Shown: positions 1-49,693 of the stretch, piece by piece
Numbering within the stretch: position 1 is the stretch's first letter
How the letters are laid out: each line of letters begins with the position of its first letter
Assembly (NCBI GenBank): GCA_026390585.1
Contig: JAPLFP010000221.1
Coordinates: forward strand, 1-49,693
Source of the DNA: Ignavibacteriales bacterium
Lineage (GTDB): Bacteria > Bacteroidota > Ignavibacteria > UBA10030
DNA length: 49,693 nucleotides
Reading direction: 5' to 3'
Translations under genes and position numbers: made by a program
The notes under the pieces: generated by a model
What the model was told of the DNA's origin: nothing
Database searches by the model: none
The model's input: the letters and a program-made list of their open reading frames with translations, nothing else

Positions 1-536
1 GCATCGGCTGTCGTCATGTGGAGATGACGGTTAGCGACGATCGCGCATCTTTCCAGGTATACTGATCCGTTCGGGCCCGCCAATGTCAGTGGAGCCGCAT
101 CGTTGAGGTTGCCAGAGTTGGTGACGGGGGGATCGATACCCAGGAATATCGCATCTGTAAGAGAGACCTCGACCTGGTCGTAGTTTCTGAGCGGTCCAAG
201 AATGCGAACGCCCGGAATGCTCCGCAGCTTTGGCCCAACAATTGTCAACGTGTGGATCGAGGCAAACTCTCCCGGCTGATAGAGCGGGCGCATCGATTCA
301 AACTCAGCTTTGTCGCCGAAGAGTTGGTGGAAAGTCTTTGAAGTCAGGTGTATGTGACGGTTAGAGATGCCAAGCGGGATGCGCAGTGACTGCAAGCCCG
401 ATTCCCGGATTGAACTCTCTTGTTGCGGTTCAGACTGCAGAACATCGTGAATCGACTTCACTATGATATCGATGAGTTCTTCTTGCGGAACCGGAACAGT
501 CCCTTTCACACAAGAGCATCGTTCATTCGCATTCAT
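1..536 (-). CDS. pduL: PduL-type phosphate propanoyltransferase (3' end beyond window)
   Basis: Reading the minus strand from an ATG at 536 gives an open frame of about 178 codons that runs off the left edge. It contains the PduL signatures: IPLGISNRHIHL (conserved His pair), YQPGEFAS, GPKLRSIPGVRILGP, QVEVSLTDAIFLGI and RHLHM near the edge. PduL moves an acyl group between CoA and phosphate, making acetyl- or propionyl-phosphate for ATP generation, and carries zinc through the conserved histidines. An in-frame TAA lies just upstream of the ATG. No clear Shine-Dalgarno is visible, and a GTG nine codons in is an alternative start. The N-terminal 40 residues form an extension with an amphipathic stretch (ELIDIIVKSIHDVL) that may be either the ordinary family N-terminus or a microcompartment-targeting helix. 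Function is confident; the start is not. Confidence 0.85.
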   Translation of the reverse strand, partial: MNANERCSCVKGTVPVPQEELIDIIVKSIHDVLQSEPQQESSIRESGLQSLRIPLGISNRHIHLTSKTFHQLFGDKAEFESMRPLYQPGEFASIHTLTIVGPKLRSIPGVRILGPLRNYDQVEVSLTDAIFLGIDPPVTNSGNLNDAAPLTLAGPNGSVYLERCAIVANRHLHMTTAD

Positions 537-922
537 AGACAGGCGGTGACATTACGGTGCGGGGAGGACGACTGGCAATTCAACATGATGACGCTGAATT
601 CGCCCGCTTCCAATCTGTCAATGTATGACGTAAAAGTCAACATGGGGAAGAACGGATTTGCGACGAGGACAACACGAGTTATTGACTGTGGGAAAAGAGC
701 CGCGTGCTCTCATTATCTGTCCTGAGCTTAACGGTTTTTGTTGCCACACAGGGGAGTTTCACTAATGCAACAGCGTTTCGCAATATCTGCATCCGATTCT
801 CGAAGCAGCAATCGATCATTCATGATCGCTTTGTGCGAATTTGCCTGGAAGCGAGGAAAATAAAAACCCCCGAATGCCGGGGGCTTTCTTTGTTGTGTTG
901 GAGAAAACGAAGAGGATCTGCG
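537..922. other. Intergenic region, no gene seen
   Basis: No convincing coding frame was found in these 386 bases; open frames here are short or antisense to the decarboxylase. The right part holds the decarboxylase terminator, and the left part is the presumptive leader of the pduL gene. No promoter of the TTG-N20-TAnnTTTG type was found in front of pduL. Confidence 0.5.
861..884 (-). terminator. Rho-independent terminator of the decarboxylase gene
   Basis: On the minus strand an AGCCCCCGG...CGGGGG hairpin (stem about 867-872 with 878-883, short loop) is followed by a run of T (TTTTTA, then TTTT). It lies about 40 bases after the decarboxylase stop codon. Confidence 0.8.
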
Positions 923-2074
923 TTACAAGTTCGTGTGGATGATCTTGGCCGGGTCGAATCCGTTGAACCGTGTTGTCGATGCCGTGCCGTAGGCGCCGAT
1001 ATTGATAGTATAGAGGAAATCTCCAACCTCCAGGTTTGCCGGCAGTTCTGCGGAAAGAGTAATCTTGTCGAAACTGTCGCATGTCGGTCCAACCACGGCG
1101 CAGATTTCTGTGTCCCCCTGCTTGAACGCGTGGAAATTTGGAATCCAGTGATCGTACACGACACCGGAATAAGTATGATAAACGCCATCGTTGATGTGGT
1201 AGAAAATCTTCCCGTCCCTGCGCGCTTTGCCGATGATTTCTGCCACAAGAATGGCAGCAGTGGCAGCAATAAATCTGCCCGGTTCTGCGAGAATCTCAAT
1301 GTCCTCTGGAAAGAGCCTCTTGAATTCGGAGTTGAGAAGGCCGGCGAGCTTCGCAAACTCTGGCACCTGCGGATCATACGGAACGGGAAATCCGCCGCCT
1401 ATGTCGAGAAGATTCAGGCCGTATCCCTTCTTCCGTGATTCGCGGAAAATGTCTGAAGCGATCGTGAGAGCCTGAGTGTAATTGTCGAAGTTGGTGCACT
1501 GACTCCCAACGTGGAAACTGATTCCCTCGACCTTCAAACCCATCTCGAAGGCGTAATCGATCAAGGCCATTGCTTCGCCCGGCTCCACACCGAACTTGGT
1601 GCTCATCTCGACCTGGGATCCGGTGTCAGGAACCTTCACTCGCACAATCAGACCGGCAGTGTTGCAGTGTTCCTTCAGCTTCTTTACCTCAGCGACGTTG
1701 TCGTATGTCACCAGCGGTTTATATTGTCTGATCTTGCTAAGTGTGTGACGATCCTTGATGGTGTTTGAGAAAATGATCTTGTCCCAGACGAAGTACTTCT
1801 TTTGTTGCTTCTCGAAATGCTTGATGTACTGATAGACCTGCATAAACTCGTTGTATGAAGCGACGTCGAAACTGGATCCTTCCTTGAAAAGCGTTTCGAT
1901 GATCTGCTGCGTGGAATTCGCCTTGACCGCATAGTAGCATTGTACTCGCGGAAGATGCTTCTTGAACGTCCTGTAGTTGTCACGGATAACGTTGTGATCG
2001 ATGATGCAGAGCGGCGTGCTATGCTGTTCTGCCAATCGTAAAAGCTCATCTGTAAAGTTCAAGCGGTTCTCCAC
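923..2074 (-). CDS. Fold-III PLP ornithine/lysine-type decarboxylase
   Basis: A 383-residue alanine-racemase-fold decarboxylase of the eukaryotic-ODC type, which removes CO2 from ornithine (or lysine/carboxynorspermidine) to make a diamine. Visible motifs are YYAVKANS with the PLP lysine K51, FHVGSQ near 188, the phosphate-binding GGGFP near 226, EPGRF near 264, YDHW with D308, and GPTCDSFDKI with C332-D333. The Cys-Asp pair is characteristic of ornithine/lysine decarboxylases rather than of diaminopimelate decarboxylase. The start is GTG at 2074. It follows the deoxyhypusine-synthase-like gene on the same strand after a 212-base repeat-rich gap, so the two probably form a polyamine unit. Exact substrate cannot be told from the sequence. 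Confidence 0.85.
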   Translation of the reverse strand: MENRLNFTDELLRLAEQHSTPLCIIDHNVIRDNYRTFKKHLPRVQCYYAVKANSTQQIIETLFKEGSSFDVASYNEFMQVYQYIKHFEKQQKKYFVWDKIIFSNTIKDRHTLSKIRQYKPLVTYDNVAEVKKLKEHCNTAGLIVRVKVPDTGSQVEMSTKFGVEPGEAMALIDYAFEMGLKVEGISFHVGSQCTNFDNYTQALTIASDIFRESRKKGYGLNLLDIGGGFPVPYDPQVPEFAKLAGLLNSEFKRLFPEDIEILAEPGRFIAATAAILVAEIIGKARRDGKIFYHINDGVYHTYSGVVYDHWIPNFHAFKQGDTEICAVVGPTCDSFDKITLSAELPANLEVGDFLYTINIGAYGTASTTRFNGFDPAKIIHTNL

Positions 2075-2089
2075 TGATTAGAAATAGGA

Positions 2090-2285
2090 TTGTGGCAAAT
2101 TCTAAATCCGAGTATCGAATCTCCAGACAAATCCTAGATCATAATGTCGAAATCCGAAATGAACCGTCCAATGCGAGATTCGAATTTTGTGTTTGGAAGC
2201 TATTTGGGGCTTCGGATCTAGATTTTCGAATTTGCCTGTTTTGTATTTGTTTGAGATTTGGTGCTTCGAATTTTGGATTTGCCTC
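2090..2285. repeat. AT-rich degenerate repeat tract (TTTCGAATTT/AAATCCGA type)
   Basis: The gap between the two polyamine genes is made of loosely repeated decamer-like words: AAATCCGA, ATTCGAAT, TTTCGAAT, TTCGGAT, AATTTTGGATTTG. The same style of sequence recurs at 26104-26200, 34551-34655 and 45085-45155. It has no coding frame of its own and stops exactly at the stop codon of the upstream gene. Confidence 0.6.
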
Positions 2286-2286
2286 T

Positions 2287-3471
2287 TCAGCGATTGAGTT
2301 TCTTCATCATCCCACTGAGCTCATCGACCTCTTTGTTGTTCTCGAGATACGACTTGATGAGCTTCTGGCGCAGTTCATCGCCGCGATCATAGAGGCGTTT
2401 CAACTTCTTTGGCTTCGTGGTCTGGATAACATATGCCGCTAAGAGCGGGAATGCAACCGTCACATCGATGTAGGCGGTGACTGTCTCTTCCAGTTTGGTT
2501 GGATCGATCTTGCCCCAGCTCACTGCTTCACTAGGAGGAGCGCCGGAAAGTCCACCGGTGTCGGGGCGAGCGTCCGTAATGTTAATATCATAATCCTGGC
2601 CGGCTTCCGGGATCATCAGCACTTCCTGGATCTGAGGCTCGGTCTGCAGGAGGAAATTCTTTGGGCTTCCGCCGCCAACCAAAAGGACGCCGGTTTTCCC
2701 CTTTTCGTACTGCTTCGCGTTCAGGATAATGGCGGTCGAATCATTGACGTCCATGCTCGGGTTGATCTTCAGCTTGAAATAGTCTTTGAGGCCTTTCGCT
2801 TCGGCAAGCAACTCCAATCCGGCAACGTTCATGCCGATGGTGGAATCGCCGGGCGATGATGTGAACACCGGGATTCCGTTTCGGTATGCGGCTGCAAGAA
2901 CACTCACCTCGCCCAGTTTGTTCTTCTTCTCATATTCATTCACCACCTTCCCGAGGTGATGGTAATACTCCCGCGTACCCATCTCTTTCTGAAATTCCGG
3001 TCGCAACATGATCTTGCGAAGGATGCGGTCTGTTGCCATCAAAACATCCTGATAGTCAAAAAGGATGTCGTAGATTCTGGTGACGCCTTTGTCGCGCAAG
3101 TCGGCATCGTCGACGTTGTGGCTGCCGCGGAACATCGGCATGTTGAAGGCAAAATGAAGATCATGGTACATGTTGGCACCGGTTGCGACCAGCCAGTCAA
3201 CGAAACCGTGATTCATGAGCGGAATGATCGTGGAGGGTCCAAGGCCGGCAGGAGTTAACGCTCCAGCGATGCTCAGACCGATCGTGACATCCTTCTGGGA
3301 GTACTTGTCGCGCATGAGTTGGCACGCTGCTCTCAGTCTGCCGCCATTGTACGCATCAAGATTATCGATCACAGAAGCGATGGTGCTTTTCTTGGTAATG
3401 GGCTTGGGAAGAACCCGTTTCCCTGACAAGTATTCCTCGCGGGTTGTATGATGCTTCATCTGGTGATCCAT
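2287..3471 (-). CDS. Deoxyhypusine-synthase-like protein (SpeY/homospermidine-synthase-type)
   Basis: A 394-residue member of the deoxyhypusine synthase family, NAD-dependent enzymes that move the aminobutyl group of spermidine onto a lysine or an amine. Bacteria lack hypusine, so the bacterial homologues are thought to act on polyamines. Family motifs seen: GLSIAGALTPAGLG, LVATGAN-MYHDLHF, FTSSPGDSTIGMN, VLLVGGGSPKNF with K271 at the position of the catalytic lysine (Lys329 of the human enzyme), and PSEAVSWGKID. The ATG at 3471 is preferred over an ATG 12 codons upstream because AAAGGAAAG lies just before it. It lies upstream of the decarboxylase, whose diamine product is a plausible substrate, and has a strong promoter at 3548-3578. 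Confidence 0.85.
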   Translation of the reverse strand: MDHQMKHHTTREEYLSGKRVLPKPITKKSTIASVIDNLDAYNGGRLRAACQLMRDKYSQKDVTIGLSIAGALTPAGLGPSTIIPLMNHGFVDWLVATGANMYHDLHFAFNMPMFRGSHNVDDADLRDKGVTRIYDILFDYQDVLMATDRILRKIMLRPEFQKEMGTREYYHHLGKVVNEYEKKNKLGEVSVLAAAYRNGIPVFTSSPGDSTIGMNVAGLELLAEAKGLKDYFKLKINPSMDVNDSTAIILNAKQYEKGKTGVLLVGGGSPKNFLLQTEPQIQEVLMIPEAGQDYDINITDARPDTGGLSGAPPSEAVSWGKIDPTKLEETVTAYIDVTVAFPLLAAYVIQTTKPKKLKRLYDRGDELRQKLIKSYLENNKEVDELSGMMKKLNR

Positions 3472-3547
3472 GATCTTTCCTTTCTGTTTGACCTGAACGA
3501 TGCTCAAGAACCACCGTCCAATGTGCTTTCCTAATAATAAGATGGGC

Positions 3548-3578
3548 CAAATTTAGCTTGATTTGCAACGATATGCAA
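3548..3578 (-). promoter_or_regulatory. Bacteroidota-type promoter of the polyamine genes
   Basis: On the minus strand TTG (3578-3576) is followed by exactly 20 bases and then TAAATTTG (3555-3548). This is a perfect match to the Bacteroidota -7 consensus TAnnTTTG with the usual -33 spacing. It lies 77 bases upstream of the chosen start codon at 3471. Confidence 0.65.
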
Positions 3579-3706
3579 CGAATTTGGAAAACCCCGGGTT
3601 GGATGAACGTCAGCCTGAAGGCTGAATCAGATCGGAGACGCGGGGCTTCGATTCTGGATGACGAGGTCGATGAGAAACCAATTCGGCAATCATCCGTTCT
3701 TATTTG

Positions 3707-3715
3707 TATCTTTAC
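3707..3715 (+). promoter_or_regulatory. Weak candidate -7 box for the M16 peptidase gene
   Basis: TATCTTTAC in the 304-base divergent gap (3472-3775) matches TAnnTTTG at seven of eight positions and lies about 60 bases before the ATG. The -33 region has no clear TTG, so this is only a candidate. Apart from the divergent promoter at 3548-3578, nothing else was recognised in this gap. Confidence 0.25.
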
Positions 3716-3775
3716 GCGACCATCGCTACCAAAACCCACAACCCACTCATCATTTTCACAACAAGGTAGGCTCCC

Positions 3776-6643
3776 ATGAAACGAGACCTCATTGTCCTTC
3801 TGGGCATGTTGCTGTCGGTTGCCCTCATTTCGTTTTCAGGCGAAAAGAAGGAATTCAAGATCCCGTATGAGAAGTACGCCCTCTCAAACGGGATGGACGT
3901 GATTCTTCACGTCGATCACTCGAACCCGATTGTTGCCGTCTACATCGTCTATCATGTCGGATCGGCGAGGGAAGAGAAAGGAAAGACTGGATTTGCCCAC
4001 CTGTTCGAGCACCTAAGATTCAACGAATCGCAGGATGTCCCGCAGGGGGAGTGGTTCAAGAAGTTGCAGGGTGCCGGTGCGACGCTCATCAACGGGTCAA
4101 CGAGCAACGATCGCACGAACTACTTCGAGACGATACCGAAGAACGCTCTTGAAATGGCGCTTTGGATGGAATCTGACAGGATGGGCTTTCTTCTGAGCAA
4201 ATTCACACCACTGACTTTCACCACGCAGCAGAACGTCGTGCAGAACGAAAAACGCCGGAGTGACAATAGGCCGTTTTCTCAATCCGGCGTTGTTGTGGAC
4301 AAAATGATGTACCCGGACACCCATCCGTACAACTGGGATGTTATCGGATCGCTCGACGACCTGTCGAATGCGAAGATTCAGGACGCCGTCGACTTCCACA
4401 ACAAATTCTATGGACCCAGTAACGCGACCTTGGTGGTGGCAGGGGACATTGACGTCGCGCATACCAAGAAATTGATCGACAAGTACTTTGCTGAGATACC
4501 TTCTTCTCCAAAACCAAAACTCCTCGACAAGATGCCTGTCAAGCTGACTGAGACGAAGCGCGCATTGTACGAAGACAACCTGGCCAATGCTCCGATGCTT
4601 ACTATGACATTCCCGACGGTAGAAGAGTACAACAAGGATGCCTACGCGCTGCAGTTCCTGGCGCGGATCATGTCGGTGAGAAAGTCTGCCCTCTACAAGA
4701 TCCTCGTTGAAGAGAAGAAGCTCGCTCCCGCCGGGGGTGGAGGTGGATTTGGAGGATTTGGGCGGGGTGGTTTCGGTGGAGGGTCGTCTGTGTCGGCGTC
4801 CCAACGCAGTCGCGAAGTTGCGGGGGCGTTCCAAATCACTGTTCGGGCATTCCCCACCGTCAAGTTGGGAGATGTTGAGGACGCCATCAAAGAGTCGTTT
4901 GCACGATTCGAGAAGGAGGGATTCTCGGACAAGGACGTTGAACGACAAAAAGCCGGTCAGGAATTCCGATTCTACAATACCATCGGCAGCATTTCGGGAA
5001 AGGCCAGGACGCTTGGTGACTTCAATATGGACGCGGGATCTCCTGATTTTATGGCTACCGATCTGAAGAACGCGATGAGCGTAACGAAGGATGATGTGTG
5101 GAGAGTCTACAACAAATACATCAAAGGCCAGAACTACGTGCTCGTCAGCACGGTGCCGAGTGGCAAGACTGACCTTGCTGCACCTTCTTCGGCCGCGTTC
5201 GTCCTCCCGGAAGAATCGCTCGATAAGGCAGGCTCGAAGAAGGATGTTGGAACGTACAATCCTGCGCCCATTCCTTCCAAGATCGACAGGACGAAAGAAC
5301 CGGTGAAAGGACCCGATCCGTCGGTCAAAGTCCCGGCAATTTGGACCGGCAAGACCTCGAACGGAATCCAGATGTTTGGAATCAAGAAGAGCGACCTGCC
5401 GCTTGCTGAGTTCTCTATTATCATCAAAGGCGGCATGCTGCTCGATCCTCCGGGAAAGACTGGTACGGGATCCCTGATGGCACGCTTGCTGAATGAGGGG
5501 ACGAAGTCGAAGACTCCGATTGAACTGCGCGAAGCAATCGAAGACCTCGGGGCAAACGTCAACATGAGTGGCAGCGAGGAGTCGATCACACTGAGCGGAA
5601 GCTGTTTGTCGAGCAAGTTGAAAGAAGTCTTCGCGCTCGCCAAAGAAATGCTGTTTGAGCCTCGGTGGGATGAGAAAGAATTTGGACTGAGCAAGACCCA
5701 GGTAATAGAATCCTTGAAGAGATCCGAAAACACTCCATCAGCGATGGCATCGAGCGTCTTCGACAAACTCATCTACGGTTCTGACAATCTATTGGCCAAG
5801 CCGGCAACGGGGACGCAAAAGACCGTCGAAGCAATCTCGCTCGATGACCTGAAAGCATACTATAATAAGAACCTCTCGCCTTCGATGGCGAAGATCATGG
5901 TGCTTGGAGATATCTCCAAAGAAGACGCGATCAAGCTCTTCGATGGACTGAAAGAGTGGAAAGCAAAAGAGGTGAAACTCCCCAAGATCAAGATTAGTGA
6001 GCCTGCAAAGCCGGGAGTATATTTCATTGACGTGCCGAAGGCGAAACAGTCGGTGTTCAATGTCGGGCACATCGGTCCGGCAGCCTCAGATCCCAATTTC
6101 TACAAGGTCACGGTCATGAACTACAAGCTTGGCGGCGACTTCTCGAGCATTCTGAACATGATCCTGCGCGAGGCAAAATCGTTTACCTATGGTGCTCGTT
6201 CGGGATTCAGCGGCAATTCGCATCCTGGCTCATTCAAGGCTACCGTCGACGTGCAGACGAATGCGACGTTCGAAACCGCTCAGATTCTCCGGGACGAGAT
6301 CACCAAGTACCGCCAGGGAATCTCGGCGGATGACCTGAATCTGGTCAAGAGTACGTTGCTGAAGAGCAACGCCGGCAGGTTTGAGACGCTGCAGCAGCTC
6401 GGAGGTATGCTGAGCCCGATCGTGACGTTCGGTCTACCCTCCAACTACATCAAGCAGCGAGAGACGTTTGTACAGAAGCTGACGCTCGACCAGCAGAAGG
6501 CGCTTGCCAAGAAGTACTTGCAGCCCGGCAAGCTGGTCTTTGTCATTGTCGGTGACAAGGAGACGCAGTTCGACAAACTGAAAGAACTGGGCCTGGGCGA
6601 GCCGATTCTTCTGGACAAGGATGCGAAGCCAGTAAAGAAGTAG
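3776..6643 (+). CDS. Exported M16-family zinc metallopeptidase (two-domain, pitrilysin-like)
   Basis: 955 residues with a signal peptide (basic MKR, hydrophobic run to about residue 20), so it acts outside the cytoplasm. The first M16 domain has the inverted zinc motif HLFEH at H75-E78-H79 and the third ligand E158 in QNEKRR, so it should be catalytic. The second half repeats the M16 fold (FGIKKSDLPLAEFSIIIKGG near 540) without the zinc motif, as is usual for the inactive partner domain. An unusual insertion of about 25 mostly Gly/Phe residues sits near residues 318-340, between subdomains of the first half. The gene stands alone, followed by a strong terminator. Likely role: degradation of peptides in the periplasm or outside the cell. 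Confidence 0.9.
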   Translation: MKRDLIVLLGMLLSVALISFSGEKKEFKIPYEKYALSNGMDVILHVDHSNPIVAVYIVYHVGSAREEKGKTGFAHLFEHLRFNESQDVPQGEWFKKLQGAGATLINGSTSNDRTNYFETIPKNALEMALWMESDRMGFLLSKFTPLTFTTQQNVVQNEKRRSDNRPFSQSGVVVDKMMYPDTHPYNWDVIGSLDDLSNAKIQDAVDFHNKFYGPSNATLVVAGDIDVAHTKKLIDKYFAEIPSSPKPKLLDKMPVKLTETKRALYEDNLANAPMLTMTFPTVEEYNKDAYALQFLARIMSVRKSALYKILVEEKKLAPAGGGGGFGGFGRGGFGGGSSVSASQRSREVAGAFQITVRAFPTVKLGDVEDAIKESFARFEKEGFSDKDVERQKAGQEFRFYNTIGSISGKARTLGDFNMDAGSPDFMATDLKNAMSVTKDDVWRVYNKYIKGQNYVLVSTVPSGKTDLAAPSSAAFVLPEESLDKAGSKKDVGTYNPAPIPSKIDRTKEPVKGPDPSVKVPAIWTGKTSNGIQMFGIKKSDLPLAEFSIIIKGGMLLDPPGKTGTGSLMARLLNEGTKSKTPIELREAIEDLGANVNMSGSEESITLSGSCLSSKLKEVFALAKEMLFEPRWDEKEFGLSKTQVIESLKRSENTPSAMASSVFDKLIYGSDNLLAKPATGTQKTVEAISLDDLKAYYNKNLSPSMAKIMVLGDISKEDAIKLFDGLKEWKAKEVKLPKIKISEPAKPGVYFIDVPKAKQSVFNVGHIGPAASDPNFYKVTVMNYKLGGDFSSILNMILREAKSFTYGARSGFSGNSHPGSFKATVDVQTNATFETAQILRDEITKYRQGISADDLNLVKSTLLKSNAGRFETLQQLGGMLSPIVTFGLPSNYIKQRETFVQKLTLDQQKALAKKYLQPGKLVFVIVGDKETQFDKLKELGLGEPILLDKDAKPVKK

Positions 6644-6669
6644 CCACAACGTCGCACGCTTACAGTACA

Positions 6670-6704
6670 GCAGAAACGCCCCTTTGCGGGGCGTTTCTGC
6701 TTTT
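6670..6704 (+). terminator. Rho-independent terminator after the M16 gene
   Basis: A perfect 13-bp stem (6670-6682 with 6688-6700, GCAGAAACGCCCC and its complement), a five-base loop and TTTT follow the stop codon by 26 bases. Confidence 0.92.
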
Positions 6705-6737
6705 ATGCGGGCTCGATCTTGTATGGCGGTCCCCTTA

Positions 6738-6768
6738 TTGCGTTTCACTTTGAACTGCAGTAGCTTTG
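6738..6768 (+). promoter_or_regulatory. Bacteroidota-type promoter of the kinase operon
   Basis: TTG (6738-6740), exactly 20 bases, then TAGCTTTG (6761-6768), a full match to TAnnTTTG. It lies 74 bases before the leader-peptide start, just after the M16 terminator, where a new transcription unit must begin. Confidence 0.55.
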
Positions 6769-6842
6769 TAGTACTCCAAAGACCCACCAACACCGTAGAC
6801 GTTCTTTTCTCAGACCCGATTCCCACCACGTCGGAGGTTCCT

Positions 6843-6989
6843 ATGATCGGGCAGTCAATCTCACACTTCCACATCCTTGAGAAGCTTGGTGAAGTCCCAA
6901 AGTTGCCAACGAGTCCTCTTCGACGAGTCGATGCAACTTTGAGGATCCCGCTGTTTTCTAGCGGGAGCTGCAACGGATGCTCCCAATGA
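6843..6989 (+). CDS. Kinase-like leader peptide A (48 aa), translationally coupled to kinase 1
   Basis: A 48-codon frame starts at ATG 6843 behind CGGAGG. Its first 17 residues (MIGQSISHFHILEKLGE) copy the N-terminus of the kinases in this window. It then diverges at the glycine-rich loop into VPKLPTS...LRIPLFSSGS, encoded by a two-hairpin element. The stop TGA (6987-6989) overlaps the ATG of kinase 1 (ATGA), so translation is probably coupled. A second copy with the same design lies at 13288-13437. It may be a regulatory upstream ORF or the remnant of a kinase gene broken by an element. It is not a working kinase. Confidence 0.6.
   Translation: MIGQSISHFHILEKLGEVPKLPTSPLRRVDATLRIPLFSSGSCNGCSQ
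6898..6966 (+). repeat. Two-hairpin structured element, copy A
   Basis: Hairpin 1 pairs CAAAGTTGC (6898-6906) with GCAACTTTG (6933-6941). Hairpin 2 pairs TCCCGCT (6946-6952) with AGCGGGA (6960-6966) around a seven-base T-rich loop. Copy B (13343-13411) keeps both stems with compensatory changes at three base pairs while the linker GAGGA and flank GAAGTCCCAAA stay constant. That pattern indicates selection on structure. It could act as RNA (leader of the kinase message) or as DNA (mobile repeat). Confidence 0.6.
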
Positions 6990-9601
6990 TAGGTCAAACG
7001 ATTTCGCATTTCAGAATATTAGAAAAACTAGGTGAGGGTGGGATGGGCGTGGTGTACAAAGCCCATGACACCAAGCTAGATCGCGACGTTGCTCTCAAAT
7101 TCCTCCCGCACCACCTCTCTGCCACCACAGATGAACAAGCGCGATTCCTTCAAGAAGCCCGCGCGGCCTCGGCACTCAACCATCCCAGCATCTGCACGAT
7201 CCATGCAATTGAAGAAGAAAGCGGCCAACAGTTCATCGTCATGGAATACATCGAAGGGGGTACCCTCCGGGAGAAACTTCCCTACGCCAAGATCGATGAT
7301 GCGCTGAATGTCGCGCTTCAGATCGGTGAAGCACTCCAGGAAGCTCACGCCAAGGGGATCGTCCACAGGGACATCAAAGCCGACAATATCATGCTGACCT
7401 CCAAGGGTCAGGCGAAAGTAATGGATTTTGGACTGGCAAAGTTGAAGGGTTCGCTCAAGCTCACGAGAACGTCGAGCACGGTGGGCACGTTGGCGTACAT
7501 GGCTCCTGAGCAGATTCAGGGCGGAGAAGTGGATGCACGAAGTGACATCTTTTCGTTTGGCGTTCTTCTGTTTGAAATCTTGACGGGCCACCTCCCCTTC
7601 CGTGGCGAGCATGAGGCGGCGATGGTGTATTCGATTGTAAATGAAGATCCGGAGAACATCCAGAAATACGTTCCGAGTGCTTCACCGGAGCTCCAGTATG
7701 TCATCAAGACAACACTTGAGAAAAGCCCGGAAGACAGATATCAGCAGATCTCTGATGTTGTGCGTGACTTGCGACGGCTCACAAAACAAACCTCCCGCGT
7801 TGTCAGATCGACGACGGGCTATCAGATTCCGCAACAGCCGTCTGGTGACGTAGAGACGCAAGAGGCTCGGCAGCGTGCGTTCTCTCCTCGCAAGAAAACA
7901 ATCTTGTCCATCGCATCGATCGCGGTCGTTCTCGCAGTAGTCGTCGGTGTGATCACGATGCTCTCTTCACATGGAGGCGTCGAACTCAATCCCAGCATGA
8001 CCCAACGCGTACTCGAAGTCCCGTTTACCAACGTAGGTTACCCTGGACTTTCTGCAGATGGGATTTGGGCTGTTTTTCCCGCGGCCGATGCCCGGGGGAA
8101 ATGGGATATCTACCTCATGAACACAAGTAGTGGAGAGCATCGAAGAATCACCTATGATTCGAGCGAGTCAATAGATATAGGAAATGTGGATCTCTCTCCT
8201 GACGGGAGCGCGTTTGTCTATTATGTCGCGCCCGGCGGTAAGGTTGCTAAAGTGTTCACGAACTCAACCCTTGGAGGTGTGCGGAGGCTTCTTGCTGACT
8301 CTGCTTACGTAGCTCGTTACCAGCCGGATGGTAGGAGGGTCTTCTTCATGAGGGGTTCGAATATACAGAGCAAGTCAGGCAAGCTGGAGATTTGGAGCAT
8401 CAAGCCGGACGGAATTGATGAGCGACTTGAATTCATCGATAGCATCAGTGTCAGAGGTACGGTTTCACTTTCTGTCTCGCCTGACGGGAAGTCTGTTGTG
8501 TGGCTGCGTACTTTCCCGGAAGGAAACTATCAAGAGGCAGTCGTACACAACCTTGCCACAGGCAAAGAACGGCAGGTCACCTTTGACAAGAAGAACATCG
8601 ACGAAGTCTGCTGGACGCGGAACGATCAGATAATTTATTCTTCGAACAAGAGCGGCCGTCTCAATCTCTGGATGGTCCCGGCTGAGGGAGGTGCACCCGT
8701 TCAGATCACGAAAGGGATTGGACCAGACAATGGAATGAAAATATCGTCGGACGGGAAAAAGTTGCTGTATTTCCAAAGTCAGCAGATGGGGGACATTTGG
8801 ATTTCCGACCTTGAAGGCCGAAATCCGAAACAGTTGAGCATCGAAGGCCGCATGGCAATCGAGCCAGCCATCTCGCCTGATGGGAATTCCATTGCAGTGA
8901 GTCTTTCGACAGGGAACCCTTTAGATTTTAGTGTTTTTGAGCTGTACGTCATGAATCGCGACGGGAGTTCGCGACAACAACTGACGAGGTCAAACTCGCT
9001 TGCAGTATACCCCCGCTGGTCGCCGGATGGAAAACGCCTCGCTTTCACTGTCTCGCAAATTTCCGGTGGCAGCGCTGTGAACACCAAGGCGTTCGTCTTT
9101 GATATGGCAAACCCTGGCAAGCCGGTCGAAGTTGGACGTGGGGTTGCGATGCGCTGGCAGGATCAAAATGAACTGTTAGTGTTTGACAGTACGGGGACCT
9201 GGCGATACTCTCTCGATAGTTCCGGAAAAAAAGAGCTTCTCGATGATGCCTTTCGGACATTCCCCCTCCCGGGAAATCAGTATGTTTTGCGGTTTTCAGA
9301 GACTCCGGGCAAAGAAGGCGCTTGGCTTTCGTCGATGGACAAGAAGAAAGAGGCCCGACGTCTCCTGGACGGGAAGTTGACTGAATTTCGAGCAGCGCCG
9401 AACGGAAAATTTTTACTGTGGGCAAGGATTTCGGGTGAGTTTTGGAGAATCTCGCTGCCGGATGGAAAGCGAGAGAGACTGCCAATAACTATTTCCGGCA
9501 TCAATAATGGCTTCTCTGTCAGACAGGATGGCAAAGAAATCGTCTACGCCGTCGAGCGCAACGTCGGCAAATTGGTGATGATTGAGAATCTATTTAAGTA
9601 G
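6986..9601 (+). CDS. Transmembrane Ser/Thr protein kinase with TolB-like propeller sensor (kinase 1)
   Basis: 871 residues. The N-terminal Hanks-type kinase domain (about 1-270) is complete: glycine loop LGEGGMG, VALK with K38, HRDIKADN with D129, DFG at 147-149, and APEQ in the activation segment. A single transmembrane helix at about 305-327 is followed by an extracytoplasmic region of about 540 residues with repeated [LS]SPDG motifs (PD40/TolB-type beta-propeller blades). The design suggests a receptor kinase whose propeller senses an envelope or external signal and whose kinase domain phosphorylates cytoplasmic partners. The ATG at 6986 overlaps the stop of the leader peptide. The next kinase begins 7 bases after its stop, so they are one operon. 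Confidence 0.92.
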   Translation: MIGQTISHFRILEKLGEGGMGVVYKAHDTKLDRDVALKFLPHHLSATTDEQARFLQEARAASALNHPSICTIHAIEEESGQQFIVMEYIEGGTLREKLPYAKIDDALNVALQIGEALQEAHAKGIVHRDIKADNIMLTSKGQAKVMDFGLAKLKGSLKLTRTSSTVGTLAYMAPEQIQGGEVDARSDIFSFGVLLFEILTGHLPFRGEHEAAMVYSIVNEDPENIQKYVPSASPELQYVIKTTLEKSPEDRYQQISDVVRDLRRLTKQTSRVVRSTTGYQIPQQPSGDVETQEARQRAFSPRKKTILSIASIAVVLAVVVGVITMLSSHGGVELNPSMTQRVLEVPFTNVGYPGLSADGIWAVFPAADARGKWDIYLMNTSSGEHRRITYDSSESIDIGNVDLSPDGSAFVYYVAPGGKVAKVFTNSTLGGVRRLLADSAYVARYQPDGRRVFFMRGSNIQSKSGKLEIWSIKPDGIDERLEFIDSISVRGTVSLSVSPDGKSVVWLRTFPEGNYQEAVVHNLATGKERQVTFDKKNIDEVCWTRNDQIIYSSNKSGRLNLWMVPAEGGAPVQITKGIGPDNGMKISSDGKKLLYFQSQQMGDIWISDLEGRNPKQLSIEGRMAIEPAISPDGNSIAVSLSTGNPLDFSVFELYVMNRDGSSRQQLTRSNSLAVYPRWSPDGKRLAFTVSQISGGSAVNTKAFVFDMANPGKPVEVGRGVAMRWQDQNELLVFDSTGTWRYSLDSSGKKELLDDAFRTFPLPGNQYVLRFSETPGKEGAWLSSMDKKKEARRLLDGKLTEFRAAPNGKFLLWARISGEFWRISLPDGKRERLPITISGINNGFSVRQDGKEIVYAVERNVGKLVMIENLFK

Positions 9602-9608
9602 GGAAAAC

Positions 9609-12600
9609 ATGATTGGACAAACGATATCACACTATCGGATTCTCGAGAAACTGGGTGAAGGGGGCATGGGAGTTGTCTATAAGGGCCATGACACCAAACT
9701 CGATCGCGATGTTGCACTCAAGTTCCTCCCCCATCACCTCACCGCTACGGCGGATGAGCAAGCGCGGTTTCTCCAAGAAGCTCGTGCTGCCTCCGCATTG
9801 AACCACCCCAACGTTTGCACGATCTATGATATTGCCGAACACGATGGGCCCGCCTACGCTGGCGCTTCGGCGGGTAGGCAGCAGTTCATCGTCATGGAAA
9901 TTGTCGACGGTAAGACGTTGAGACAGATGGTCCCTCTTCAGAAGATCCAGACGGCCATTGACTACGCCATCCAGATTGGAGAAGCGCTTCAGGAAGCGCA
10001 CGGAAAAGGGGTCGTCCACCGTGATATCAAGACGGACAACATCATGGTCAATTCGAAGAACCAGATCAAGGTGATGGACTTCGGGTTGGCCAAGTTGAAG
10101 GGGTCGTTGAAGCTCACGAGGACCTCAAGCACGGTCGGGACGCTTGCGTACATGGCACCTGAGCAGATAGAGGGTGGAGAAGTTGATGCGCGTTCTGATA
10201 TCTTCTCCTTCGGAGTAGTCCTCTATGAAATGCTCACGGGTCACACCCCTTTCCGAGGAGAGCACGAAGCTGCGATGGTGTATTCGATCGTGAATGAGGA
10301 ACCGACCCCGGTAGAGAAATACCTCCCAGACATCCCCTCAGAACTTGTACATGTGCTGAATCGTGCGCTCGAGAAAGATCCCGAGGATCGCTACCAGTTT
10401 GTTCATGAGATGGTGATTGATCTGCGCAGACTGAAGAAGCAGACATCGAAAGTCGTGAGGTCGTATGAAGGATCTGTACCTCAACGAACCTCCGAGAGCC
10501 TGGCCGCTGAAACCAAGAAGTCATTGAGAATCCTTTCGCGCAAGAAATGGTTTCGCCCTTCTGCAATCAGTGCAGGGGCGGTGATCGCGCTGGTGCTGCT
10601 CTACGTCCTGGTGTGGCCTTCTCTTCATGGTCTTTTCTTTAGCACGAAACGCATCCAGATCGCAGTGATTTCATTTGAAAACCAAACAGGCGATCCTCAA
10701 TTCGATTATCTCCGCACTGCTATTCCGAACCTTCTCATCACCAGCCTTGAGCAATCCTCTGCACTGAGGGTCACGACGTGGGAGCGGATGCGGGATCTGC
10801 TCAAGCAGATGGGGAAAGCGGACGCTCAGGTCATAAATACAGATCTTGGCTTTGAGTTGTGCCGGCGGGACAGTGTCAAAGCACTGGTTACGGGAAGCTT
10901 CGTCAAAATGGGGGAGATGTTTGCCACGGACGTGAAGGTGCTGGATGTGGAAAGCAAACAGCTCCTGAAGAGCGCAGGCTCAAAAGGCGAGGGTGTCGGC
11001 AGCATCTTGAAGGTGCAGATTGACGAGCTCGGCAAGCAGATTGCCACAGGAATTGGGCTCCCGGAAACGAAAGTCGCAACAGAACAGAAGATGATCGCAG
11101 AAGTTACCACATCTTCATTGCAGGCATATAACCTCTATCTGAGAGGCGTTCAGGATTATGAGAACTTTTATTTCGTCGATGCACGCCGATCTCTTGAAAG
11201 AGCGGTTGCTCTCGATTCCACCTTTGCCATGGCCTGTTACTGGCTCGCGTCGACGTACGGTAGTCTCGGCGAGCGGCCACTGAGGCAGGGCGCGTGTGAA
11301 CGCGCTTATAGACTTCGCGAGAGGGTGACAAGAAAAGAAGCCTTGTTCATAGAGCGCGAATATGTCGTGAGGGTTGAGCGAGACCAGGACAAAGGGTACC
11401 GTTTGCTGAAGCAAATCGAATCCGAGTTCCCAAAAGAAAAAGGGGTGTACTTCTTGCTCTCGTTCTATGCCAGCGAGGACACCATTGCCAGATTGAAGCA
11501 GGCGCTGGCGCTTGATCCCTCATATGGTCCAGCGTTGAACCAGCTCGGATACGCATACGCGCAAAGAGGTGAATATCAGCAAGCCCTCGAAGCCTTCGAA
11601 CGATATGCAGCGGCCTATCCTGCAGATGCAAATCCGTACGATTCGATGGGTGAGATGTTCTATTTCATGGGGAGGCTTGATGACGCGATTGCGAAGTTTA
11701 AGGAAGCGTTGGACATCCGACCTGATTTCGGTTCCGCCATCGGGATCTCTTATGTTTATGCTCTGAAAGAAGAGTATGATGATGCCATCAGTTGGATCAA
11801 CAAGGTCCCTCCTAAGGGGCAGAATGAGGCTCCCAGGTTTCAAGTGCCTTTCTGTCGTGCGGGGTACGAATACTGGATCGGAAGAATATCGCAGTGCCAG
11901 CGCAGCCTTGCGTCGTTGGTCGAAGCGGCTCGCGCGGCGAAGAGTCCGGGATGGGAGGCGTTCGCGGTATGGATGCACGCTCGCATTCTCGCCGATCGAG
12001 GGCATCTCGAGGAAGCAAGAAGGACGCTTGACGATTGGGACACCTTGTTCGTGCAGGCGTATCCGGCCGACTATGTTCACGCGTTCAATGGCCTCACGCA
12101 GGCGAGACTCTTATTGAAGGAAGGTCAGACCAAGCCCGCGGAGGCGGCGGTCCGTGCTGCCGAGTCCGCGATCCCAAGGCTGAGTAGTTTCTATCAACCC
12201 TGGTTGGGGTATCTTCAGTTCCAGGTCCATGGCGAACTGTTGCTGGCGCAGGGGAAGACTGATGAAGCGATCCGTCATCTGACAGGTCAGGTTGAATTAC
12301 CCTCGCAACAGATTTCCGGTGGTGTTGTCCAAAATGCCACCTTCGCACTCCCTCGCGATGTTCTGGCACGAGCCTACGTGCAAAAAGGGGACATTGATGC
12401 GGCGATCAAAGAGTACGAACGCATCACAACATTTGATCCGGGAAGCCGGGACAGAAGGTTGATCGATCCCCTCCATCGCTATGAATTGGCGAAGCTGTAC
12501 GAGAGGAAGGGATTGAAAGACAAGGCGATTGGACAGTACGAGAAGTTCCTTTCGCTGTGGAAGAACGCAGACGCGGACCGCGTCGAGCCGAAGGATGCAA

Positions 12601-12641
12601 GGGCGCGGCTTGCCAGACTCAAGGGCCCAGGAAAGAAATGA
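9609..12641 (+). CDS. Transmembrane Ser/Thr protein kinase with TPR tail (kinase 2)
   Basis: 1010 residues. The Hanks-type kinase domain (about 1-285) is complete: LGEGGMG, VALK, HRDIKTDN, DFG, APEQ. A transmembrane helix follows at about 317-338. Next comes a region IAVISFENQTGDPQFDYL typical of the domain that precedes TPRs in adenylate-cyclase-like and FlgO/TolB-N-like proteins, then many tetratricopeptide repeats (about 500-1000) likely to bind protein partners. Between strands of the N-lobe there is an extra in-frame stretch GPAYAGASAGR encoded by a palindromic repeat and absent from the two sister kinases. It has no leader peptide of its own. The stop TGA overlaps the ATG of the RAYT gene. 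Confidence 0.9.
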   Translation: MIGQTISHYRILEKLGEGGMGVVYKGHDTKLDRDVALKFLPHHLTATADEQARFLQEARAASALNHPNVCTIYDIAEHDGPAYAGASAGRQQFIVMEIVDGKTLRQMVPLQKIQTAIDYAIQIGEALQEAHGKGVVHRDIKTDNIMVNSKNQIKVMDFGLAKLKGSLKLTRTSSTVGTLAYMAPEQIEGGEVDARSDIFSFGVVLYEMLTGHTPFRGEHEAAMVYSIVNEEPTPVEKYLPDIPSELVHVLNRALEKDPEDRYQFVHEMVIDLRRLKKQTSKVVRSYEGSVPQRTSESLAAETKKSLRILSRKKWFRPSAISAGAVIALVLLYVLVWPSLHGLFFSTKRIQIAVISFENQTGDPQFDYLRTAIPNLLITSLEQSSALRVTTWERMRDLLKQMGKADAQVINTDLGFELCRRDSVKALVTGSFVKMGEMFATDVKVLDVESKQLLKSAGSKGEGVGSILKVQIDELGKQIATGIGLPETKVATEQKMIAEVTTSSLQAYNLYLRGVQDYENFYFVDARRSLERAVALDSTFAMACYWLASTYGSLGERPLRQGACERAYRLRERVTRKEALFIEREYVVRVERDQDKGYRLLKQIESEFPKEKGVYFLLSFYASEDTIARLKQALALDPSYGPALNQLGYAYAQRGEYQQALEAFERYAAAYPADANPYDSMGEMFYFMGRLDDAIAKFKEALDIRPDFGSAIGISYVYALKEEYDDAISWINKVPPKGQNEAPRFQVPFCRAGYEYWIGRISQCQRSLASLVEAARAAKSPGWEAFAVWMHARILADRGHLEEARRTLDDWDTLFVQAYPADYVHAFNGLTQARLLLKEGQTKPAEAAVRAAESAIPRLSSFYQPWLGYLQFQVHGELLLAQGKTDEAIRHLTGQVELPSQQISGGVVQNATFALPRDVLARAYVQKGDIDAAIKEYERITTFDPGSRDRRLIDPLHRYELAKLYERKGLKDKAIGQYEKFLSLWKNADADRVEPKDARARLARLKGPGKK
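9849..9879. repeat. Palindromic repeat inserted in frame in kinase 2
   Basis: CCCGCC (9849-9854) pairs with GGCGGG (9869-9874), and alternatively GCCTAC (9852-9857) pairs with GTAGGC (9874-9879). The translated product PAYAGASAG is the kind of peptide produced by REP-like palindromes that insert into coding sequences in other environmental bacteria. The two sister kinases lack it at this position, so it is an insertion. Confidence 0.6.
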
Positions 12642-13291
12642 TTGGGGGGACTGGAAAACAAAGGAAGCGTCTTCGGCTGAAGCAGTATGATTATTCTCAG
12701 CCGGGAGCGTATTTCGTGACGATCTGCACGAAGGATCGGGAACACCGTTTTGGAGAAATCGTAGAAGGCGAAATGTGGGCGAATGGTATGGCAGCGGTCG
12801 TGCAATCGCGTTGGAACGATTTGCCGAATCATTACCCAAATGTTGAATTGGATGAATTTGTCATCATGCCCAACCACGTGCATGGGATTATTGTGATTTT
12901 GGACAAACCCGTCACGGTGGGGGATCCCACCGTAGGGGATGGTGCCAAACCATTGGATCAACCCGCGGTAGCGGCGACGTCCCGTCGCCCAAATACCGGG
13001 GCGGGGTCTCCCCGCCCCTACCTGGGAAATGTGGTGGCGTATTTCAAATACCAATCCGCAAAACGCATCAACGAAATCAACGGTACGCCCAGCACGCCTG
13101 TTTGGCAACGCGGGTATTACGATCATATAATCCGCGACGACCGTTCGCTGACGCGGATCCGTGAATACATTGCCCACAACCCTCAACGATGGGCATCGGA
13201 CAAACAGAATCCCGACTCCGAAGCGAATGATGAATTTGAACGTTGGTTGTCTTCAACAGGCAAACGTCCCATTCAGGAGGGCACGCAATGA
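12638..13291 (+). CDS. REP-associated tyrosine transposase (RAYT, Y1/HUH family)
   Basis: 217 residues when started at the ATG at 12638, which overlaps the stop of kinase 2; the open frame also extends upstream. Family features: the N-terminal YDYSQPGAYFVTICTKDR, the HUH metal motif in MPNHVHGIIVI, and the catalytic tyrosine region YYDHIIRDDRSL followed by REYIAHNPQRW. RAYTs are domesticated single-strand nucleases of the IS200/IS605 type that move or maintain REP palindromes. Its stop TGA overlaps the ATG of leader peptide B. The gene therefore sits seamlessly, stop-start on both sides, inside a kinase operon. The coding sequence itself contains an inverted pair of REP-like palindromes (12967-13022). 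Confidence 0.88.
   Translation: MIGGTGKQRKRLRLKQYDYSQPGAYFVTICTKDREHRFGEIVEGEMWANGMAAVVQSRWNDLPNHYPNVELDEFVIMPNHVHGIIVILDKPVTVGDPTVGDGAKPLDQPAVAATSRRPNTGAGSPRPYLGNVVAYFKYQSAKRINEINGTPSTPVWQRGYYDHIIRDDRSLTRIREYIAHNPQRWASDKQNPDSEANDEFERWLSSTGKRPIQEGTQ
12915..12932. repeat. Palindrome inside the RAYT gene
   Basis: CGGTGGG (12915-12921) and CCCACCG (12926-12932) form a perfect 7-bp stem around four bases, directly followed by TAGGGG. It lies just upstream of the GGTAG-headed REP pair and may be a third, degenerate unit. Confidence 0.5.
12967..13022. repeat. BIME-like pair of inverted REP palindromes inside the RAYT gene
   Basis: The first unit has head GGTAG (12967-12971) and stem GGCGACG/CGTCGCC (12973-12979 with 12983-12989). 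The second, facing the other way, has stem GGGGCGGGG/CCCCGCCCC (12998-13006 with 13010-13018) and tail CTACC (13018-13022). A GTAG-type head next to a hairpin is the hallmark of sequences recognised by RAYTs. The pair is read through in frame (AATSRRPNTGAGSPRPY) between the HUH and tyrosine motifs. Confidence 0.75.
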
Positions 13292-13437
13292 TCGGTCAGA
13301 CAATTTCCCACTATAAGATTATTGAGAAGCTTGGCGAAGTCCCAAAATGGCTCACGAGCGTTTCTCAGCGAGTGATTGCCATTTTGAGGATCCCGCCGTT
13401 TTTTGGCGGGAGCTATCAGACAGGAGGCGACCTATGA
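13288..13437 (+). CDS. Kinase-like leader peptide B (49 aa), translationally coupled to kinase 3
   Basis: ATG at 13288 overlaps the RAYT stop and follows CAGGAGGG. The first 17 residues (MIGQTISHYKIIEKLGE) repeat the kinase N-terminus, then the frame runs VPKWLTS...ILRIPPFFGGS through the two-hairpin element. Its TGA (13435-13437) overlaps the ATG of kinase 3, which has its own AGGAGG. The divergence point, the shared VPK..TS and LRIP.F..GS words and the ATGA overlap are the same as in leader A. Confidence 0.6.
   Translation: MIGQTISHYKIIEKLGEVPKWLTSVSQRVIAILRIPPFFGGSYQTGGDL
13343..13411 (+). repeat. Two-hairpin structured element, copy B
   Basis: Hairpin 1 pairs CAAAATGGC (13343-13351) with GCCATTTTG (13378-13386). 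Hairpin 2 pairs TCCCGCC (13391-13397) with GGCGGGA (13405-13411) around GTTTTTT. Compared with copy A, two pairs in stem 1 and one in stem 2 changed on both sides together. Total length (69 bases) is the same in both copies. Confidence 0.6.
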
Positions 13438-16115
13438 TCGGCCAGAAAATTTCCCACTACAAGATCCTTGAAAAGCTCGGTGAGGGGGGCATGGGCGTTG
13501 TCTACAAAGCCCACGACCTCAAACTCGATCGCATCGTCGCATTGAAATTTCTCCCGCATCACCTGACCTCTAACGAAGCAGAACAAGCCCGGTTTCTTCA
13601 AGAAGCCCGGGCAGCGTCGGCTCTCAATCATCCAAACATCTGCGCCATCTATTCCATCGGTGAAGAAGGAGAGATGCAGTTCATCGAAATGGAATTCGTG
13701 GATGGCGTGACGTTGCGCGAGAAGACCGAAGGAGGCAAGCTGCAGATTGCAGGCTGCGTGGGCTATGCGGTCCAGATTGGCGAGGCATTGCAGGAAGCGC
13801 ACAGCAAGGGGATAGTCCATCGAGACGTGAAAATGGACAATATCATGGTCAACGCGAAGGACCAGGTGAAGGTGATGGACTTCGGGCTGGCTAAGCTTAA
13901 GGGCTCGTTGAAGCTGACAAAAACATCGAGCACCGTGGGGACGCTGGCATATATGGCTCCTGAACAAATCGAAGGAGGAGAGGTCGATGCACGGTCCGAC
14001 ATTTTCTCATTCGGGGTCGTCTTGTACGAGATGCTGACAGGACATTTGCCTTTCCGTGGCGAGCATGAGGCGGCGATGGTGTACTCGATCGTGAACGAGG
14101 AACCTGAGCCGATCGAAAAATACAGAACTGACCTCTCTCCGGTCCTTGTGAATCTGATACAGCGTGCCCTCGAAAAGAATCCTGGCGACAGGTATCAGTC
14201 GATGTCTGACATGGTTATTGAGCTGAAACGCTTGCTGAAGAAGACGTCGAAGGTTGTTCGAAGTGCGTCTCAGGTGACCCATCGCGTTGGTGAGCTGGAG
14301 GGTACTCCGACAACTGGTGAAGCGGTCTCACCTGCGGAGTCTGGCTCTGGGAAGTCTTCTTCGATATTTCGGAACAAGCTCGTGATCATTGGAGCTGCAA
14401 TTGTTGCGGTTATCATCGTTGTTGGGGCCTTGTACGAATTCGTCTTGAAGAAAGAATCCACCAGCCCGCGGACATTTTCCGTTCAGTCGATGAAGGTTAC
14501 GCGGCTCACTTCGAATGGCAAGGCGCGGCAGGCTGCAGTTTCTCCCGACGGGAGATACGTGGTGTTTTCCACCGAGGAGTCTGGAAAACGAAGTCTCTGG
14601 GTTCGACAGGTGGCGACGAACAGCAATATTCAGATCATCCCACCTCTCGATGTGACCTATTACGGTCTGACGATTTCGCAGGATGGAAACTACGTGTTCT
14701 ATGTCGCGTATCAGCGAACCACGGGCAAGTCGGCCGTTTATCAAGTCCCAGTGCTCGGGGGGACGCCAAGAAAAATCCTGGATGATGTGGACAACCCTAT
14801 TGCCCTTTCTCCCGACAACAAGATGCTGACATTTGTACGATACACCGCGGCTACAGGCACATTTGCCTTGATGGTGGCGAAAACAGATGGGTCGGAACCA
14901 AAGGAACTTGCATCCCACAAGGCCGATCAATGGTTCGCTGGCAGGCCGGCCTGGTCACCCGACGGCAAAGTGATTGCGTGCGCGCTTGGGTCATGGGAAG
15001 GAGGATTTCACCACTCTGTAGTCACAGTGCAAGTTGAAGGGGGAGCAGAGCGACGATTCACCCGGCAGCGTTGGTACGTAGTTTCTGAGCTTCAATGGCT
15101 TCCTGATGTCAGCGGCATTGTGCTGAATGCAGGGGACAGAGGTTCATTCGTAACCCAGATTTGGCAGCTTTCGTACCCCGATGGCGCAGCAATCCGAACC
15201 ACGAATGATCTACTCGACTACGAAAGCCCGAGTCTCACGAACGACGCTCAAACGCTGTGCGTGGTTCAGGGGGATTATCGCTCAAGCATTTGGATTCTTC
15301 CACAGGGGAGTGTTGCACGTGCTCAACAAATTACCAACGGCAAGGACGAGGGGTTCATAGGTCTTGCATGGACGCCGGACGGGAAAATCGTCTATAGTTC
15401 GTCGGTGAGTGGAAGCCCCGATCTGTGGCTCATGGATCGCGATGGAAAGAATCAGAAGCAGTTGACTGCTGACACTGCATTTGATTCCGCACCAGCCGTT
15501 TCGCCGGATGGCAAATTCATCCTGTTCGGAACAGAACGTTCTGGCATACCCAACATCTGGAGGATGGAACTTGATGGATCAAGACCGCGCCAACTGACCG
15601 GTGGGGCAGAGAACTACAGCCCCAGCATCTCTCCTGATGGCAAGTGGTTTGCCTTTTGCTCCTGGGTCAAAGGACCCTTGTTCATTATGAAGATGTCAAC
15701 TGAAGGCGGCGAACAGGTTCAATTGTCGGAGACGAATGGCTACTGTCCTGCGATATCGCCGGACGGAAAGCTCATAGCCTATCTTCACGTTGACGAGCAA
15801 ACGAGGAACAGCCAAATTGAAGTGATGGATGCCAAGGGAGGGAAGCCAGTTAAGAAGTTTGAAGTGATCCCTACTCTCCAGGATAGGGGAGTGATGAGGT
15901 GGAGCCGCAACGGCTCTGCACTGGAGTACGTTGATAGGCGCCAAGGAGCTTCAAACATATGGAGTCAACCGCTGAGCGGTGGTCCGCCGAAGCAGGTAAC
16001 GGATTTCAAGTCGGACTATCTGTCATCATTTGACTGGTCACCGGACGGCAAGTTCCTCGCGGTCACCCGCTATTCATTTTCTTCAGATGTGGTCTTAATG
16101 AGCAACGCCAAGTAG
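13434..16115 (+). CDS. Transmembrane Ser/Thr protein kinase with TolB-like propeller sensor (kinase 3)
   Basis: 893 residues. The kinase domain is complete: LGEGGMG, VALKFLPHHL, HRDVKMDN, DFGLA, APEQIEGG. A transmembrane helix lies at about 320-342 (KLVIIGAAIVAVIIVVGALYE). The outer part holds many PD40 blades (VSPDGRYVVFS, WSPDGKVIA, ISPDGKWFAF and others), as in kinase 1. Start is the ATG at 13434 behind AGGAGG; a longer in-frame start at 13347 would translate the hairpin element and is rejected. The N-terminal domains of all three kinases are close paralogues, so the operon arose by tandem duplication with sensor exchange. Confidence 0.92.
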   Translation: MIGQKISHYKILEKLGEGGMGVVYKAHDLKLDRIVALKFLPHHLTSNEAEQARFLQEARAASALNHPNICAIYSIGEEGEMQFIEMEFVDGVTLREKTEGGKLQIAGCVGYAVQIGEALQEAHSKGIVHRDVKMDNIMVNAKDQVKVMDFGLAKLKGSLKLTKTSSTVGTLAYMAPEQIEGGEVDARSDIFSFGVVLYEMLTGHLPFRGEHEAAMVYSIVNEEPEPIEKYRTDLSPVLVNLIQRALEKNPGDRYQSMSDMVIELKRLLKKTSKVVRSASQVTHRVGELEGTPTTGEAVSPAESGSGKSSSIFRNKLVIIGAAIVAVIIVVGALYEFVLKKESTSPRTFSVQSMKVTRLTSNGKARQAAVSPDGRYVVFSTEESGKRSLWVRQVATNSNIQIIPPLDVTYYGLTISQDGNYVFYVAYQRTTGKSAVYQVPVLGGTPRKILDDVDNPIALSPDNKMLTFVRYTAATGTFALMVAKTDGSEPKELASHKADQWFAGRPAWSPDGKVIACALGSWEGGFHHSVVTVQVEGGAERRFTRQRWYVVSELQWLPDVSGIVLNAGDRGSFVTQIWQLSYPDGAAIRTTNDLLDYESPSLTNDAQTLCVVQGDYRSSIWILPQGSVARAQQITNGKDEGFIGLAWTPDGKIVYSSSVSGSPDLWLMDRDGKNQKQLTADTAFDSAPAVSPDGKFILFGTERSGIPNIWRMELDGSRPRQLTGGAENYSPSISPDGKWFAFCSWVKGPLFIMKMSTEGGEQVQLSETNGYCPAISPDGKLIAYLHVDEQTRNSQIEVMDAKGGKPVKKFEVIPTLQDRGVMRWSRNGSALEYVDRRQGASNIWSQPLSGGPPKQVTDFKSDYLSSFDWSPDGKFLAVTRYSFSSDVVLMSNAK

Positions 16116-16223
16116 TCACAAGGTGCCCAGCGTGTTGCAGTTCAATCTGAACCGCACTGCCGTTGCTGCTTGTTCCCTGCCGTTATGCAGCTGAACGCCA
16201 TTTCATTCTGTTCCTTCTTCCTG

Positions 16224-16254
16224 TTGCCTTTCAATCTTTCCTGCCGTAGTTTTA
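16224..16254 (+). promoter_or_regulatory. Bacteroidota-type promoter of the GH31 gene
   Basis: TTG (16224-16226), exactly 20 bases, then TAGTTTTA (16247-16254), matching TAnnTTTG at all but the last base. It lies 67 bases before the start codon. The surrounding words CCTGTTGCCTTTC and TAGTTTT recur in the split promoter at 23057-23151. Confidence 0.5.
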
Positions 16255-16321
16255 GAAACCAATTGCAGATTTCCGTCACCGTAACCACATACTGTTATCC
16301 TGTCTAATCGTTGAGGTACAC

Positions 16322-19054
16322 ATGCGACATACCTATACTTTTGTTGTGCTCGTTCTCTTCATCACCGCTCTGACACTTCTTCCTGGATCGGATCTCACCG
16401 CCCAGTGTAAGCAAGAAGGTAGTTGGGTGATCTGCCGGGACGCCCGGTTCCAATTCCTCAGTCCTACTGTCGTCAGAATGGAATACGCTCCGGCGAGCGA
16501 TTTCACCGACTCCCCAACTATCGCCGTGCTCAAGCGCGACTACAAACAAATCCCGCTTGAAATCTGGGCAGACAAACAATGGATGGTTGCGAAAACATCA
16601 AAGATGTTCCTTCGCTACAAAGTCAACTCGGGTCGCTTCACAAAAGACAATCTCAATATTACATGGAAGGAAGGGGAGAAGAGGATTGTCTGGACGTACG
16701 GCGATTCTGACAGGGTTAACCTCGGCGGCATTCGCTCCTCTCTCGACGGCCTGCGGAAGGACAAAATGCCGAAACCGGAGCCCGGACTTCTGAGCCGCAA
16801 CGGCTGGACCCTTCTCGATGACAGTCGCACTCCTGAAATGGATCCTGCAACTGGAACGATCACTCCACGGAGGAAAGGGACGAGTCAGGATCTTTACTTC
16901 TTCTACTATGCCAAAGACTACAATCAGATGCTGAAGTGGTACGCAGAACTCTGCGGTCCGATCCCGATGATCCCACGCTATACGCTCGGGTCCTGGATCA
17001 CAGATCTGAACTATGAATACTTGCCAGGGTCGGCGATGGTCGACAAGTTTCAGTACACGGAAAAGGATGTGAAGAAGATCGTCGATCGTTTTCGCGGTGA
17101 GGGAATCCCGCTCGATGTGCTTGTGCTCGACTATGCATGGCACAAGTATGGATGGAAAGGAAGTTATGATTGGAGTCCCATCTTCCCGCAGCCGAAAGAG
17201 TTTCTCGACTGGGCACATAAGGACGGTCTCAAAGTTTCTCTGAACGATCATCCGGGATACGGGAAAGAAAGCGTCCTGACGGATGATGATAGTCACGCAC
17301 AAGCCTTGCGGGCAGAGCTCAGAACACCCGCGCCAGAGAAGCCAACGTACACTGTCAATCTTACTCCGGCATGGAAATTCAAGACGGATCCGTCGAACAT
17401 CGGAGTGAAGGAGAAATGGTTCGATGCTACAGTGAAAGATGATGCATGGGGTTCAATACAATCGGGGAAGGCCTGGGAGGAGCAGGGATTTCCCGGATAT
17501 GATGGAGTGGCGTGGTATCGGCAATCACTTGAGCTCCCGGTGAATGTCCCATTCGGTCCCCTCTATCTTATCTTCGGCGGCGTCGATGACGAATATGACC
17601 TGTACGTCAATGGTGCCCTCGTTAAGCATCACGGGTCGCCGGACAATAGCGTCTTCAATACTGTTACAGCTACAGAAGTCGGAACAGCGCTGAGGCGCGG
17701 CGAAGTCAACCTGATTGCGCTGCGTGTCAATGATTTTGGAGGCCCCGGTGGACTCCAGTTCGGTCCAACGATGATCGCGAACAAACCGCCTGCTACGGGC
17801 ATCCGTTTCAATCTGGCAAAACCGCAGCAAGCCTCGGCGTTCATGGACATTCTTCATAATCCTCTGGTGGATCAGGGAGTTGATTTCTGGTGGGTCGATG
17901 GCGGTCGGGGTTCAGCGGAGATGGACGGATTGAATGCTCAGCTCTGGACGAACAAGATCTTCTACGACTACACGCAAGAGCACACGAAGAAACGCGGTTT
18001 CATTTTCAGCCGCTACGGCGGATGGGGAAGCCATCGCTATCCGGCATTCTTCACAGGTGATACCTACGCCCAGTGGGATGTACTTGCCTATCAAGTGCCG
18101 TTCACCGCGCAGGGTGGAAATGTTCTGATGCCTTACATTACGCACGACATCGGCGGATTCATCGGGGCAAATGTGAGCTTTGATCTGTACGCGCGCTGGC
18201 TACAGTTTGGCGTCTTCAGCCCTTTCCTCAGGATGCATTCTGCTCACGAGAACCCGGAAGAGGGGAACTTGCGGATGCCATGGACGTACGGCGACAAGGG
18301 GATGAATCTTGCGAAGAAGTTCTTCCGTCTCCGATACAGCCTCATTCCCTACACCTACACATACGGCAGGATCGCCACAGAACAGGCATTGCCGATTGTA
18401 CGGCCGATGTATCTTGAGTATCCTTCACTTTCAAAATCGTACTCAACTCCTTACCAATACATGTTTGGCAAGGAATTGCTTGTTGCGCCCGTCGTCGATT
18501 CCGCGAGCGTGAAAGAGGTATTCCTCCCACCCGGCGAGTGGTTCGACTACTTCACAGGACAGAAGTATTCCGGCGACAAGTCGATCAAGGAGAAATATCC
18601 GCTTGACCGGATGCCGGTGTTCGTGAAAGGTGGTGCCGTCATACCGATGCAAACGAACATGCAGTACTCCGACCAAAGGCCGCTCGATACACTCATTGTG
18701 GACGTCTATGGCTCTCAGGCTGGATCGTTCAACTTGTACGAAGACGATGGCGTGTCGCTTGACTACAAGTCGGGCAAATATGCCTGGACGCCGATCGTGT
18801 TCAGTAAGTCGGGGAGAAATGAACTAACCGTCGGCCCGACCAAAGGGGAATTCAACGGCCAGCCGCAGGCAAGGGTGTATGAGCTTCGATTCCATGGCGT
18901 CGGAAAACCGGCTTCGGTAACGGTGAACGGTCGCAAGGCTGATCTGGGAGCGAAGTCCGGCGAAGGTTGGACCTGGGACAAAGACAAGTCTGTCGTTATC
19001 GTGACTGTGGAAGCGAAAAAGATTCGCGAAACGGTGAAGATTGTGGTTCAGTAG
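16322..19054 (+). CDS. Exported glycoside hydrolase family 31 (alpha-glucosidase/alpha-xylosidase type)
   Basis: 910 residues with a signal peptide (to about residue 27). The N-terminal GH31 beta-sandwich is followed by the barrel start LDVLVLDYAWHKYGWKGSYDW near 262. A sugar-binding beta-sandwich of about 155 residues (roughly 336-493, WYRQSLELPVN...LYLIFGGVDDEYDLYVNG) is inserted, resembling the jelly-roll domains of GH2 enzymes. The barrel then resumes with GVDFWWVDGG (D526, expected nucleophile) and FFTGDTYAQWD (D580, expected acid/base). GH31 C-terminal beta domains follow (GELLVAPVV-type GKELLVAPVV, PVFVKGGAVIP). It should cleave alpha-linked sugars from glycans outside the cytoplasm; the exact linkage cannot be told. 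Confidence 0.88.
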   Translation: MRHTYTFVVLVLFITALTLLPGSDLTAQCKQEGSWVICRDARFQFLSPTVVRMEYAPASDFTDSPTIAVLKRDYKQIPLEIWADKQWMVAKTSKMFLRYKVNSGRFTKDNLNITWKEGEKRIVWTYGDSDRVNLGGIRSSLDGLRKDKMPKPEPGLLSRNGWTLLDDSRTPEMDPATGTITPRRKGTSQDLYFFYYAKDYNQMLKWYAELCGPIPMIPRYTLGSWITDLNYEYLPGSAMVDKFQYTEKDVKKIVDRFRGEGIPLDVLVLDYAWHKYGWKGSYDWSPIFPQPKEFLDWAHKDGLKVSLNDHPGYGKESVLTDDDSHAQALRAELRTPAPEKPTYTVNLTPAWKFKTDPSNIGVKEKWFDATVKDDAWGSIQSGKAWEEQGFPGYDGVAWYRQSLELPVNVPFGPLYLIFGGVDDEYDLYVNGALVKHHGSPDNSVFNTVTATEVGTALRRGEVNLIALRVNDFGGPGGLQFGPTMIANKPPATGIRFNLAKPQQASAFMDILHNPLVDQGVDFWWVDGGRGSAEMDGLNAQLWTNKIFYDYTQEHTKKRGFIFSRYGGWGSHRYPAFFTGDTYAQWDVLAYQVPFTAQGGNVLMPYITHDIGGFIGANVSFDLYARWLQFGVFSPFLRMHSAHENPEEGNLRMPWTYGDKGMNLAKKFFRLRYSLIPYTYTYGRIATEQALPIVRPMYLEYPSLSKSYSTPYQYMFGKELLVAPVVDSASVKEVFLPPGEWFDYFTGQKYSGDKSIKEKYPLDRMPVFVKGGAVIPMQTNMQYSDQRPLDTLIVDVYGSQAGSFNLYEDDGVSLDYKSGKYAWTPIVFSKSGRNELTVGPTKGEFNGQPQARVYELRFHGVGKPASVTVNGRKADLGAKSGEGWTWDKDKSVVIVTVEAKKIRETVKIVVQ

Positions 19055-19080
19055 AGGCAAGTGACAGTTGAACCGGAAAA

Positions 19081-19104
19081 GTGTCAGGGTGTGGACCCTG
19101 ACAC
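19081..19104. repeat. GTGTCAGG palindrome, copy 1
   Basis: GTGTCAGGGT (19081-19090) and ACCCTGACAC (19095-19104) form a perfect 10-bp stem with a 4-base loop, 26 bases after the GH31 stop. A second copy of the same architecture lies at 42318-42341. It may double as a terminator stem, though no T-run follows. Confidence 0.7.
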
Positions 19105-19129
19105 CCGAGGTAACAGCAGGAAAGCCAGG

Positions 19130-19312
19130 AGCGCTCCCGCGATGGGGGCGCTTCTCATAGAGATGGCTCCGAAGACAACATTGTCTCGTTCCCAGGTTCT
19201 ATGTGGGAATGGCAGGGCATCATCACCATTCGTTGAAACGAACGGCTCTTTGTGTATCCAAACCCCTCCGGGGTTTCGTTGACCCGAAGTCGTCGACTTC
19301 AGTCGATGACTG
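19130..19312. repeat. Series of six further small hairpins
   Basis: In order: AGCGCTCCC/GGGGGCGCT (19130-19138 with 19144-19152), TTCCCA/TGGGAA (19189-19194 with 19204-19209), TTCGTT/AACGAA (19229-19242), AAACCCC/GGGGTTT (19260-19276), GAAGTC/GACTTC (19286-19300) and CAGTC/GACTG (19300-19312). The stems are unrelated in sequence. Confidence 0.55.
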
Positions 19313-19444
19313 ACGTTGTGCGATGTGGCCGAGCCATTCGAAACCAAGCCTCGTGAAAGATCACCCTCCTCGTCTTATCTTAGGGAGTGGTCGGAGCTCT
19401 AGTCCTGGAGGGACGCATACTCAACAAATACGAAAAGGGTTCCT

Positions 19445-20980
19445 ATGAATCGAATACGCAGAAGTGTCGTAATGATCGTGTTCCTTTTTCCAACATTGGT
19501 GTTCTCACAAAAGGAACAGCCAAAGGTCGATTGGGATGTTGTCGCCAGGATTCGGGAAGAAGGGCTCCAGCGCTCTCAAGTTGTAGATATCGTAGGATAC
19601 TTGACAGATGTGCTGAGTTCAAGACTCTCCCTCTCAGAACACATAAAGAAAGCGCAGACCTGGGCGAAGGACAAGATGGGAACGATCGGCTTGACCAATG
19701 TGCAGATCGAACCGTTCATGGACTACGGCAATGCGTGGGACAACGAGTACTTTTCGATTCAGATGTTGGAGCCTACGTATGTTCCGATGATGGGATTTCC
19801 GCTCGCTTACACTCCAGGCACACAAGGAAAGATCTCTTGTTCGGCCTTCATTGTTGAGCTCCAAACGAAAGCGGATTGCGAAAAATATCGGGGAAAGTTG
19901 AAGAATGCTGCCGTGCTTGTCTCGGCTCCTGCAGTTGTGGATCTCTCAAATCTGCCGCGCGGTATCACGCGCCGCACAGACGAGGAATTGAAGACTCTGG
20001 CAGAGACCGTCATCTTGCCCGGACCACGAGTAGTGACTCCTTCAGTACCGAACCCGGATCTGCTCAAACCGGAAGAGAGAATCGAATTCCTGAAATCGGA
20101 AGGTGTGGCTGTCGTTCTTCAGTGTGAGGGAGGATCATTTGGGTATGTCAGAGGGTTCAGCAGGCCGGGGGCGAACAACGACAAATGGTCGCGCGAAAAG
20201 GACCTTGCGTCTTTGCCGATCGTCGCAGTTACACCAGAACACTACAACCGCATGTATCGGATATTGAAGCGCGATATCCCTGTCAAGATAGAAGTTGAAG
20301 TGCGGAACCGGATCGGTGAATCGGTTGAAAAGGCGTGCAACGTCATCGGAGAAATTCCAGGGACAGATCTGAAGAACGAAATCGTCATGATCGGAGCGCA
20401 TTTGGACTGCTGGCATGAAAGTCCGGGTGCAGCCGACAATGCTTCGGGGTGTGCTGTGGCCCTCGAAGCGGCGAGGATTCTGAAAGCGATCGGTGTTCAG
20501 CCTCGACGCACCATCCGCATCGCTCTCTGGAGCGGAGAAGAACAGGGACTCCACGGATCGACGCAATACGTTCTTGCGCATTTCGGCGATCCACAGAAGG
20601 GGACGAAGCCGGACTACGAGAAGTTCTCGGTGTACTTCAATCAGGACTATGGAGCAGGAGCGTATCGTGGAATCAATCTCCAGGGGAACGAACGTGTTCG
20701 CCGGATTTTCACCGCGTGGATGGAACCGTTTCGGGACATGGGAATGACAACCATTGCTCTCCAGAGCGTGGGAAGCACGGATCATGTGCCATTCGACAAC
20801 GCTGGGCTCCCGGCGTTCCAGTTTCTTCAGGATGGGGTATGGCTCGGTGGTCATTCGAATATGGATGTTTTTGATACACTCATACCGGATGATCTGAAAA
20901 AGAATGCGGTTATTATGGCATCATTTGCGTATCATGCTGCTATGAGCGACCAGCGGATACCGCGTAAGCCGCTGAAGTAA
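19445..20980 (+). CDS. Exported M28-family zinc aminopeptidase with PA domain
   Basis: 511 residues with a signal peptide (MNRIRRS then a hydrophobic run ending at VFSQ). A protease-associated (PA) lid region occupies about 130-280. The M28 catalytic domain follows: MIGAHLDCW (zinc His), GAADNASG (bridging Asp), LWSGEEQGLHGS (catalytic Glu and zinc Glu), FNQDYGAG and a late His in GSTDHVPFD. These are the ligands of a co-catalytic two-zinc centre. The family removes N-terminal amino acids or cleaves dipeptides outside the cytoplasm. It stands alone between intergenic regions; the start is the ATG at 19445. Confidence 0.88.
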   Translation: MNRIRRSVVMIVFLFPTLVFSQKEQPKVDWDVVARIREEGLQRSQVVDIVGYLTDVLSSRLSLSEHIKKAQTWAKDKMGTIGLTNVQIEPFMDYGNAWDNEYFSIQMLEPTYVPMMGFPLAYTPGTQGKISCSAFIVELQTKADCEKYRGKLKNAAVLVSAPAVVDLSNLPRGITRRTDEELKTLAETVILPGPRVVTPSVPNPDLLKPEERIEFLKSEGVAVVLQCEGGSFGYVRGFSRPGANNDKWSREKDLASLPIVAVTPEHYNRMYRILKRDIPVKIEVEVRNRIGESVEKACNVIGEIPGTDLKNEIVMIGAHLDCWHESPGAADNASGCAVALEAARILKAIGVQPRRTIRIALWSGEEQGLHGSTQYVLAHFGDPQKGTKPDYEKFSVYFNQDYGAGAYRGINLQGNERVRRIFTAWMEPFRDMGMTTIALQSVGSTDHVPFDNAGLPAFQFLQDGVWLGGHSNMDVFDTLIPDDLKKNAVIMASFAYHAAMSDQRIPRKPLK

Positions 20981-21100
20981 TAGAAAGAAGGCATCGCGGC
21001 GCTTCCATAGTCGGGGTCGAACGTGTGATTTCCCTCACTTGTTTCCAAGGCATTTTTCTCTAGGATAAAAAACAACCACTTATGAAAGGAAAATAATTCC

Positions 21101-21781
21101 ATGAGATACAGACACTTCTTCGTTCTTGTTTTGGCTCTTCTCGTTGGATTGACATCAGTACTCACAGCGCAGTCGGTCGCAACACAATCGTCAGGTACTA
21201 CACGAGGGGGAGTGATGCTCTTCGGCGGACTCGCATTGCCGGCCGGAGAATTCGGCAAGACCGATGGGGACAATGCGGGTTTTGCGAAGAAGGGATTTTT
21301 CGGCGGTGCAGAGATCATGTTCTCCGTGGCCCCGAGCATCGGTATCGTATTGGATGGAAGGTACATCATCAACAAGTATGACGACTCTCAGATTGCAGCG
21401 TTGGTCGGAAGTTATCCTGGCATCTCCTACACCGTGGGTTCCTACACGGGCATCCTCCCGATGGGGGGAATCAGGCTCTATACAACAGGTCCGATCGGTC
21501 TCTTCGTGGACGGTCAGGCCGGCTATATGTTTGCCAAATCGCCTGAGGTGACGGTGACAGGGCTTGGCGTGAATGAAAAGGTCGACGCCGTGTCAGGAAA
21601 AGGGCTTGCGTACGGTGGATCAGCAGGTATCGACATAGGCAACACACTCATCGTCGGGGCCAGCTATATCATCTGCAAACCGAAATTTGAAATGACAGTG
21701 TCTGCGGGCAGCCAGCAGACAACGCAGACGGTTGAGCAGCCAATGAACATGATCCAGATTTTTGCCGGCATTCGCTTCTGA
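21101..21781 (+). CDS. Outer-membrane beta-barrel protein
   Basis: 226 residues with a signal peptide (MRYRHFFVLVLALLVGLTSVLTAQ). The rest alternates polar and aromatic/hydrophobic residues in strands separated by Gly-rich turns (GGVMLFGGLALPAGEF, GFFGGAEIMFS, GIVLDGRYIIN, MGGIRLYTTG, GLFVDGQAGYMFA, GGSAGIDIG) and ends in aromatic FAGIRF. This is the pattern of an 8-stranded OmpA/OmpW-like barrel. Start is the ATG behind AAAGGAAA. Specific function is unknown. An IS630 element has inserted 43 bases after its stop, apparently between the gene and its terminator. Confidence 0.8.
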   Translation: MRYRHFFVLVLALLVGLTSVLTAQSVATQSSGTTRGGVMLFGGLALPAGEFGKTDGDNAGFAKKGFFGGAEIMFSVAPSIGIVLDGRYIINKYDDSQIAALVGSYPGISYTVGSYTGILPMGGIRLYTTGPIGLFVDGQAGYMFAKSPEVTVTGLGVNEKVDAVSGKGLAYGGSAGIDIGNTLIVGASYIICKPKFEMTVSAGSQQTTQTVEQPMNMIQIFAGIRF

Positions 21782-21904
21782 TGATGTCCGTACCAAGGGC
21801 GCCGGCTGCTAATATCTTTCGCTAGTGCCAGTTCTAAAAAATAAGGTTGTACTTGGTTAACGCGTTTAGCACATTAGGGGAGCCACAAAACAGGAGGCTC
21901 GACA

Positions 21905-22402
21905 ATGTGCTTGTATGTTCGTTCTTTGAAACTGAAGGAAGGCCGAAAGATCCAAGCCATCCTACGCCGTGGAAAGAATCGCACGGCAATACGCCGCGCT
22001 CAGGTAATCCTAATGTCTGCGCAAGAGATGCGGGTGAGGGAAATAGCTCTGCAGACCCTTTTGCATCCTGAATATGTGCGCCGACTCATACGACGGTTCG
22101 ACATCGAAGGGCTCCGGTTGTTTGAAGAACGCCCTGGCCGCGGTCGTCCCGGCGAGTTCTCCGACGAGATCAAGGCTGAGATCGCTGAAATAGCTCAGTG
22201 CCCCCCGTCGTTGTTGCGTCAACCGTATAGCCGTTGGTCTTTGGACAAACTTCAGGTCTATCTGATCAAGACAAAGATTGTCTCAAAGATCAGCATTGAG
22301 ACGTTACGAACAATCCTCAAAGAACAACGCGTCAGCCACCAGCGGACCAAGACGTGGAAAGAGTCAAATGATCCGGACTTTGAAGGTAAAAAAAACGACT
22401 GA
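21905..22402 (+). CDS. IS630 transposase, 5' frame (OrfA, helix-turn-helix part)
   Basis: 165 residues starting behind AGGAGG. It carries the N-terminal DNA-binding helices of IS630 transposases (RRAQVILMSAQEMRVREIA...YVRRLIRRFDIEGL, then the RPGRGRPGEF linker and PYSRWSLDKLQVYL). The frame ends with TGA just after an A8 tract (22388-22395). In the zero frame the tract reads A-AAA-AAC, a canonical -1 slippery heptamer. Slippage joins this frame to the catalytic part downstream without losing residues. Confidence 0.85.
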   Translation: MCLYVRSLKLKEGRKIQAILRRGKNRTAIRRAQVILMSAQEMRVREIALQTLLHPEYVRRLIRRFDIEGLRLFEERPGRGRPGEFSDEIKAEIAEIAQCPPSLLRQPYSRWSLDKLQVYLIKTKIVSKISIETLRTILKEQRVSHQRTKTWKESNDPDFEGKKND

Positions 22403-22950
22403 CCCGGCTTTACCGGCACCGTCCCAAGGGATCGCGTGTCGTTTGCTTTGACGAATTTGGCCCGTTCGAACTGCGTCCGCAGTATGGAATGCACTGGGCA
22501 GGGCGCAGACATCCACAGCGTTTGCCTGCAACCTACACCCGATATCACGGGGTTAGGCATTTACTGGCGTTCTTTGACGTCTACCGTGACCAGTTCTGGG
22601 GATACTTCTTTCAGCGCAAGCGCTGGCAAGAGACTCTTCGTGCGTTCAAGCGCTTACGAAAACGTTATCCCCGACGAATACGAATCTATCTCATCCTGGA
22701 CAACTTTTCACCGCACAAGCGTCCAGAAATACGACGCTGGGCACGAGAAAACAATGTTTGCCTGGTTTGGACGCCGACCAATGCTTCTTGGCTCAATCGG
22801 ATCGAATGCCAGTTCACTGAAATCAGGAAGTTCAGCATCGACAACACTTTTCACAAAACGCATCGTCAGCTTCAACGCGCTGTACGTAGGTTCATCCGTT
22901 ATCGCAACAAGCGCCAGCGTAACAAGGCAAAAAAGAAAACACAACATTAA
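22390..22950 (+). CDS. IS630 transposase, 3' frame (catalytic DDE part, reached by -1 frameshift)
   Basis: Read after slipping back one base on the A8 tract, this frame continues KKRLTRLYRHRPKGSR and contains the full DD(35)E centre: VVCFDEFGP (first Asp), IYLILDNFSPHK (second Asp) and SWLNRIECQFTEI (Glu). The joined protein is about 350 residues, normal for the family. An internal ATG at 22489 lies after the first catalytic Asp and would give an inactive protein, so the frameshift product is the expected enzyme. Confidence 0.85.
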   Translation, partial: KKRLTRLYRHRPKGSRVVCFDEFGPFELRPQYGMHWAGRRHPQRLPATYTRYHGVRHLLAFFDVYRDQFWGYFFQRKRWQETLRAFKRLRKRYPRRIRIYLILDNFSPHKRPEIRRWARENNVCLVWTPTNASWLNRIECQFTEIRKFSIDNTFHKTHRQLQRAVRRFIRYRNKRQRNKAKKKTQH

Positions 22951-22997
22951 TTTATAGACCCGGTACTAGCTACTGCATTCTGATTGTTCAAACTCGG

Positions 22998-23030
22998 ATC
23001 CTCGCCTTCTTCTGGGCGAGGATTCTTGTC
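22998..23030 (+). terminator. Terminator separated from the barrel gene by the IS630 insertion
   Basis: ATCCTCGCC (22998-23006) pairs with GGCGAGGAT (23015-23023), followed by TCTTGTC. With the IS removed it would lie about 75 bases after the barrel stop codon, so it is probably that gene's original terminator. Confidence 0.65.
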
Positions 23031-23056
23031 TTGGGCGCATTTGTTCCCCCCTCCTG

Positions 23057-23151
23057 TTGCCTTTCTAGTGCCACTTCTAGTAAGAGATCTTGTAGTATTG
23101 CCATGCCTTCGGTATATTCAGAAAGGCACTAGCTACTCTGTAGTAGTTTTC
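23057..23151 (+). promoter_or_regulatory. Promoter of the purine cluster split by a MITE
   Basis: TTG (23057-23059) lies left of the MITE and TAGTTTTC (23144-23151) lies right. Removing the 62-bp MITE and one TA leaves exactly 20 bases between them, giving TTG-N20-TAGTTTTC, almost the same as the GH31 promoter. The present spacing is 84 bases and cannot work. Inside the MITE, TTG (23090-23092) plus 20 bases plus TATATTCA (23113-23120) may serve as a weaker replacement. Confidence 0.5.
23068..23129. mobile_element. 62-bp MITE-like derivative of the IS630 element
   Basis: It starts GTGCCACTTCTAG, closely matching the left end of the neighbouring IS630 (GTGCCAGTTCTAA), and ends with the inverted GGCAC. 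It is flanked by TA on both sides (23066-23067 and 23130-23131). It has no coding capacity and could be moved in trans by the intact transposase 100 bases upstream. Confidence 0.7.
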
Positions 23152-23259
23152 GACTGCGGACTCTCTGGCTTGATCCTACGCATTGGCGTACGTAAGCCTG
23201 ATTCTTGGCCCCATCTTTCTGAGGGAAGTCTGAACGGCACACATCCTCTATCGAAACGA

Positions 23260-24654
23260 ATGTCTCTCCTGGTCAAAAATGGGACCGTTGTAACTCCGGA
23301 CAAGATCGCGATTGCAGACGTCTACGTCGAGAACGATATCATCACTGCGATCGGGGAAAGTCTGACGCAACAATCGGAGACGACCATCGATGCGTCGGGG
23401 AACTACGTTATTCCCGGCGGCATCGATGTCCACACACATCTGGAAGCTCCGGTGGGGGGCACAACGTCCAGCGACGACTTTGAAACGGGAACTCGCGCCG
23501 CGGCGTTTGGAGGAACCACCTGTATCATTGATTTTGCCACCCAGTCGAGGGGACAATCGCTCCTGGAAGCATACCGGGTCTGGCGACAGAAGGCTGCCAA
23601 AGCAACAATCGATTATGGACTTCACATGATTGTTGTCGATGTTGCGGAAGGGCGGATAGAGGAACTTGATGACCTCGTCAGCGAAGGGATCACAAGTCTA
23701 AAGCTCTTTACGGCGTATCCCGGTGTTCTCATGGTGGATGATGCCGCGATTCTGCAGATTATGGTTCGTGCCCGGAATAAGGGAGCGCTCATAGCGGTGC
23801 ATGCAGAAAACGGTGGGGCGATTGAATACCTCGTTCAGAAAGCCCGGACCGAGGGGCGCACTGCACCGATCGAACATGCATTGACTCGTCCTGCAATTGC
23901 AGAAGCTGAAGCGGTGCATCGGGTGATTGCGCTTGCGCGCATAGCGGATATTCCCCTCTACATTGTCCACGTCACGTCGGCAGAGGCACTCGAAGAGATT
24001 ACTCGTGCACGCAAAAAGGGAATTCCGATCTTCGGTGAAACCTGCCCGCAGTACCTGTTCCTCACCATGGCAGAGCTGCGGCGACCGAATTTTGAAGGGG
24101 CGAAGTTCGTATTGACTCCTCCGTTGCGCGACCTTGCTGATCAGGAAGCTCTCTGGAAAGGCCTCCGGGATGGCGACCTGCAAGTCGTTTCAACTGATCA
24201 CTGCCCGTTTTTCTTCAAGACCCAAAAGCGCGCCGGCCTCGACGATTTCACCAAGATTCCCAATGGCGGTCCCGGTATTGAACATCGGCTGCAACTCCTG
24301 TATCATTTTGGAGTGAATCAGGAAAGGATTTCCGTGCGCAGATGGGTGGAACTGGTCGCCGCGAATCCAGCGAGACTCTTTGGTCTCTATCCAAAAAAGG
24401 GAGCGCTTCAGGTCGGAAGTGATGCCGACATAGTCATCTGGAACCCCAACCAGAAGCACACGATTTCTGCGGCGTCGCATCATATGAACGTCGACTACTC
24501 GATGTACGAAGGCATCACTGTTCAAGGAAATGCGGAGACGGTCATTTCCCGGGGCGAGATCATTGTGAATCAAAATACGTGGTCTGCGAAGCCGGGGCGC
24601 GGCAAATATCTCAAGCGGTCTCCGTTCAACGGCACTTTGTCAACTGTACGCTGA
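23260..24654 (+). CDS. hyuA: D-hydantoinase / dihydropyrimidinase family amidohydrolase
   Basis: 464 residues. A zinc-dependent cyclic-amide hydrolase that opens the ring of dihydropyrimidines, hydantoins or related purine-derived rings. Metal ligands are visible: GIDVHTHLE (H58, H60), the carbamylated lysine in TSLKLFTAYP (K148), AVHAENG, YIVHVTSAEAL and STDHCPFF (Asp). The ATG at 23260 is chosen because it begins MSLLVKNGTVVTPD, the normal family start; the open frame extends 92 codons upstream through the terminator and the MITE and is spurious there. It is the first gene of the purine cluster. In the E. coli yge-ygf cluster the homologue is HyuA. Confidence 0.9.
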   Translation: MSLLVKNGTVVTPDKIAIADVYVENDIITAIGESLTQQSETTIDASGNYVIPGGIDVHTHLEAPVGGTTSSDDFETGTRAAAFGGTTCIIDFATQSRGQSLLEAYRVWRQKAAKATIDYGLHMIVVDVAEGRIEELDDLVSEGITSLKLFTAYPGVLMVDDAAILQIMVRARNKGALIAVHAENGGAIEYLVQKARTEGRTAPIEHALTRPAIAEAEAVHRVIALARIADIPLYIVHVTSAEALEEITRARKKGIPIFGETCPQYLFLTMAELRRPNFEGAKFVLTPPLRDLADQEALWKGLRDGDLQVVSTDHCPFFFKTQKRAGLDDFTKIPNGGPGIEHRLQLLYHFGVNQERISVRRWVELVAANPARLFGLYPKKGALQVGSDADIVIWNPNQKHTISAASHHMNVDYSMYEGITVQGNAETVISRGEIIVNQNTWSAKPGRGKYLKRSPFNGTLSTVR

Positions 24655-24666
24655 ACAGAACTCATC

Positions 24667-26103
24667 ATGAGCAACTCCATTGCATTCGTCCTTGATGGAA
24701 ACGCTGTCGAGATCGGATTCGATCGTTCATCTCGACTGGCGCCGACGACTACCGTGCTGAATTATTTGCGCGGTTTGCCGCAACACCGGGGAGTGAAGGA
24801 AGGTTGTGCGGAAGGTGATTGCGGAGCCTGCACTGTTGTTGTCGGTGAATTGCGAGCAGACAAGTCCATCAATTACAGAGCGGTCGATTCCTGCTTGCTC
24901 TTTCTCCCAATGATTCACGGAAAACAGTTGATCACTGTTGAAAACCTGAAGGGCTCATCGGGAAATCTTCATCCTGTCCAGCAAGCAATGGTGGACTTTC
25001 ACGGCAGTCAGTGTGGCTTTTGCACGCCCGGAATTGTGATGACTCTGTTTGCCCTCTATAAAGGAGGCACCAAGCCATCGCAAGACGAGATCGCTGAAGC
25101 CCTTGCAGGCAACCTCTGCCGATGTACGGGCTATGAGCCGATTTTGAAGGCGGCTGTTGCCGCATGTAATGGGGGAGGACGGGATCAGTTTTCAGTTGAT
25201 GAGGCGCGCATCGTAGGATTGCTGAAATCCATCTCTCCCGACGGGATCTCGCTTTCGACAGATCTCCAGCGCTATGATCAACCTGCGACGTTGGATGAAT
25301 GTCTTGTTCTCGTGGAGAAGTTTCCTGACGCACTTATCATCAACGGTGCAACAGATGTGGCGCTCAGGGTCACGAAGAAGTTTGAGATTCTCCGGCACAT
25401 CATTGACTGTTCACGAATCGCAGAGCTCAGGACGGTTTCGAGCGACAGTCACGCTCTGACGATCGGGGCGGGTGTCCGCATCAGCGAGGTAATGAAGCTT
25501 GTAAAGAATGATTTCCCCGGGCTTTACCAAATGTTGACGGTGTTCGCCGCCCAACAGATACGGAATGTGGCAACGCTCGGCGGGAATATCGGAACTGCTT
25601 CTCCGATCGGTGACACGCTTCCGGTTCTTATGGCATATGGCGCAGAGATTATTCTTCAGAGTCGTCGTGGGATGAGGCGTGTCAAGGCAGCCTCGTTCGT
25701 GAAAGGGTACAGAACGACGGATCGTCAACCGGATGAGTTGATCATGGCCGTCGCACTGCCGCGACCCTCGGCGGTGTCACGCATCCGGACGTACAAGGTG
25801 TCCAAGCGTCGCGATCTTGATATCGCGACTGTGAGTGCTGCATTCAGAGTGGACCTGGATGAAAAAGGAATTGTGAGCGACATTACTCTCGCGTATGGAG
25901 GGATGGCAGAATGCACAAAACGGTCGATCTCTGCCGAAGCCTTCCTCAAAGGAAAAGCATGGAATCGTCAGAGCGTTGAAGGAGCGCAACTCCTGATCGA
26001 CATGGATTTCAGTCCGATTTCTGATGTGCGCGGAAGTGCAGAGTTTCGGAAAATCGCAGCGAGGAATTTGCTTCTGAAATTCTGGAGTGAAACAACGGAA
26101 TAA
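24667..26103 (+). CDS. xdhA: Xanthine dehydrogenase small subunit (2x[2Fe-2S] + FAD)
   Basis: 478 residues. The N-terminal plant-type [2Fe-2S] domain has C47, C52, C55 and C76 (GCAEGDCGACTVV...VDSC). The second [2Fe-2S] helical domain has C116, C119, C151 and C153 (CGFCTPG...NLCRCTGY). The remainder is the FAD-binding domain (NGATDVALRV near 225; NVATLGGNIGTASPIGD near 300) and its C-terminal CO-dehydrogenase-flavoprotein-like domain. The protein carries electrons from the molybdenum site to FAD and NAD. It partners the molybdopterin subunit encoded next, though that one is rearranged. All eight cluster cysteines are present. Confidence 0.93.
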   Translation: MSNSIAFVLDGNAVEIGFDRSSRLAPTTTVLNYLRGLPQHRGVKEGCAEGDCGACTVVVGELRADKSINYRAVDSCLLFLPMIHGKQLITVENLKGSSGNLHPVQQAMVDFHGSQCGFCTPGIVMTLFALYKGGTKPSQDEIAEALAGNLCRCTGYEPILKAAVAACNGGGRDQFSVDEARIVGLLKSISPDGISLSTDLQRYDQPATLDECLVLVEKFPDALIINGATDVALRVTKKFEILRHIIDCSRIAELRTVSSDSHALTIGAGVRISEVMKLVKNDFPGLYQMLTVFAAQQIRNVATLGGNIGTASPIGDTLPVLMAYGAEIILQSRRGMRRVKAASFVKGYRTTDRQPDELIMAVALPRPSAVSRIRTYKVSKRRDLDIATVSAAFRVDLDEKGIVSDITLAYGGMAECTKRSISAEAFLKGKAWNRQSVEGAQLLIDMDFSPISDVRGSAEFRKIAARNLLLKFWSETTE

Positions 26104-26200
26104 ATTCGAAACTCAAAACTGCATTTGCACTTCTCTTCGGATTTCGGTGTTAGAGGTTCGTATTTGTTTCGTGTTTCGCATTTCGAATTTCCATTGAGGT
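26104..26200. repeat. AT-rich degenerate repeat tract between xdhA and xdhB
   Basis: The gap between xdhA and xdhB is made of words such as ATTCGAAACTC, TTCGGATTTCGG, TTTGTTTCGTGTTTCGCATTTCGAATTT. It matches in style the tracts at 2090, 34551 and 45085. It separates two genes that in other genomes are close neighbours. Confidence 0.6.
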
Positions 26201-26227
26201 TGGTCTGAGCTGTTAAGGAAGTGCACT

Positions 26228-29200
26228 ATGCACCAACAGATACCACACGAAAGCGCAGCGCTCCACGTCACTGGTGAAGCGCTCTATATTGACGATCTCC
26301 CGTCCAGCCCGAGTCTTTTGATAGGGCGAGTCGTCTACAGCCCTCACGCTCATGCCCGCATCGTGTCGTATGACCTGACGAAGGCGATGCAGGCTCCTGG
26401 AGTCGCTGCAGTGCTATGCGCAAAGAATATCCCGGGCCACAACCAGATGGGGCCGGTCGTCAAGGATGAGCCCTGCCTTGCCTCTGAGGAAGTAACATTT
26501 GTTGGTCAAGCGGTGTTTCTGATCGCGGCGAAGACGGACACTCAGTGCCGCGCCGCTGAAAAGCTGATTGACGTAACGTATCAAGCACTCAGACCGATTC
26601 TCACCATCGATGACGCGATTGCAGCGAACAGTCTCCTTGGGCCGGCACGAACAATGCAGCGTGGAGATGCGGACTCAGCCCTTCGCTCGGCTGGGCACAG
26701 AATAGAGGGAGAGCTGAGAACGGGTGCAGCGGAACACTGGTATCTTGAATCGCAGGCTTCGTTGTCTGTCCCGGGAGAAGGCACCGAAATGACGTTGTAT
26801 TGTGGCTCGCAGCACCCCTCAGAGACACAAACTCTGGTTGCCGAAGTCCTCGGTGTGAAGAAAAAGGACGTGGTTGTAGAAGTTCGCCGAATCGGTGGTG
26901 CCTTTGGAGGCAAAGAGACTCAGGGAAATCATGTTGCATGCTGGAGTGCGCTCCTCGCCCGTGCGACCGGTTGCCCCGTCAAAGTCAGGCTCTTCCGCGA
27001 CGACGACATGATCATGACTGGGAAACGACACCGCTTTCTGACGCGATACAAAGCCGGGTTTGATGATGAGGGAATACTACGGGCCGTCAAGATCGAATTG
27101 AACAGCGATGCCGGTGCAGCGACAGATCTCTCCTTTGCGATCATGGAGCGGGCGATGTTCCATTGCGACAATGCCTACTTTGTACCACACATGCATGTCC
27201 TTGCTCGCGTTTGGAAAACCAACCTCCCATCGAATACTGCTTTCCGCGGATTCGGCGGCCCTCAGGGAATGGCGGCGATGGAAGCGATCATCGACCGTAT
27301 GGCACGCATCCTCCATAAGGATGCAGCAGAAATCCGGCTCAAGAATTTCTATGGCCTTGACTCGAACAATACGACGCACTATGGCCAGGTCGTGGAGAAC
27401 AACCGGCTGCATCGAATGTTCGATGAATTGATGCAGTCATCGGAGTACGCCTCACGACGCAAAGCTGTCCGGGAGTACAACGCTGCGAATGAATTCACCA
27501 AGAAAGGCCTTGCCCTGACGCCTGTCAAGTTTGGGATTTCGTTCACGACGACATTTCTGAACCAGGCCGGTGCTCTCGTCAACATCTACAATGACGGCAC
27601 TGTTCTCGTCAACCACGGCGGGATTGAAATGGGGCAGGGGCTTCACACGAAGATGCAGCAGATAGCGGCTGCGGAACTCGGCATCAGTATTGATCGCGTA
27701 CGCGTGAATGCAACAAACACTTCCAAAGTTCCCAATACATCGGCTACTGCTGCCTCATCTGGAACGGACATGAATGGTGCGGCGGTGAAAAATGCGATCG
27801 ACACGCTGAAAGGTCGAATTGCCGATTGCATCGCTGGCATGTTCAATGAAAAAGATTCTTCGGTGCAGACATCAAAGGATGATATTCGCTTTGAGCGCGA
27901 CACGATCTTCGATGGCAAGCACCCGGAGCGATCCATTGGTTTCGCGGAAGCAATGCCGCAGATGGTTTTGCGCCGGGTGAGTCTGAGCTCGACTGGATAC
28001 TATCGTACGCCTGGCATTGGATGGGACAGAGACAAAGGAGTGGGAACACCATTTCGCTATTACGCGTTTGGCATGGCTGTCTCAGAAGTGCTTGTCGATA
28101 CTCTCACTGGCGCCACAACGCTACTTCGGACAGACATCCTCCACGACGCCGGAGATTCAATCAATCCTGCCATCGACATTGGGCAGATCGAAGGTGGCTA
28201 CATCCAGGGAGTCGGCTGGTGCACCACAGAAGAAATAAAATGGGACGATGCCGGAAATCTGCTAACGCATTCCCCTGATACCTACAAGATTCCAACAGCC
28301 ACCGATATTGCATCATTAGTTACAGGACTTACCTGTCTTGTCTGCAACTCGAAGTATGAAAATGGGAATCTCCACACCTGTCCGAAGTGTGGAGTCCAGG
28401 GTATTCTGGACGTTCAGTACGACTACGATGCGATCGGAGCGAAGCTCTCCCGTGCCGTCCTTGCAGATCGTCCGTTCAGTCATTGGCGCTACCGCGAGCT
28501 TCTTCCGATTTCTGCAGAAGCAGTCCTCCCACATCTAGCTGTGGGAGGAACTCCTCTCTACGACGTTCCGCGTCTTGCCGCAGCTGTCGGAATTCACAAG
28601 CTGTTTTTAAAGGACGAAGGGAGAAATCCCACAAGTTCTTTCAAGGACCGGGCAAGTTCTGTTGGTGTCGTGAAAGCACAGGAGTTCGGCTTCAATACCA
28701 TTGCTTGCGCATCGACGGGAAATGCAGCATCGTCCCTGGCCGGACTGTCGGCTGCTGTTGGACTGCGGAGTGTTATCTTCGTGCCCCAGCGCGCGCCGGA
28801 ACCGAAAGTGACGCAGCTTCTGATTTTTGGCGCAACGGTTGTTCGTGTGAAGGGGACTTACGAAAACGCGTTCGAGCTCTGTCGGGAAGCGTGCAGGAAG
28901 TTCGGCTGGTATGATCGAAACAGCGGTACGAATCCCTTCCTCGTTGAAGGAAAGAAAACTGCGGGGCTCGAGATTGCTGAACAATTTGGAGCGACGATTC
29001 CGGAATGGGTTGTGGTGTCTGTAGGCGACGGATGCACGATCGGAGGGATCGGCAAAGGGCTTCAGGAAATGAAGAAACTGGGATTCATCGATCGCGTGCC
29101 GAGACTGCTCGGCGTCCAGGCTGAAGGTGCGCGACCCATCCTCGATTCTTTTCTGAGCGGCAAGGATCTCATCCCTTCAGACACGAACACCATTGCTGAC

Positions 29201-29548
29201 AGCATCGCTGTCGGTACTCCCCGCAACTGGCGACGGGCCATTCAGCAGATCAAAGCTTCGCGTGGAGAGATGATTGCTGTGACGGATGGTGAGATACTGG
29301 AAGCGATGCGTCTGACAGCGCGTCTCGGTGGAGTCTTCGGCGAACCCGCAGGTGTGGCTGGTGTTGCCGGTCTGAAGAAGGCGATCGCTCAGGGGGTAGT
29401 GAAATCCGGTGAATCAGCTGTTGTTGTCATCACCGGAAATGGACTGAAGGATGTGCAGTCCGCAAAGCAGGCTGTGGGGCAAGCGCTTGATATTGAACCC
29501 GATTTTCAGGTTCTTGAAAAACATTTGTTGGAACTTTCACTCATTTGA
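26228..29548 (+). CDS. Xanthine dehydrogenase molybdopterin subunit (C-truncated) fused to threonine synthase
   Basis: 1106 residues in one frame. Residues 1 to about 694 are XdhB-type molybdenum hydroxylase: GEALYIDDLP, RIGGAFGGKE (E230) and AFRGFGGPQG (R340), the two purine-binding positions of true xanthine dehydrogenases, MGQGLHTKMQQ, and HSPDTYKIPT. Just there, about 80 residues before the expected end, it changes to threonine synthase (about 695-1106): zinc-ribbon-like TCLVCNSKY...CPKCG, TPLYDVPRLA, SSFKDRAS with PLP lysine K806, ACASTGNAASSLAG, and GDGCTIGGIGKG. The lost XdhB tail normally carries the GEPP-type catalytic glutamate, so the hydroxylase half is probably inactive while the synthase half looks complete. 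A deletion that joined two adjacent genes is the simplest explanation; an assembly error is possible. Confidence 0.88.
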   Translation: MHQQIPHESAALHVTGEALYIDDLPSSPSLLIGRVVYSPHAHARIVSYDLTKAMQAPGVAAVLCAKNIPGHNQMGPVVKDEPCLASEEVTFVGQAVFLIAAKTDTQCRAAEKLIDVTYQALRPILTIDDAIAANSLLGPARTMQRGDADSALRSAGHRIEGELRTGAAEHWYLESQASLSVPGEGTEMTLYCGSQHPSETQTLVAEVLGVKKKDVVVEVRRIGGAFGGKETQGNHVACWSALLARATGCPVKVRLFRDDDMIMTGKRHRFLTRYKAGFDDEGILRAVKIELNSDAGAATDLSFAIMERAMFHCDNAYFVPHMHVLARVWKTNLPSNTAFRGFGGPQGMAAMEAIIDRMARILHKDAAEIRLKNFYGLDSNNTTHYGQVVENNRLHRMFDELMQSSEYASRRKAVREYNAANEFTKKGLALTPVKFGISFTTTFLNQAGALVNIYNDGTVLVNHGGIEMGQGLHTKMQQIAAAELGISIDRVRVNATNTSKVPNTSATAASSGTDMNGAAVKNAIDTLKGRIADCIAGMFNEKDSSVQTSKDDIRFERDTIFDGKHPERSIGFAEAMPQMVLRRVSLSSTGYYRTPGIGWDRDKGVGTPFRYYAFGMAVSEVLVDTLTGATTLLRTDILHDAGDSINPAIDIGQIEGGYIQGVGWCTTEEIKWDDAGNLLTHSPDTYKIPTATDIASLVTGLTCLVCNSKYENGNLHTCPKCGVQGILDVQYDYDAIGAKLSRAVLADRPFSHWRYRELLPISAEAVLPHLAVGGTPLYDVPRLAAAVGIHKLFLKDEGRNPTSSFKDRASSVGVVKAQEFGFNTIACASTGNAASSLAGLSAAVGLRSVIFVPQRAPEPKVTQLLIFGATVVRVKGTYENAFELCREACRKFGWYDRNSGTNPFLVEGKKTAGLEIAEQFGATIPEWVVVSVGDGCTIGGIGKGLQEMKKLGFIDRVPRLLGVQAEGARPILDSFLSGKDLIPSDTNTIADSIAVGTPRNWRRAIQQIKASRGEMIAVTDGEILEAMRLTARLGGVFGEPAGVAGVAGLKKAIAQGVVKSGESAVVVITGNGLKDVQSAKQAVGQALDIEPDFQVLEKHLLELSLI

Positions 29549-29559
29549 ATTCAACACAC

Positions 29560-30861
29560 GTGAGTCTTCTCCTCAAAAACACTAAAGCGATGACGCTGGC
29601 TCCGCCGGCAATCGAGGAATGTGATATCCGCATTGATGATGGCGGAATTGTCGATCGCGCCCCGCACCTGAGACCGAGGCGGGATGAGGAGATTGTTGAT
29701 CTGCAGTACAAGATTGTCATGCCGGGCTTTGTGTGTTCGCACACGCATCTGTATTCAGCCTTGTCACGCGGCATGCCCGCACCGTCGTCTCCACCAAGAA
29801 ACTTCGTTGAAATACTGCAAAAAGTCTGGTGGAAACTGGACAAAGCCTTGGACGAAGAGGCGATCTATTATAGTGCTCTCGTGGGTGCGATTGAATCGGT
29901 GAAGTTTGGCACAACCACATTGATTGATCATCATGCGTCTCCGAATTTCATCACAGGCTCACTTGATTTGATCAAACACGCGCTCTGTCAGGTTGGGACG
30001 CGAGGGATACTCTGCTATGAAACGACCGACCGCGGCGGGAAGAAGCGACGCAACCTTGGTCTCGAAGAGAATGAGCGGTTTGTGATGGAGAATGCCAGCA
30101 ACGCCCATTTCCGTGGCACGATCGGTGCGCATGCGCAGTTTACGCTGGGCGATGATTCTCTTGTCTGGCTTGGCGAGTTGGCAGCTATGTACGACTGCGG
30201 GGTGCACATTCACGTGGCAGAAGACAAAGCCGATGTGCTGAACGCGCAGAAGGAACACAAGCAGGATATCATTGAGCGGCTCGCGAAATTCGGGATCCTC
30301 AGGAAAAAATCTCTCATCGTGCATGGCGTTCACCTCTCGAAGAAACAACTGGCAACCATTGAGAAATCCGGCGCGTGGATGGTTCATAATCCCAGATCAA
30401 ATATGAACAACGCGGTTGGTCACGCCCCATTGAATTGGTTCGGTGAACACGCGGCATTAGGAACGGATGGGTTTCCCGCCGATATGTTCGAAGAATCGAA
30501 ATTCGGGTATTTCCGAAACGCTGAGTCAGAATCGCCCGTTGGATTCTCCAGAATTCCCGAAATGTTGCACAACGGTCAGCGTCTGGTTTCCGAGTTCTTT
30601 GGCCATCCGTTCGGAACACTGCAAAAAGGATGTCCCGCCGATCTTGTGGTGCTCGGGTATTGTCCCCCAACGCCCCTGACGTCCCGTAATCTCCTCGGTC
30701 ACTTCCTGTTTGGCATGAATTCGTCGATGGTTGAGCACGTGATCGTGAATGGGAACAGGATTGTTTGGAACAAACAATTGATCGGCATAGACGAAAACGA
30801 TGTAATGCAGAAAGCGGCAAAAGTCTCGAAAAAGCTCTGGAGTCGGATGCATGGCAGATAA
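29560..30861 (+). CDS. ssnA: SsnA-type metal-dependent aminohydrolase (guanine/hydroxypyrimidine deaminase-like)
   Basis: About 433 residues of the amidohydrolase superfamily. Visible metal and catalytic motifs: VCSHTHLYSALSRGM (HxH), HIHVAEDKAD, IVHGVHLSKKQ and LGTDGFPADM (Asp). These match SsnA, the putative aminohydrolase of the E. coli purine cluster, which removes an amino group from a purine-like ring or a ring-opened intermediate. GTG at 29560 (VSLLLKNTKAM) is chosen by comparison with related N-termini; TTG at 29545, overlapping the previous stop, is possible. The 3' end overlaps the next gene by 11 bases, so translation is probably coupled. Confidence 0.85.
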   Translation: MSLLLKNTKAMTLAPPAIEECDIRIDDGGIVDRAPHLRPRRDEEIVDLQYKIVMPGFVCSHTHLYSALSRGMPAPSSPPRNFVEILQKVWWKLDKALDEEAIYYSALVGAIESVKFGTTTLIDHHASPNFITGSLDLIKHALCQVGTRGILCYETTDRGGKKRRNLGLEENERFVMENASNAHFRGTIGAHAQFTLGDDSLVWLGELAAMYDCGVHIHVAEDKADVLNAQKEHKQDIIERLAKFGILRKKSLIVHGVHLSKKQLATIEKSGAWMVHNPRSNMNNAVGHAPLNWFGEHAALGTDGFPADMFEESKFGYFRNAESESPVGFSRIPEMLHNGQRLVSEFFGHPFGTLQKGCPADLVVLGYCPPTPLTSRNLLGHFLFGMNSSMVEHVIVNGNRIVWNKQLIGIDENDVMQKAAKVSKKLWSRMHGR

Positions 30862-33214
30862 GCACAAAATCATCGGCAAGTCCGAACGCCGCGTTGATGC
30901 CTGGGGAAAGGTAACCGGGAGGGCGAAGTTCGCTGAGGACTATACCGTTGGACATCAATTGTGGGGAATGGTGCTTCGCGCGAAGTTTCCGCATGCCAAA
31001 ATCCTCTCCGTTGATATCTCGCAGGCCGCAAGCCTTCCCGGTGTGGAGGCTGTTCTGACAGCGAAGGATATCCCTGGCAGCAAGACATTCGGAATCGTGT
31101 TAAAAAACCAGGCGATCCTGGCTGAAGATCGCGTTCGCTATCTCGGTGATGGTGTCGCGCTTGTTGCAGCAGCATCGAAGGAAATCGCTGAACGGGCAAT
31201 CTCCCTCATCGTTGTTGAGTACGAACCGCTCCCGGTGGTATCCGATCCGGAAGAGGCGATGAAGCCCGGGGCACTGGTCATTCATGACGAAAAGAATGAA
31301 TTTGTCCACCACAAGGTCCGCAAAGGAGATATTGAGAAAGGATTCGCGGAAGCGGACTTCGTCATTGAACGGAGATTCAAGACGCAGTTCATCGAGCATT
31401 CCTACATCGAGCCTGAATGTGTGGTTGCTGAGCTGGCAGAGCAAGGGGGCGTGAAGATCACAGGCTCGGTGCAGAACCTTTTCTCCAGCCGCCGATCGGT
31501 CGCAGATGCGTTGAAGATCTCTTTGAATCGTGTGCAAATCATACAGGCGACACTCGGTGGCTCGTTCGGCGGCAAAGATGAAGTGATGACATCGATGTGC
31601 TGCCGGGCTGCTCTTCTCGCGATGAAAACCGGCAAGCCTGTCAAGATGGTGAACACGCGCGAAGAATCAATGCTGGAGAGCTACAAACGACATCCCTACG
31701 TGATGTACTACAAATGGGGAGCCAGGAAGGACGGCACAATCACAGCGATGGAAATCCGCTGTATTGCTGACGGCGGCGCATATTCCTCAATGAGTCCCTT
31801 CGTAACATGGCGGTCGGTGGTCCAGGCGACCGGTCCCTACTATTGTGAAAACGTCAAGACCGATGTCTATGCGGCCTATACGAACAACAACTATACCGGC
31901 GCGATGAGGGGATTCGGTTCTCCGCAAGTCAACTTTGCCATCGAATCGATGATGGACGAACTTGCGGAACACGTCGGTATGACGCCGCTGGAAATCCGTC
32001 TGAAGAACGGCTTCGAGAACTACGCCGTCACTGCAACAGGGCAAAAGCTGAATCATACGGTGAGCCTGAAACAAGTATTGAGGGAGGCAGCACAGGCGAT
32101 TGACTTTGACAGGAAGTGGAGAGAGTACCGTGGCGTGAAAGAAGGGGAGAAGAAGCGAGGTGTTGGCATCGCCTGCAGTTATCGGGGAGTCTCTCTCGGT
32201 GCGGAAGGCACTGATGCTGCCGAGACCATCGTCTCGGTTCAAACTGATGGAAGCGTCATTGTCTCCTCCGGTGTGACGGATATGGGGCAGGGAGCGCAAA
32301 CGCAAATGTCACAGATCGCGGCCGAAGTGCTGGGCATTTCTATGGATCGGATCCAGTTCCTGAATACCAACACGAGCCGTGTCGCCGACTCCGGACCGAC
32401 GGTTGCCTCACGCGGAACAATCATGGGAGGATCCGCCGCCAAGAATGCTGCAGAGAAAGTGCGGGCAACGTTGCTCGAAGTTGGTGCTGAGATGACAGGC
32501 GTTGAAATAATCGCTCTCGATCTGGCAGACAACTATCTGATTAGGAAGAATTCCATGGAGCGGCTCGCCTCGTTCGGTGAGCTCACAACCGCGTGCTTCA
32601 ACAAAGGCAAGCCGATGATCGGTCTTGGGTGGCACAAGTCGCCACCGACTTCATGGCATGAAGAAGAAGGTACAGGGGAAGCGTATTTCACATTTGTCTA
32701 TGGTGCAAACGCAGCCGAAGTCGAGGTGGATACCGGCACTGGCAAAGTGGATGTGGTCGACTTTGTCTCCGTCCATGATGTTGGCAAAGCCATCAATCGT
32801 GGAATGGTCATTGGCCAGATGTGCGGAGGTGTGGCGATGGGGCTCGGCTATGGGCTGCTGGAGGATTTTGAAATCGAAGATGCCATTCCGAAACAATTGA
32901 ACTTCGACGAGTACCTGATTCCCACTTCGATGGATGTTCCTCGCATTAAGACGATCATCGTTGAGAACGAAGATCCTGCAGGACCGTTCGGGGCGAAGTC
33001 GGTCGGTGAACCTACGAATGAACTCGCAGCGCCGGCAATTGTCAACGCCATTTTCAATGCAACGGGAAAACGGATCTACGAGATCCCCGCGACCCTTGAG
33101 CGTGTGTTGCTTGGACATAAGCTTTCGCGGTCCGGGAAACGCGGTTCGGAACAAAAGAATTCGCTCGATTCGATGATGGTGGAGTCGTGCAAAAACCGGG
33201 GGGAGAAAGGATGA
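30851..33214 (+). CDS. Molybdenum hydroxylase large subunit (XdhD/XDH-like)
   Basis: 787 residues, full length. Family motifs: RVDAWGKVTGRAKFAED, GDGVALVAA, LGGSFGGKDE (D243), AMRGFGSPQVNF, MGQGAQTQMSQIA, and the C-terminal AKSVGEPTNE with E720 as the catalytic glutamate. Position 243 is Asp where xanthine dehydrogenases have Glu, which may change the substrate accepted. With the FAD subunit and the [2Fe-2S] subunit that follow, it forms a complete three-subunit hydroxylase. In E. coli the corresponding enzyme of the purine cluster is XdhD. Stop TGA overlaps the ATG of the next gene. Confidence 0.9.
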   Translation: MADKHKIIGKSERRVDAWGKVTGRAKFAEDYTVGHQLWGMVLRAKFPHAKILSVDISQAASLPGVEAVLTAKDIPGSKTFGIVLKNQAILAEDRVRYLGDGVALVAAASKEIAERAISLIVVEYEPLPVVSDPEEAMKPGALVIHDEKNEFVHHKVRKGDIEKGFAEADFVIERRFKTQFIEHSYIEPECVVAELAEQGGVKITGSVQNLFSSRRSVADALKISLNRVQIIQATLGGSFGGKDEVMTSMCCRAALLAMKTGKPVKMVNTREESMLESYKRHPYVMYYKWGARKDGTITAMEIRCIADGGAYSSMSPFVTWRSVVQATGPYYCENVKTDVYAAYTNNNYTGAMRGFGSPQVNFAIESMMDELAEHVGMTPLEIRLKNGFENYAVTATGQKLNHTVSLKQVLREAAQAIDFDRKWREYRGVKEGEKKRGVGIACSYRGVSLGAEGTDAAETIVSVQTDGSVIVSSGVTDMGQGAQTQMSQIAAEVLGISMDRIQFLNTNTSRVADSGPTVASRGTIMGGSAAKNAAEKVRATLLEVGAEMTGVEIIALDLADNYLIRKNSMERLASFGELTTACFNKGKPMIGLGWHKSPPTSWHEEEGTGEAYFTFVYGANAAEVEVDTGTGKVDVVDFVSVHDVGKAINRGMVIGQMCGGVAMGLGYGLLEDFEIEDAIPKQLNFDEYLIPTSMDVPRIKTIIVENEDPAGPFGAKSVGEPTNELAAPAIVNAIFNATGKRIYEIPATLERVLLGHKLSRSGKRGSEQKNSLDSMMVESCKNRGEKG

Positions 33215-34065
33215 AGCCGTTCGAATATCATTCCCCGCGTTCCCTGCCGGAGGCATGCGCGTTACTCGCGGAAATCGGCGCTGATGCCAGGATTCTGGCC
33301 GGGGGAACTGATGTGCTTGTGGAGATGCGTAAGCCAGGTTCATCCTCCTCGAAAGCCGTCGTCGACATCACCCGGATCTCATCACTCAAAGGCATAGAAG
33401 AATCTGGGGATGAGATCGTCATTCGACCGCTCACGACTCATGCAGAAATTCTCCGTTCGAAGATTGTGGAACAGTATGCCCCGTTGCTGAAGTCTGCTGT
33501 TGCGGGTATTGGGTCGCCCCAGATTCGCAATCGAGGTACCGTCGGTGGAAATATCATGAATGCGGCAGCGTGCGCGGATACTGTCCCTCCTCTCATCGCT
33601 CTGAATGCGAAGATTAAGCTCCTTTCATCAAGAGGCGATCGAACAGTGGAGTTGTCCGAATTCTTCCTCAAGCCATATGCGACCGTTGCACAACGGGATG
33701 AGATCCTCGTTGAGATTCGGTTTCCGAAACTCCCCAGCAGCGCACGAAGCTCGTTCATAAAGCTCGGACGGCGAAATGCGCTGTCGATCGCCCGGCTGAG
33801 CGTAGCGGCAATCATGGTAAAAACAGAAGCCGGAGTGGTCAATGATGCGCGCATCGTGACCGGTGCCGCATTTCCAAAGTGGCAGAGAGTCCCCGAAGCG
33901 GAACATGTTCTCCTTGGACAAAAACCATCGCGCACATTGTTTGATGAAGCAGGAAATAAAGTCTCGGAGGCCTTAATATCATTCACAGGCAGGCGCTGGT
34001 CAACAGAATACAAGGAGCCAGTCATTGCTGTGCTAGTACGCCGGGCACTTGAAGCATGTAAGTAG
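33211..34065 (+). CDS. ygfM: Molybdenum hydroxylase FAD-binding subunit
   Basis: 284 residues. FAD-binding motifs: ILAGGTDVLVEMRK near 26 and QIRNRGTVGGNIMNAAACAD near 103, then the C-terminal flavoprotein domain (KLGRRNALSIARLSVAAIM). It passes electrons from the Fe-S subunit to the final acceptor. The ATG at 33211 follows GGGAGAAAGG and overlaps the stop of the large subunit (ATGA); an upstream in-frame ATG at 33187 lies inside that gene and is not preferred. YgfM is the counterpart in the E. coli cluster. Confidence 0.9.
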   Translation: MKPFEYHSPRSLPEACALLAEIGADARILAGGTDVLVEMRKPGSSSSKAVVDITRISSLKGIEESGDEIVIRPLTTHAEILRSKIVEQYAPLLKSAVAGIGSPQIRNRGTVGGNIMNAAACADTVPPLIALNAKIKLLSSRGDRTVELSEFFLKPYATVAQRDEILVEIRFPKLPSSARSSFIKLGRRNALSIARLSVAAIMVKTEAGVVNDARIVTGAAFPKWQRVPEAEHVLLGQKPSRTLFDEAGNKVSEALISFTGRRWSTEYKEPVIAVLVRRALEACK

Positions 34066-34073
34066 AAAACGGG

Positions 34074-34565
34074 ATGCAATTCATGAAAAGTGTTTTCATC
34101 AGGACAACGATCAACGGCAAAACGTACGAGCTTGATGTTCGTCCGAACATGACGCTCCTGGACTTCTTGCGAGACGAGCTGGGATTGACCGGCACGAAGC
34201 GAGGATGTGAAGTGGGCGAATGTGGAGCATGCACTGTTTTGATGAATGGACAAGCCGTGAATTCCTGCCTCATCCTTGTCCCCCAGATTGATGGCCAGGA
34301 GATCCTCACCGTCGAGGGGCTCGCAGAAGGGGAGAAGCTTCATCCGCTTCAGGAGTCGTTTCTGGACCATGATGCTGTTCACTGTGGTTTTTGCACTCCC
34401 GGCATGTTGATGAGCGCAAAAGACTTACTCGATCATACCCCAAGTCCTTCAGAGGAGGAAACCCGTGCAGCAATTTCCGGCAACCTCTGTCGATGCAGCG
34501 GCTATCAGCAGATCGTTGATGCGATTCGGGAGACGGAAGACGTGAGAAGTCAAAAGTCAAAATGA
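34074..34565 (+). CDS. Molybdenum hydroxylase [2Fe-2S] subunit
   Basis: 163 residues. It carries two [2Fe-2S] clusters with the usual cysteines: GCEVGECGACTVL...NSC and CGFCTPG...NLCRCSGY. It completes the three-subunit molybdenum hydroxylase with the two genes before it. The ATG at 34074 or the one three codons later may be used. The last codons (RSQKSK) are already drawn from the AT-rich repeat tract that follows, so the natural C-terminus may have been replaced by repeat sequence. Confidence 0.9.
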   Translation: MQFMKSVFIRTTINGKTYELDVRPNMTLLDFLRDELGLTGTKRGCEVGECGACTVLMNGQAVNSCLILVPQIDGQEILTVEGLAEGEKLHPLQESFLDHDAVHCGFCTPGMLMSAKDLLDHTPSPSEEETRAAISGNLCRCSGYQQIVDAIRETEDVRSQKSK

Positions 34566-34655
34566 AAAATGAAAAAGGAAAACGTAGGACGACGACCGCA
34601 AATCCCAAATCGGAAATCAAAAATCGCCAATCGCCAATTGCAAATTGACAATCAC
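34551..34655. repeat. Repeat tract running into the end of the [2Fe-2S] gene
   Basis: Words such as AAGTCAAAA, AAATCCCAAATCGG, AAATCAAAAATCGCC, AATCGCCAATTGC run from the last codons of the [2Fe-2S] gene to the leader of the preT-like gene. It would be read as an N-terminal extension of the next protein if an upstream ATG were used. Confidence 0.6.
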
Positions 34656-34664
34656 ACTCCCCTC

Positions 34665-35915
34665 ATGAATTCCCGACAAGCCAAGATTGAATCAGAGCGT
34701 TGTCTGCAGTGTTTCGACGCTCCCTGCATGACGGCATGCCCGACGCATATCGATGTCCCGAAATTCATCTCGATGATCAGAACGAACAACGTCATCGGGG
34801 CCGCAGAAGTGGTCAAGGTCTCCAATGCGTTGGCGAACACGTGCGGCAAGATTTGCCCCGAAGAGGTCTTTTGTCAATCGGTGTGCACCCGAGGCAAACA
34901 AGACTCACCGATTCAGATTCGCGAATTGCATTTCTTCGCAACACAGCGGGAAGTGAAGAGAGGTTTTTCGGCGACAAGGAGATTTCCTGCGTCGGACAAG
35001 AAAATCGCGGTTATCGGTTCTGGTCCGGCCGGGCTTGGTTGTGCATTCGAGCTGACGAAACTCGGACATCAAGTCGACGTCTATGATGCTCACAAGCCGG
35101 GAGGAGTGCCCCGAAAGAGCATTCCGTCATTTCGGCTCGCAGGTCGTGAGTTGGAGTCGGATACAAAATTCCTCTCCACGTTCTTTAAAGTGAAGAAACA
35201 GGTCGTCGACTCAAGAACATTTCAACGAATCCAACGTGAGCATGACGCTACATTTCTGGCAGTTGGTCTTGGCCGGGATCGAATGCTCGGAGTCGCTGGT
35301 GAGAAGTTGAAGGGCGTACTTCCTGTTCTACAATTTCTCGAGAAGGCCAAGATTGCTCCATCGAAGATGAAGGTAGGCAAGAAGGTTGTTATCGTGGGTG
35401 GCGGCAACGTCTCGCTGGATGCGGCGGCGACGGCAAAGCGACTCGGCGCCGAAAGCGTGGTGCTCATTTATCGCCGGAGTGAAAAAGAGATGCGCGTGTG
35501 GAAAGGGGAACTTGCCGAAGCGAGAAGGCAGGGGGTGGAGATTCGGTTCCTCATCAATCCGGTCAGCGTCATAGGAAAAAGCAAGGTTGCTGGGATTAAG
35601 TGCAGGCGAACGCGATTAAGCAAACAGAAAGACAAGACCGGACGACTGATCCCTGTTGAAATAAAGGGCTCTGACTTCATACTCGACGCAGATACCGTCG
35701 TTATCGCCATCGGCCAAACGATTGAAGCAAACTGGCTGGGAGACCTCGACCGAAAGGGCGGAGGGTATGTAAAAGTGCGCGAGGACTTTCAGACTTCTGT
35801 CCCTGGAGTTTTTGCCGGAGGGGATATGATTGCCGGAGAAGGCACGATTGTGCAGTCCGTGTCGCAGGGTAAGTATGCCGCACGAGCCATCCACGAATAC
35901 TTGTCAGCGAAGTGA
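34665..35915 (+). CDS. preT: PreT-like FAD/NAD(P) oxidoreductase (glutamate-synthase small-subunit type)
   Basis: 416 residues. The N-terminal double [4Fe-4S] domain of this family is present (RCLQCFDAPCMTACPTHIDVPKF, TCGKICPEEVFCQSVC). It is followed by the FAD-binding GSGPAGLGCAFEL near 122, the NAD(P)-binding VGGGNVSLDAAATAKRLG near 245, and the C-terminal FAD loop VFAGGDMIAGEGTIVQS. It is the electron-input subunit of dihydropyrimidine dehydrogenase-type reductases. The ATG at 34665 (MNSRQAKIESERC) is chosen; the longer frame only adds translated repeat. Gene order with PreA indicates one enzyme that reduces or oxidises a pyrimidine- or purine-type ring. E. coli uses the related YgfK in its cluster. 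Confidence 0.88.
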   Translation: MNSRQAKIESERCLQCFDAPCMTACPTHIDVPKFISMIRTNNVIGAAEVVKVSNALANTCGKICPEEVFCQSVCTRGKQDSPIQIRELHFFATQREVKRGFSATRRFPASDKKIAVIGSGPAGLGCAFELTKLGHQVDVYDAHKPGGVPRKSIPSFRLAGRELESDTKFLSTFFKVKKQVVDSRTFQRIQREHDATFLAVGLGRDRMLGVAGEKLKGVLPVLQFLEKAKIAPSKMKVGKKVVIVGGGNVSLDAAATAKRLGAESVVLIYRRSEKEMRVWKGELAEARRQGVEIRFLINPVSVIGKSKVAGIKCRRTRLSKQKDKTGRLIPVEIKGSDFILDADTVVIAIGQTIEANWLGDLDRKGGGYVKVREDFQTSVPGVFAGGDMIAGEGTIVQSVSQGKYAARAIHEYLSAK

Positions 35916-35925
35916 AGGGTGTCTT

Positions 35926-37158
35926 ATGGAATATCAGAAGCTCAAGGAAATAGAAATCTATCCGCTGCGCGATTTGTCGTACGACTTTCTGGGAATCCAT
36001 TTCGAGAATCCCTTCATCCTTGCAGCAGCGCCTTCGACGGACAATCTTGACATGGTGCGCCGGGCATTCGAGATGGGTTGGGCCGGAGCGATCTTGAAAA
36101 CGACGTCTGTGGAAGGGAACCGCGTGGATCTGGCGTATCCGATGATGTCGACGTTCGACCACGAAGGGCGAAAACTGTTCGGCATGGGGAACATCGATCT
36201 GATCTCCGAGCGTCACATCGACAAGGTTGAGCATGACGTCAAGGCTCTTAAAAGAGAGTTTCCGGAAAAAATGGTTGCTGCCAGCATCATGGCCGGGCGG
36301 AAAGAAGATTGGCAGTCCCTCGTCGAACGGCTTGAAAAGGCTGGTGCAGATCTGATTGAATGCAGCTTCTCCTGTCCTCAGGGAAATATCGGCGAAGATC
36401 CGGGAAAAATGCTTGCGCAAAGCCTGACTGCCACCGAACTCACAGCGCGATGGGTCAAAGAGGCCACGAAGAAGATTCCGGTCTCCATCAAGATCACTCC
36501 TCATGTCACCGATATCGTCGAGGTGGCGAGAGCTGTGAAGAGGAGCGGGTGCGATGCACTCACGGCATCGAACTCAATCCAGGCTTTGATGGGCATCGAT
36601 ATTCGTTCCTTCTCACCGTATCCAAGCCTGGGCGGGAAGTCTACATACAGCGGCATGACCGGTCCGGCGATCAAGCCGATCACCCTTCGGACGATAGCAG
36701 AAATTGCCCGCAATGTAGATATCCCGATTCTTGGCACGGGCGGAGCATCGACGTGGAGCGATGCCGTTGAGTTCATGGCGGTTGGAGCGGGTGTCGTTGA
36801 ATTTTGCACGGTCGTCATGCACTATGGCTTCCGTGTGATCGACGACTTGAAGAGCGGAATGTCGCACTATCTCGACGAGATGGGCTTTCCCTCGCCTGCA
36901 GTTCTGGTGGGCAAAGCGCTTCCCAATATCGTGATGCATGATGATCTGCCCCGGAAGAAAATGCGGAGCCATATCAACGAGAAGCTCTGTATCGGTTGCG
37001 ACCTGTGTTATGTCGCCTGCAGAGACGGCGGACATAGCGCGATCGATCAGCAGTCGAGTCGGGTGCCGCACGTTGAATGGGAACGCTGTGTTGGCTGTGG
37101 TCTCTGTCAGCACGTGTGCCCGGTCGAGAATTGTGTCGAAATGCATATCATGGCCTAA
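35926..37158 (+). CDS. preA: PreA-like dihydropyrimidine dehydrogenase catalytic subunit
   Basis: 411 residues. A FMN-binding dihydroorotate-dehydrogenase-like barrel (LSYDFLGIHFENPFILAAAPSTDN, LIECSFSCPQGN, SIKITPHVTDI, TASNSIQALMGID, ILGTGGASTWSDAVEFMAVGAGVV) is followed by a C-terminal ferredoxin domain with two [4Fe-4S] motifs (CIGCDLCYVAC and CVGCGLCQHVC). It reduces the C5-C6 double bond of pyrimidines or a similar bond in a purine intermediate, using electrons delivered by PreT. The ATG at 35926 lies 10 bases after the preT stop. Its product would be a substrate for the hydantoinase at the start of the cluster. Confidence 0.9.
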   Translation: MEYQKLKEIEIYPLRDLSYDFLGIHFENPFILAAAPSTDNLDMVRRAFEMGWAGAILKTTSVEGNRVDLAYPMMSTFDHEGRKLFGMGNIDLISERHIDKVEHDVKALKREFPEKMVAASIMAGRKEDWQSLVERLEKAGADLIECSFSCPQGNIGEDPGKMLAQSLTATELTARWVKEATKKIPVSIKITPHVTDIVEVARAVKRSGCDALTASNSIQALMGIDIRSFSPYPSLGGKSTYSGMTGPAIKPITLRTIAEIARNVDIPILGTGGASTWSDAVEFMAVGAGVVEFCTVVMHYGFRVIDDLKSGMSHYLDEMGFPSPAVLVGKALPNIVMHDDLPRKKMRSHINEKLCIGCDLCYVACRDGGHSAIDQQSSRVPHVEWERCVGCGLCQHVCPVENCVEMHIMA

Positions 37159-37194
37159 AGAATCCCTCCAGAAAGATCTGACTACGGGAAAAAG

Positions 37195-38382
37195 ATGACA
37201 CAAAAACAACTTCAATCGAAAATCAAGGAGCTGAAGAAGCTCAAGCTCGGCATGTTCAACAAGGATTTCCTCCTCACGTGGGAACGCAGCGACGACGAAC
37301 TCAAGGGAGTGCTCCTTGTCGCTGAGCTTTTCAAGGAAATGCACAAAGCTGGTATTTCATTTCGGACATTCGACACGGGGCTCGCCATATCGATCTTCCG
37401 CGACAAGTCGACACGAACCCGCTTCAGCTTTGCTTCCGCAGTGAACGCATTGGGATTGGGATTGTCGGAACTCGACGAGGAGAAGTCACAGATTGCCCAT
37501 GGCGAAACGGTTCGTGAAACTGCCAACATGATCTCCTTTCTTGCGGAAACAATTGGAATTCGCGATGATATGTTCCTTGGAGAAGGAAACAAGTACATGC
37601 GGGAGGTGGGAGCTGCGGTGCAGGAAGGATTCGAGAAGGGGGTGCTCCACCGCCGGCCGAGCGTGGTGAATCTTCAATGCGACATCGATCATCCGACTCA
37701 ATCACTTGCTGATCTGATGCAATTGAGATCCTACTTCGGCTCGCTCAAGGAATTGCGCGGCAAGAAGATCGCGATGACGTGGGCCTATTCTCCCAGTTAT
37801 GGAAAACCGTTGTCGGTGCCGCAAGGGATTATCGGCTTGATGACGCGATTTGGCATGCATGTGTCACTCGCCTCTCCAAAAGGTTACGATTTGATTCCCG
37901 ACGTGATCAAGGTGGCGAAGGACAATGCCAGCCAACAGAGAGGATCATTCAAGATCGTTGAGAGCATGGAGGAGGCGTTTGAGAACGCGGATGTTGTGTA
38001 TCCCAAATCCTGGGCGCCATTTCAGGTCATGCAGCGTCGGACGGAATTACTCATGAAGAGCGACAAACCTGGACTTGTGGAGCTCGAGAAGGAGTGCCTC
38101 GCCAATAATGCACGGTACAAGGACTGGGAATGTGATGAACGAAAGATGAAGCTTACGAAGAAGGGAAGCGCCCTCTACATGCACTGTCTGCCGGCTGACA
38201 TCTCCGGCGTGAGTTGCGTGCAGGGAGAAGTGTCCAAAAATGTTTTCGAGAAATACAGGCTGGCAACGTACGCCGAAGCTAGCTTTAAGCCGTTTGTCAT
38301 CGCAGCAATTATCTTTCTCACGCGGATCGAGAAGCCTCTTGATCAATTAGGAAAGCTCTTAAAAAAGAAGAGCCACAGATGA
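37195..38382 (+). CDS. ygeW: YgeW-type carbamoyltransferase
   Basis: 395 residues, the length of YgeW. The carbamoyl-phosphate site STRTR (residues 72-76) is intact, as is the later MHCLPADISG motif. Compared with ornithine carbamoyltransferases it has the long insert region typical of the YgeW/UTC group (QRRTELLMKS..., YKDWECDERKM). In a catabolic setting it probably runs backwards, splitting a carbamoylated intermediate with phosphate to give carbamoyl phosphate for ATP. True substrate is unknown. Confidence 0.88.
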   Translation: MTQKQLQSKIKELKKLKLGMFNKDFLLTWERSDDELKGVLLVAELFKEMHKAGISFRTFDTGLAISIFRDKSTRTRFSFASAVNALGLGLSELDEEKSQIAHGETVRETANMISFLAETIGIRDDMFLGEGNKYMREVGAAVQEGFEKGVLHRRPSVVNLQCDIDHPTQSLADLMQLRSYFGSLKELRGKKIAMTWAYSPSYGKPLSVPQGIIGLMTRFGMHVSLASPKGYDLIPDVIKVAKDNASQQRGSFKIVESMEEAFENADVVYPKSWAPFQVMQRRTELLMKSDKPGLVELEKECLANNARYKDWECDERKMKLTKKGSALYMHCLPADISGVSCVQGEVSKNVFEKYRLATYAEASFKPFVIAAIIFLTRIEKPLDQLGKLLKKKSHR

Positions 38383-38455
38383 CATGGATGTGACGGATGA
38401 TGAATCCGTGACAATCCGTGCTTTTTCCGTGTAATCCGTGGTTAATCCACCAGGA
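38383..38455. repeat. ATCCGTG-type intergenic repeat tract
   Basis: GACGGATGATGAATCCGTGAC, AATCCGTGC, TTTTTCCGTGTAATCCGTGG, TTAATCCACC: a tract of imperfect AATCCGTG words ending just before the PLP-enzyme leader. It is a different family from the TTTCGAATTT tracts. Confidence 0.55.
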
Positions 38456-38461
38456 AGTAAC

Positions 38462-39913
38462 ATGTCAAAGCTGATCAAACAACTCTCTCCGGACGTCATC
38501 AAGAGAACCGCACAGCGGTGCAAAGAGCGCGGTGTCATCATACCGACATTTGCGCAGATGAAGGATCCGAACCTCGTCCCGGCTTCCGTGAAGTCCAAAC
38601 TCAAAAACATCGGACTTTGGGATGTGAATCCTCTGAATCTCTTTCGTATCACCTGGAAGAACGACACAACGACCGGATTGTTCGGTGGGGTGAATTATCT
38701 CGAGATCCCTTCCCGGGTGACGGGCGTCAAAGCACGAATCGTCGGACTCATCGGCAAGTACTTCCCCACGGGAGCGCACAAAGTGGGTGCGGCATTCGGC
38801 TGCTTAGTGCCGAGGCTTGTCAGCGGAGAGTTCGATCCATCGCGTCACAAAGCAGTCTGGCCTTCGACGGGCAATTTTTGCCGTGGAGGAGCCTTCGATT
38901 GCGCACTTCTCGGGTGCACCCCGGTCGCGATCCTGCCGGAGGACATGTCGAAAGAACGGTTCGAATGGCTTCGGGAAATTGGCGCTGAGGTGATCGCCAC
39001 GCCCGGCTGCGAGTCGAACGTGAAGGAAATCTACGATAAATGCTGGGAACTCAAGAAGGATCCCGTCAATATCATTTTCAATCAGTTCGAGGAATTCGGG
39101 AATCCCATCTGGCACTACAATGTGACGGGACCTGCCATTGAAGAAGTCTTCACGCGTCTCGCTTCAAAGAACGCTCGCGCTGCTGCATATGTCTCCGCCA
39201 CAGGATCTGCCGGCACGATAGCGGCAGGAGACTATCTCAAGAAGCAGTATCCCCATTTGAAGATCATTGCAAGCGAAGCTCTTCAGTGTCCGACCCTCTG
39301 GATGAACGGTTTCGGCGGACATCGCATCGAGGGCATTGGTGACAAACATGTCCCCTGGGTTCACGATGCCCGCAACACTGATGCGGTCGCCGCGATCGAC
39401 GATGAAGATTGCATGCGCGTGCTTCGCCTCTTCAACGAAGCTGATGGGAAGAGCTATCTCGCTTCGCTTGGTATTCCACCGGCAGAGGTCGAGCGACTAT
39501 CGTTGTTGGGTATTTCCGGTGTCGGTAACTTACTCGCCGCAATGAAGACTGCGAAGTACTTTGAACTGACCGAAGACGATGTCGTGTTCACGATCTTCAC
39601 CGACTCGGTTGATCTCTATCGTTCACGGATCGAAGAACTGCGCAAGGAACGCGGTGCTTATTCCACCATCGAAGCAGCGAAGGACCATGCCGGTCCACTG
39701 GCGCATCAATCGATCGATTTCTTCAAGGAGTTGAGCTACTACGAACGGAAAGCGATCCACAATCTGAAGTACTTCACGTGGGTGGAACAGCAGGGAAGAA
39801 CCTCCGAAGAGTTGAACGCTCAATGGGATCCCGAGTACTGGCGCAGCCTGTTCGAAGACGAAGTAGGGTACTTTGACAAACTGATTGCCGATTTCAACAC
39901 GCTGGCAAGTTGA
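38462..39913 (+). CDS. Fold-type II PLP-dependent enzyme (threonine dehydratase/diaminopropionate ammonia-lyase-like)
   Basis: 483 residues of the tryptophan-synthase-beta superfamily. The PLP lysine is K107 in TGAHKVGAAFG; a glycine-rich phosphate loop occurs later (SATGSAGTIAAGDYLK). It is about 85 residues longer than YgeX, the diaminopropionate ammonia-lyase that occupies this position (between ygeW and ygeY) in E. coli, and is not recognisably close to it. By position it may carry out the same step, splitting 2,3-diaminopropionate or a related amino acid to an oxo-acid and ammonia. That is inference from context. ATG at 38462 is chosen over an upstream in-frame ATG in the repeat tract. 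Confidence 0.82.
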   Translation: MSKLIKQLSPDVIKRTAQRCKERGVIIPTFAQMKDPNLVPASVKSKLKNIGLWDVNPLNLFRITWKNDTTTGLFGGVNYLEIPSRVTGVKARIVGLIGKYFPTGAHKVGAAFGCLVPRLVSGEFDPSRHKAVWPSTGNFCRGGAFDCALLGCTPVAILPEDMSKERFEWLREIGAEVIATPGCESNVKEIYDKCWELKKDPVNIIFNQFEEFGNPIWHYNVTGPAIEEVFTRLASKNARAAAYVSATGSAGTIAAGDYLKKQYPHLKIIASEALQCPTLWMNGFGGHRIEGIGDKHVPWVHDARNTDAVAAIDDEDCMRVLRLFNEADGKSYLASLGIPPAEVERLSLLGISGVGNLLAAMKTAKYFELTEDDVVFTIFTDSVDLYRSRIEELRKERGAYSTIEAAKDHAGPLAHQSIDFFKELSYYERKAIHNLKYFTWVEQQGRTSEELNAQWDPEYWRSLFEDEVGYFDKLIADFNTLAS

Positions 39914-39925
39914 GGAATAAGAGCA

Positions 39926-41131
39926 ATGCAAAAAGAGATTCTCGCAGCGGCGCAGAAGAATGAACGGAACATCGTGAAGTTCTTGCGCGACCTGATCGCT
40001 ATCAAGTCTTTGAGTTCTCAGGAAGAAGAGGTCATCAACCGCATAAAGAAAGAGATGGAATCATGCGGCTACGATGAGGTGACGATCGATCCGATGGGCA
40101 ATATCCTCGGACGCGTTGGAAAGGGAAAACATATCCTCGCGCTTGATGCGCACGTGGACACTGTTGACGTCGGGAATCCAGCGAACTGGACGGTCGATCC
40201 ATTCAAAGGGGCGGAAAAAGATGGTGTCATCTACGGGCGGGGTGCATGCGACATGAAAGGTGCACTTGCATCGATAGTTTATGGCGGCAAGATCATCAAG
40301 GACCTCGGCCTCGAGGATGATTACGCGCTCTACGTTGTAGGAAGCGTCCAGGAAGAAGACTGCGATGGCCTATGCTGGCAGTACATCATCAACGAAGATA
40401 AGCTTCGCCCGGAAATCGTCGTTATTGCGGAACCAACGAACCTTGGTATCTATCGAGGGCATCGCGGCCGGATGGAAATCCAGGTCCACACAAAAGGCAT
40501 CTCCTGTCATGGCTCCGCTCCCGAACGGGGCGTCAACGCAATCTACAAGATGGCTCCCATCATTCAGGACATCGAGAAATTGAATGAGCGCCTGACCGGC
40601 GAGCCGTTCCTCGGAAAGGGAACAGTCACGATCTCAGATATTCGTTCAACATCTCCTTCGTTCTGTGCTGTCGCCGACTCAGCGACAATCCACCTCGATC
40701 GCCGTCTGGCTGCGACCGATACGCTCACGTCTGCCACGCAAGAGATCCAGGATCTCGCGAGCGTGAAAAATGCCCGGGCAGAGGTCGTTGTTATCGACTA
40801 TGCGGTCCCAAGCTGGCGTGGCCTGACGTATCCAACCAAAAAGTACTATCCAACCTGGCTCCTGCCCGAGAACCACCCCGCTCTAGCAAGCGGTGTTGAA
40901 GCGTTTCAGAAATTGTTCGCCCAAAAGCCGGTGGTCAATCGATGGCAATTCAGCACGAACGGCGTTGCCGTCATGGGCATGCAGCAGATCCCATGCATAG
41001 GTTTCGGTCCGGGAAACGAGATCTATGCGCATATGGCAACAGAACAAATTGCCATCGAGCAGCTTGTCAAGGCGATGGCGTGGTATGCGATGTTTCCTCT
41101 GGTCTATATCGGTTCCGCACGCGTCAAATAA
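39926..41131 (+). CDS. ygeY: YgeY-type M20 family metallohydrolase
   Basis: 401 residues. M20 peptidase/deacetylase motifs: LALDAHVDTVDV (zinc His and catalytic Asp), YGRGACDMKGALAS (bridging Asp), GSVQEEDCDGL (catalytic Glu-Glu) and a late zinc His in IYAHMATEQIAIE. It hydrolyses an N-acyl or N-carbamoyl amino acid. In E. coli YgeY lies in the same cluster next to YgeX and YgeW. The start is 12 bases after the PLP-enzyme stop and the stop lies 2 bases before the xdhC start. Confidence 0.9.
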   Translation: MQKEILAAAQKNERNIVKFLRDLIAIKSLSSQEEEVINRIKKEMESCGYDEVTIDPMGNILGRVGKGKHILALDAHVDTVDVGNPANWTVDPFKGAEKDGVIYGRGACDMKGALASIVYGGKIIKDLGLEDDYALYVVGSVQEEDCDGLCWQYIINEDKLRPEIVVIAEPTNLGIYRGHRGRMEIQVHTKGISCHGSAPERGVNAIYKMAPIIQDIEKLNERLTGEPFLGKGTVTISDIRSTSPSFCAVADSATIHLDRRLAATDTLTSATQEIQDLASVKNARAEVVVIDYAVPSWRGLTYPTKKYYPTWLLPENHPALASGVEAFQKLFAQKPVVNRWQFSTNGVAVMGMQQIPCIGFGPGNEIYAHMATEQIAIEQLVKAMAWYAMFPLVYIGSARVK

Positions 41132-41133
41132 CT

Positions 41134-42258
41134 ATGGCAATGACAGACATCTTCGCTGAAATAGTCGCCGCTCTGAGAAATCGAGAGAGTGTTGTCCTCG
41201 CGACGATCGTAGCCTCGTCCGGTTCGACTCCGTTGCCACCTGGATCAACGTTGCTTGTCAAGCAGGCGGGGAAAGCTGTGCTCGGTACTGTCGGCGGCGG
41301 TGCGGTGGAGGCAAACGTGATCAGGGAATCGATAGACTTATTTGTGGGGAGCTCAAGCTCGACCATCCGACAGTTTGAACTCAGCGAGGGTGATTCTGAA
41401 CAAGGCATGATCTGTGGAGGCACCGTCGAAGTCTTGATCGAACGGATGCGTCCAGAGGATCTTCCGCTCTTTTCTCAATTGATTGGCCTCCGGAACGAAG
41501 GAGCTGATTGCATCCTCCTCCGTGGAGTTGACCCAACAACGACATCTGTGGGGCGTGTGGTGGTCACAGGAACAACGCCAGATGCGCTTCAGCAAGAAGA
41601 GGTTAAGAATCTCCTAGAGGCGCGTGGAGTTTCGGCGAATATGTTACTCCCGCTCTTACAGCGATCACATCGTCAAGAATCAGTGGAACGCGTGTCAGGA
41701 CCAAAGGGGGAGATCATCATTCAGCCGATCGTTGGCTCACAACCCTTGATCATTTTTGGCGGCGGACACGTCGGGCGGTCACTTTCGAGTCTTGCCTCTC
41801 TCTCAGGATTTTCCATCACAGTCGTTGATGAGCGGGAAGAGTATGCAAGGAGCGGCCGTTTCCCAGAGGCAGCGAAGACGATCTTGAAAAACTGGAGCGC
41901 AGCGTTTGAAGAAGTGGAGATAACACCCTCGACATCAATCGTCATAGTAACCAGCGGTCACAAATCTGACGCTGAAGTCCTGCGCCATGCCGTAACGACA
42001 CGAGCCCGCTATGTTGGGATGATCGGCAGCAGGAAAAAGGTCGCTGCAACGTTTGCACAGCTTGTGAAAGACGGAGTGCCTCTCTCAGCACTGCAACGTG
42101 CTCATGCTCCCATTGGTTTGGATATCGGCGCGGTGACGGCGGAAGAGATTGCGGTAAGCATTCTTGCTGAGCTCATCCGCGCGCGGCGGGGTTTTCGGGA
42201 TGTATCTGCCCCGTTGTCTTCGCAAATGATCTCGTGGTTCGATCACCCTGAGGCGTGA
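41134..42258 (+). CDS. xdhC: XdhC-family molybdenum hydroxylase maturation protein
   Basis: 375 residues. The N-terminal XdhC/CoxI domain (VLATIVASSGSTPLPPGSTLLV, GTVGGGAVEANVI, GMICGGTVEVLIE with the conserved Cys) is followed by the Rossmann domain LIIFGGGHVGRSLSSLA and the C-terminal RYVGMIGSRKKVAATFAQL and LDIGAVTAEEIAVSILAEL. XdhC binds molybdenum cofactor, promotes its sulfuration and inserts it into the hydroxylase. ATG at 41134 is used (a second ATG lies two codons later). It is the intact copy; a damaged paralogue lies at 44168. Confidence 0.9.
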   Translation: MAMTDIFAEIVAALRNRESVVLATIVASSGSTPLPPGSTLLVKQAGKAVLGTVGGGAVEANVIRESIDLFVGSSSSTIRQFELSEGDSEQGMICGGTVEVLIERMRPEDLPLFSQLIGLRNEGADCILLRGVDPTTTSVGRVVVTGTTPDALQQEEVKNLLEARGVSANMLLPLLQRSHRQESVERVSGPKGEIIIQPIVGSQPLIIFGGGHVGRSLSSLASLSGFSITVVDEREEYARSGRFPEAAKTILKNWSAAFEEVEITPSTSIVIVTSGHKSDAEVLRHAVTTRARYVGMIGSRKKVAATFAQLVKDGVPLSALQRAHAPIGLDIGAVTAEEIAVSILAELIRARRGFRDVSAPLSSQMISWFDHPEA

Positions 42259-42317
42259 TCATCTTCGGAGAGTAAGCCCCCGGTCAAAAATCCCATCGAA
42301 TTTGAACCGCTTCCGCG

Positions 42318-42341
42318 GTGTCAGGACTTTGGTCCTGACAC
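42318..42341. terminator. GTGTCAGG palindrome, copy 2 (probable bidirectional terminator)
   Basis: GTGTCAGGAC (42318-42327) and GTCCTGACAC (42332-42341) form a perfect 10-bp stem with a 4-base loop, followed by TTTT on the plus strand. It lies between the convergent xdhC and NTPase-membrane genes. It is the same palindrome family as 19081-19104, with the inner two base pairs changed together. Confidence 0.65.
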
Positions 42342-42349
42342 TTTTGGCG

Positions 42350-43792
42350 CTATGTCCCTGGTTTGCTATTCGATGAATCGTCGGTCTTCTCGGGTTGCGA
42401 ATGAAGCGCTCTGCTGAGAGCCATAGCGGGTCCCCAGTGTCCTTTTCTTTGTAACCAAGAGAGCAGTTTGCGAGGATCGAACAGGCGCGCAACTGAGAAC
42501 AAGACCCACCCCACGGTCACTGCGCGCACGACAATCCACATCGCCTGCTCCCAGCTTGATCCTGTCATCACGACGACAGCCGCCACGACAATCACCGGTG
42601 CCCAAAACAGTGGACGCAGAAGGTCATGCAAGCCCCTACGGACCGCGACGCCCCACGTAGGAGCAGCGAAATTCCCTGCCACACCTCTTGTCCCCTTCGA
42701 TAGCATCGCGGTAAGCCTTGCAGGAACTTTGTGCCGACGCAGCCAGGCAATCATTGTAACGAATGCGGACAATGAGCCGCACAATAACATCCAGAGGAAA
42801 ATCAACGTGATGACGCCCGGCATGTTCAAGTGAAGCTGGCTTGCTGCCCATCGTATCACGATATCGACAGCCGGAAAGAGGTTATCGCCGATGAAGATGT
42901 ACTGAAGCACTACTCCCTGCAGGGCAGCCCAGGCGCCGACAAACCAGCCACCGACGAGTATCCCGAAAACGTTCCAGCCGAGAATGGTCGTTGCGATAGT
43001 GAAAAGAAATCCCTGGACAGTAATCGCAAGCATCGGGCGGAGGCGTCCGCCGTAGGGAGAAAGGGCCTTCAATCCGGCCGAAATGAACGGAACCCACATG
43101 AGTCTGCTGCGGTCGGTGAGTCGATCGCCCGCATACATCATCACCAATGACTGGACGATGGAGAGGAAGAGGCCTGTGAAAGGCAGGCGTGTTTCGTGGA
43201 GGGCGGCCCCCACCGTTGCTTCGAATCCTCCGGCAGCCGCTCCAAACTGACCTACTCTTGTCCAATCGGAGTGATGAAGCACGAGAGCCTGCAACTTGGA
43301 CAGCGCGTCAGGGGTAGTCGCATCGATCACGAGATCGAAGAGAATTCCCAGTCGCTGTTCGATATCACGGAGAGAGTTATCCCGAACAGCAACGACAACA
43401 ACTTCCGGATTCGATCTCCGAAGAATTTCCCAATGCCCCATGTGACCCTGGCCGCGGGCTTCCATCGGTCCGAATTCATCGAGGACGAGCAGTGAAAGAG
43501 GATGCAGGTCTGAAAGGGAGGTTGCCCAGGCTGAGACCTCAGTAAGTGCCAGGGGATCAATCTGATAGGGTGGAGAAAGGGATTCATCACGACGTGCAAA
43601 GGGGATCGTCTTCCCCGATGCGATCATCTGAAGGAAGTACTGTTGTGCGCCCTTCCGTGGAACCCGGCGGGCCTGCGGGATGGCCAGAAAGCCGTCAACC
43701 GATTTGAGATGTTCCTTCCCCCACAGAACAAGCGAAGAGAGAACGGTCGTTTTGCCAGAACCAACGGGTCCGGTGACAGCAACAAGAACCAT
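42350..43792 (-). CDS. P-loop NTPase (THEP1-like) fused to a multi-pass membrane domain
   Basis: 480 residues from ATG 43792. The N-terminal ~170 residues are a small P-loop NTPase: VTGPVGSGKTT (Walker A) and LLVLDEFGPMEARG (Walker B with the DE.GPME signature of THEP1-type nucleoside-triphosphatases). The rest has about six to seven hydrophobic helices (for example LMWVPFISAGLKALSP, FLFTIATTILGWNVFGILVGGWF, VITLIFLWMLLCGSL, APVIVVAAVVVM). It has the general look of a small-molecule transporter or of the S-component of an ECF transporter. It lies antisense between two xdhC genes inside the molybdenum/purine cluster, suggesting a role with nucleobases or molybdenum cofactor. The function is not known. 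Upstream in-frame ATG at 43864 is less likely. Confidence 0.75.
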   Translation of the reverse strand: MVLVAVTGPVGSGKTTVLSSLVLWGKEHLKSVDGFLAIPQARRVPRKGAQQYFLQMIASGKTIPFARRDESLSPPYQIDPLALTEVSAWATSLSDLHPLSLLVLDEFGPMEARGQGHMGHWEILRRSNPEVVVVAVRDNSLRDIEQRLGILFDLVIDATTPDALSKLQALVLHHSDWTRVGQFGAAAGGFEATVGAALHETRLPFTGLFLSIVQSLVMMYAGDRLTDRSRLMWVPFISAGLKALSPYGGRLRPMLAITVQGFLFTIATTILGWNVFGILVGGWFVGAWAALQGVVLQYIFIGDNLFPAVDIVIRWAASQLHLNMPGVITLIFLWMLLCGSLSAFVTMIAWLRRHKVPARLTAMLSKGTRGVAGNFAAPTWGVAVRRGLHDLLRPLFWAPVIVVAAVVVMTGSSWEQAMWIVVRAVTVGWVLFSVARLFDPRKLLSWLQRKGHWGPAMALSRALHSQPEKTDDSSNSKPGT

Positions 43793-44167
43793 GAGGAATC
43801 CATAGAGAGATATTAATTCATATGCACTTCCTGTCCCGGACCGTCGATGCCTCGCGGCGGGCAATGACCCAATCGCTCAAGTCCTTCTATCATTCTTGAT
43901 GAACAACGGTGCGGAGGAGCGGAGGGCATCTCGCAAGAGCGAAGAAGCGCATAACAACAATAATAGATGGTACAAAAGGGATGGTGTAATTGCAACTCGC
44001 GGGGGTGGGCAATCGACCGCGAGTTCCATACACCGATGATCCGATCACCCGATGACTCAATTGCCATGGTGCTGTTCGGGTGCGATGGATGATTCTGGAA
44101 GTTGTGATACAGAATAGCTAATATTGGAGGAGAACACAAAACGAGTTCATGATGGAGTGATCCGGCT
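43793..44167. other. Divergent intergenic region with hairpin and CCGAT-type repeat
   Basis: No gene is supported. It contains a 9-bp hairpin (AACTCGCGG at 43994-44002 with CCGCGAGTT at 44017-44025). A tract of imperfect GATGATCCGATCACCCGATGACTC words (44031-44065) follows. TAATATTG at 44119-44126 resembles a -7 box for the downstream pseudogene, and GGAGGAG is nearby. Confidence 0.5.
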
Positions 44168-45069
44168 GTGAAAGACCTTCAAGAAATTCTCAAAGCGTAC
44201 GAGGCTGTTAAGCAAGCCGAGGGCAAGGCGGATGCAATGGGATCATCCAGATTCTCGTCGAGTCACTCCCGCTGAGTGCCCGTTCGCCGCACCTGACATT
44301 TCTCTCAGAGTGTATTTCCTCAGCCAAACCCGGAGTCATTGCGAGTGTCTACAGAGTTGACGGTGAGCTGAAGGCGGCTGTTGGGTCCCATCTCTTTCTC
44401 GCAGAGGACGGAAAGATCAAGGAAGATATCAAAAATCCAACCCTTTCAGCAGCTCTGACGGAAGACTGCATTCAGGCGTTTCGATCAAAGTCGTCGTCCA
44501 ACAAAGAGTATCGGTTCACCGAAGGCGTCGTCGAGGCTTTGATCGAGTTCATCAGGCCGCCTCTCCCTTTGTTCATCTTCGGGGCGGGGGCAGAAGCGAT
44601 TCCACTGGCGCGGATGGCGAAAGATCTTGGTTGGAGCGTCACCGTCGTCGACCATCGCCCGGCGTTCGCGAGCAAGGCGAGGTTCGCAACAGCCGATCAG
44701 TTCACGCTCGCGAGGCCTGAAGAAGTTGCCGAGAAGATTACTCTCAAGGCGGACGCGGTCGCTGTGGTTCTCACTCATGACATTTCTCACGACCTGGAGC
44801 TTCTGCGCACGCTCCTCCCGTCTGAGGCTTTGTACGTAGGCCTTCTTGGTCCCTCAAAGCGAGCAGAGCAGCTGCTCGAAAAACTGAAAGAGACAGGATT
44901 CACACCGACGCCCGAGCAACTGTCGCGGTTCCATTCACCCATCGGGCTCAACATCGGCGCCGAATCTCCAGAAGAAATCGCCCTCTCGATCTTGTCAGAG
45001 ATTCAGGCCTTTCTCAACGGGCGAAGCGGCGGATTTCTACGAGATCTTTCGGGACCGATTCATCGGTAA
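44168..45069 (+). pseudogene. Second xdhC-like gene, broken by an out-of-frame internal deletion
   Basis: The frame starting GTG 44168 gives VKDLQEILKAYEAVKQAEG, the usual XdhC N-terminus, but stops at 44273. From 44230 a different frame gives GCNGIIQILVESL, a conserved piece that normally lies about 80-100 residues further on. It continues through VIASVYRVDGELKAAVGS and the Rossmann domain LPLFIFGAGAEAIPLARMA to HSPIGLNIGAESPEEIALSILSEI and stop 45069. The missing middle includes the conserved Cys/Gly-rich motif. The Rossmann part could still be made from an internal ATG at 44539 (176 residues). The gene lies immediately before mocA, as a maturation gene would. Confidence 0.8.
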
Positions 45070-45084
45070 GACTCTGTGTCTCAT

Positions 45085-45155
45085 GACCTGGAGTTTCGGT
45101 TTTCGGATTTAGAATTTGGATTCGGGAATTCGGATTTGGAGTTTCGAATTTCCGC
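45085..45155. repeat. AT-rich degenerate repeat tract before mocA
   Basis: GGAGTTTCGGTTTTCGGATTT, AGAATTTGGATTCGGG, AATTCGGATTTGGAGTTTCGAATTT: the same family of words as at 2090, 26104 and 34551. Read in frame it would add a repetitive DLEFRFSDLEF-type extension to MocA, which is not believed. Confidence 0.6.
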
Positions 45156-45237
45156 GTGTCACGAGCGAGCCAATGTTCCATGCCGCTCCCGAAGTGTTGA
45201 CTGCTTGCCTATCTCTCGTGCTTCCACATACACGCAT

Positions 45238-45828
45238 ATGAAGAGCTCCGCGACAGCGATCATAATCCTTGCAGCCGGGAATTCATCTCGCCTTGGTCTC
45301 CCCAAGCAACTTCTCCAATACAAGAACAAGAGCTTCCTCAGACTCATCGCCGAGAAGGCTCTGGAGGTGCGACCTCTGGAAGTCATCGCCGTTCTCGGCT
45401 TTGCATCCGATCGTATGCAGCGCGAAATTGACACCTTGCCCATTCGGATCATTCTGAATCGTGAATGGACGGAAGGCATCGCCTCTTCCATCAGAGCCGG
45501 TATTGACGCTGTCCATCCTCAGGCCGAGGGGGCGCTGATCTCTCTGTGTGACCAACCCGCCGTGTCATCGGAGCTCTTGAGTCAGCTCATTTCCTTATGC
45601 TCGCCCGAGAAGCCCATCGCTGCGACTGAGTACAACCAGACCCTTGGTGTGCCGGCCTGTCTTAACCGTTCAATTTTTCCGGAGGTTCTCCTACTTCAAG
45701 GAGATGCTGGGGCGAAACGAGTGATCGCACGGGATAGGACCCGCGTGGCAGCCCACCTCTTTCCACAGGCTGCCATAGACATCGATACTCTCGAGGATTA
45801 CCAGAATCAGCACTTTTCGCATGAATGA
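45238..45828 (+). CDS. mocA: MocA-type molybdenum cofactor nucleotidyltransferase
   Basis: 196 residues. Signature of MobA/MocA enzymes at the N-terminus, IIILAAGNSSRLGLPKQLL (NTP-binding loop and Lys), then SIRAGIDAV and LISLCDQPAVS (metal-binding Asp). Later LGVPACLNRSIFPEVLLLQGDAGAKRVI is the GVP...F.L.GD.G motif region. MocA attaches CMP to molybdopterin to make the cytosine dinucleotide cofactor used by xanthine-dehydrogenase-like enzymes. The ATG at 45238 is chosen; upstream in-frame codons are repeat. In E. coli the same gene (ygfJ/mocA) sits in the purine cluster. Confidence 0.9.
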   Translation: MKSSATAIIILAAGNSSRLGLPKQLLQYKNKSFLRLIAEKALEVRPLEVIAVLGFASDRMQREIDTLPIRIILNREWTEGIASSIRAGIDAVHPQAEGALISLCDQPAVSSELLSQLISLCSPEKPIAATEYNQTLGVPACLNRSIFPEVLLLQGDAGAKRVIARDRTRVAAHLFPQAAIDIDTLEDYQNQHFSHE

Positions 45829-46226
45829 CTTACTCCCACAAGAAATGATCCGACTTCATGTTCAGAGATTCTGAAATCTAGGCCAAGGGAAAAAGCATTC
45901 TGCAGACTGAGGCAATGGGCCGGAGAGATCATCGGCAAGATTCGAGAAAAAGCACGCCTCGTTCTGAGATGTACGTACTGCCGGTCATGCTATTCTCAGG
46001 AGCGCGAAGGTATACCATTACGGTTCGTTAACAATTTCTTAATTGACTTTTGAAGCATTTCCATCCATATTCTGGCGACCAATTTCGCCTGTCCGCTTCT
46101 GGTACGAGAACAGTAGGTAGAGATTTTTGGCCCTGATCCGCGTGGGGACGGAAACGTTCCCGGTCAACTCCCTGAGCCGCATCGTTCACCCTACGATAGA
46201 AAGCAGAAGACTCTACGTCACATCGA
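45829..46226. other. Intergenic region, no gene seen
   Basis: No coding frame is convincing in these 398 bases. TTGACT at 46043-46048 with TATTCT at 46068-46073 is a loose promoter-like pair (19-base spacing), but it does not fit the TTG-N20-TAnnTTTG pattern seen elsewhere in the window. Confidence 0.4.
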
Positions 46227-48287
46227 ATGCACTGCTATCGTCTTCATTGGATCTTCCTCCTGATGCTTGGCGTCAGCATGTGCCTTGCCCAGGAGGGCGC
46301 GCCTTCCAAACTCAGAAAGCAGGCGGGTGATGAGAACTCCAAATTTACGACGGTCGGCAACATTGGCGTAACGGTGACCAACTATGGAGTCATCGGACAC
46401 GGATTCCGGCTTTGGCCGCAACAACCTTCCATGCAGTATCCCAAAGGGTCCGGTGTCGAGCACATGTTTGTCGGAGGACTTTGGGTCGGCGTTGCGTCGG
46501 ATGGTGGGGGCGGAGGGATGCGTGTGACGACGGGGGCAATTGACGTCTCCTCTCTTCGCACCGGCGTCACAGAGGGATTTGAGTTTACCACGGGGACCGA
46601 TTCGCATGTCCTCGAACGATCTTCTCTTCCTGACAATCCTTTCTACGATCCCAATGCACTAAGTCATCAGGATTTCATTGCCGATTTCACCGACGTCAAC
46701 ACAACGAATCCAAACCAGAACAATGAATTGATTCCGAATCATGTCCCGGTCGGAATCAATGTTCACGTGGAATCGTATGCGTTCAACTTTGCCTTCGCTG
46801 ACAATTTCGTCATCTTCAACTATACGATAAAGAACATCAATCCGTTTTCCCTTGACAGCGTCTATGTCGGTCTTTGGGCCGACCTCGTCGTTCGAAACAC
46901 GAACGTGACGCCTCCGACGGTGGGGAGTCCTTTCTACAGCCATGGTGCAATGGGCTATGTCGATTCCCTGCACATGGCATACCAGTACGACTACGATGGC
47001 GATGGCGGTCTTGCGGACAGCTATGCTGCGATGCAGTTTCTCGGTTCGACGCCGTTCAAGACACAGACGTACTATAATGCATATCAGTTCCACAACACGA
47101 CGGATCCGACATATTTCTCTCCTGCGACCGACCCCGACCGTTATGCGAAGATGGCGACCGGCCTGTCTCCAATCCAGGTTACCTTGATTCCGAAACCGGT
47201 CAATGGCATCACCTTAATCAGCGCGGGGTCATATAGCCATATTGCTGCCGGAGATTCGATCAACGTCGTCTTCGCAGTCATCGCCGCCAAAAAGAAAACC
47301 CCAGCGCCGACGACAGAGGACACGCCCGAACAAAAAGTCAATCTTTACAGGGCTGCGCAATGGGCGAGGAGAACGTACAACGGTGAAGATCGGAACGGGA
47401 ACGGGATTCAGGACCCGGACGAGCACTGGACCAACAATGGGCAGCCACGGAGATACTTCTTGCCGGCACCCCCTGACGCACCGCACGTGAAGGTCATTCC
47501 CAAAGACAAATCGGTTGACCTCTATTGGGATAAAGTCTCAGAGGCTTCCGTCGACCCGATTTCCAATCAGAAGGATTTTGAGGGATACAGAATCTACGGG
47601 ACTCGAGCCGGTTTCGACCTAACTGTTTCGCAGAATATTCTCGCCAGCCTGATTCTTCTCGGCGACTATGACAAGTCAGACGACAACATCGGCTACAACA
47701 CCGGATTTGGCCATGTCAGATTGCCATCGCCTGTCCAGTTTGCCCCTGACACAACGCACTACTACTACAAGTTCACTGTCCCGCAGCTTCTGAACGGATG
47801 GCAGTACGGATTTGCTGTTACTGCTTATGATTCGGGGGACGCAACGATTAATCTCGAAAGTCTTGAAAGCAGCAAGCTTCAAACCCTTCGGCGTGTGCTC
47901 CCCGGAACACCGTCATCGCAGAGTGCCGATAACCCCGTGGGTGTGTATCCAAATCCGTACTATGCACGCGCCATCTGGGATGGAGGGGCCGAGAGGTCAC
48001 GGAAACTGTATTTCTACAACCTTCCGACTCATGCGGAAGTCCGTATCTATACTCTCGTCGGTGATCTCATCGACCAGTTTGAACATGATGCTGCATCATA
48101 CAACGGAAGTGACATCCGGTGGTTCCAGACTTTTTCTGACGGGTCGCAGATCTTTGCCGGAGGAGAACATGCGTGGGACCTGATCACACAGAAGGATCAG
48201 GCAGTCGCGACGGGTTTGTATCTGTACACCGTCAAGAATAAAGACACGGGTGATATTCAACGGGGAAAATTTTTGGTGATCAAGTAA
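46227..48287 (+). CDS. Secreted protein with FlgD-like / type IX secretion-like C-terminal domain
   Basis: 686 residues with a signal peptide (MHCYRLHWIFLLMLGVSMCLAQ). The body is a beta-rich region typical of large secreted proteins in Ignavibacteria-related bacteria (YPKGSGVEHMFVGGLWVG, DNFVIFNYTIKNINPFSLDSVYVGLWADLV). A fibronectin-III-like segment follows (PPDAPHVKVIPKDKSVDLYWDKV, YRIYGTRAG). The C-terminal ~90 residues match FlgD-Ig/T9SS sorting-type domains: VGVYPNPYYAR, LYFYNLPTHAEVRIYTLVGDLI, and a final VATGLYLYTVKN...RGKFLVIK. No enzymatic motif was found; a surface or adhesive role is likely. An IS110-family element begins 6 bases after its stop. Confidence 0.8.
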   Translation: MHCYRLHWIFLLMLGVSMCLAQEGAPSKLRKQAGDENSKFTTVGNIGVTVTNYGVIGHGFRLWPQQPSMQYPKGSGVEHMFVGGLWVGVASDGGGGGMRVTTGAIDVSSLRTGVTEGFEFTTGTDSHVLERSSLPDNPFYDPNALSHQDFIADFTDVNTTNPNQNNELIPNHVPVGINVHVESYAFNFAFADNFVIFNYTIKNINPFSLDSVYVGLWADLVVRNTNVTPPTVGSPFYSHGAMGYVDSLHMAYQYDYDGDGGLADSYAAMQFLGSTPFKTQTYYNAYQFHNTTDPTYFSPATDPDRYAKMATGLSPIQVTLIPKPVNGITLISAGSYSHIAAGDSINVVFAVIAAKKKTPAPTTEDTPEQKVNLYRAAQWARRTYNGEDRNGNGIQDPDEHWTNNGQPRRYFLPAPPDAPHVKVIPKDKSVDLYWDKVSEASVDPISNQKDFEGYRIYGTRAGFDLTVSQNILASLILLGDYDKSDDNIGYNTGFGHVRLPSPVQFAPDTTHYYYKFTVPQLLNGWQYGFAVTAYDSGDATINLESLESSKLQTLRRVLPGTPSSQSADNPVGVYPNPYYARAIWDGGAERSRKLYFYNLPTHAEVRIYTLVGDLIDQFEHDAASYNGSDIRWFQTFSDGSQIFAGGEHAWDLITQKDQAVATGLYLYTVKNKDTGDIQRGKFLVIK

Positions 48288-48331
48288 CTAGACCTTATGT
48301 TTAAGAACTCATAAGCCTCAACAATGAGTTG

Positions 48332-48339
48332 TATCTTTG
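48332..48339 (+). promoter_or_regulatory. Candidate -7 box of the IS110-family transposase
   Basis: TATCTTTG is a full match to TAnnTTTG, 40 bases before the start codon at 48379. No TTG lies 19-21 bases upstream, so the promoter is incomplete as it stands. Confidence 0.35.
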
Positions 48340-48378
48340 GAGTGTCGAGGACCAAAGAACAACAACAAGGAGAGGCTT

Positions 48379-49467
48379 ATGAAGACGCTGAAAGTTACAA
48401 AGGCAGACTTCACGGGTCAAGATATCTACACAGCCCTTGATGTGGGACTCAAGAGCTGGAAGGTGTGTATTATGACCGAGACGTATGAACATAAGACGTT
48501 CACGCAGCCGCCGGACGTGGATACTTTGGTAGACTATCTGCACAGAAATTTTCCTGGAGCGCGTTACCATTGCGTGTATGAGGCCGGCTATTGTGGTTTT
48601 TGGATCCATGAACAGTTAACACAGCGCCAAGTGGACTGTATCGTCGTGAACCCTGCTGATGTACCGACAAAAGACCGAGAACGCGCCTTCAAGAGCGATG
48701 GTGTCGATACCCGCAAACTGGGACGCGGGTTTCGCTCTGGCGATCTCGATGCCATCTATGTTCCCTCTCGGGCAAGCCAAGAAGATCGTTCTTTAGTTCG
48801 AACACGATTTATATTCATCAAGAAGCAAACCCGGTGTAAGAACCAGATCAAGGCATTGTTGAGCTTCTACGGAATAGTCATCCCGCCAGAAGTCATCAGT
48901 GTTCATTGGTCTCGTCGCTACGTGGCCTATCTGGAGCATTTGACGTTCCAACAAGACAGTGGAACTCAGGCCCTGAAGATACTGCTTGACGAACTGTGCT
49001 ACCTGCGGACAACTATTGCACGAGTGACCAAAAGTATTCGATTGCTTTCATCGCAGCAACGGTATGAAGCTTCAGTGAAATATCTGGTGAGCATCCCGGG
49101 CATCAGCACGGTCGGCGCCATGATCCTATTAACTGAGCTTGTCGACATCCATCGGTTCCGCAGCCTGGACCAGCTTGCCAGCTATGTGGGCCTTGTGCCC
49201 GGCGAGCATTCCAGCGGTGAACAGGAGATCACAACCGGGATCTCTCGTCGCCGCAACCCATTCTTACGCGGAGTGCTCATTGAGTGCGCTTGGGTAGCTG
49301 CCCGGAAGGACCCGGCTCTGCTGCTTGCTTTTACAAAGCTCAGCAAGCGGATGCCAAAGAACGATGCGATCATTCGCATTGCACACAAACTCTTGAACCG
49401 GATTCGCTACGTCTTGTTACATCAGCAGTATTATCAATCCTCTGTTGTGGCAACAGAAGCTGCCTGA
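48379..49467 (+). CDS. IS110-family (IS1111-like) DEDD transposase
   Basis: 362 residues from the ATG at 48379, which follows AAGGAGAGG; the frame is open 14 codons further up but without a better site. The RuvC-like DEDD domain has D21 in YTALDVGLKSWK, E68 in CVYEAGYCGFW, and D107 and D110 in FKSDGVDTRKL. The C-terminal transposase_20 domain has SIPGISTVGAMILLTEL, SYVGLVPGEHSSGE with the candidate serine nucleophile, and RRRNPFLRGVLIECAWVAARKDPAL. These enzymes act as RNA-guided recombinases. All four acidic residues are present, so it looks functional. Confidence 0.92.
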   Translation: MKTLKVTKADFTGQDIYTALDVGLKSWKVCIMTETYEHKTFTQPPDVDTLVDYLHRNFPGARYHCVYEAGYCGFWIHEQLTQRQVDCIVVNPADVPTKDRERAFKSDGVDTRKLGRGFRSGDLDAIYVPSRASQEDRSLVRTRFIFIKKQTRCKNQIKALLSFYGIVIPPEVISVHWSRRYVAYLEHLTFQQDSGTQALKILLDELCYLRTTIARVTKSIRLLSSQQRYEASVKYLVSIPGISTVGAMILLTELVDIHRFRSLDQLASYVGLVPGEHSSGEQEITTGISRRRNPFLRGVLIECAWVAARKDPALLLAFTKLSKRMPKNDAIIRIAHKLLNRIRYVLLHQQYYQSSVVATEAA

Positions 49468-49672
49468 CAATTGGAACAACAACTAGCGAAGACCGATTTT
49501 GTTCGTGGGTGAACGCACAGCGGCACTTGCAGTCCGACCAAGTCGGCATCTGCTCTTATCTAGACTGCGTGCCCACATTGAATGCCCTGACAAAGGTAAT
49601 GCAGCATCTCCAACACAAGATTGTCTGCTGATAAGAGTATAACCGGCTTTTTCGCTACCGCGATTGAGGCTT
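49468..49672 (+). ncRNA. Candidate bridge (seeker) RNA of the IS110-family element
   Basis: The non-coding right end has several stems. CTCTTATC (49553-49560) pairs with GATAAGAG (49630-49637), enclosing a 69-base segment. CCGAC/GTCGG (49534-49546) has a CAA loop and is flanked by GCA and TGC. GTTC/GAAC pairs at 49501-49514. IS1111-type elements are known to encode their guide RNA in this position. The boundaries are estimates, and the two guide loops cannot be assigned without related copies. Confidence 0.55.
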
Positions 49673-49693
49673 GATTCTTAACATAAGAGTGCC

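Follow-up and report, generated by a model that had tools for sequence, protein, structure and literature searches.

A Two-Hairpin Repeat of Ignavibacteria in Broken tRNA and Kinase Genes, Probably Kept before Kinases as a Translated Leader

We analysed a window of 49,693 nucleotides from an Ignavibacteriales bacterium (contig JAPLFP010000221.1, assembly GCA_026390585.1), in which a short two-hairpin element stands twice between a truncated kinase gene front and an intact kinase gene. The element belongs to a repeat family with covarying stems and a distinct genomic niche at tRNA and kinase genes, where it recurs at exact sites; before kinases, both the reading frame and its overlap with the next start codon are conserved. 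We consider it probable that the element is a non-autonomous mobile hairpin repeat that is not specific to kinases, and that selection has retained its insertions in kinase genes as translated leaders to which the next kinase is coupled. A preceding sequence-only reading of the window had offered two possibilities, namely a leader for translational coupling or a mobile repeat with kinase 5' ends as its targets. Parts of both are retained here, as the frame and the ATGA overlap are kept at kinases and the repeat is dispersed, but the element is not dedicated to kinases and lies mostly at tRNA genes.

Leader Units in the Window

Both fragment-element-kinase units are present in the window (Table 1). 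In each, a kinase 5' end of 52 nt leads into a 72-nt element, which a short spacer separates from the start of an intact kinase. The two leader frames had been described as open and as ending in the ATGA of the next kinase, and we confirmed this for the ORFs of 48 and 49 amino acids. The three compensatory pair differences reported between the two copies, two in stem 1 and one in stem 2, were also found.

Table 1. Positions of the leader units and neighbouring genes in the window.
Feature	Position	Strand	Description and evidence
Kinase 5' fragment 1 (MIGQSISHFHILEKLGE)	6843..6894	+	Ser/Thr kinase, 17 codons + 1 nt, cut in glycine-rich loop, site LGE
Element copy 1, whole	6895-6966	+	cmsearch, 81.8 bits
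Element copy 1, hairpin 1 (TCCCAAAGTTGC...GCAACTTTGAGGA, bulged A)	6895..6945	+	cmsearch and pairing
Element copy 1, hairpin 2 (TCCCGCTGTTTTCTAGCGGGA)	6946..6966	+	cmsearch and pairing
Leader ORF 1, 48 aa	6843..6989	+	Stop TGA within ATGA of kinase 1 start (6986-6989)
Kinase 1, intact	6986..9601	+	Pkinase and PD40 beta-propeller; Pfam
Kinase 2, without leader unit	9609..12641	+	Pkinase and TPR; Pfam and sequence
Y1_Tnp (IS200-like/RAYT-like) ORF	12638..13291	+	Weak Pfam match; ATGA overlaps at both ends
Kinase 5' fragment 2 (MIGQTISHYKIIEKLGE)	13288..13339	+	Cut at site LGE, as fragment 1
Element copy 2, whole	13340-13411	+	cmsearch, 94.2 bits
Element copy 2, hairpin 1 (TCCCAAAATGGC...GCCATTTTGAGGA)	13340..13390	+	cmsearch
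Element copy 2, hairpin 2 (TCCCGCCGTTTTTTGGCGGGA)	13391..13411	+	cmsearch and pairing
Leader ORF 2, 49 aa	13288..13437	+	Stop TGA within ATGA of kinase 3 start (13434-13437); SD-like AGGAG 7 nt before ATG
Kinase 3, intact	13434..16115	+	Pkinase and PD40; Pfam

The Y1 (IS200-like) ORF lies inside the kinase cluster and shares an ATGA with each neighbouring gene. Positions 12968-13021, in frame within this gene, hold head-to-head GTAG-tagged palindromes (GTAGCGGCGACGTCCCGTCGCCC and inverted GTAGGGGCGGGGAGACCCCGCCCC) that have no second copy in the genome. No orthologous empty site for the kinase cluster was readable among the relatives examined, because these carry other genes downstream of the M16 peptidase and the cluster itself is absent there. 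Rfam gave no match at the gathering score in the window, only sub-threshold chance matches.

Structure, Covariation and Distribution of the Element

The element is a repeat of about 72 nt with two strongly covarying hairpins and the ends TNCC...CGGGA. Its structure was written by hand on an alignment of 25 copies (A2), in which 98.6% of the cells are paired, compared with 28-48% under slid structures. The covariation score was 0.428, against 0.114 for shuffled and at most 0.093 for slid structures, and 12 pairs had changed on both sides. In stem 1, the bases T-N-C-C are matched with G-N'-A, and the A that bulges out of this pairing is the same in all 25 aligned copies; the motif GAGGA, which had been taken for a linker, is in fact part of this stem. 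Columns 2 and 53 of A2, that is, the second element base (in TNCC) and the middle of AGN'AT, covary. Secondary palindromes of the GCCTGCCTGCGTGCCGAAGGGCACTTCGGCACGCAGG type were observed within hairpin 1 of some kinase-associated copies (L125, L273, L050), in which the leader frame is still kept.

A DNA search of the own genome returned further copies, in intergenic and tRNA neighbourhoods, and 26 of 41 relatives also gave matches. We then counted copies in the own genome, its congeners, the family and the class with a covariance model (R1). The own genome holds 13 copies rather than the two first noticed, each congener holds 7-20, and matches were found in 26 of the 32 genomes of the family and in 33 of the 245 of the class; these genomes are mostly fragmented metagenome assemblies, in which repeats frequently fall at contig ends. 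The sequence-only reading had proposed such a search of related genomes as a check, and many further copies were found.

A pattern scan over 84,980 species yielded 52 stretches, mostly in Ignavibacteria/Bacteroidota MAGs of the element's host group. The scattered remaining matches are close to chance, with about 9 expected by an estimate based on the length of the pattern and the size of the collection. Outside Ignavibacteria there are essentially no clear matches. A phage origin was discarded, as the pattern was absent from the viral contigs scanned. No paper on such repeats in Ignavibacteria, or on tRNA and kinase sites with a coupled leader, was found among the openly licensed literature searched.

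Insertion in tRNA Genes

There are 189 distinct copies, of which 104 (~55%) are located at tRNA genes and 56 (~30%) at kinases. The original description placed the element in front of receptor kinases, but most copies are found at tRNA genes. Because no reading frame is involved there, the element cannot be regarded as a dedicated kinase leader. About 85% of all copies lie within a broken gene piece that adjoins an intact gene of the same kind, usually just upstream of the intact gene. In 54 of 110 copies, the 30-nt left flank of the element is found again within 400 nt downstream, compared with an upstream recurrence in 8 of 113; for shuffled left flanks, even the maximum stayed below the recurrence threshold. 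Since it is the left flank that recurs downstream, the element has the broken front piece on its left side and the intact gene on its right side, irrespective of the strand of the tRNA.

The tRNA genes are cut at positions 10-11 and 15-16, in the anticodon loop, in the variable region and at the gene ends. Beyond the element the broken tRNA copy often continues for several nucleotides, as in GACCTC/element/CAGGGCCACAACCTG and GCCTT/element/CTAAGC, and this resumption points to a clean insertion without short target duplication. The tRNA-His locus provides an empty site, being a single gene in one species (G000) and a broken copy plus element in another (G003); insertion polymorphism within a species was not seen. 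Two loci (L136 and L025) retain far-end remnants of the broken tRNA, so that at least these began as whole-gene duplicates.

Several features of the junctions were also recorded. The base directly after CGGGA tends to match the one that comes next in the target, and CTGMA follows the element in many tRNA and kinase copies. At L123, L002, L106, L117, L121 and L109, the element abuts the 3' end of a tRNA-Glu-like gene (..TTAGGGCTAC/TTCC..). On the reverse strand of L118 (G003:C16, 1600-2250), an intact tRNA-Arg is preceded by a tandem array of three broken copies of this gene, and each broken copy has a different palindrome in the D-loop and the present element in the anticodon loop.

At some tRNA copies the direct repeats are long and include non-coding flank (73 nt at L059, 51 nt at L130 and 88 nt at L118), and the 51-nt repeat starts exactly at the right end of the element. 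The units, and with them these repeats, could have formed if the hairpin provoked template switching or a tandem duplication, whereby the element was inserted and the gene front was recopied downstream, like a very long target-site duplication. However, broken tRNA copies often continue beyond the element, and kinase fragments are not closest to their own downstream gene (see the next section). We think this process rather unlikely; it concerns formation only and is compatible with the reading of the kinase units as coupled leaders.

As for the mover, the hairpin form of the element and its insertion without target duplication resemble IS200/IS605 chemistry. It could be a REP moved by the Y1 (IS200-like) tyrosine transposase whose ORF directly precedes copy 2, and this ORF is a weak candidate. 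The other six Y1_Tnp genes of the genome, however, are on contigs without a detected element copy, so that no RAYT gene flanked by the element was found in it; the palindromes within the window's Y1 gene are GTAG-tagged and of a different kind; and the element itself lacks a GTAG tag. Movement by a RAYT thus finds no support, and the REP/RAYT explanation is quite unlikely.

Recurrent Cut Sites and Independent Origins in Kinase Genes

Throughout the family we found 51 units composed of fragment, element and kinase start, and in 49 of them the fragment ends at one of six precise positions, namely behind MIGQ, LGE, GGM, GVVYK, DTK or ALK. The host kinase gene is cut after 4-38 codons. The remaining two units show an irregular cut at 50 nt (L061) and an altered fragment (L099, counted under GVVYK by length only). 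One locus, L044 (G005:C352, 520-940), has three leader units head to tail before a single kinase, with the cut sites MIGQ, LGE and GVVYK.

When mapped on the tree built from the downstream kinases, the cut sites change 25 times, against a mean of 22.6 after shuffling, and so show no clustering. A fragment is 71.4% identical to its own downstream kinase and 71.0% identical to other kinases, and fragments are no closer to one another (0.708). Most fragment-kinase differences are at third positions, nearly as between kinases. The scattered sites, together with an identity that is no higher for the own kinase, indicate that the arrangement arose many times from different neighbours and was not copied as one cassette. 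Local duplication as the source of the fragments was rejected on the near-equal identities, and with it the suggestion that a start is rebuilt from a local fragment copy. The spread of ready-made fragment-element cassettes is likewise unsupported, given that the fragments are no more similar to one another and that the sites are scattered on the tree.

Conservation of the Leader Frame

In 39 of 44 kinase units, the frame runs from the start codon of the fragment through the element to the TGA of the next ATGA. Units cut after MIGQ, where the fragment has 4 codons, and the irregularly cut unit are left out of this count, and for stacked units the next ATGA is the start of the next fragment. When elements from non-kinase places were swapped in, the rule held in 11%. 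The element itself is open in the required phase in 43 of the 44 units, compared with 32-37% of non-kinase copies. Conforming units are 134-251 nt long, always 2 mod 3, with elements of 57-116 nt. The exceptions outside MIGQ are L048, L133, L051, L258 and L275. Because the kinase units are homologous, a binomial p-value for the frame rule would be too small and should not be taken literally; the tree argues for many origins.

A prediction for copies from other families and orders had been written beforehand. All nine non-MIGQ units obeyed the frame rule, at known cut sites; one of them (L311) is on a contig that was already counted, which leaves eight of eight new units. At the MIGQ site the frame is broken in 5 of 6 units within the family and in 3 of 4 outside it.

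These results bear on whether the units are a dead repeat, that is, inert leftover insertions with frames open by accident or inheritance. A few units do have a broken frame or a lost start codon (L048, L044:529). However, the swapped-element comparison, the eight new units, conforming lengths that are all 2 mod 3 and the scatter of cut sites over the kinase tree strongly disfavour inertness, and we consider it highly improbable. Broken frames, a lack of further covariation and random locations had been named in advance as signs of such a dead repeat or of coincidence; these signs did not hold for the main cut sites, whereas most units at the MIGQ site lose the frame.

Units cut at different sites are read through the element in different phases, and hence the leader peptides differ as well; what is conserved is an open frame that ends in ATGA. 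A conserved leader peptide was ruled out, as there are two reading phases depending on the cut site. Since the peptides past the cut differ by phase, translation itself, and not the peptide, appears to matter. An SD-like motif is located 3-13 nt before the next start in 45 of 51 units, and in many GGM-site units the SD lies at the right arm of hairpin 2.

It might be suggested that the unit is a regulatory attenuator, in which two hairpins and a leader ORF sense, for example, translation rate or kinase level and tune kinase synthesis. The leader ORF, the ATGA overlap and the hairpins are all conserved in kinase units, and part of the SD is base-paired in the predicted structure. However, the same element is mostly found at tRNA genes without an ORF, the peptide sequence and reading phase vary between cut sites, and most kinases have no unit (only 2 of ~11 in the own genome carry one). 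An attenuator is thus unlikely. That the frame, the ATGA overlap and the base pairing are preserved across many kinase units of independent origin argues for coupled translation.

A Possible Course of Events

Insertion of the repeat would be clean, leaving no short target duplication, and would take place in the front part of tRNA genes or receptor-type Ser/Thr kinase genes. Copies that persist would be those with an intact gene of the same kind directly downstream, after most of the remainder of the broken gene had been lost. In kinases, what is left of the gene front, reaching from its start codon to one of a small set of exact codons, may then have been kept with the element as a translated leader. 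Ribosomes would start at the start codon of the fragment, traverse and melt both hairpins, stop at the TGA of the ATGA and restart on the intact kinase. Selection may hold the leader frame, since the downstream kinase would be deprived of ribosomes by a stop codon or frameshift in the leader.

Simple insertion does not explain the intact gene downstream or the loss of the remainder of the broken gene. Tentatively, a hairpin element that chooses its sites could home to a few exact tRNA and kinase positions by a single-strand or template-switch mechanism, leaving the gene front upstream and an intact gene downstream, and creating a coupling leader anew in kinases; we regard this as less likely than the retained-insertion explanation.

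Under the latter explanation, the kinase units suggest that selection has repeatedly turned the wreckage of repeat insertion into the same arrangement, in which a truncated paralogue and a mobile hairpin become a translated leader feeding the next gene. They would amount to dozens of natural experiments run in parallel on translational coupling, for which copies of the element at tRNA genes serve as a clear internal control. That two unrelated gene types are hit at exact, recurrent sites speaks for a targeting mechanism, which might be deduced from sequence data.

Comparison with Known Systems

Rickettsia palindromic elements (RPEs) are short hairpin repeats that enter genes and keep the frame open (PMC10969869). 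The present element resembles RPEs and CGTC palindromes as a short hairpin repeat in genes with an open frame. However, an RPE stays in frame inside an otherwise whole protein, whereas the host gene of our element is truncated at one of a few exact codons and its frame runs into the ATGA of the next gene. The element also differs in lineage and in that most of its copies are at tRNA genes. Its ends read TNCC...CGGGA, and no conserved CGTC tag was seen in the 25-copy alignment.

REPs are dispersed, non-autonomous hairpin repeats with GTAG tags and RAYTs, in which stem sequences vary and structure is conserved (PMC3733652). The element is similar to REP/BIME in its dispersal, its lack of autonomy and its conserved structure with variable stem sequence. 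It differs as a two-hairpin, 72-nt unit with about a dozen copies per genome, ~85% of them in pieces of tRNA or kinase genes, and with no linked RAYT. No GTAG tag was found at the element end; the left flanks are target sequence (GAAG, AAAG, ATG, tRNA pieces), and GTAG is beside the element only where the tRNA itself has GTAG.

MITEs are matched in part. The element is short (72 nt), non-autonomous and dispersed in 189 copies, with TCCC...GGGA terminal inverted repeats; its junctions are without a short target-site duplication, and no cognate transposase was found.

Integrative islands and group I introns use tRNA genes as sites, including the anticodon loop, and leave an intact tRNA. The element shares these sites and this outcome. 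However, it has no integrase gene, it uses many tRNA positions on both strands, and its intact gene lies downstream.

An ATGA stop/start overlap with a leader ORF is classical for translational coupling in operons, where the SD is near or inside a hairpin and reinitiation is implied. In the kinase units, too, the SD is near or inside a hairpin, and the open frame ends at the overlapping stop/start in 39 of 44 units and in all eight new ones. Unlike the leader of a classical operon, the present leader consists of a broken paralogue and a probably mobile repeat, and it has formed independently many times.

Follow-up and report, generated by a model that had tools for sequence, protein, structure and literature searches.

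The purine/urate gene cluster and its upstream region

The window (the whole stretch of DNA that was analysed, 49,693 nt) is one complete contig (C184) of the 4.7-Mb draft genome of an uncultured Ignavibacteriales bacterium, and its features of interest are collected in Table 1. Thirteen ORFs were counted from 23260 to 42258, all free of stop codons, in agreement with the more than a dozen genes given in a preliminary description of this DNA. NCBIfam models placed the hyuA-type gene (TIGR02033), SsnA, YgeW, YgeY, PreA, XdhA and XdhB above their cut-offs, and PALP was recognised by Pfam. The gene set thus comprises SsnA, HyuA, YgeW, YgeY, an XDH-type Mo-hydroxylase, a PALP lyase and a DHO_dh or YgfK reductase, which together mark a reductive purine/urate cluster when compared with the list in the consulted part of PMC12507026. 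Rfam families were searched for a riboswitch upstream of the cluster, and none matched the window at the gathering threshold. The cluster is collinear in three genomes of the same genus (G003, G005 and G002), with G003 being the closest by cluster protein identity (81–92% for 12 of the 13 ORFs, and 62% for xdhC).

Table 1. Position of the predicted features in the window
Feature	Position	Strand	Remarks
Intact same-class promoter (predicted) upstream of gene with Ser/Thr kinase-like start	6738-6767	+	
Intact same-class promoter (predicted) upstream of GH31 gene	16224-16253	+	
IS630-family element, 1142 bp, DDE_3 domain	21825-22966	+	Flanked by TA (21823-21824, 22967-22968); ends possibly akin to those of the MITE family
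Terminator-like hairpin between upstream gene/IS and promoter	22996-23025	+	Hairpin kept in G003
Upstream (-33) half of split promoter, TTGCCTTTC (CCTGTTGCCTTTC from 23053)	23057-23065	+	Letters identical in G003 empty site and genus promoter class
Left copy of duplicated target TA (target CTAG)	23066-23067	.	Single CTAG in G003
Half-length MITE, 62 bp, GTGCC...GGCAC	23068-23129	+	Belongs to a family of 23 copies
TTG-N20-TATATTCA inside the MITE, previously proposed substitute promoter	23090-23120	+	Judged a chance match
Right copy of duplicated target TA	23130-23131	.	
Downstream (-7) half of split promoter, TAGTTTTC (TAGTTTTG in G003)	23144-23151	+	
hyuA-type dihydropyrimidinase/hydantoinase, first gene of the cluster	23260-24654	+	TIGR02033 above cut-off
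Rest of cluster: xdhA, xdhB (damaged), ssnA, second Mo-hydroxylase set, PreT/PreA-like, ygeW, PALP, ygeY, xdhC	24667-42258	+	

Purifying selection on the cluster is unrelaxed in the lineage of the window, as polarised substitutions (nonsynonymous:synonymous) were 91:568 on its own branch and 131:642 on that of G003 with G005 as outgroup (Fisher p 0.11), and 92:551 versus 98:632 with G002 as outgroup (Fisher p 0.64). One gene is damaged: XdhB (26228–29548) stops at approximately residue 694, with its last 80-odd residues gone, and is fused in frame to the threonine-synthase-like gene that follows it. In G003 and G005 XdhB is a protein of its own, with 778 residues and the sequence AEPPLML. The lost segment includes the position of Glu720 of the XdhB of the intact relatives, which aligns with Glu730 of the R. 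capsulatus XDH, and the latter residue corresponds to the catalytic Glu1261 in mammalian XDH. The role of Glu1261 in mammalian xanthine dehydrogenase is treated in the consulted part of PMC3624778. The xdhB deletion may be an assembly error; if genuine, this separate lesion suggests that the pathway is being lost in the lineage of the window.

A MITE separates the two halves of a promoter-like element

Directly upstream of hyuA, a 62-bp element is located between two copies of TA, at the place where the preliminary description had put it. Deletion of the element and one TA exactly restores TTG-N20-TAGTTTTC, as was also claimed there, and the joined site has a TTG and a −7 box approximately 20 nt apart, with the last letter of TAGTTTTC deviating from TAnnTTTG. 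At present the TTG (23057–23059) and TAGTTTTC are 84 bases apart, the distance previously given, and the former position of the TTG is occupied by GAA from the MITE. The likeness to the upstream region of the GH31 gene that had been noted is likewise seen, with the site there sharing CCTGTTGCCTTTC and TAGTTTT. The target was refined from the TA of the preliminary description to CTAG, with duplication of its central TA.

The preliminary description had proposed a search for empty sites, which was made across species, and the site predicted by joining the two halves is present in G003 as CCTGTTGCCTTTCTAGCTTCTCTGTAGTAGTTTTG, with CTAG at the junction; the promoter-like block upstream of hyuA (C82:29415–29444) reads TTGCCTTTCTAGCTTCTCTGTAGTAGTTTT. 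Over a block of 34 bp the window and G003 are identical at 33 positions, as compared to 28/40 in the upstream flank and 25/40 in the downstream flank. In G002, G004 and G005, where the hyuA upstream region is otherwise different from that of the window, the best site of the class defined below within the fetched stretch was located just upstream of hyuA (scores 19.0, 16.6 and 16.6, with next-best sites at 7.0, 3.3 and 3.7, respectively), and consisted of a weaker match, TTGCCGTTT...TACTTTG. G001 had no match to hyuA. A class site is thus kept upstream of hyuA in each of the four other genus members that have the cluster, as a perfect match in G003 and a weaker one in the remaining three, and is split in the genome of the window only. 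Scanning of the present region 22972–23259 gave a best score of −3.4, versus 33.8 for the joined site; the matrix for these and the hyuA-upstream scores was made from the 12 best sites only, and the scoring was repeated without the GH31 site. The empty site in G003 and the same-class sites in three further relatives support the earlier claim that a former promoter-like element of the purine cluster was split by the MITE. The condition named there as refuting it, an empty site that has no promoter, was looked for across species and did not arise.

A putative promoter class of the genus

The joined site belongs to a putative promoter class which is defined by sequence alone. With one mismatch at most, the six genus genomes together gave 91 matches to TTGCCTTTC-N14-TAGYTTT, versus 1 for a reversed-pattern control, and the own genome had 21 of such sites (control 0). 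Among 20 genomes outside the genus there were 44 sites versus 19 in the control, and a single genome (G015) accounted for 15 of these 44. The 12 reference sites were selected without regard to the 14 spacer positions, and only 206 of 83,480 genomic 14-mers score as well against these as the spacer of the joined site does. Many class sites have a start codon 28–115 nt downstream, TTGCCTTTC is conserved to the same degree as the −7 half across the genus, and several orthologous genes have a class site in both G000 and G003, such as those for GH31, the aromatic amino acid lyase and lactate permease. Among the matches listed, the class sites on contigs C27 and C82 of G003 and C21 and C24 of G002 were grouped, and on a single strand per contig.

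With the primary-sigma promoter of Bacteroidota (TTTG / TAnnTTTG), as presented in the consulted parts of PMC7366714 and PMC9723704, the genus class has the TTG and TAnnTTT(G) in common, and it differs by a longer −33 block (TTGCCTTTC), a fixed spacing of 20 nt and a conserved CTGC.G before the −7 box. A scan of 21700–23400 for Sigma-70-type promoters was negative, and our literature search found neither a promoter motif for Ignavibacteria nor mapped promoters for this lineage.

The MITE family and the neighbouring IS630 element

The element in the window is one of 23 short, non-coding copies (40–214 bp) in the genome, the other 22 being its relatives; the 23 copies were taken from 29 listed matches by leaving out the last six (14–19 bp), two of which lie inside counted copies. 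Full-length members (103–214 bp) consist of two halves, and 5/23 copies, including that of the window, have just one half (40 or 62 bp). With the boundaries as chosen by the script, 16/23 copies have TA on both sides, and in seven one side differs. Besides the copy in the window (1/23), none of the copies cuts a class promoter, with the best other junction scoring −3.8. Some full-length copies (L012, L014, L020, L021 and L022) have an extra mid-element hairpin, for instance TCCCGATCACC...GGTGATCGGGA, which is possibly the insertion of a second small repeat.

An IS630 element is located 101 bp upstream of the MITE, and comparison of its ends with those of a full-length MITE gave 21/32 matching letters on the left and 24/32 on the right, in a test of which the controls were partly made of the IS itself. 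Given this likeness of the full-length ends, the element in the window is probably a half-length RUP-like MITE of the IS630 type with CTAG as target, and it may have been mobilised by this IS630. The half-length copy itself matches the left end of the IS at 20/32 positions and the right end at 10/32, in the GTGCC tip only, and given the absence of a match beyond GTGCC it was either a half already at the time of transposition or became one by losing the right half afterwards. A preference of IS630 for CTAG is reportedly stated in the title of a 1991 paper by Tenzen and Ohtsubo.

The consulted part of PMC2170065 describes insertion of IS630-family elements at TA with duplication. This duplication is shared by the IS630/Tc1-mariner elements described there (ISY100, IS630) and the elements of the window, where the IS630 copy has a DDE_3 transposase, but the MITE, unlike those elements, codes for nothing. 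The RUP element, a pneumococcal MITE of IS630-Spn1 (PMC2229807, in the part consulted), is similar in size to the full-length members (107 versus 103 bp), and both families have TA at the ends; terminal likeness to an IS630 element of the same genome, a further trait of RUP, is probable for the family described here. RUP differs in sequence, host and copy number (108 versus 23 here), and a further difference is the half-length form of the family described here. The Correia/NEMIS elements of Neisseria, as treated in the same source, are likewise small TA-flanked MITEs near genes, with putative promoter sites being discussed; unlike these, the MITE in the window breaks a predicted promoter and has no credible promoter of its own.

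The IS630 transposase is encoded by two frames that overlap at AAAAAAAAC (22380–22402), and a second IS630 copy of the genome (L154) also has two overlapping frames, which suggests that programmed frameshifting may be used by both. The IS630 copy sits between the 3′ end of the upstream gene and the terminator-like hairpin (21781–22996), whereas the hairpin directly follows that gene in G003; a hairpin scan on its own was at chance level (2 found versus 2.0 expected).

Predicted effect on transcription of the cluster

We consider it probable that the insertion is a recent promoter knock-out, in which a half-length IS630-type MITE entered the CTAG separating the −33 box from the −7 box of the putative hyuA promoter, duplicating TA and increasing the distance of the boxes from 20 to 84 bp, such that RNA polymerase could no longer use the promoter and transcription of the whole cluster would be strongly reduced, with the MITE supplying no replacement. 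As the promoter halves and most of the cluster genes are undecayed, the insertion is likely to be recent. The changed expression of the cluster that the preliminary description foresaw is plausible, and strongly reduced transcription is its most likely form because the TTG is 84 bp away, no class site is left, a hairpin lies upstream and the boxes in the MITE are weak. Since a related species still has the intact site, the insertion probably turned the cluster genes down, and read-through from upstream is a less likely rescue because the terminator-like hairpin is located between the IS and the promoter. The severed boxes, the conserved hairpin upstream and the separate xdhB deletion would all be in line with silencing; the unrelaxed purifying selection on the cluster speaks against silencing of long duration.

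This same selection is consistent with residual use of the site, where the −7 half (TAGTTTTC) alone, preceded by MITE letters at the former position of the −33 block, would give useful transcription and the insertion would be nearly neutral. In the consulted part of PMC7366714 a −33 motif was not found for the promoters of Flavobacterium johnsoniae, and the remaining −7 box might thus still work. We regard such residual use as unlikely, since TTGCCTTTC is as conserved in the genus as the −7 half, and is also conserved at hyuA in four relatives, and since the TTG has been replaced by GAA. Rather less likely still, the block could be a conserved regulator site and not a core promoter, with the MITE separating two operator halves. 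Its extra conserved letters (CTGC.GTAG) beyond TTG/TAnnTTTG would fit this, as would the near confinement of the class to the genus of the window and one other among those searched, but the fixed 20-nt spacing and TAnnTTTG-like box agree with the primary sigma consensus of Bacteroidota (PMC7366714 and PMC9723704, as consulted) and many class sites are followed by a start codon at 28–115 nt. Finally, the boxes in the MITE that the preliminary description put forward as a possible substitute promoter are present at the right spacing, and the cluster, being under purifying selection still, may continue to be expressed, but rewiring of the cluster by this route is very improbable and the MITE was rejected as promoter donor, as only 4/6 box letters match, the score is −10.8 against an earlier class matrix that included 10 two-mismatch sites picked by eye, all five sisters in its subfamily lack TTG-N20-TATATTCA as such, and 393 of 20,000 random genomic 76-nt stretches have an equally good site.

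Implications

Returning to the probable recent knock-out of the hyuA promoter, the split promoter and the xdhB deletion are two lesions private to this lineage among genes that are otherwise under selection, and hence fit a recent loss. More tentatively, the genus may have a promoter class to itself that has so far gone undescribed (TTGCCTTTC-N14-TAGYTTTG with conserved CTGC.G), grouped on few contigs and there mostly on one strand, and possibly depending on a dedicated sigma factor or co-regulator. The purine cluster would then have been a member of this class until the MITE removed it, and this event, together with the xdhB deletion, would show a catabolic pathway at the moment of its inactivation in nature. 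A literature search for a bacterial promoter split by a MITE gave none recognisable by title, which does not prove that there is none. Inactivation of a promoter by an IS or MITE is a known type of event, and more may be gained from the promoter class which it brings to light. The probable natural promoter knock-out and its matched empty site would allow for a direct test of a promoter class defined by its letters, and they caution that a purine/urate cluster which looks complete in a metagenome-assembled genome may lack both transcription and the capacity for a working xanthine dehydrogenase.
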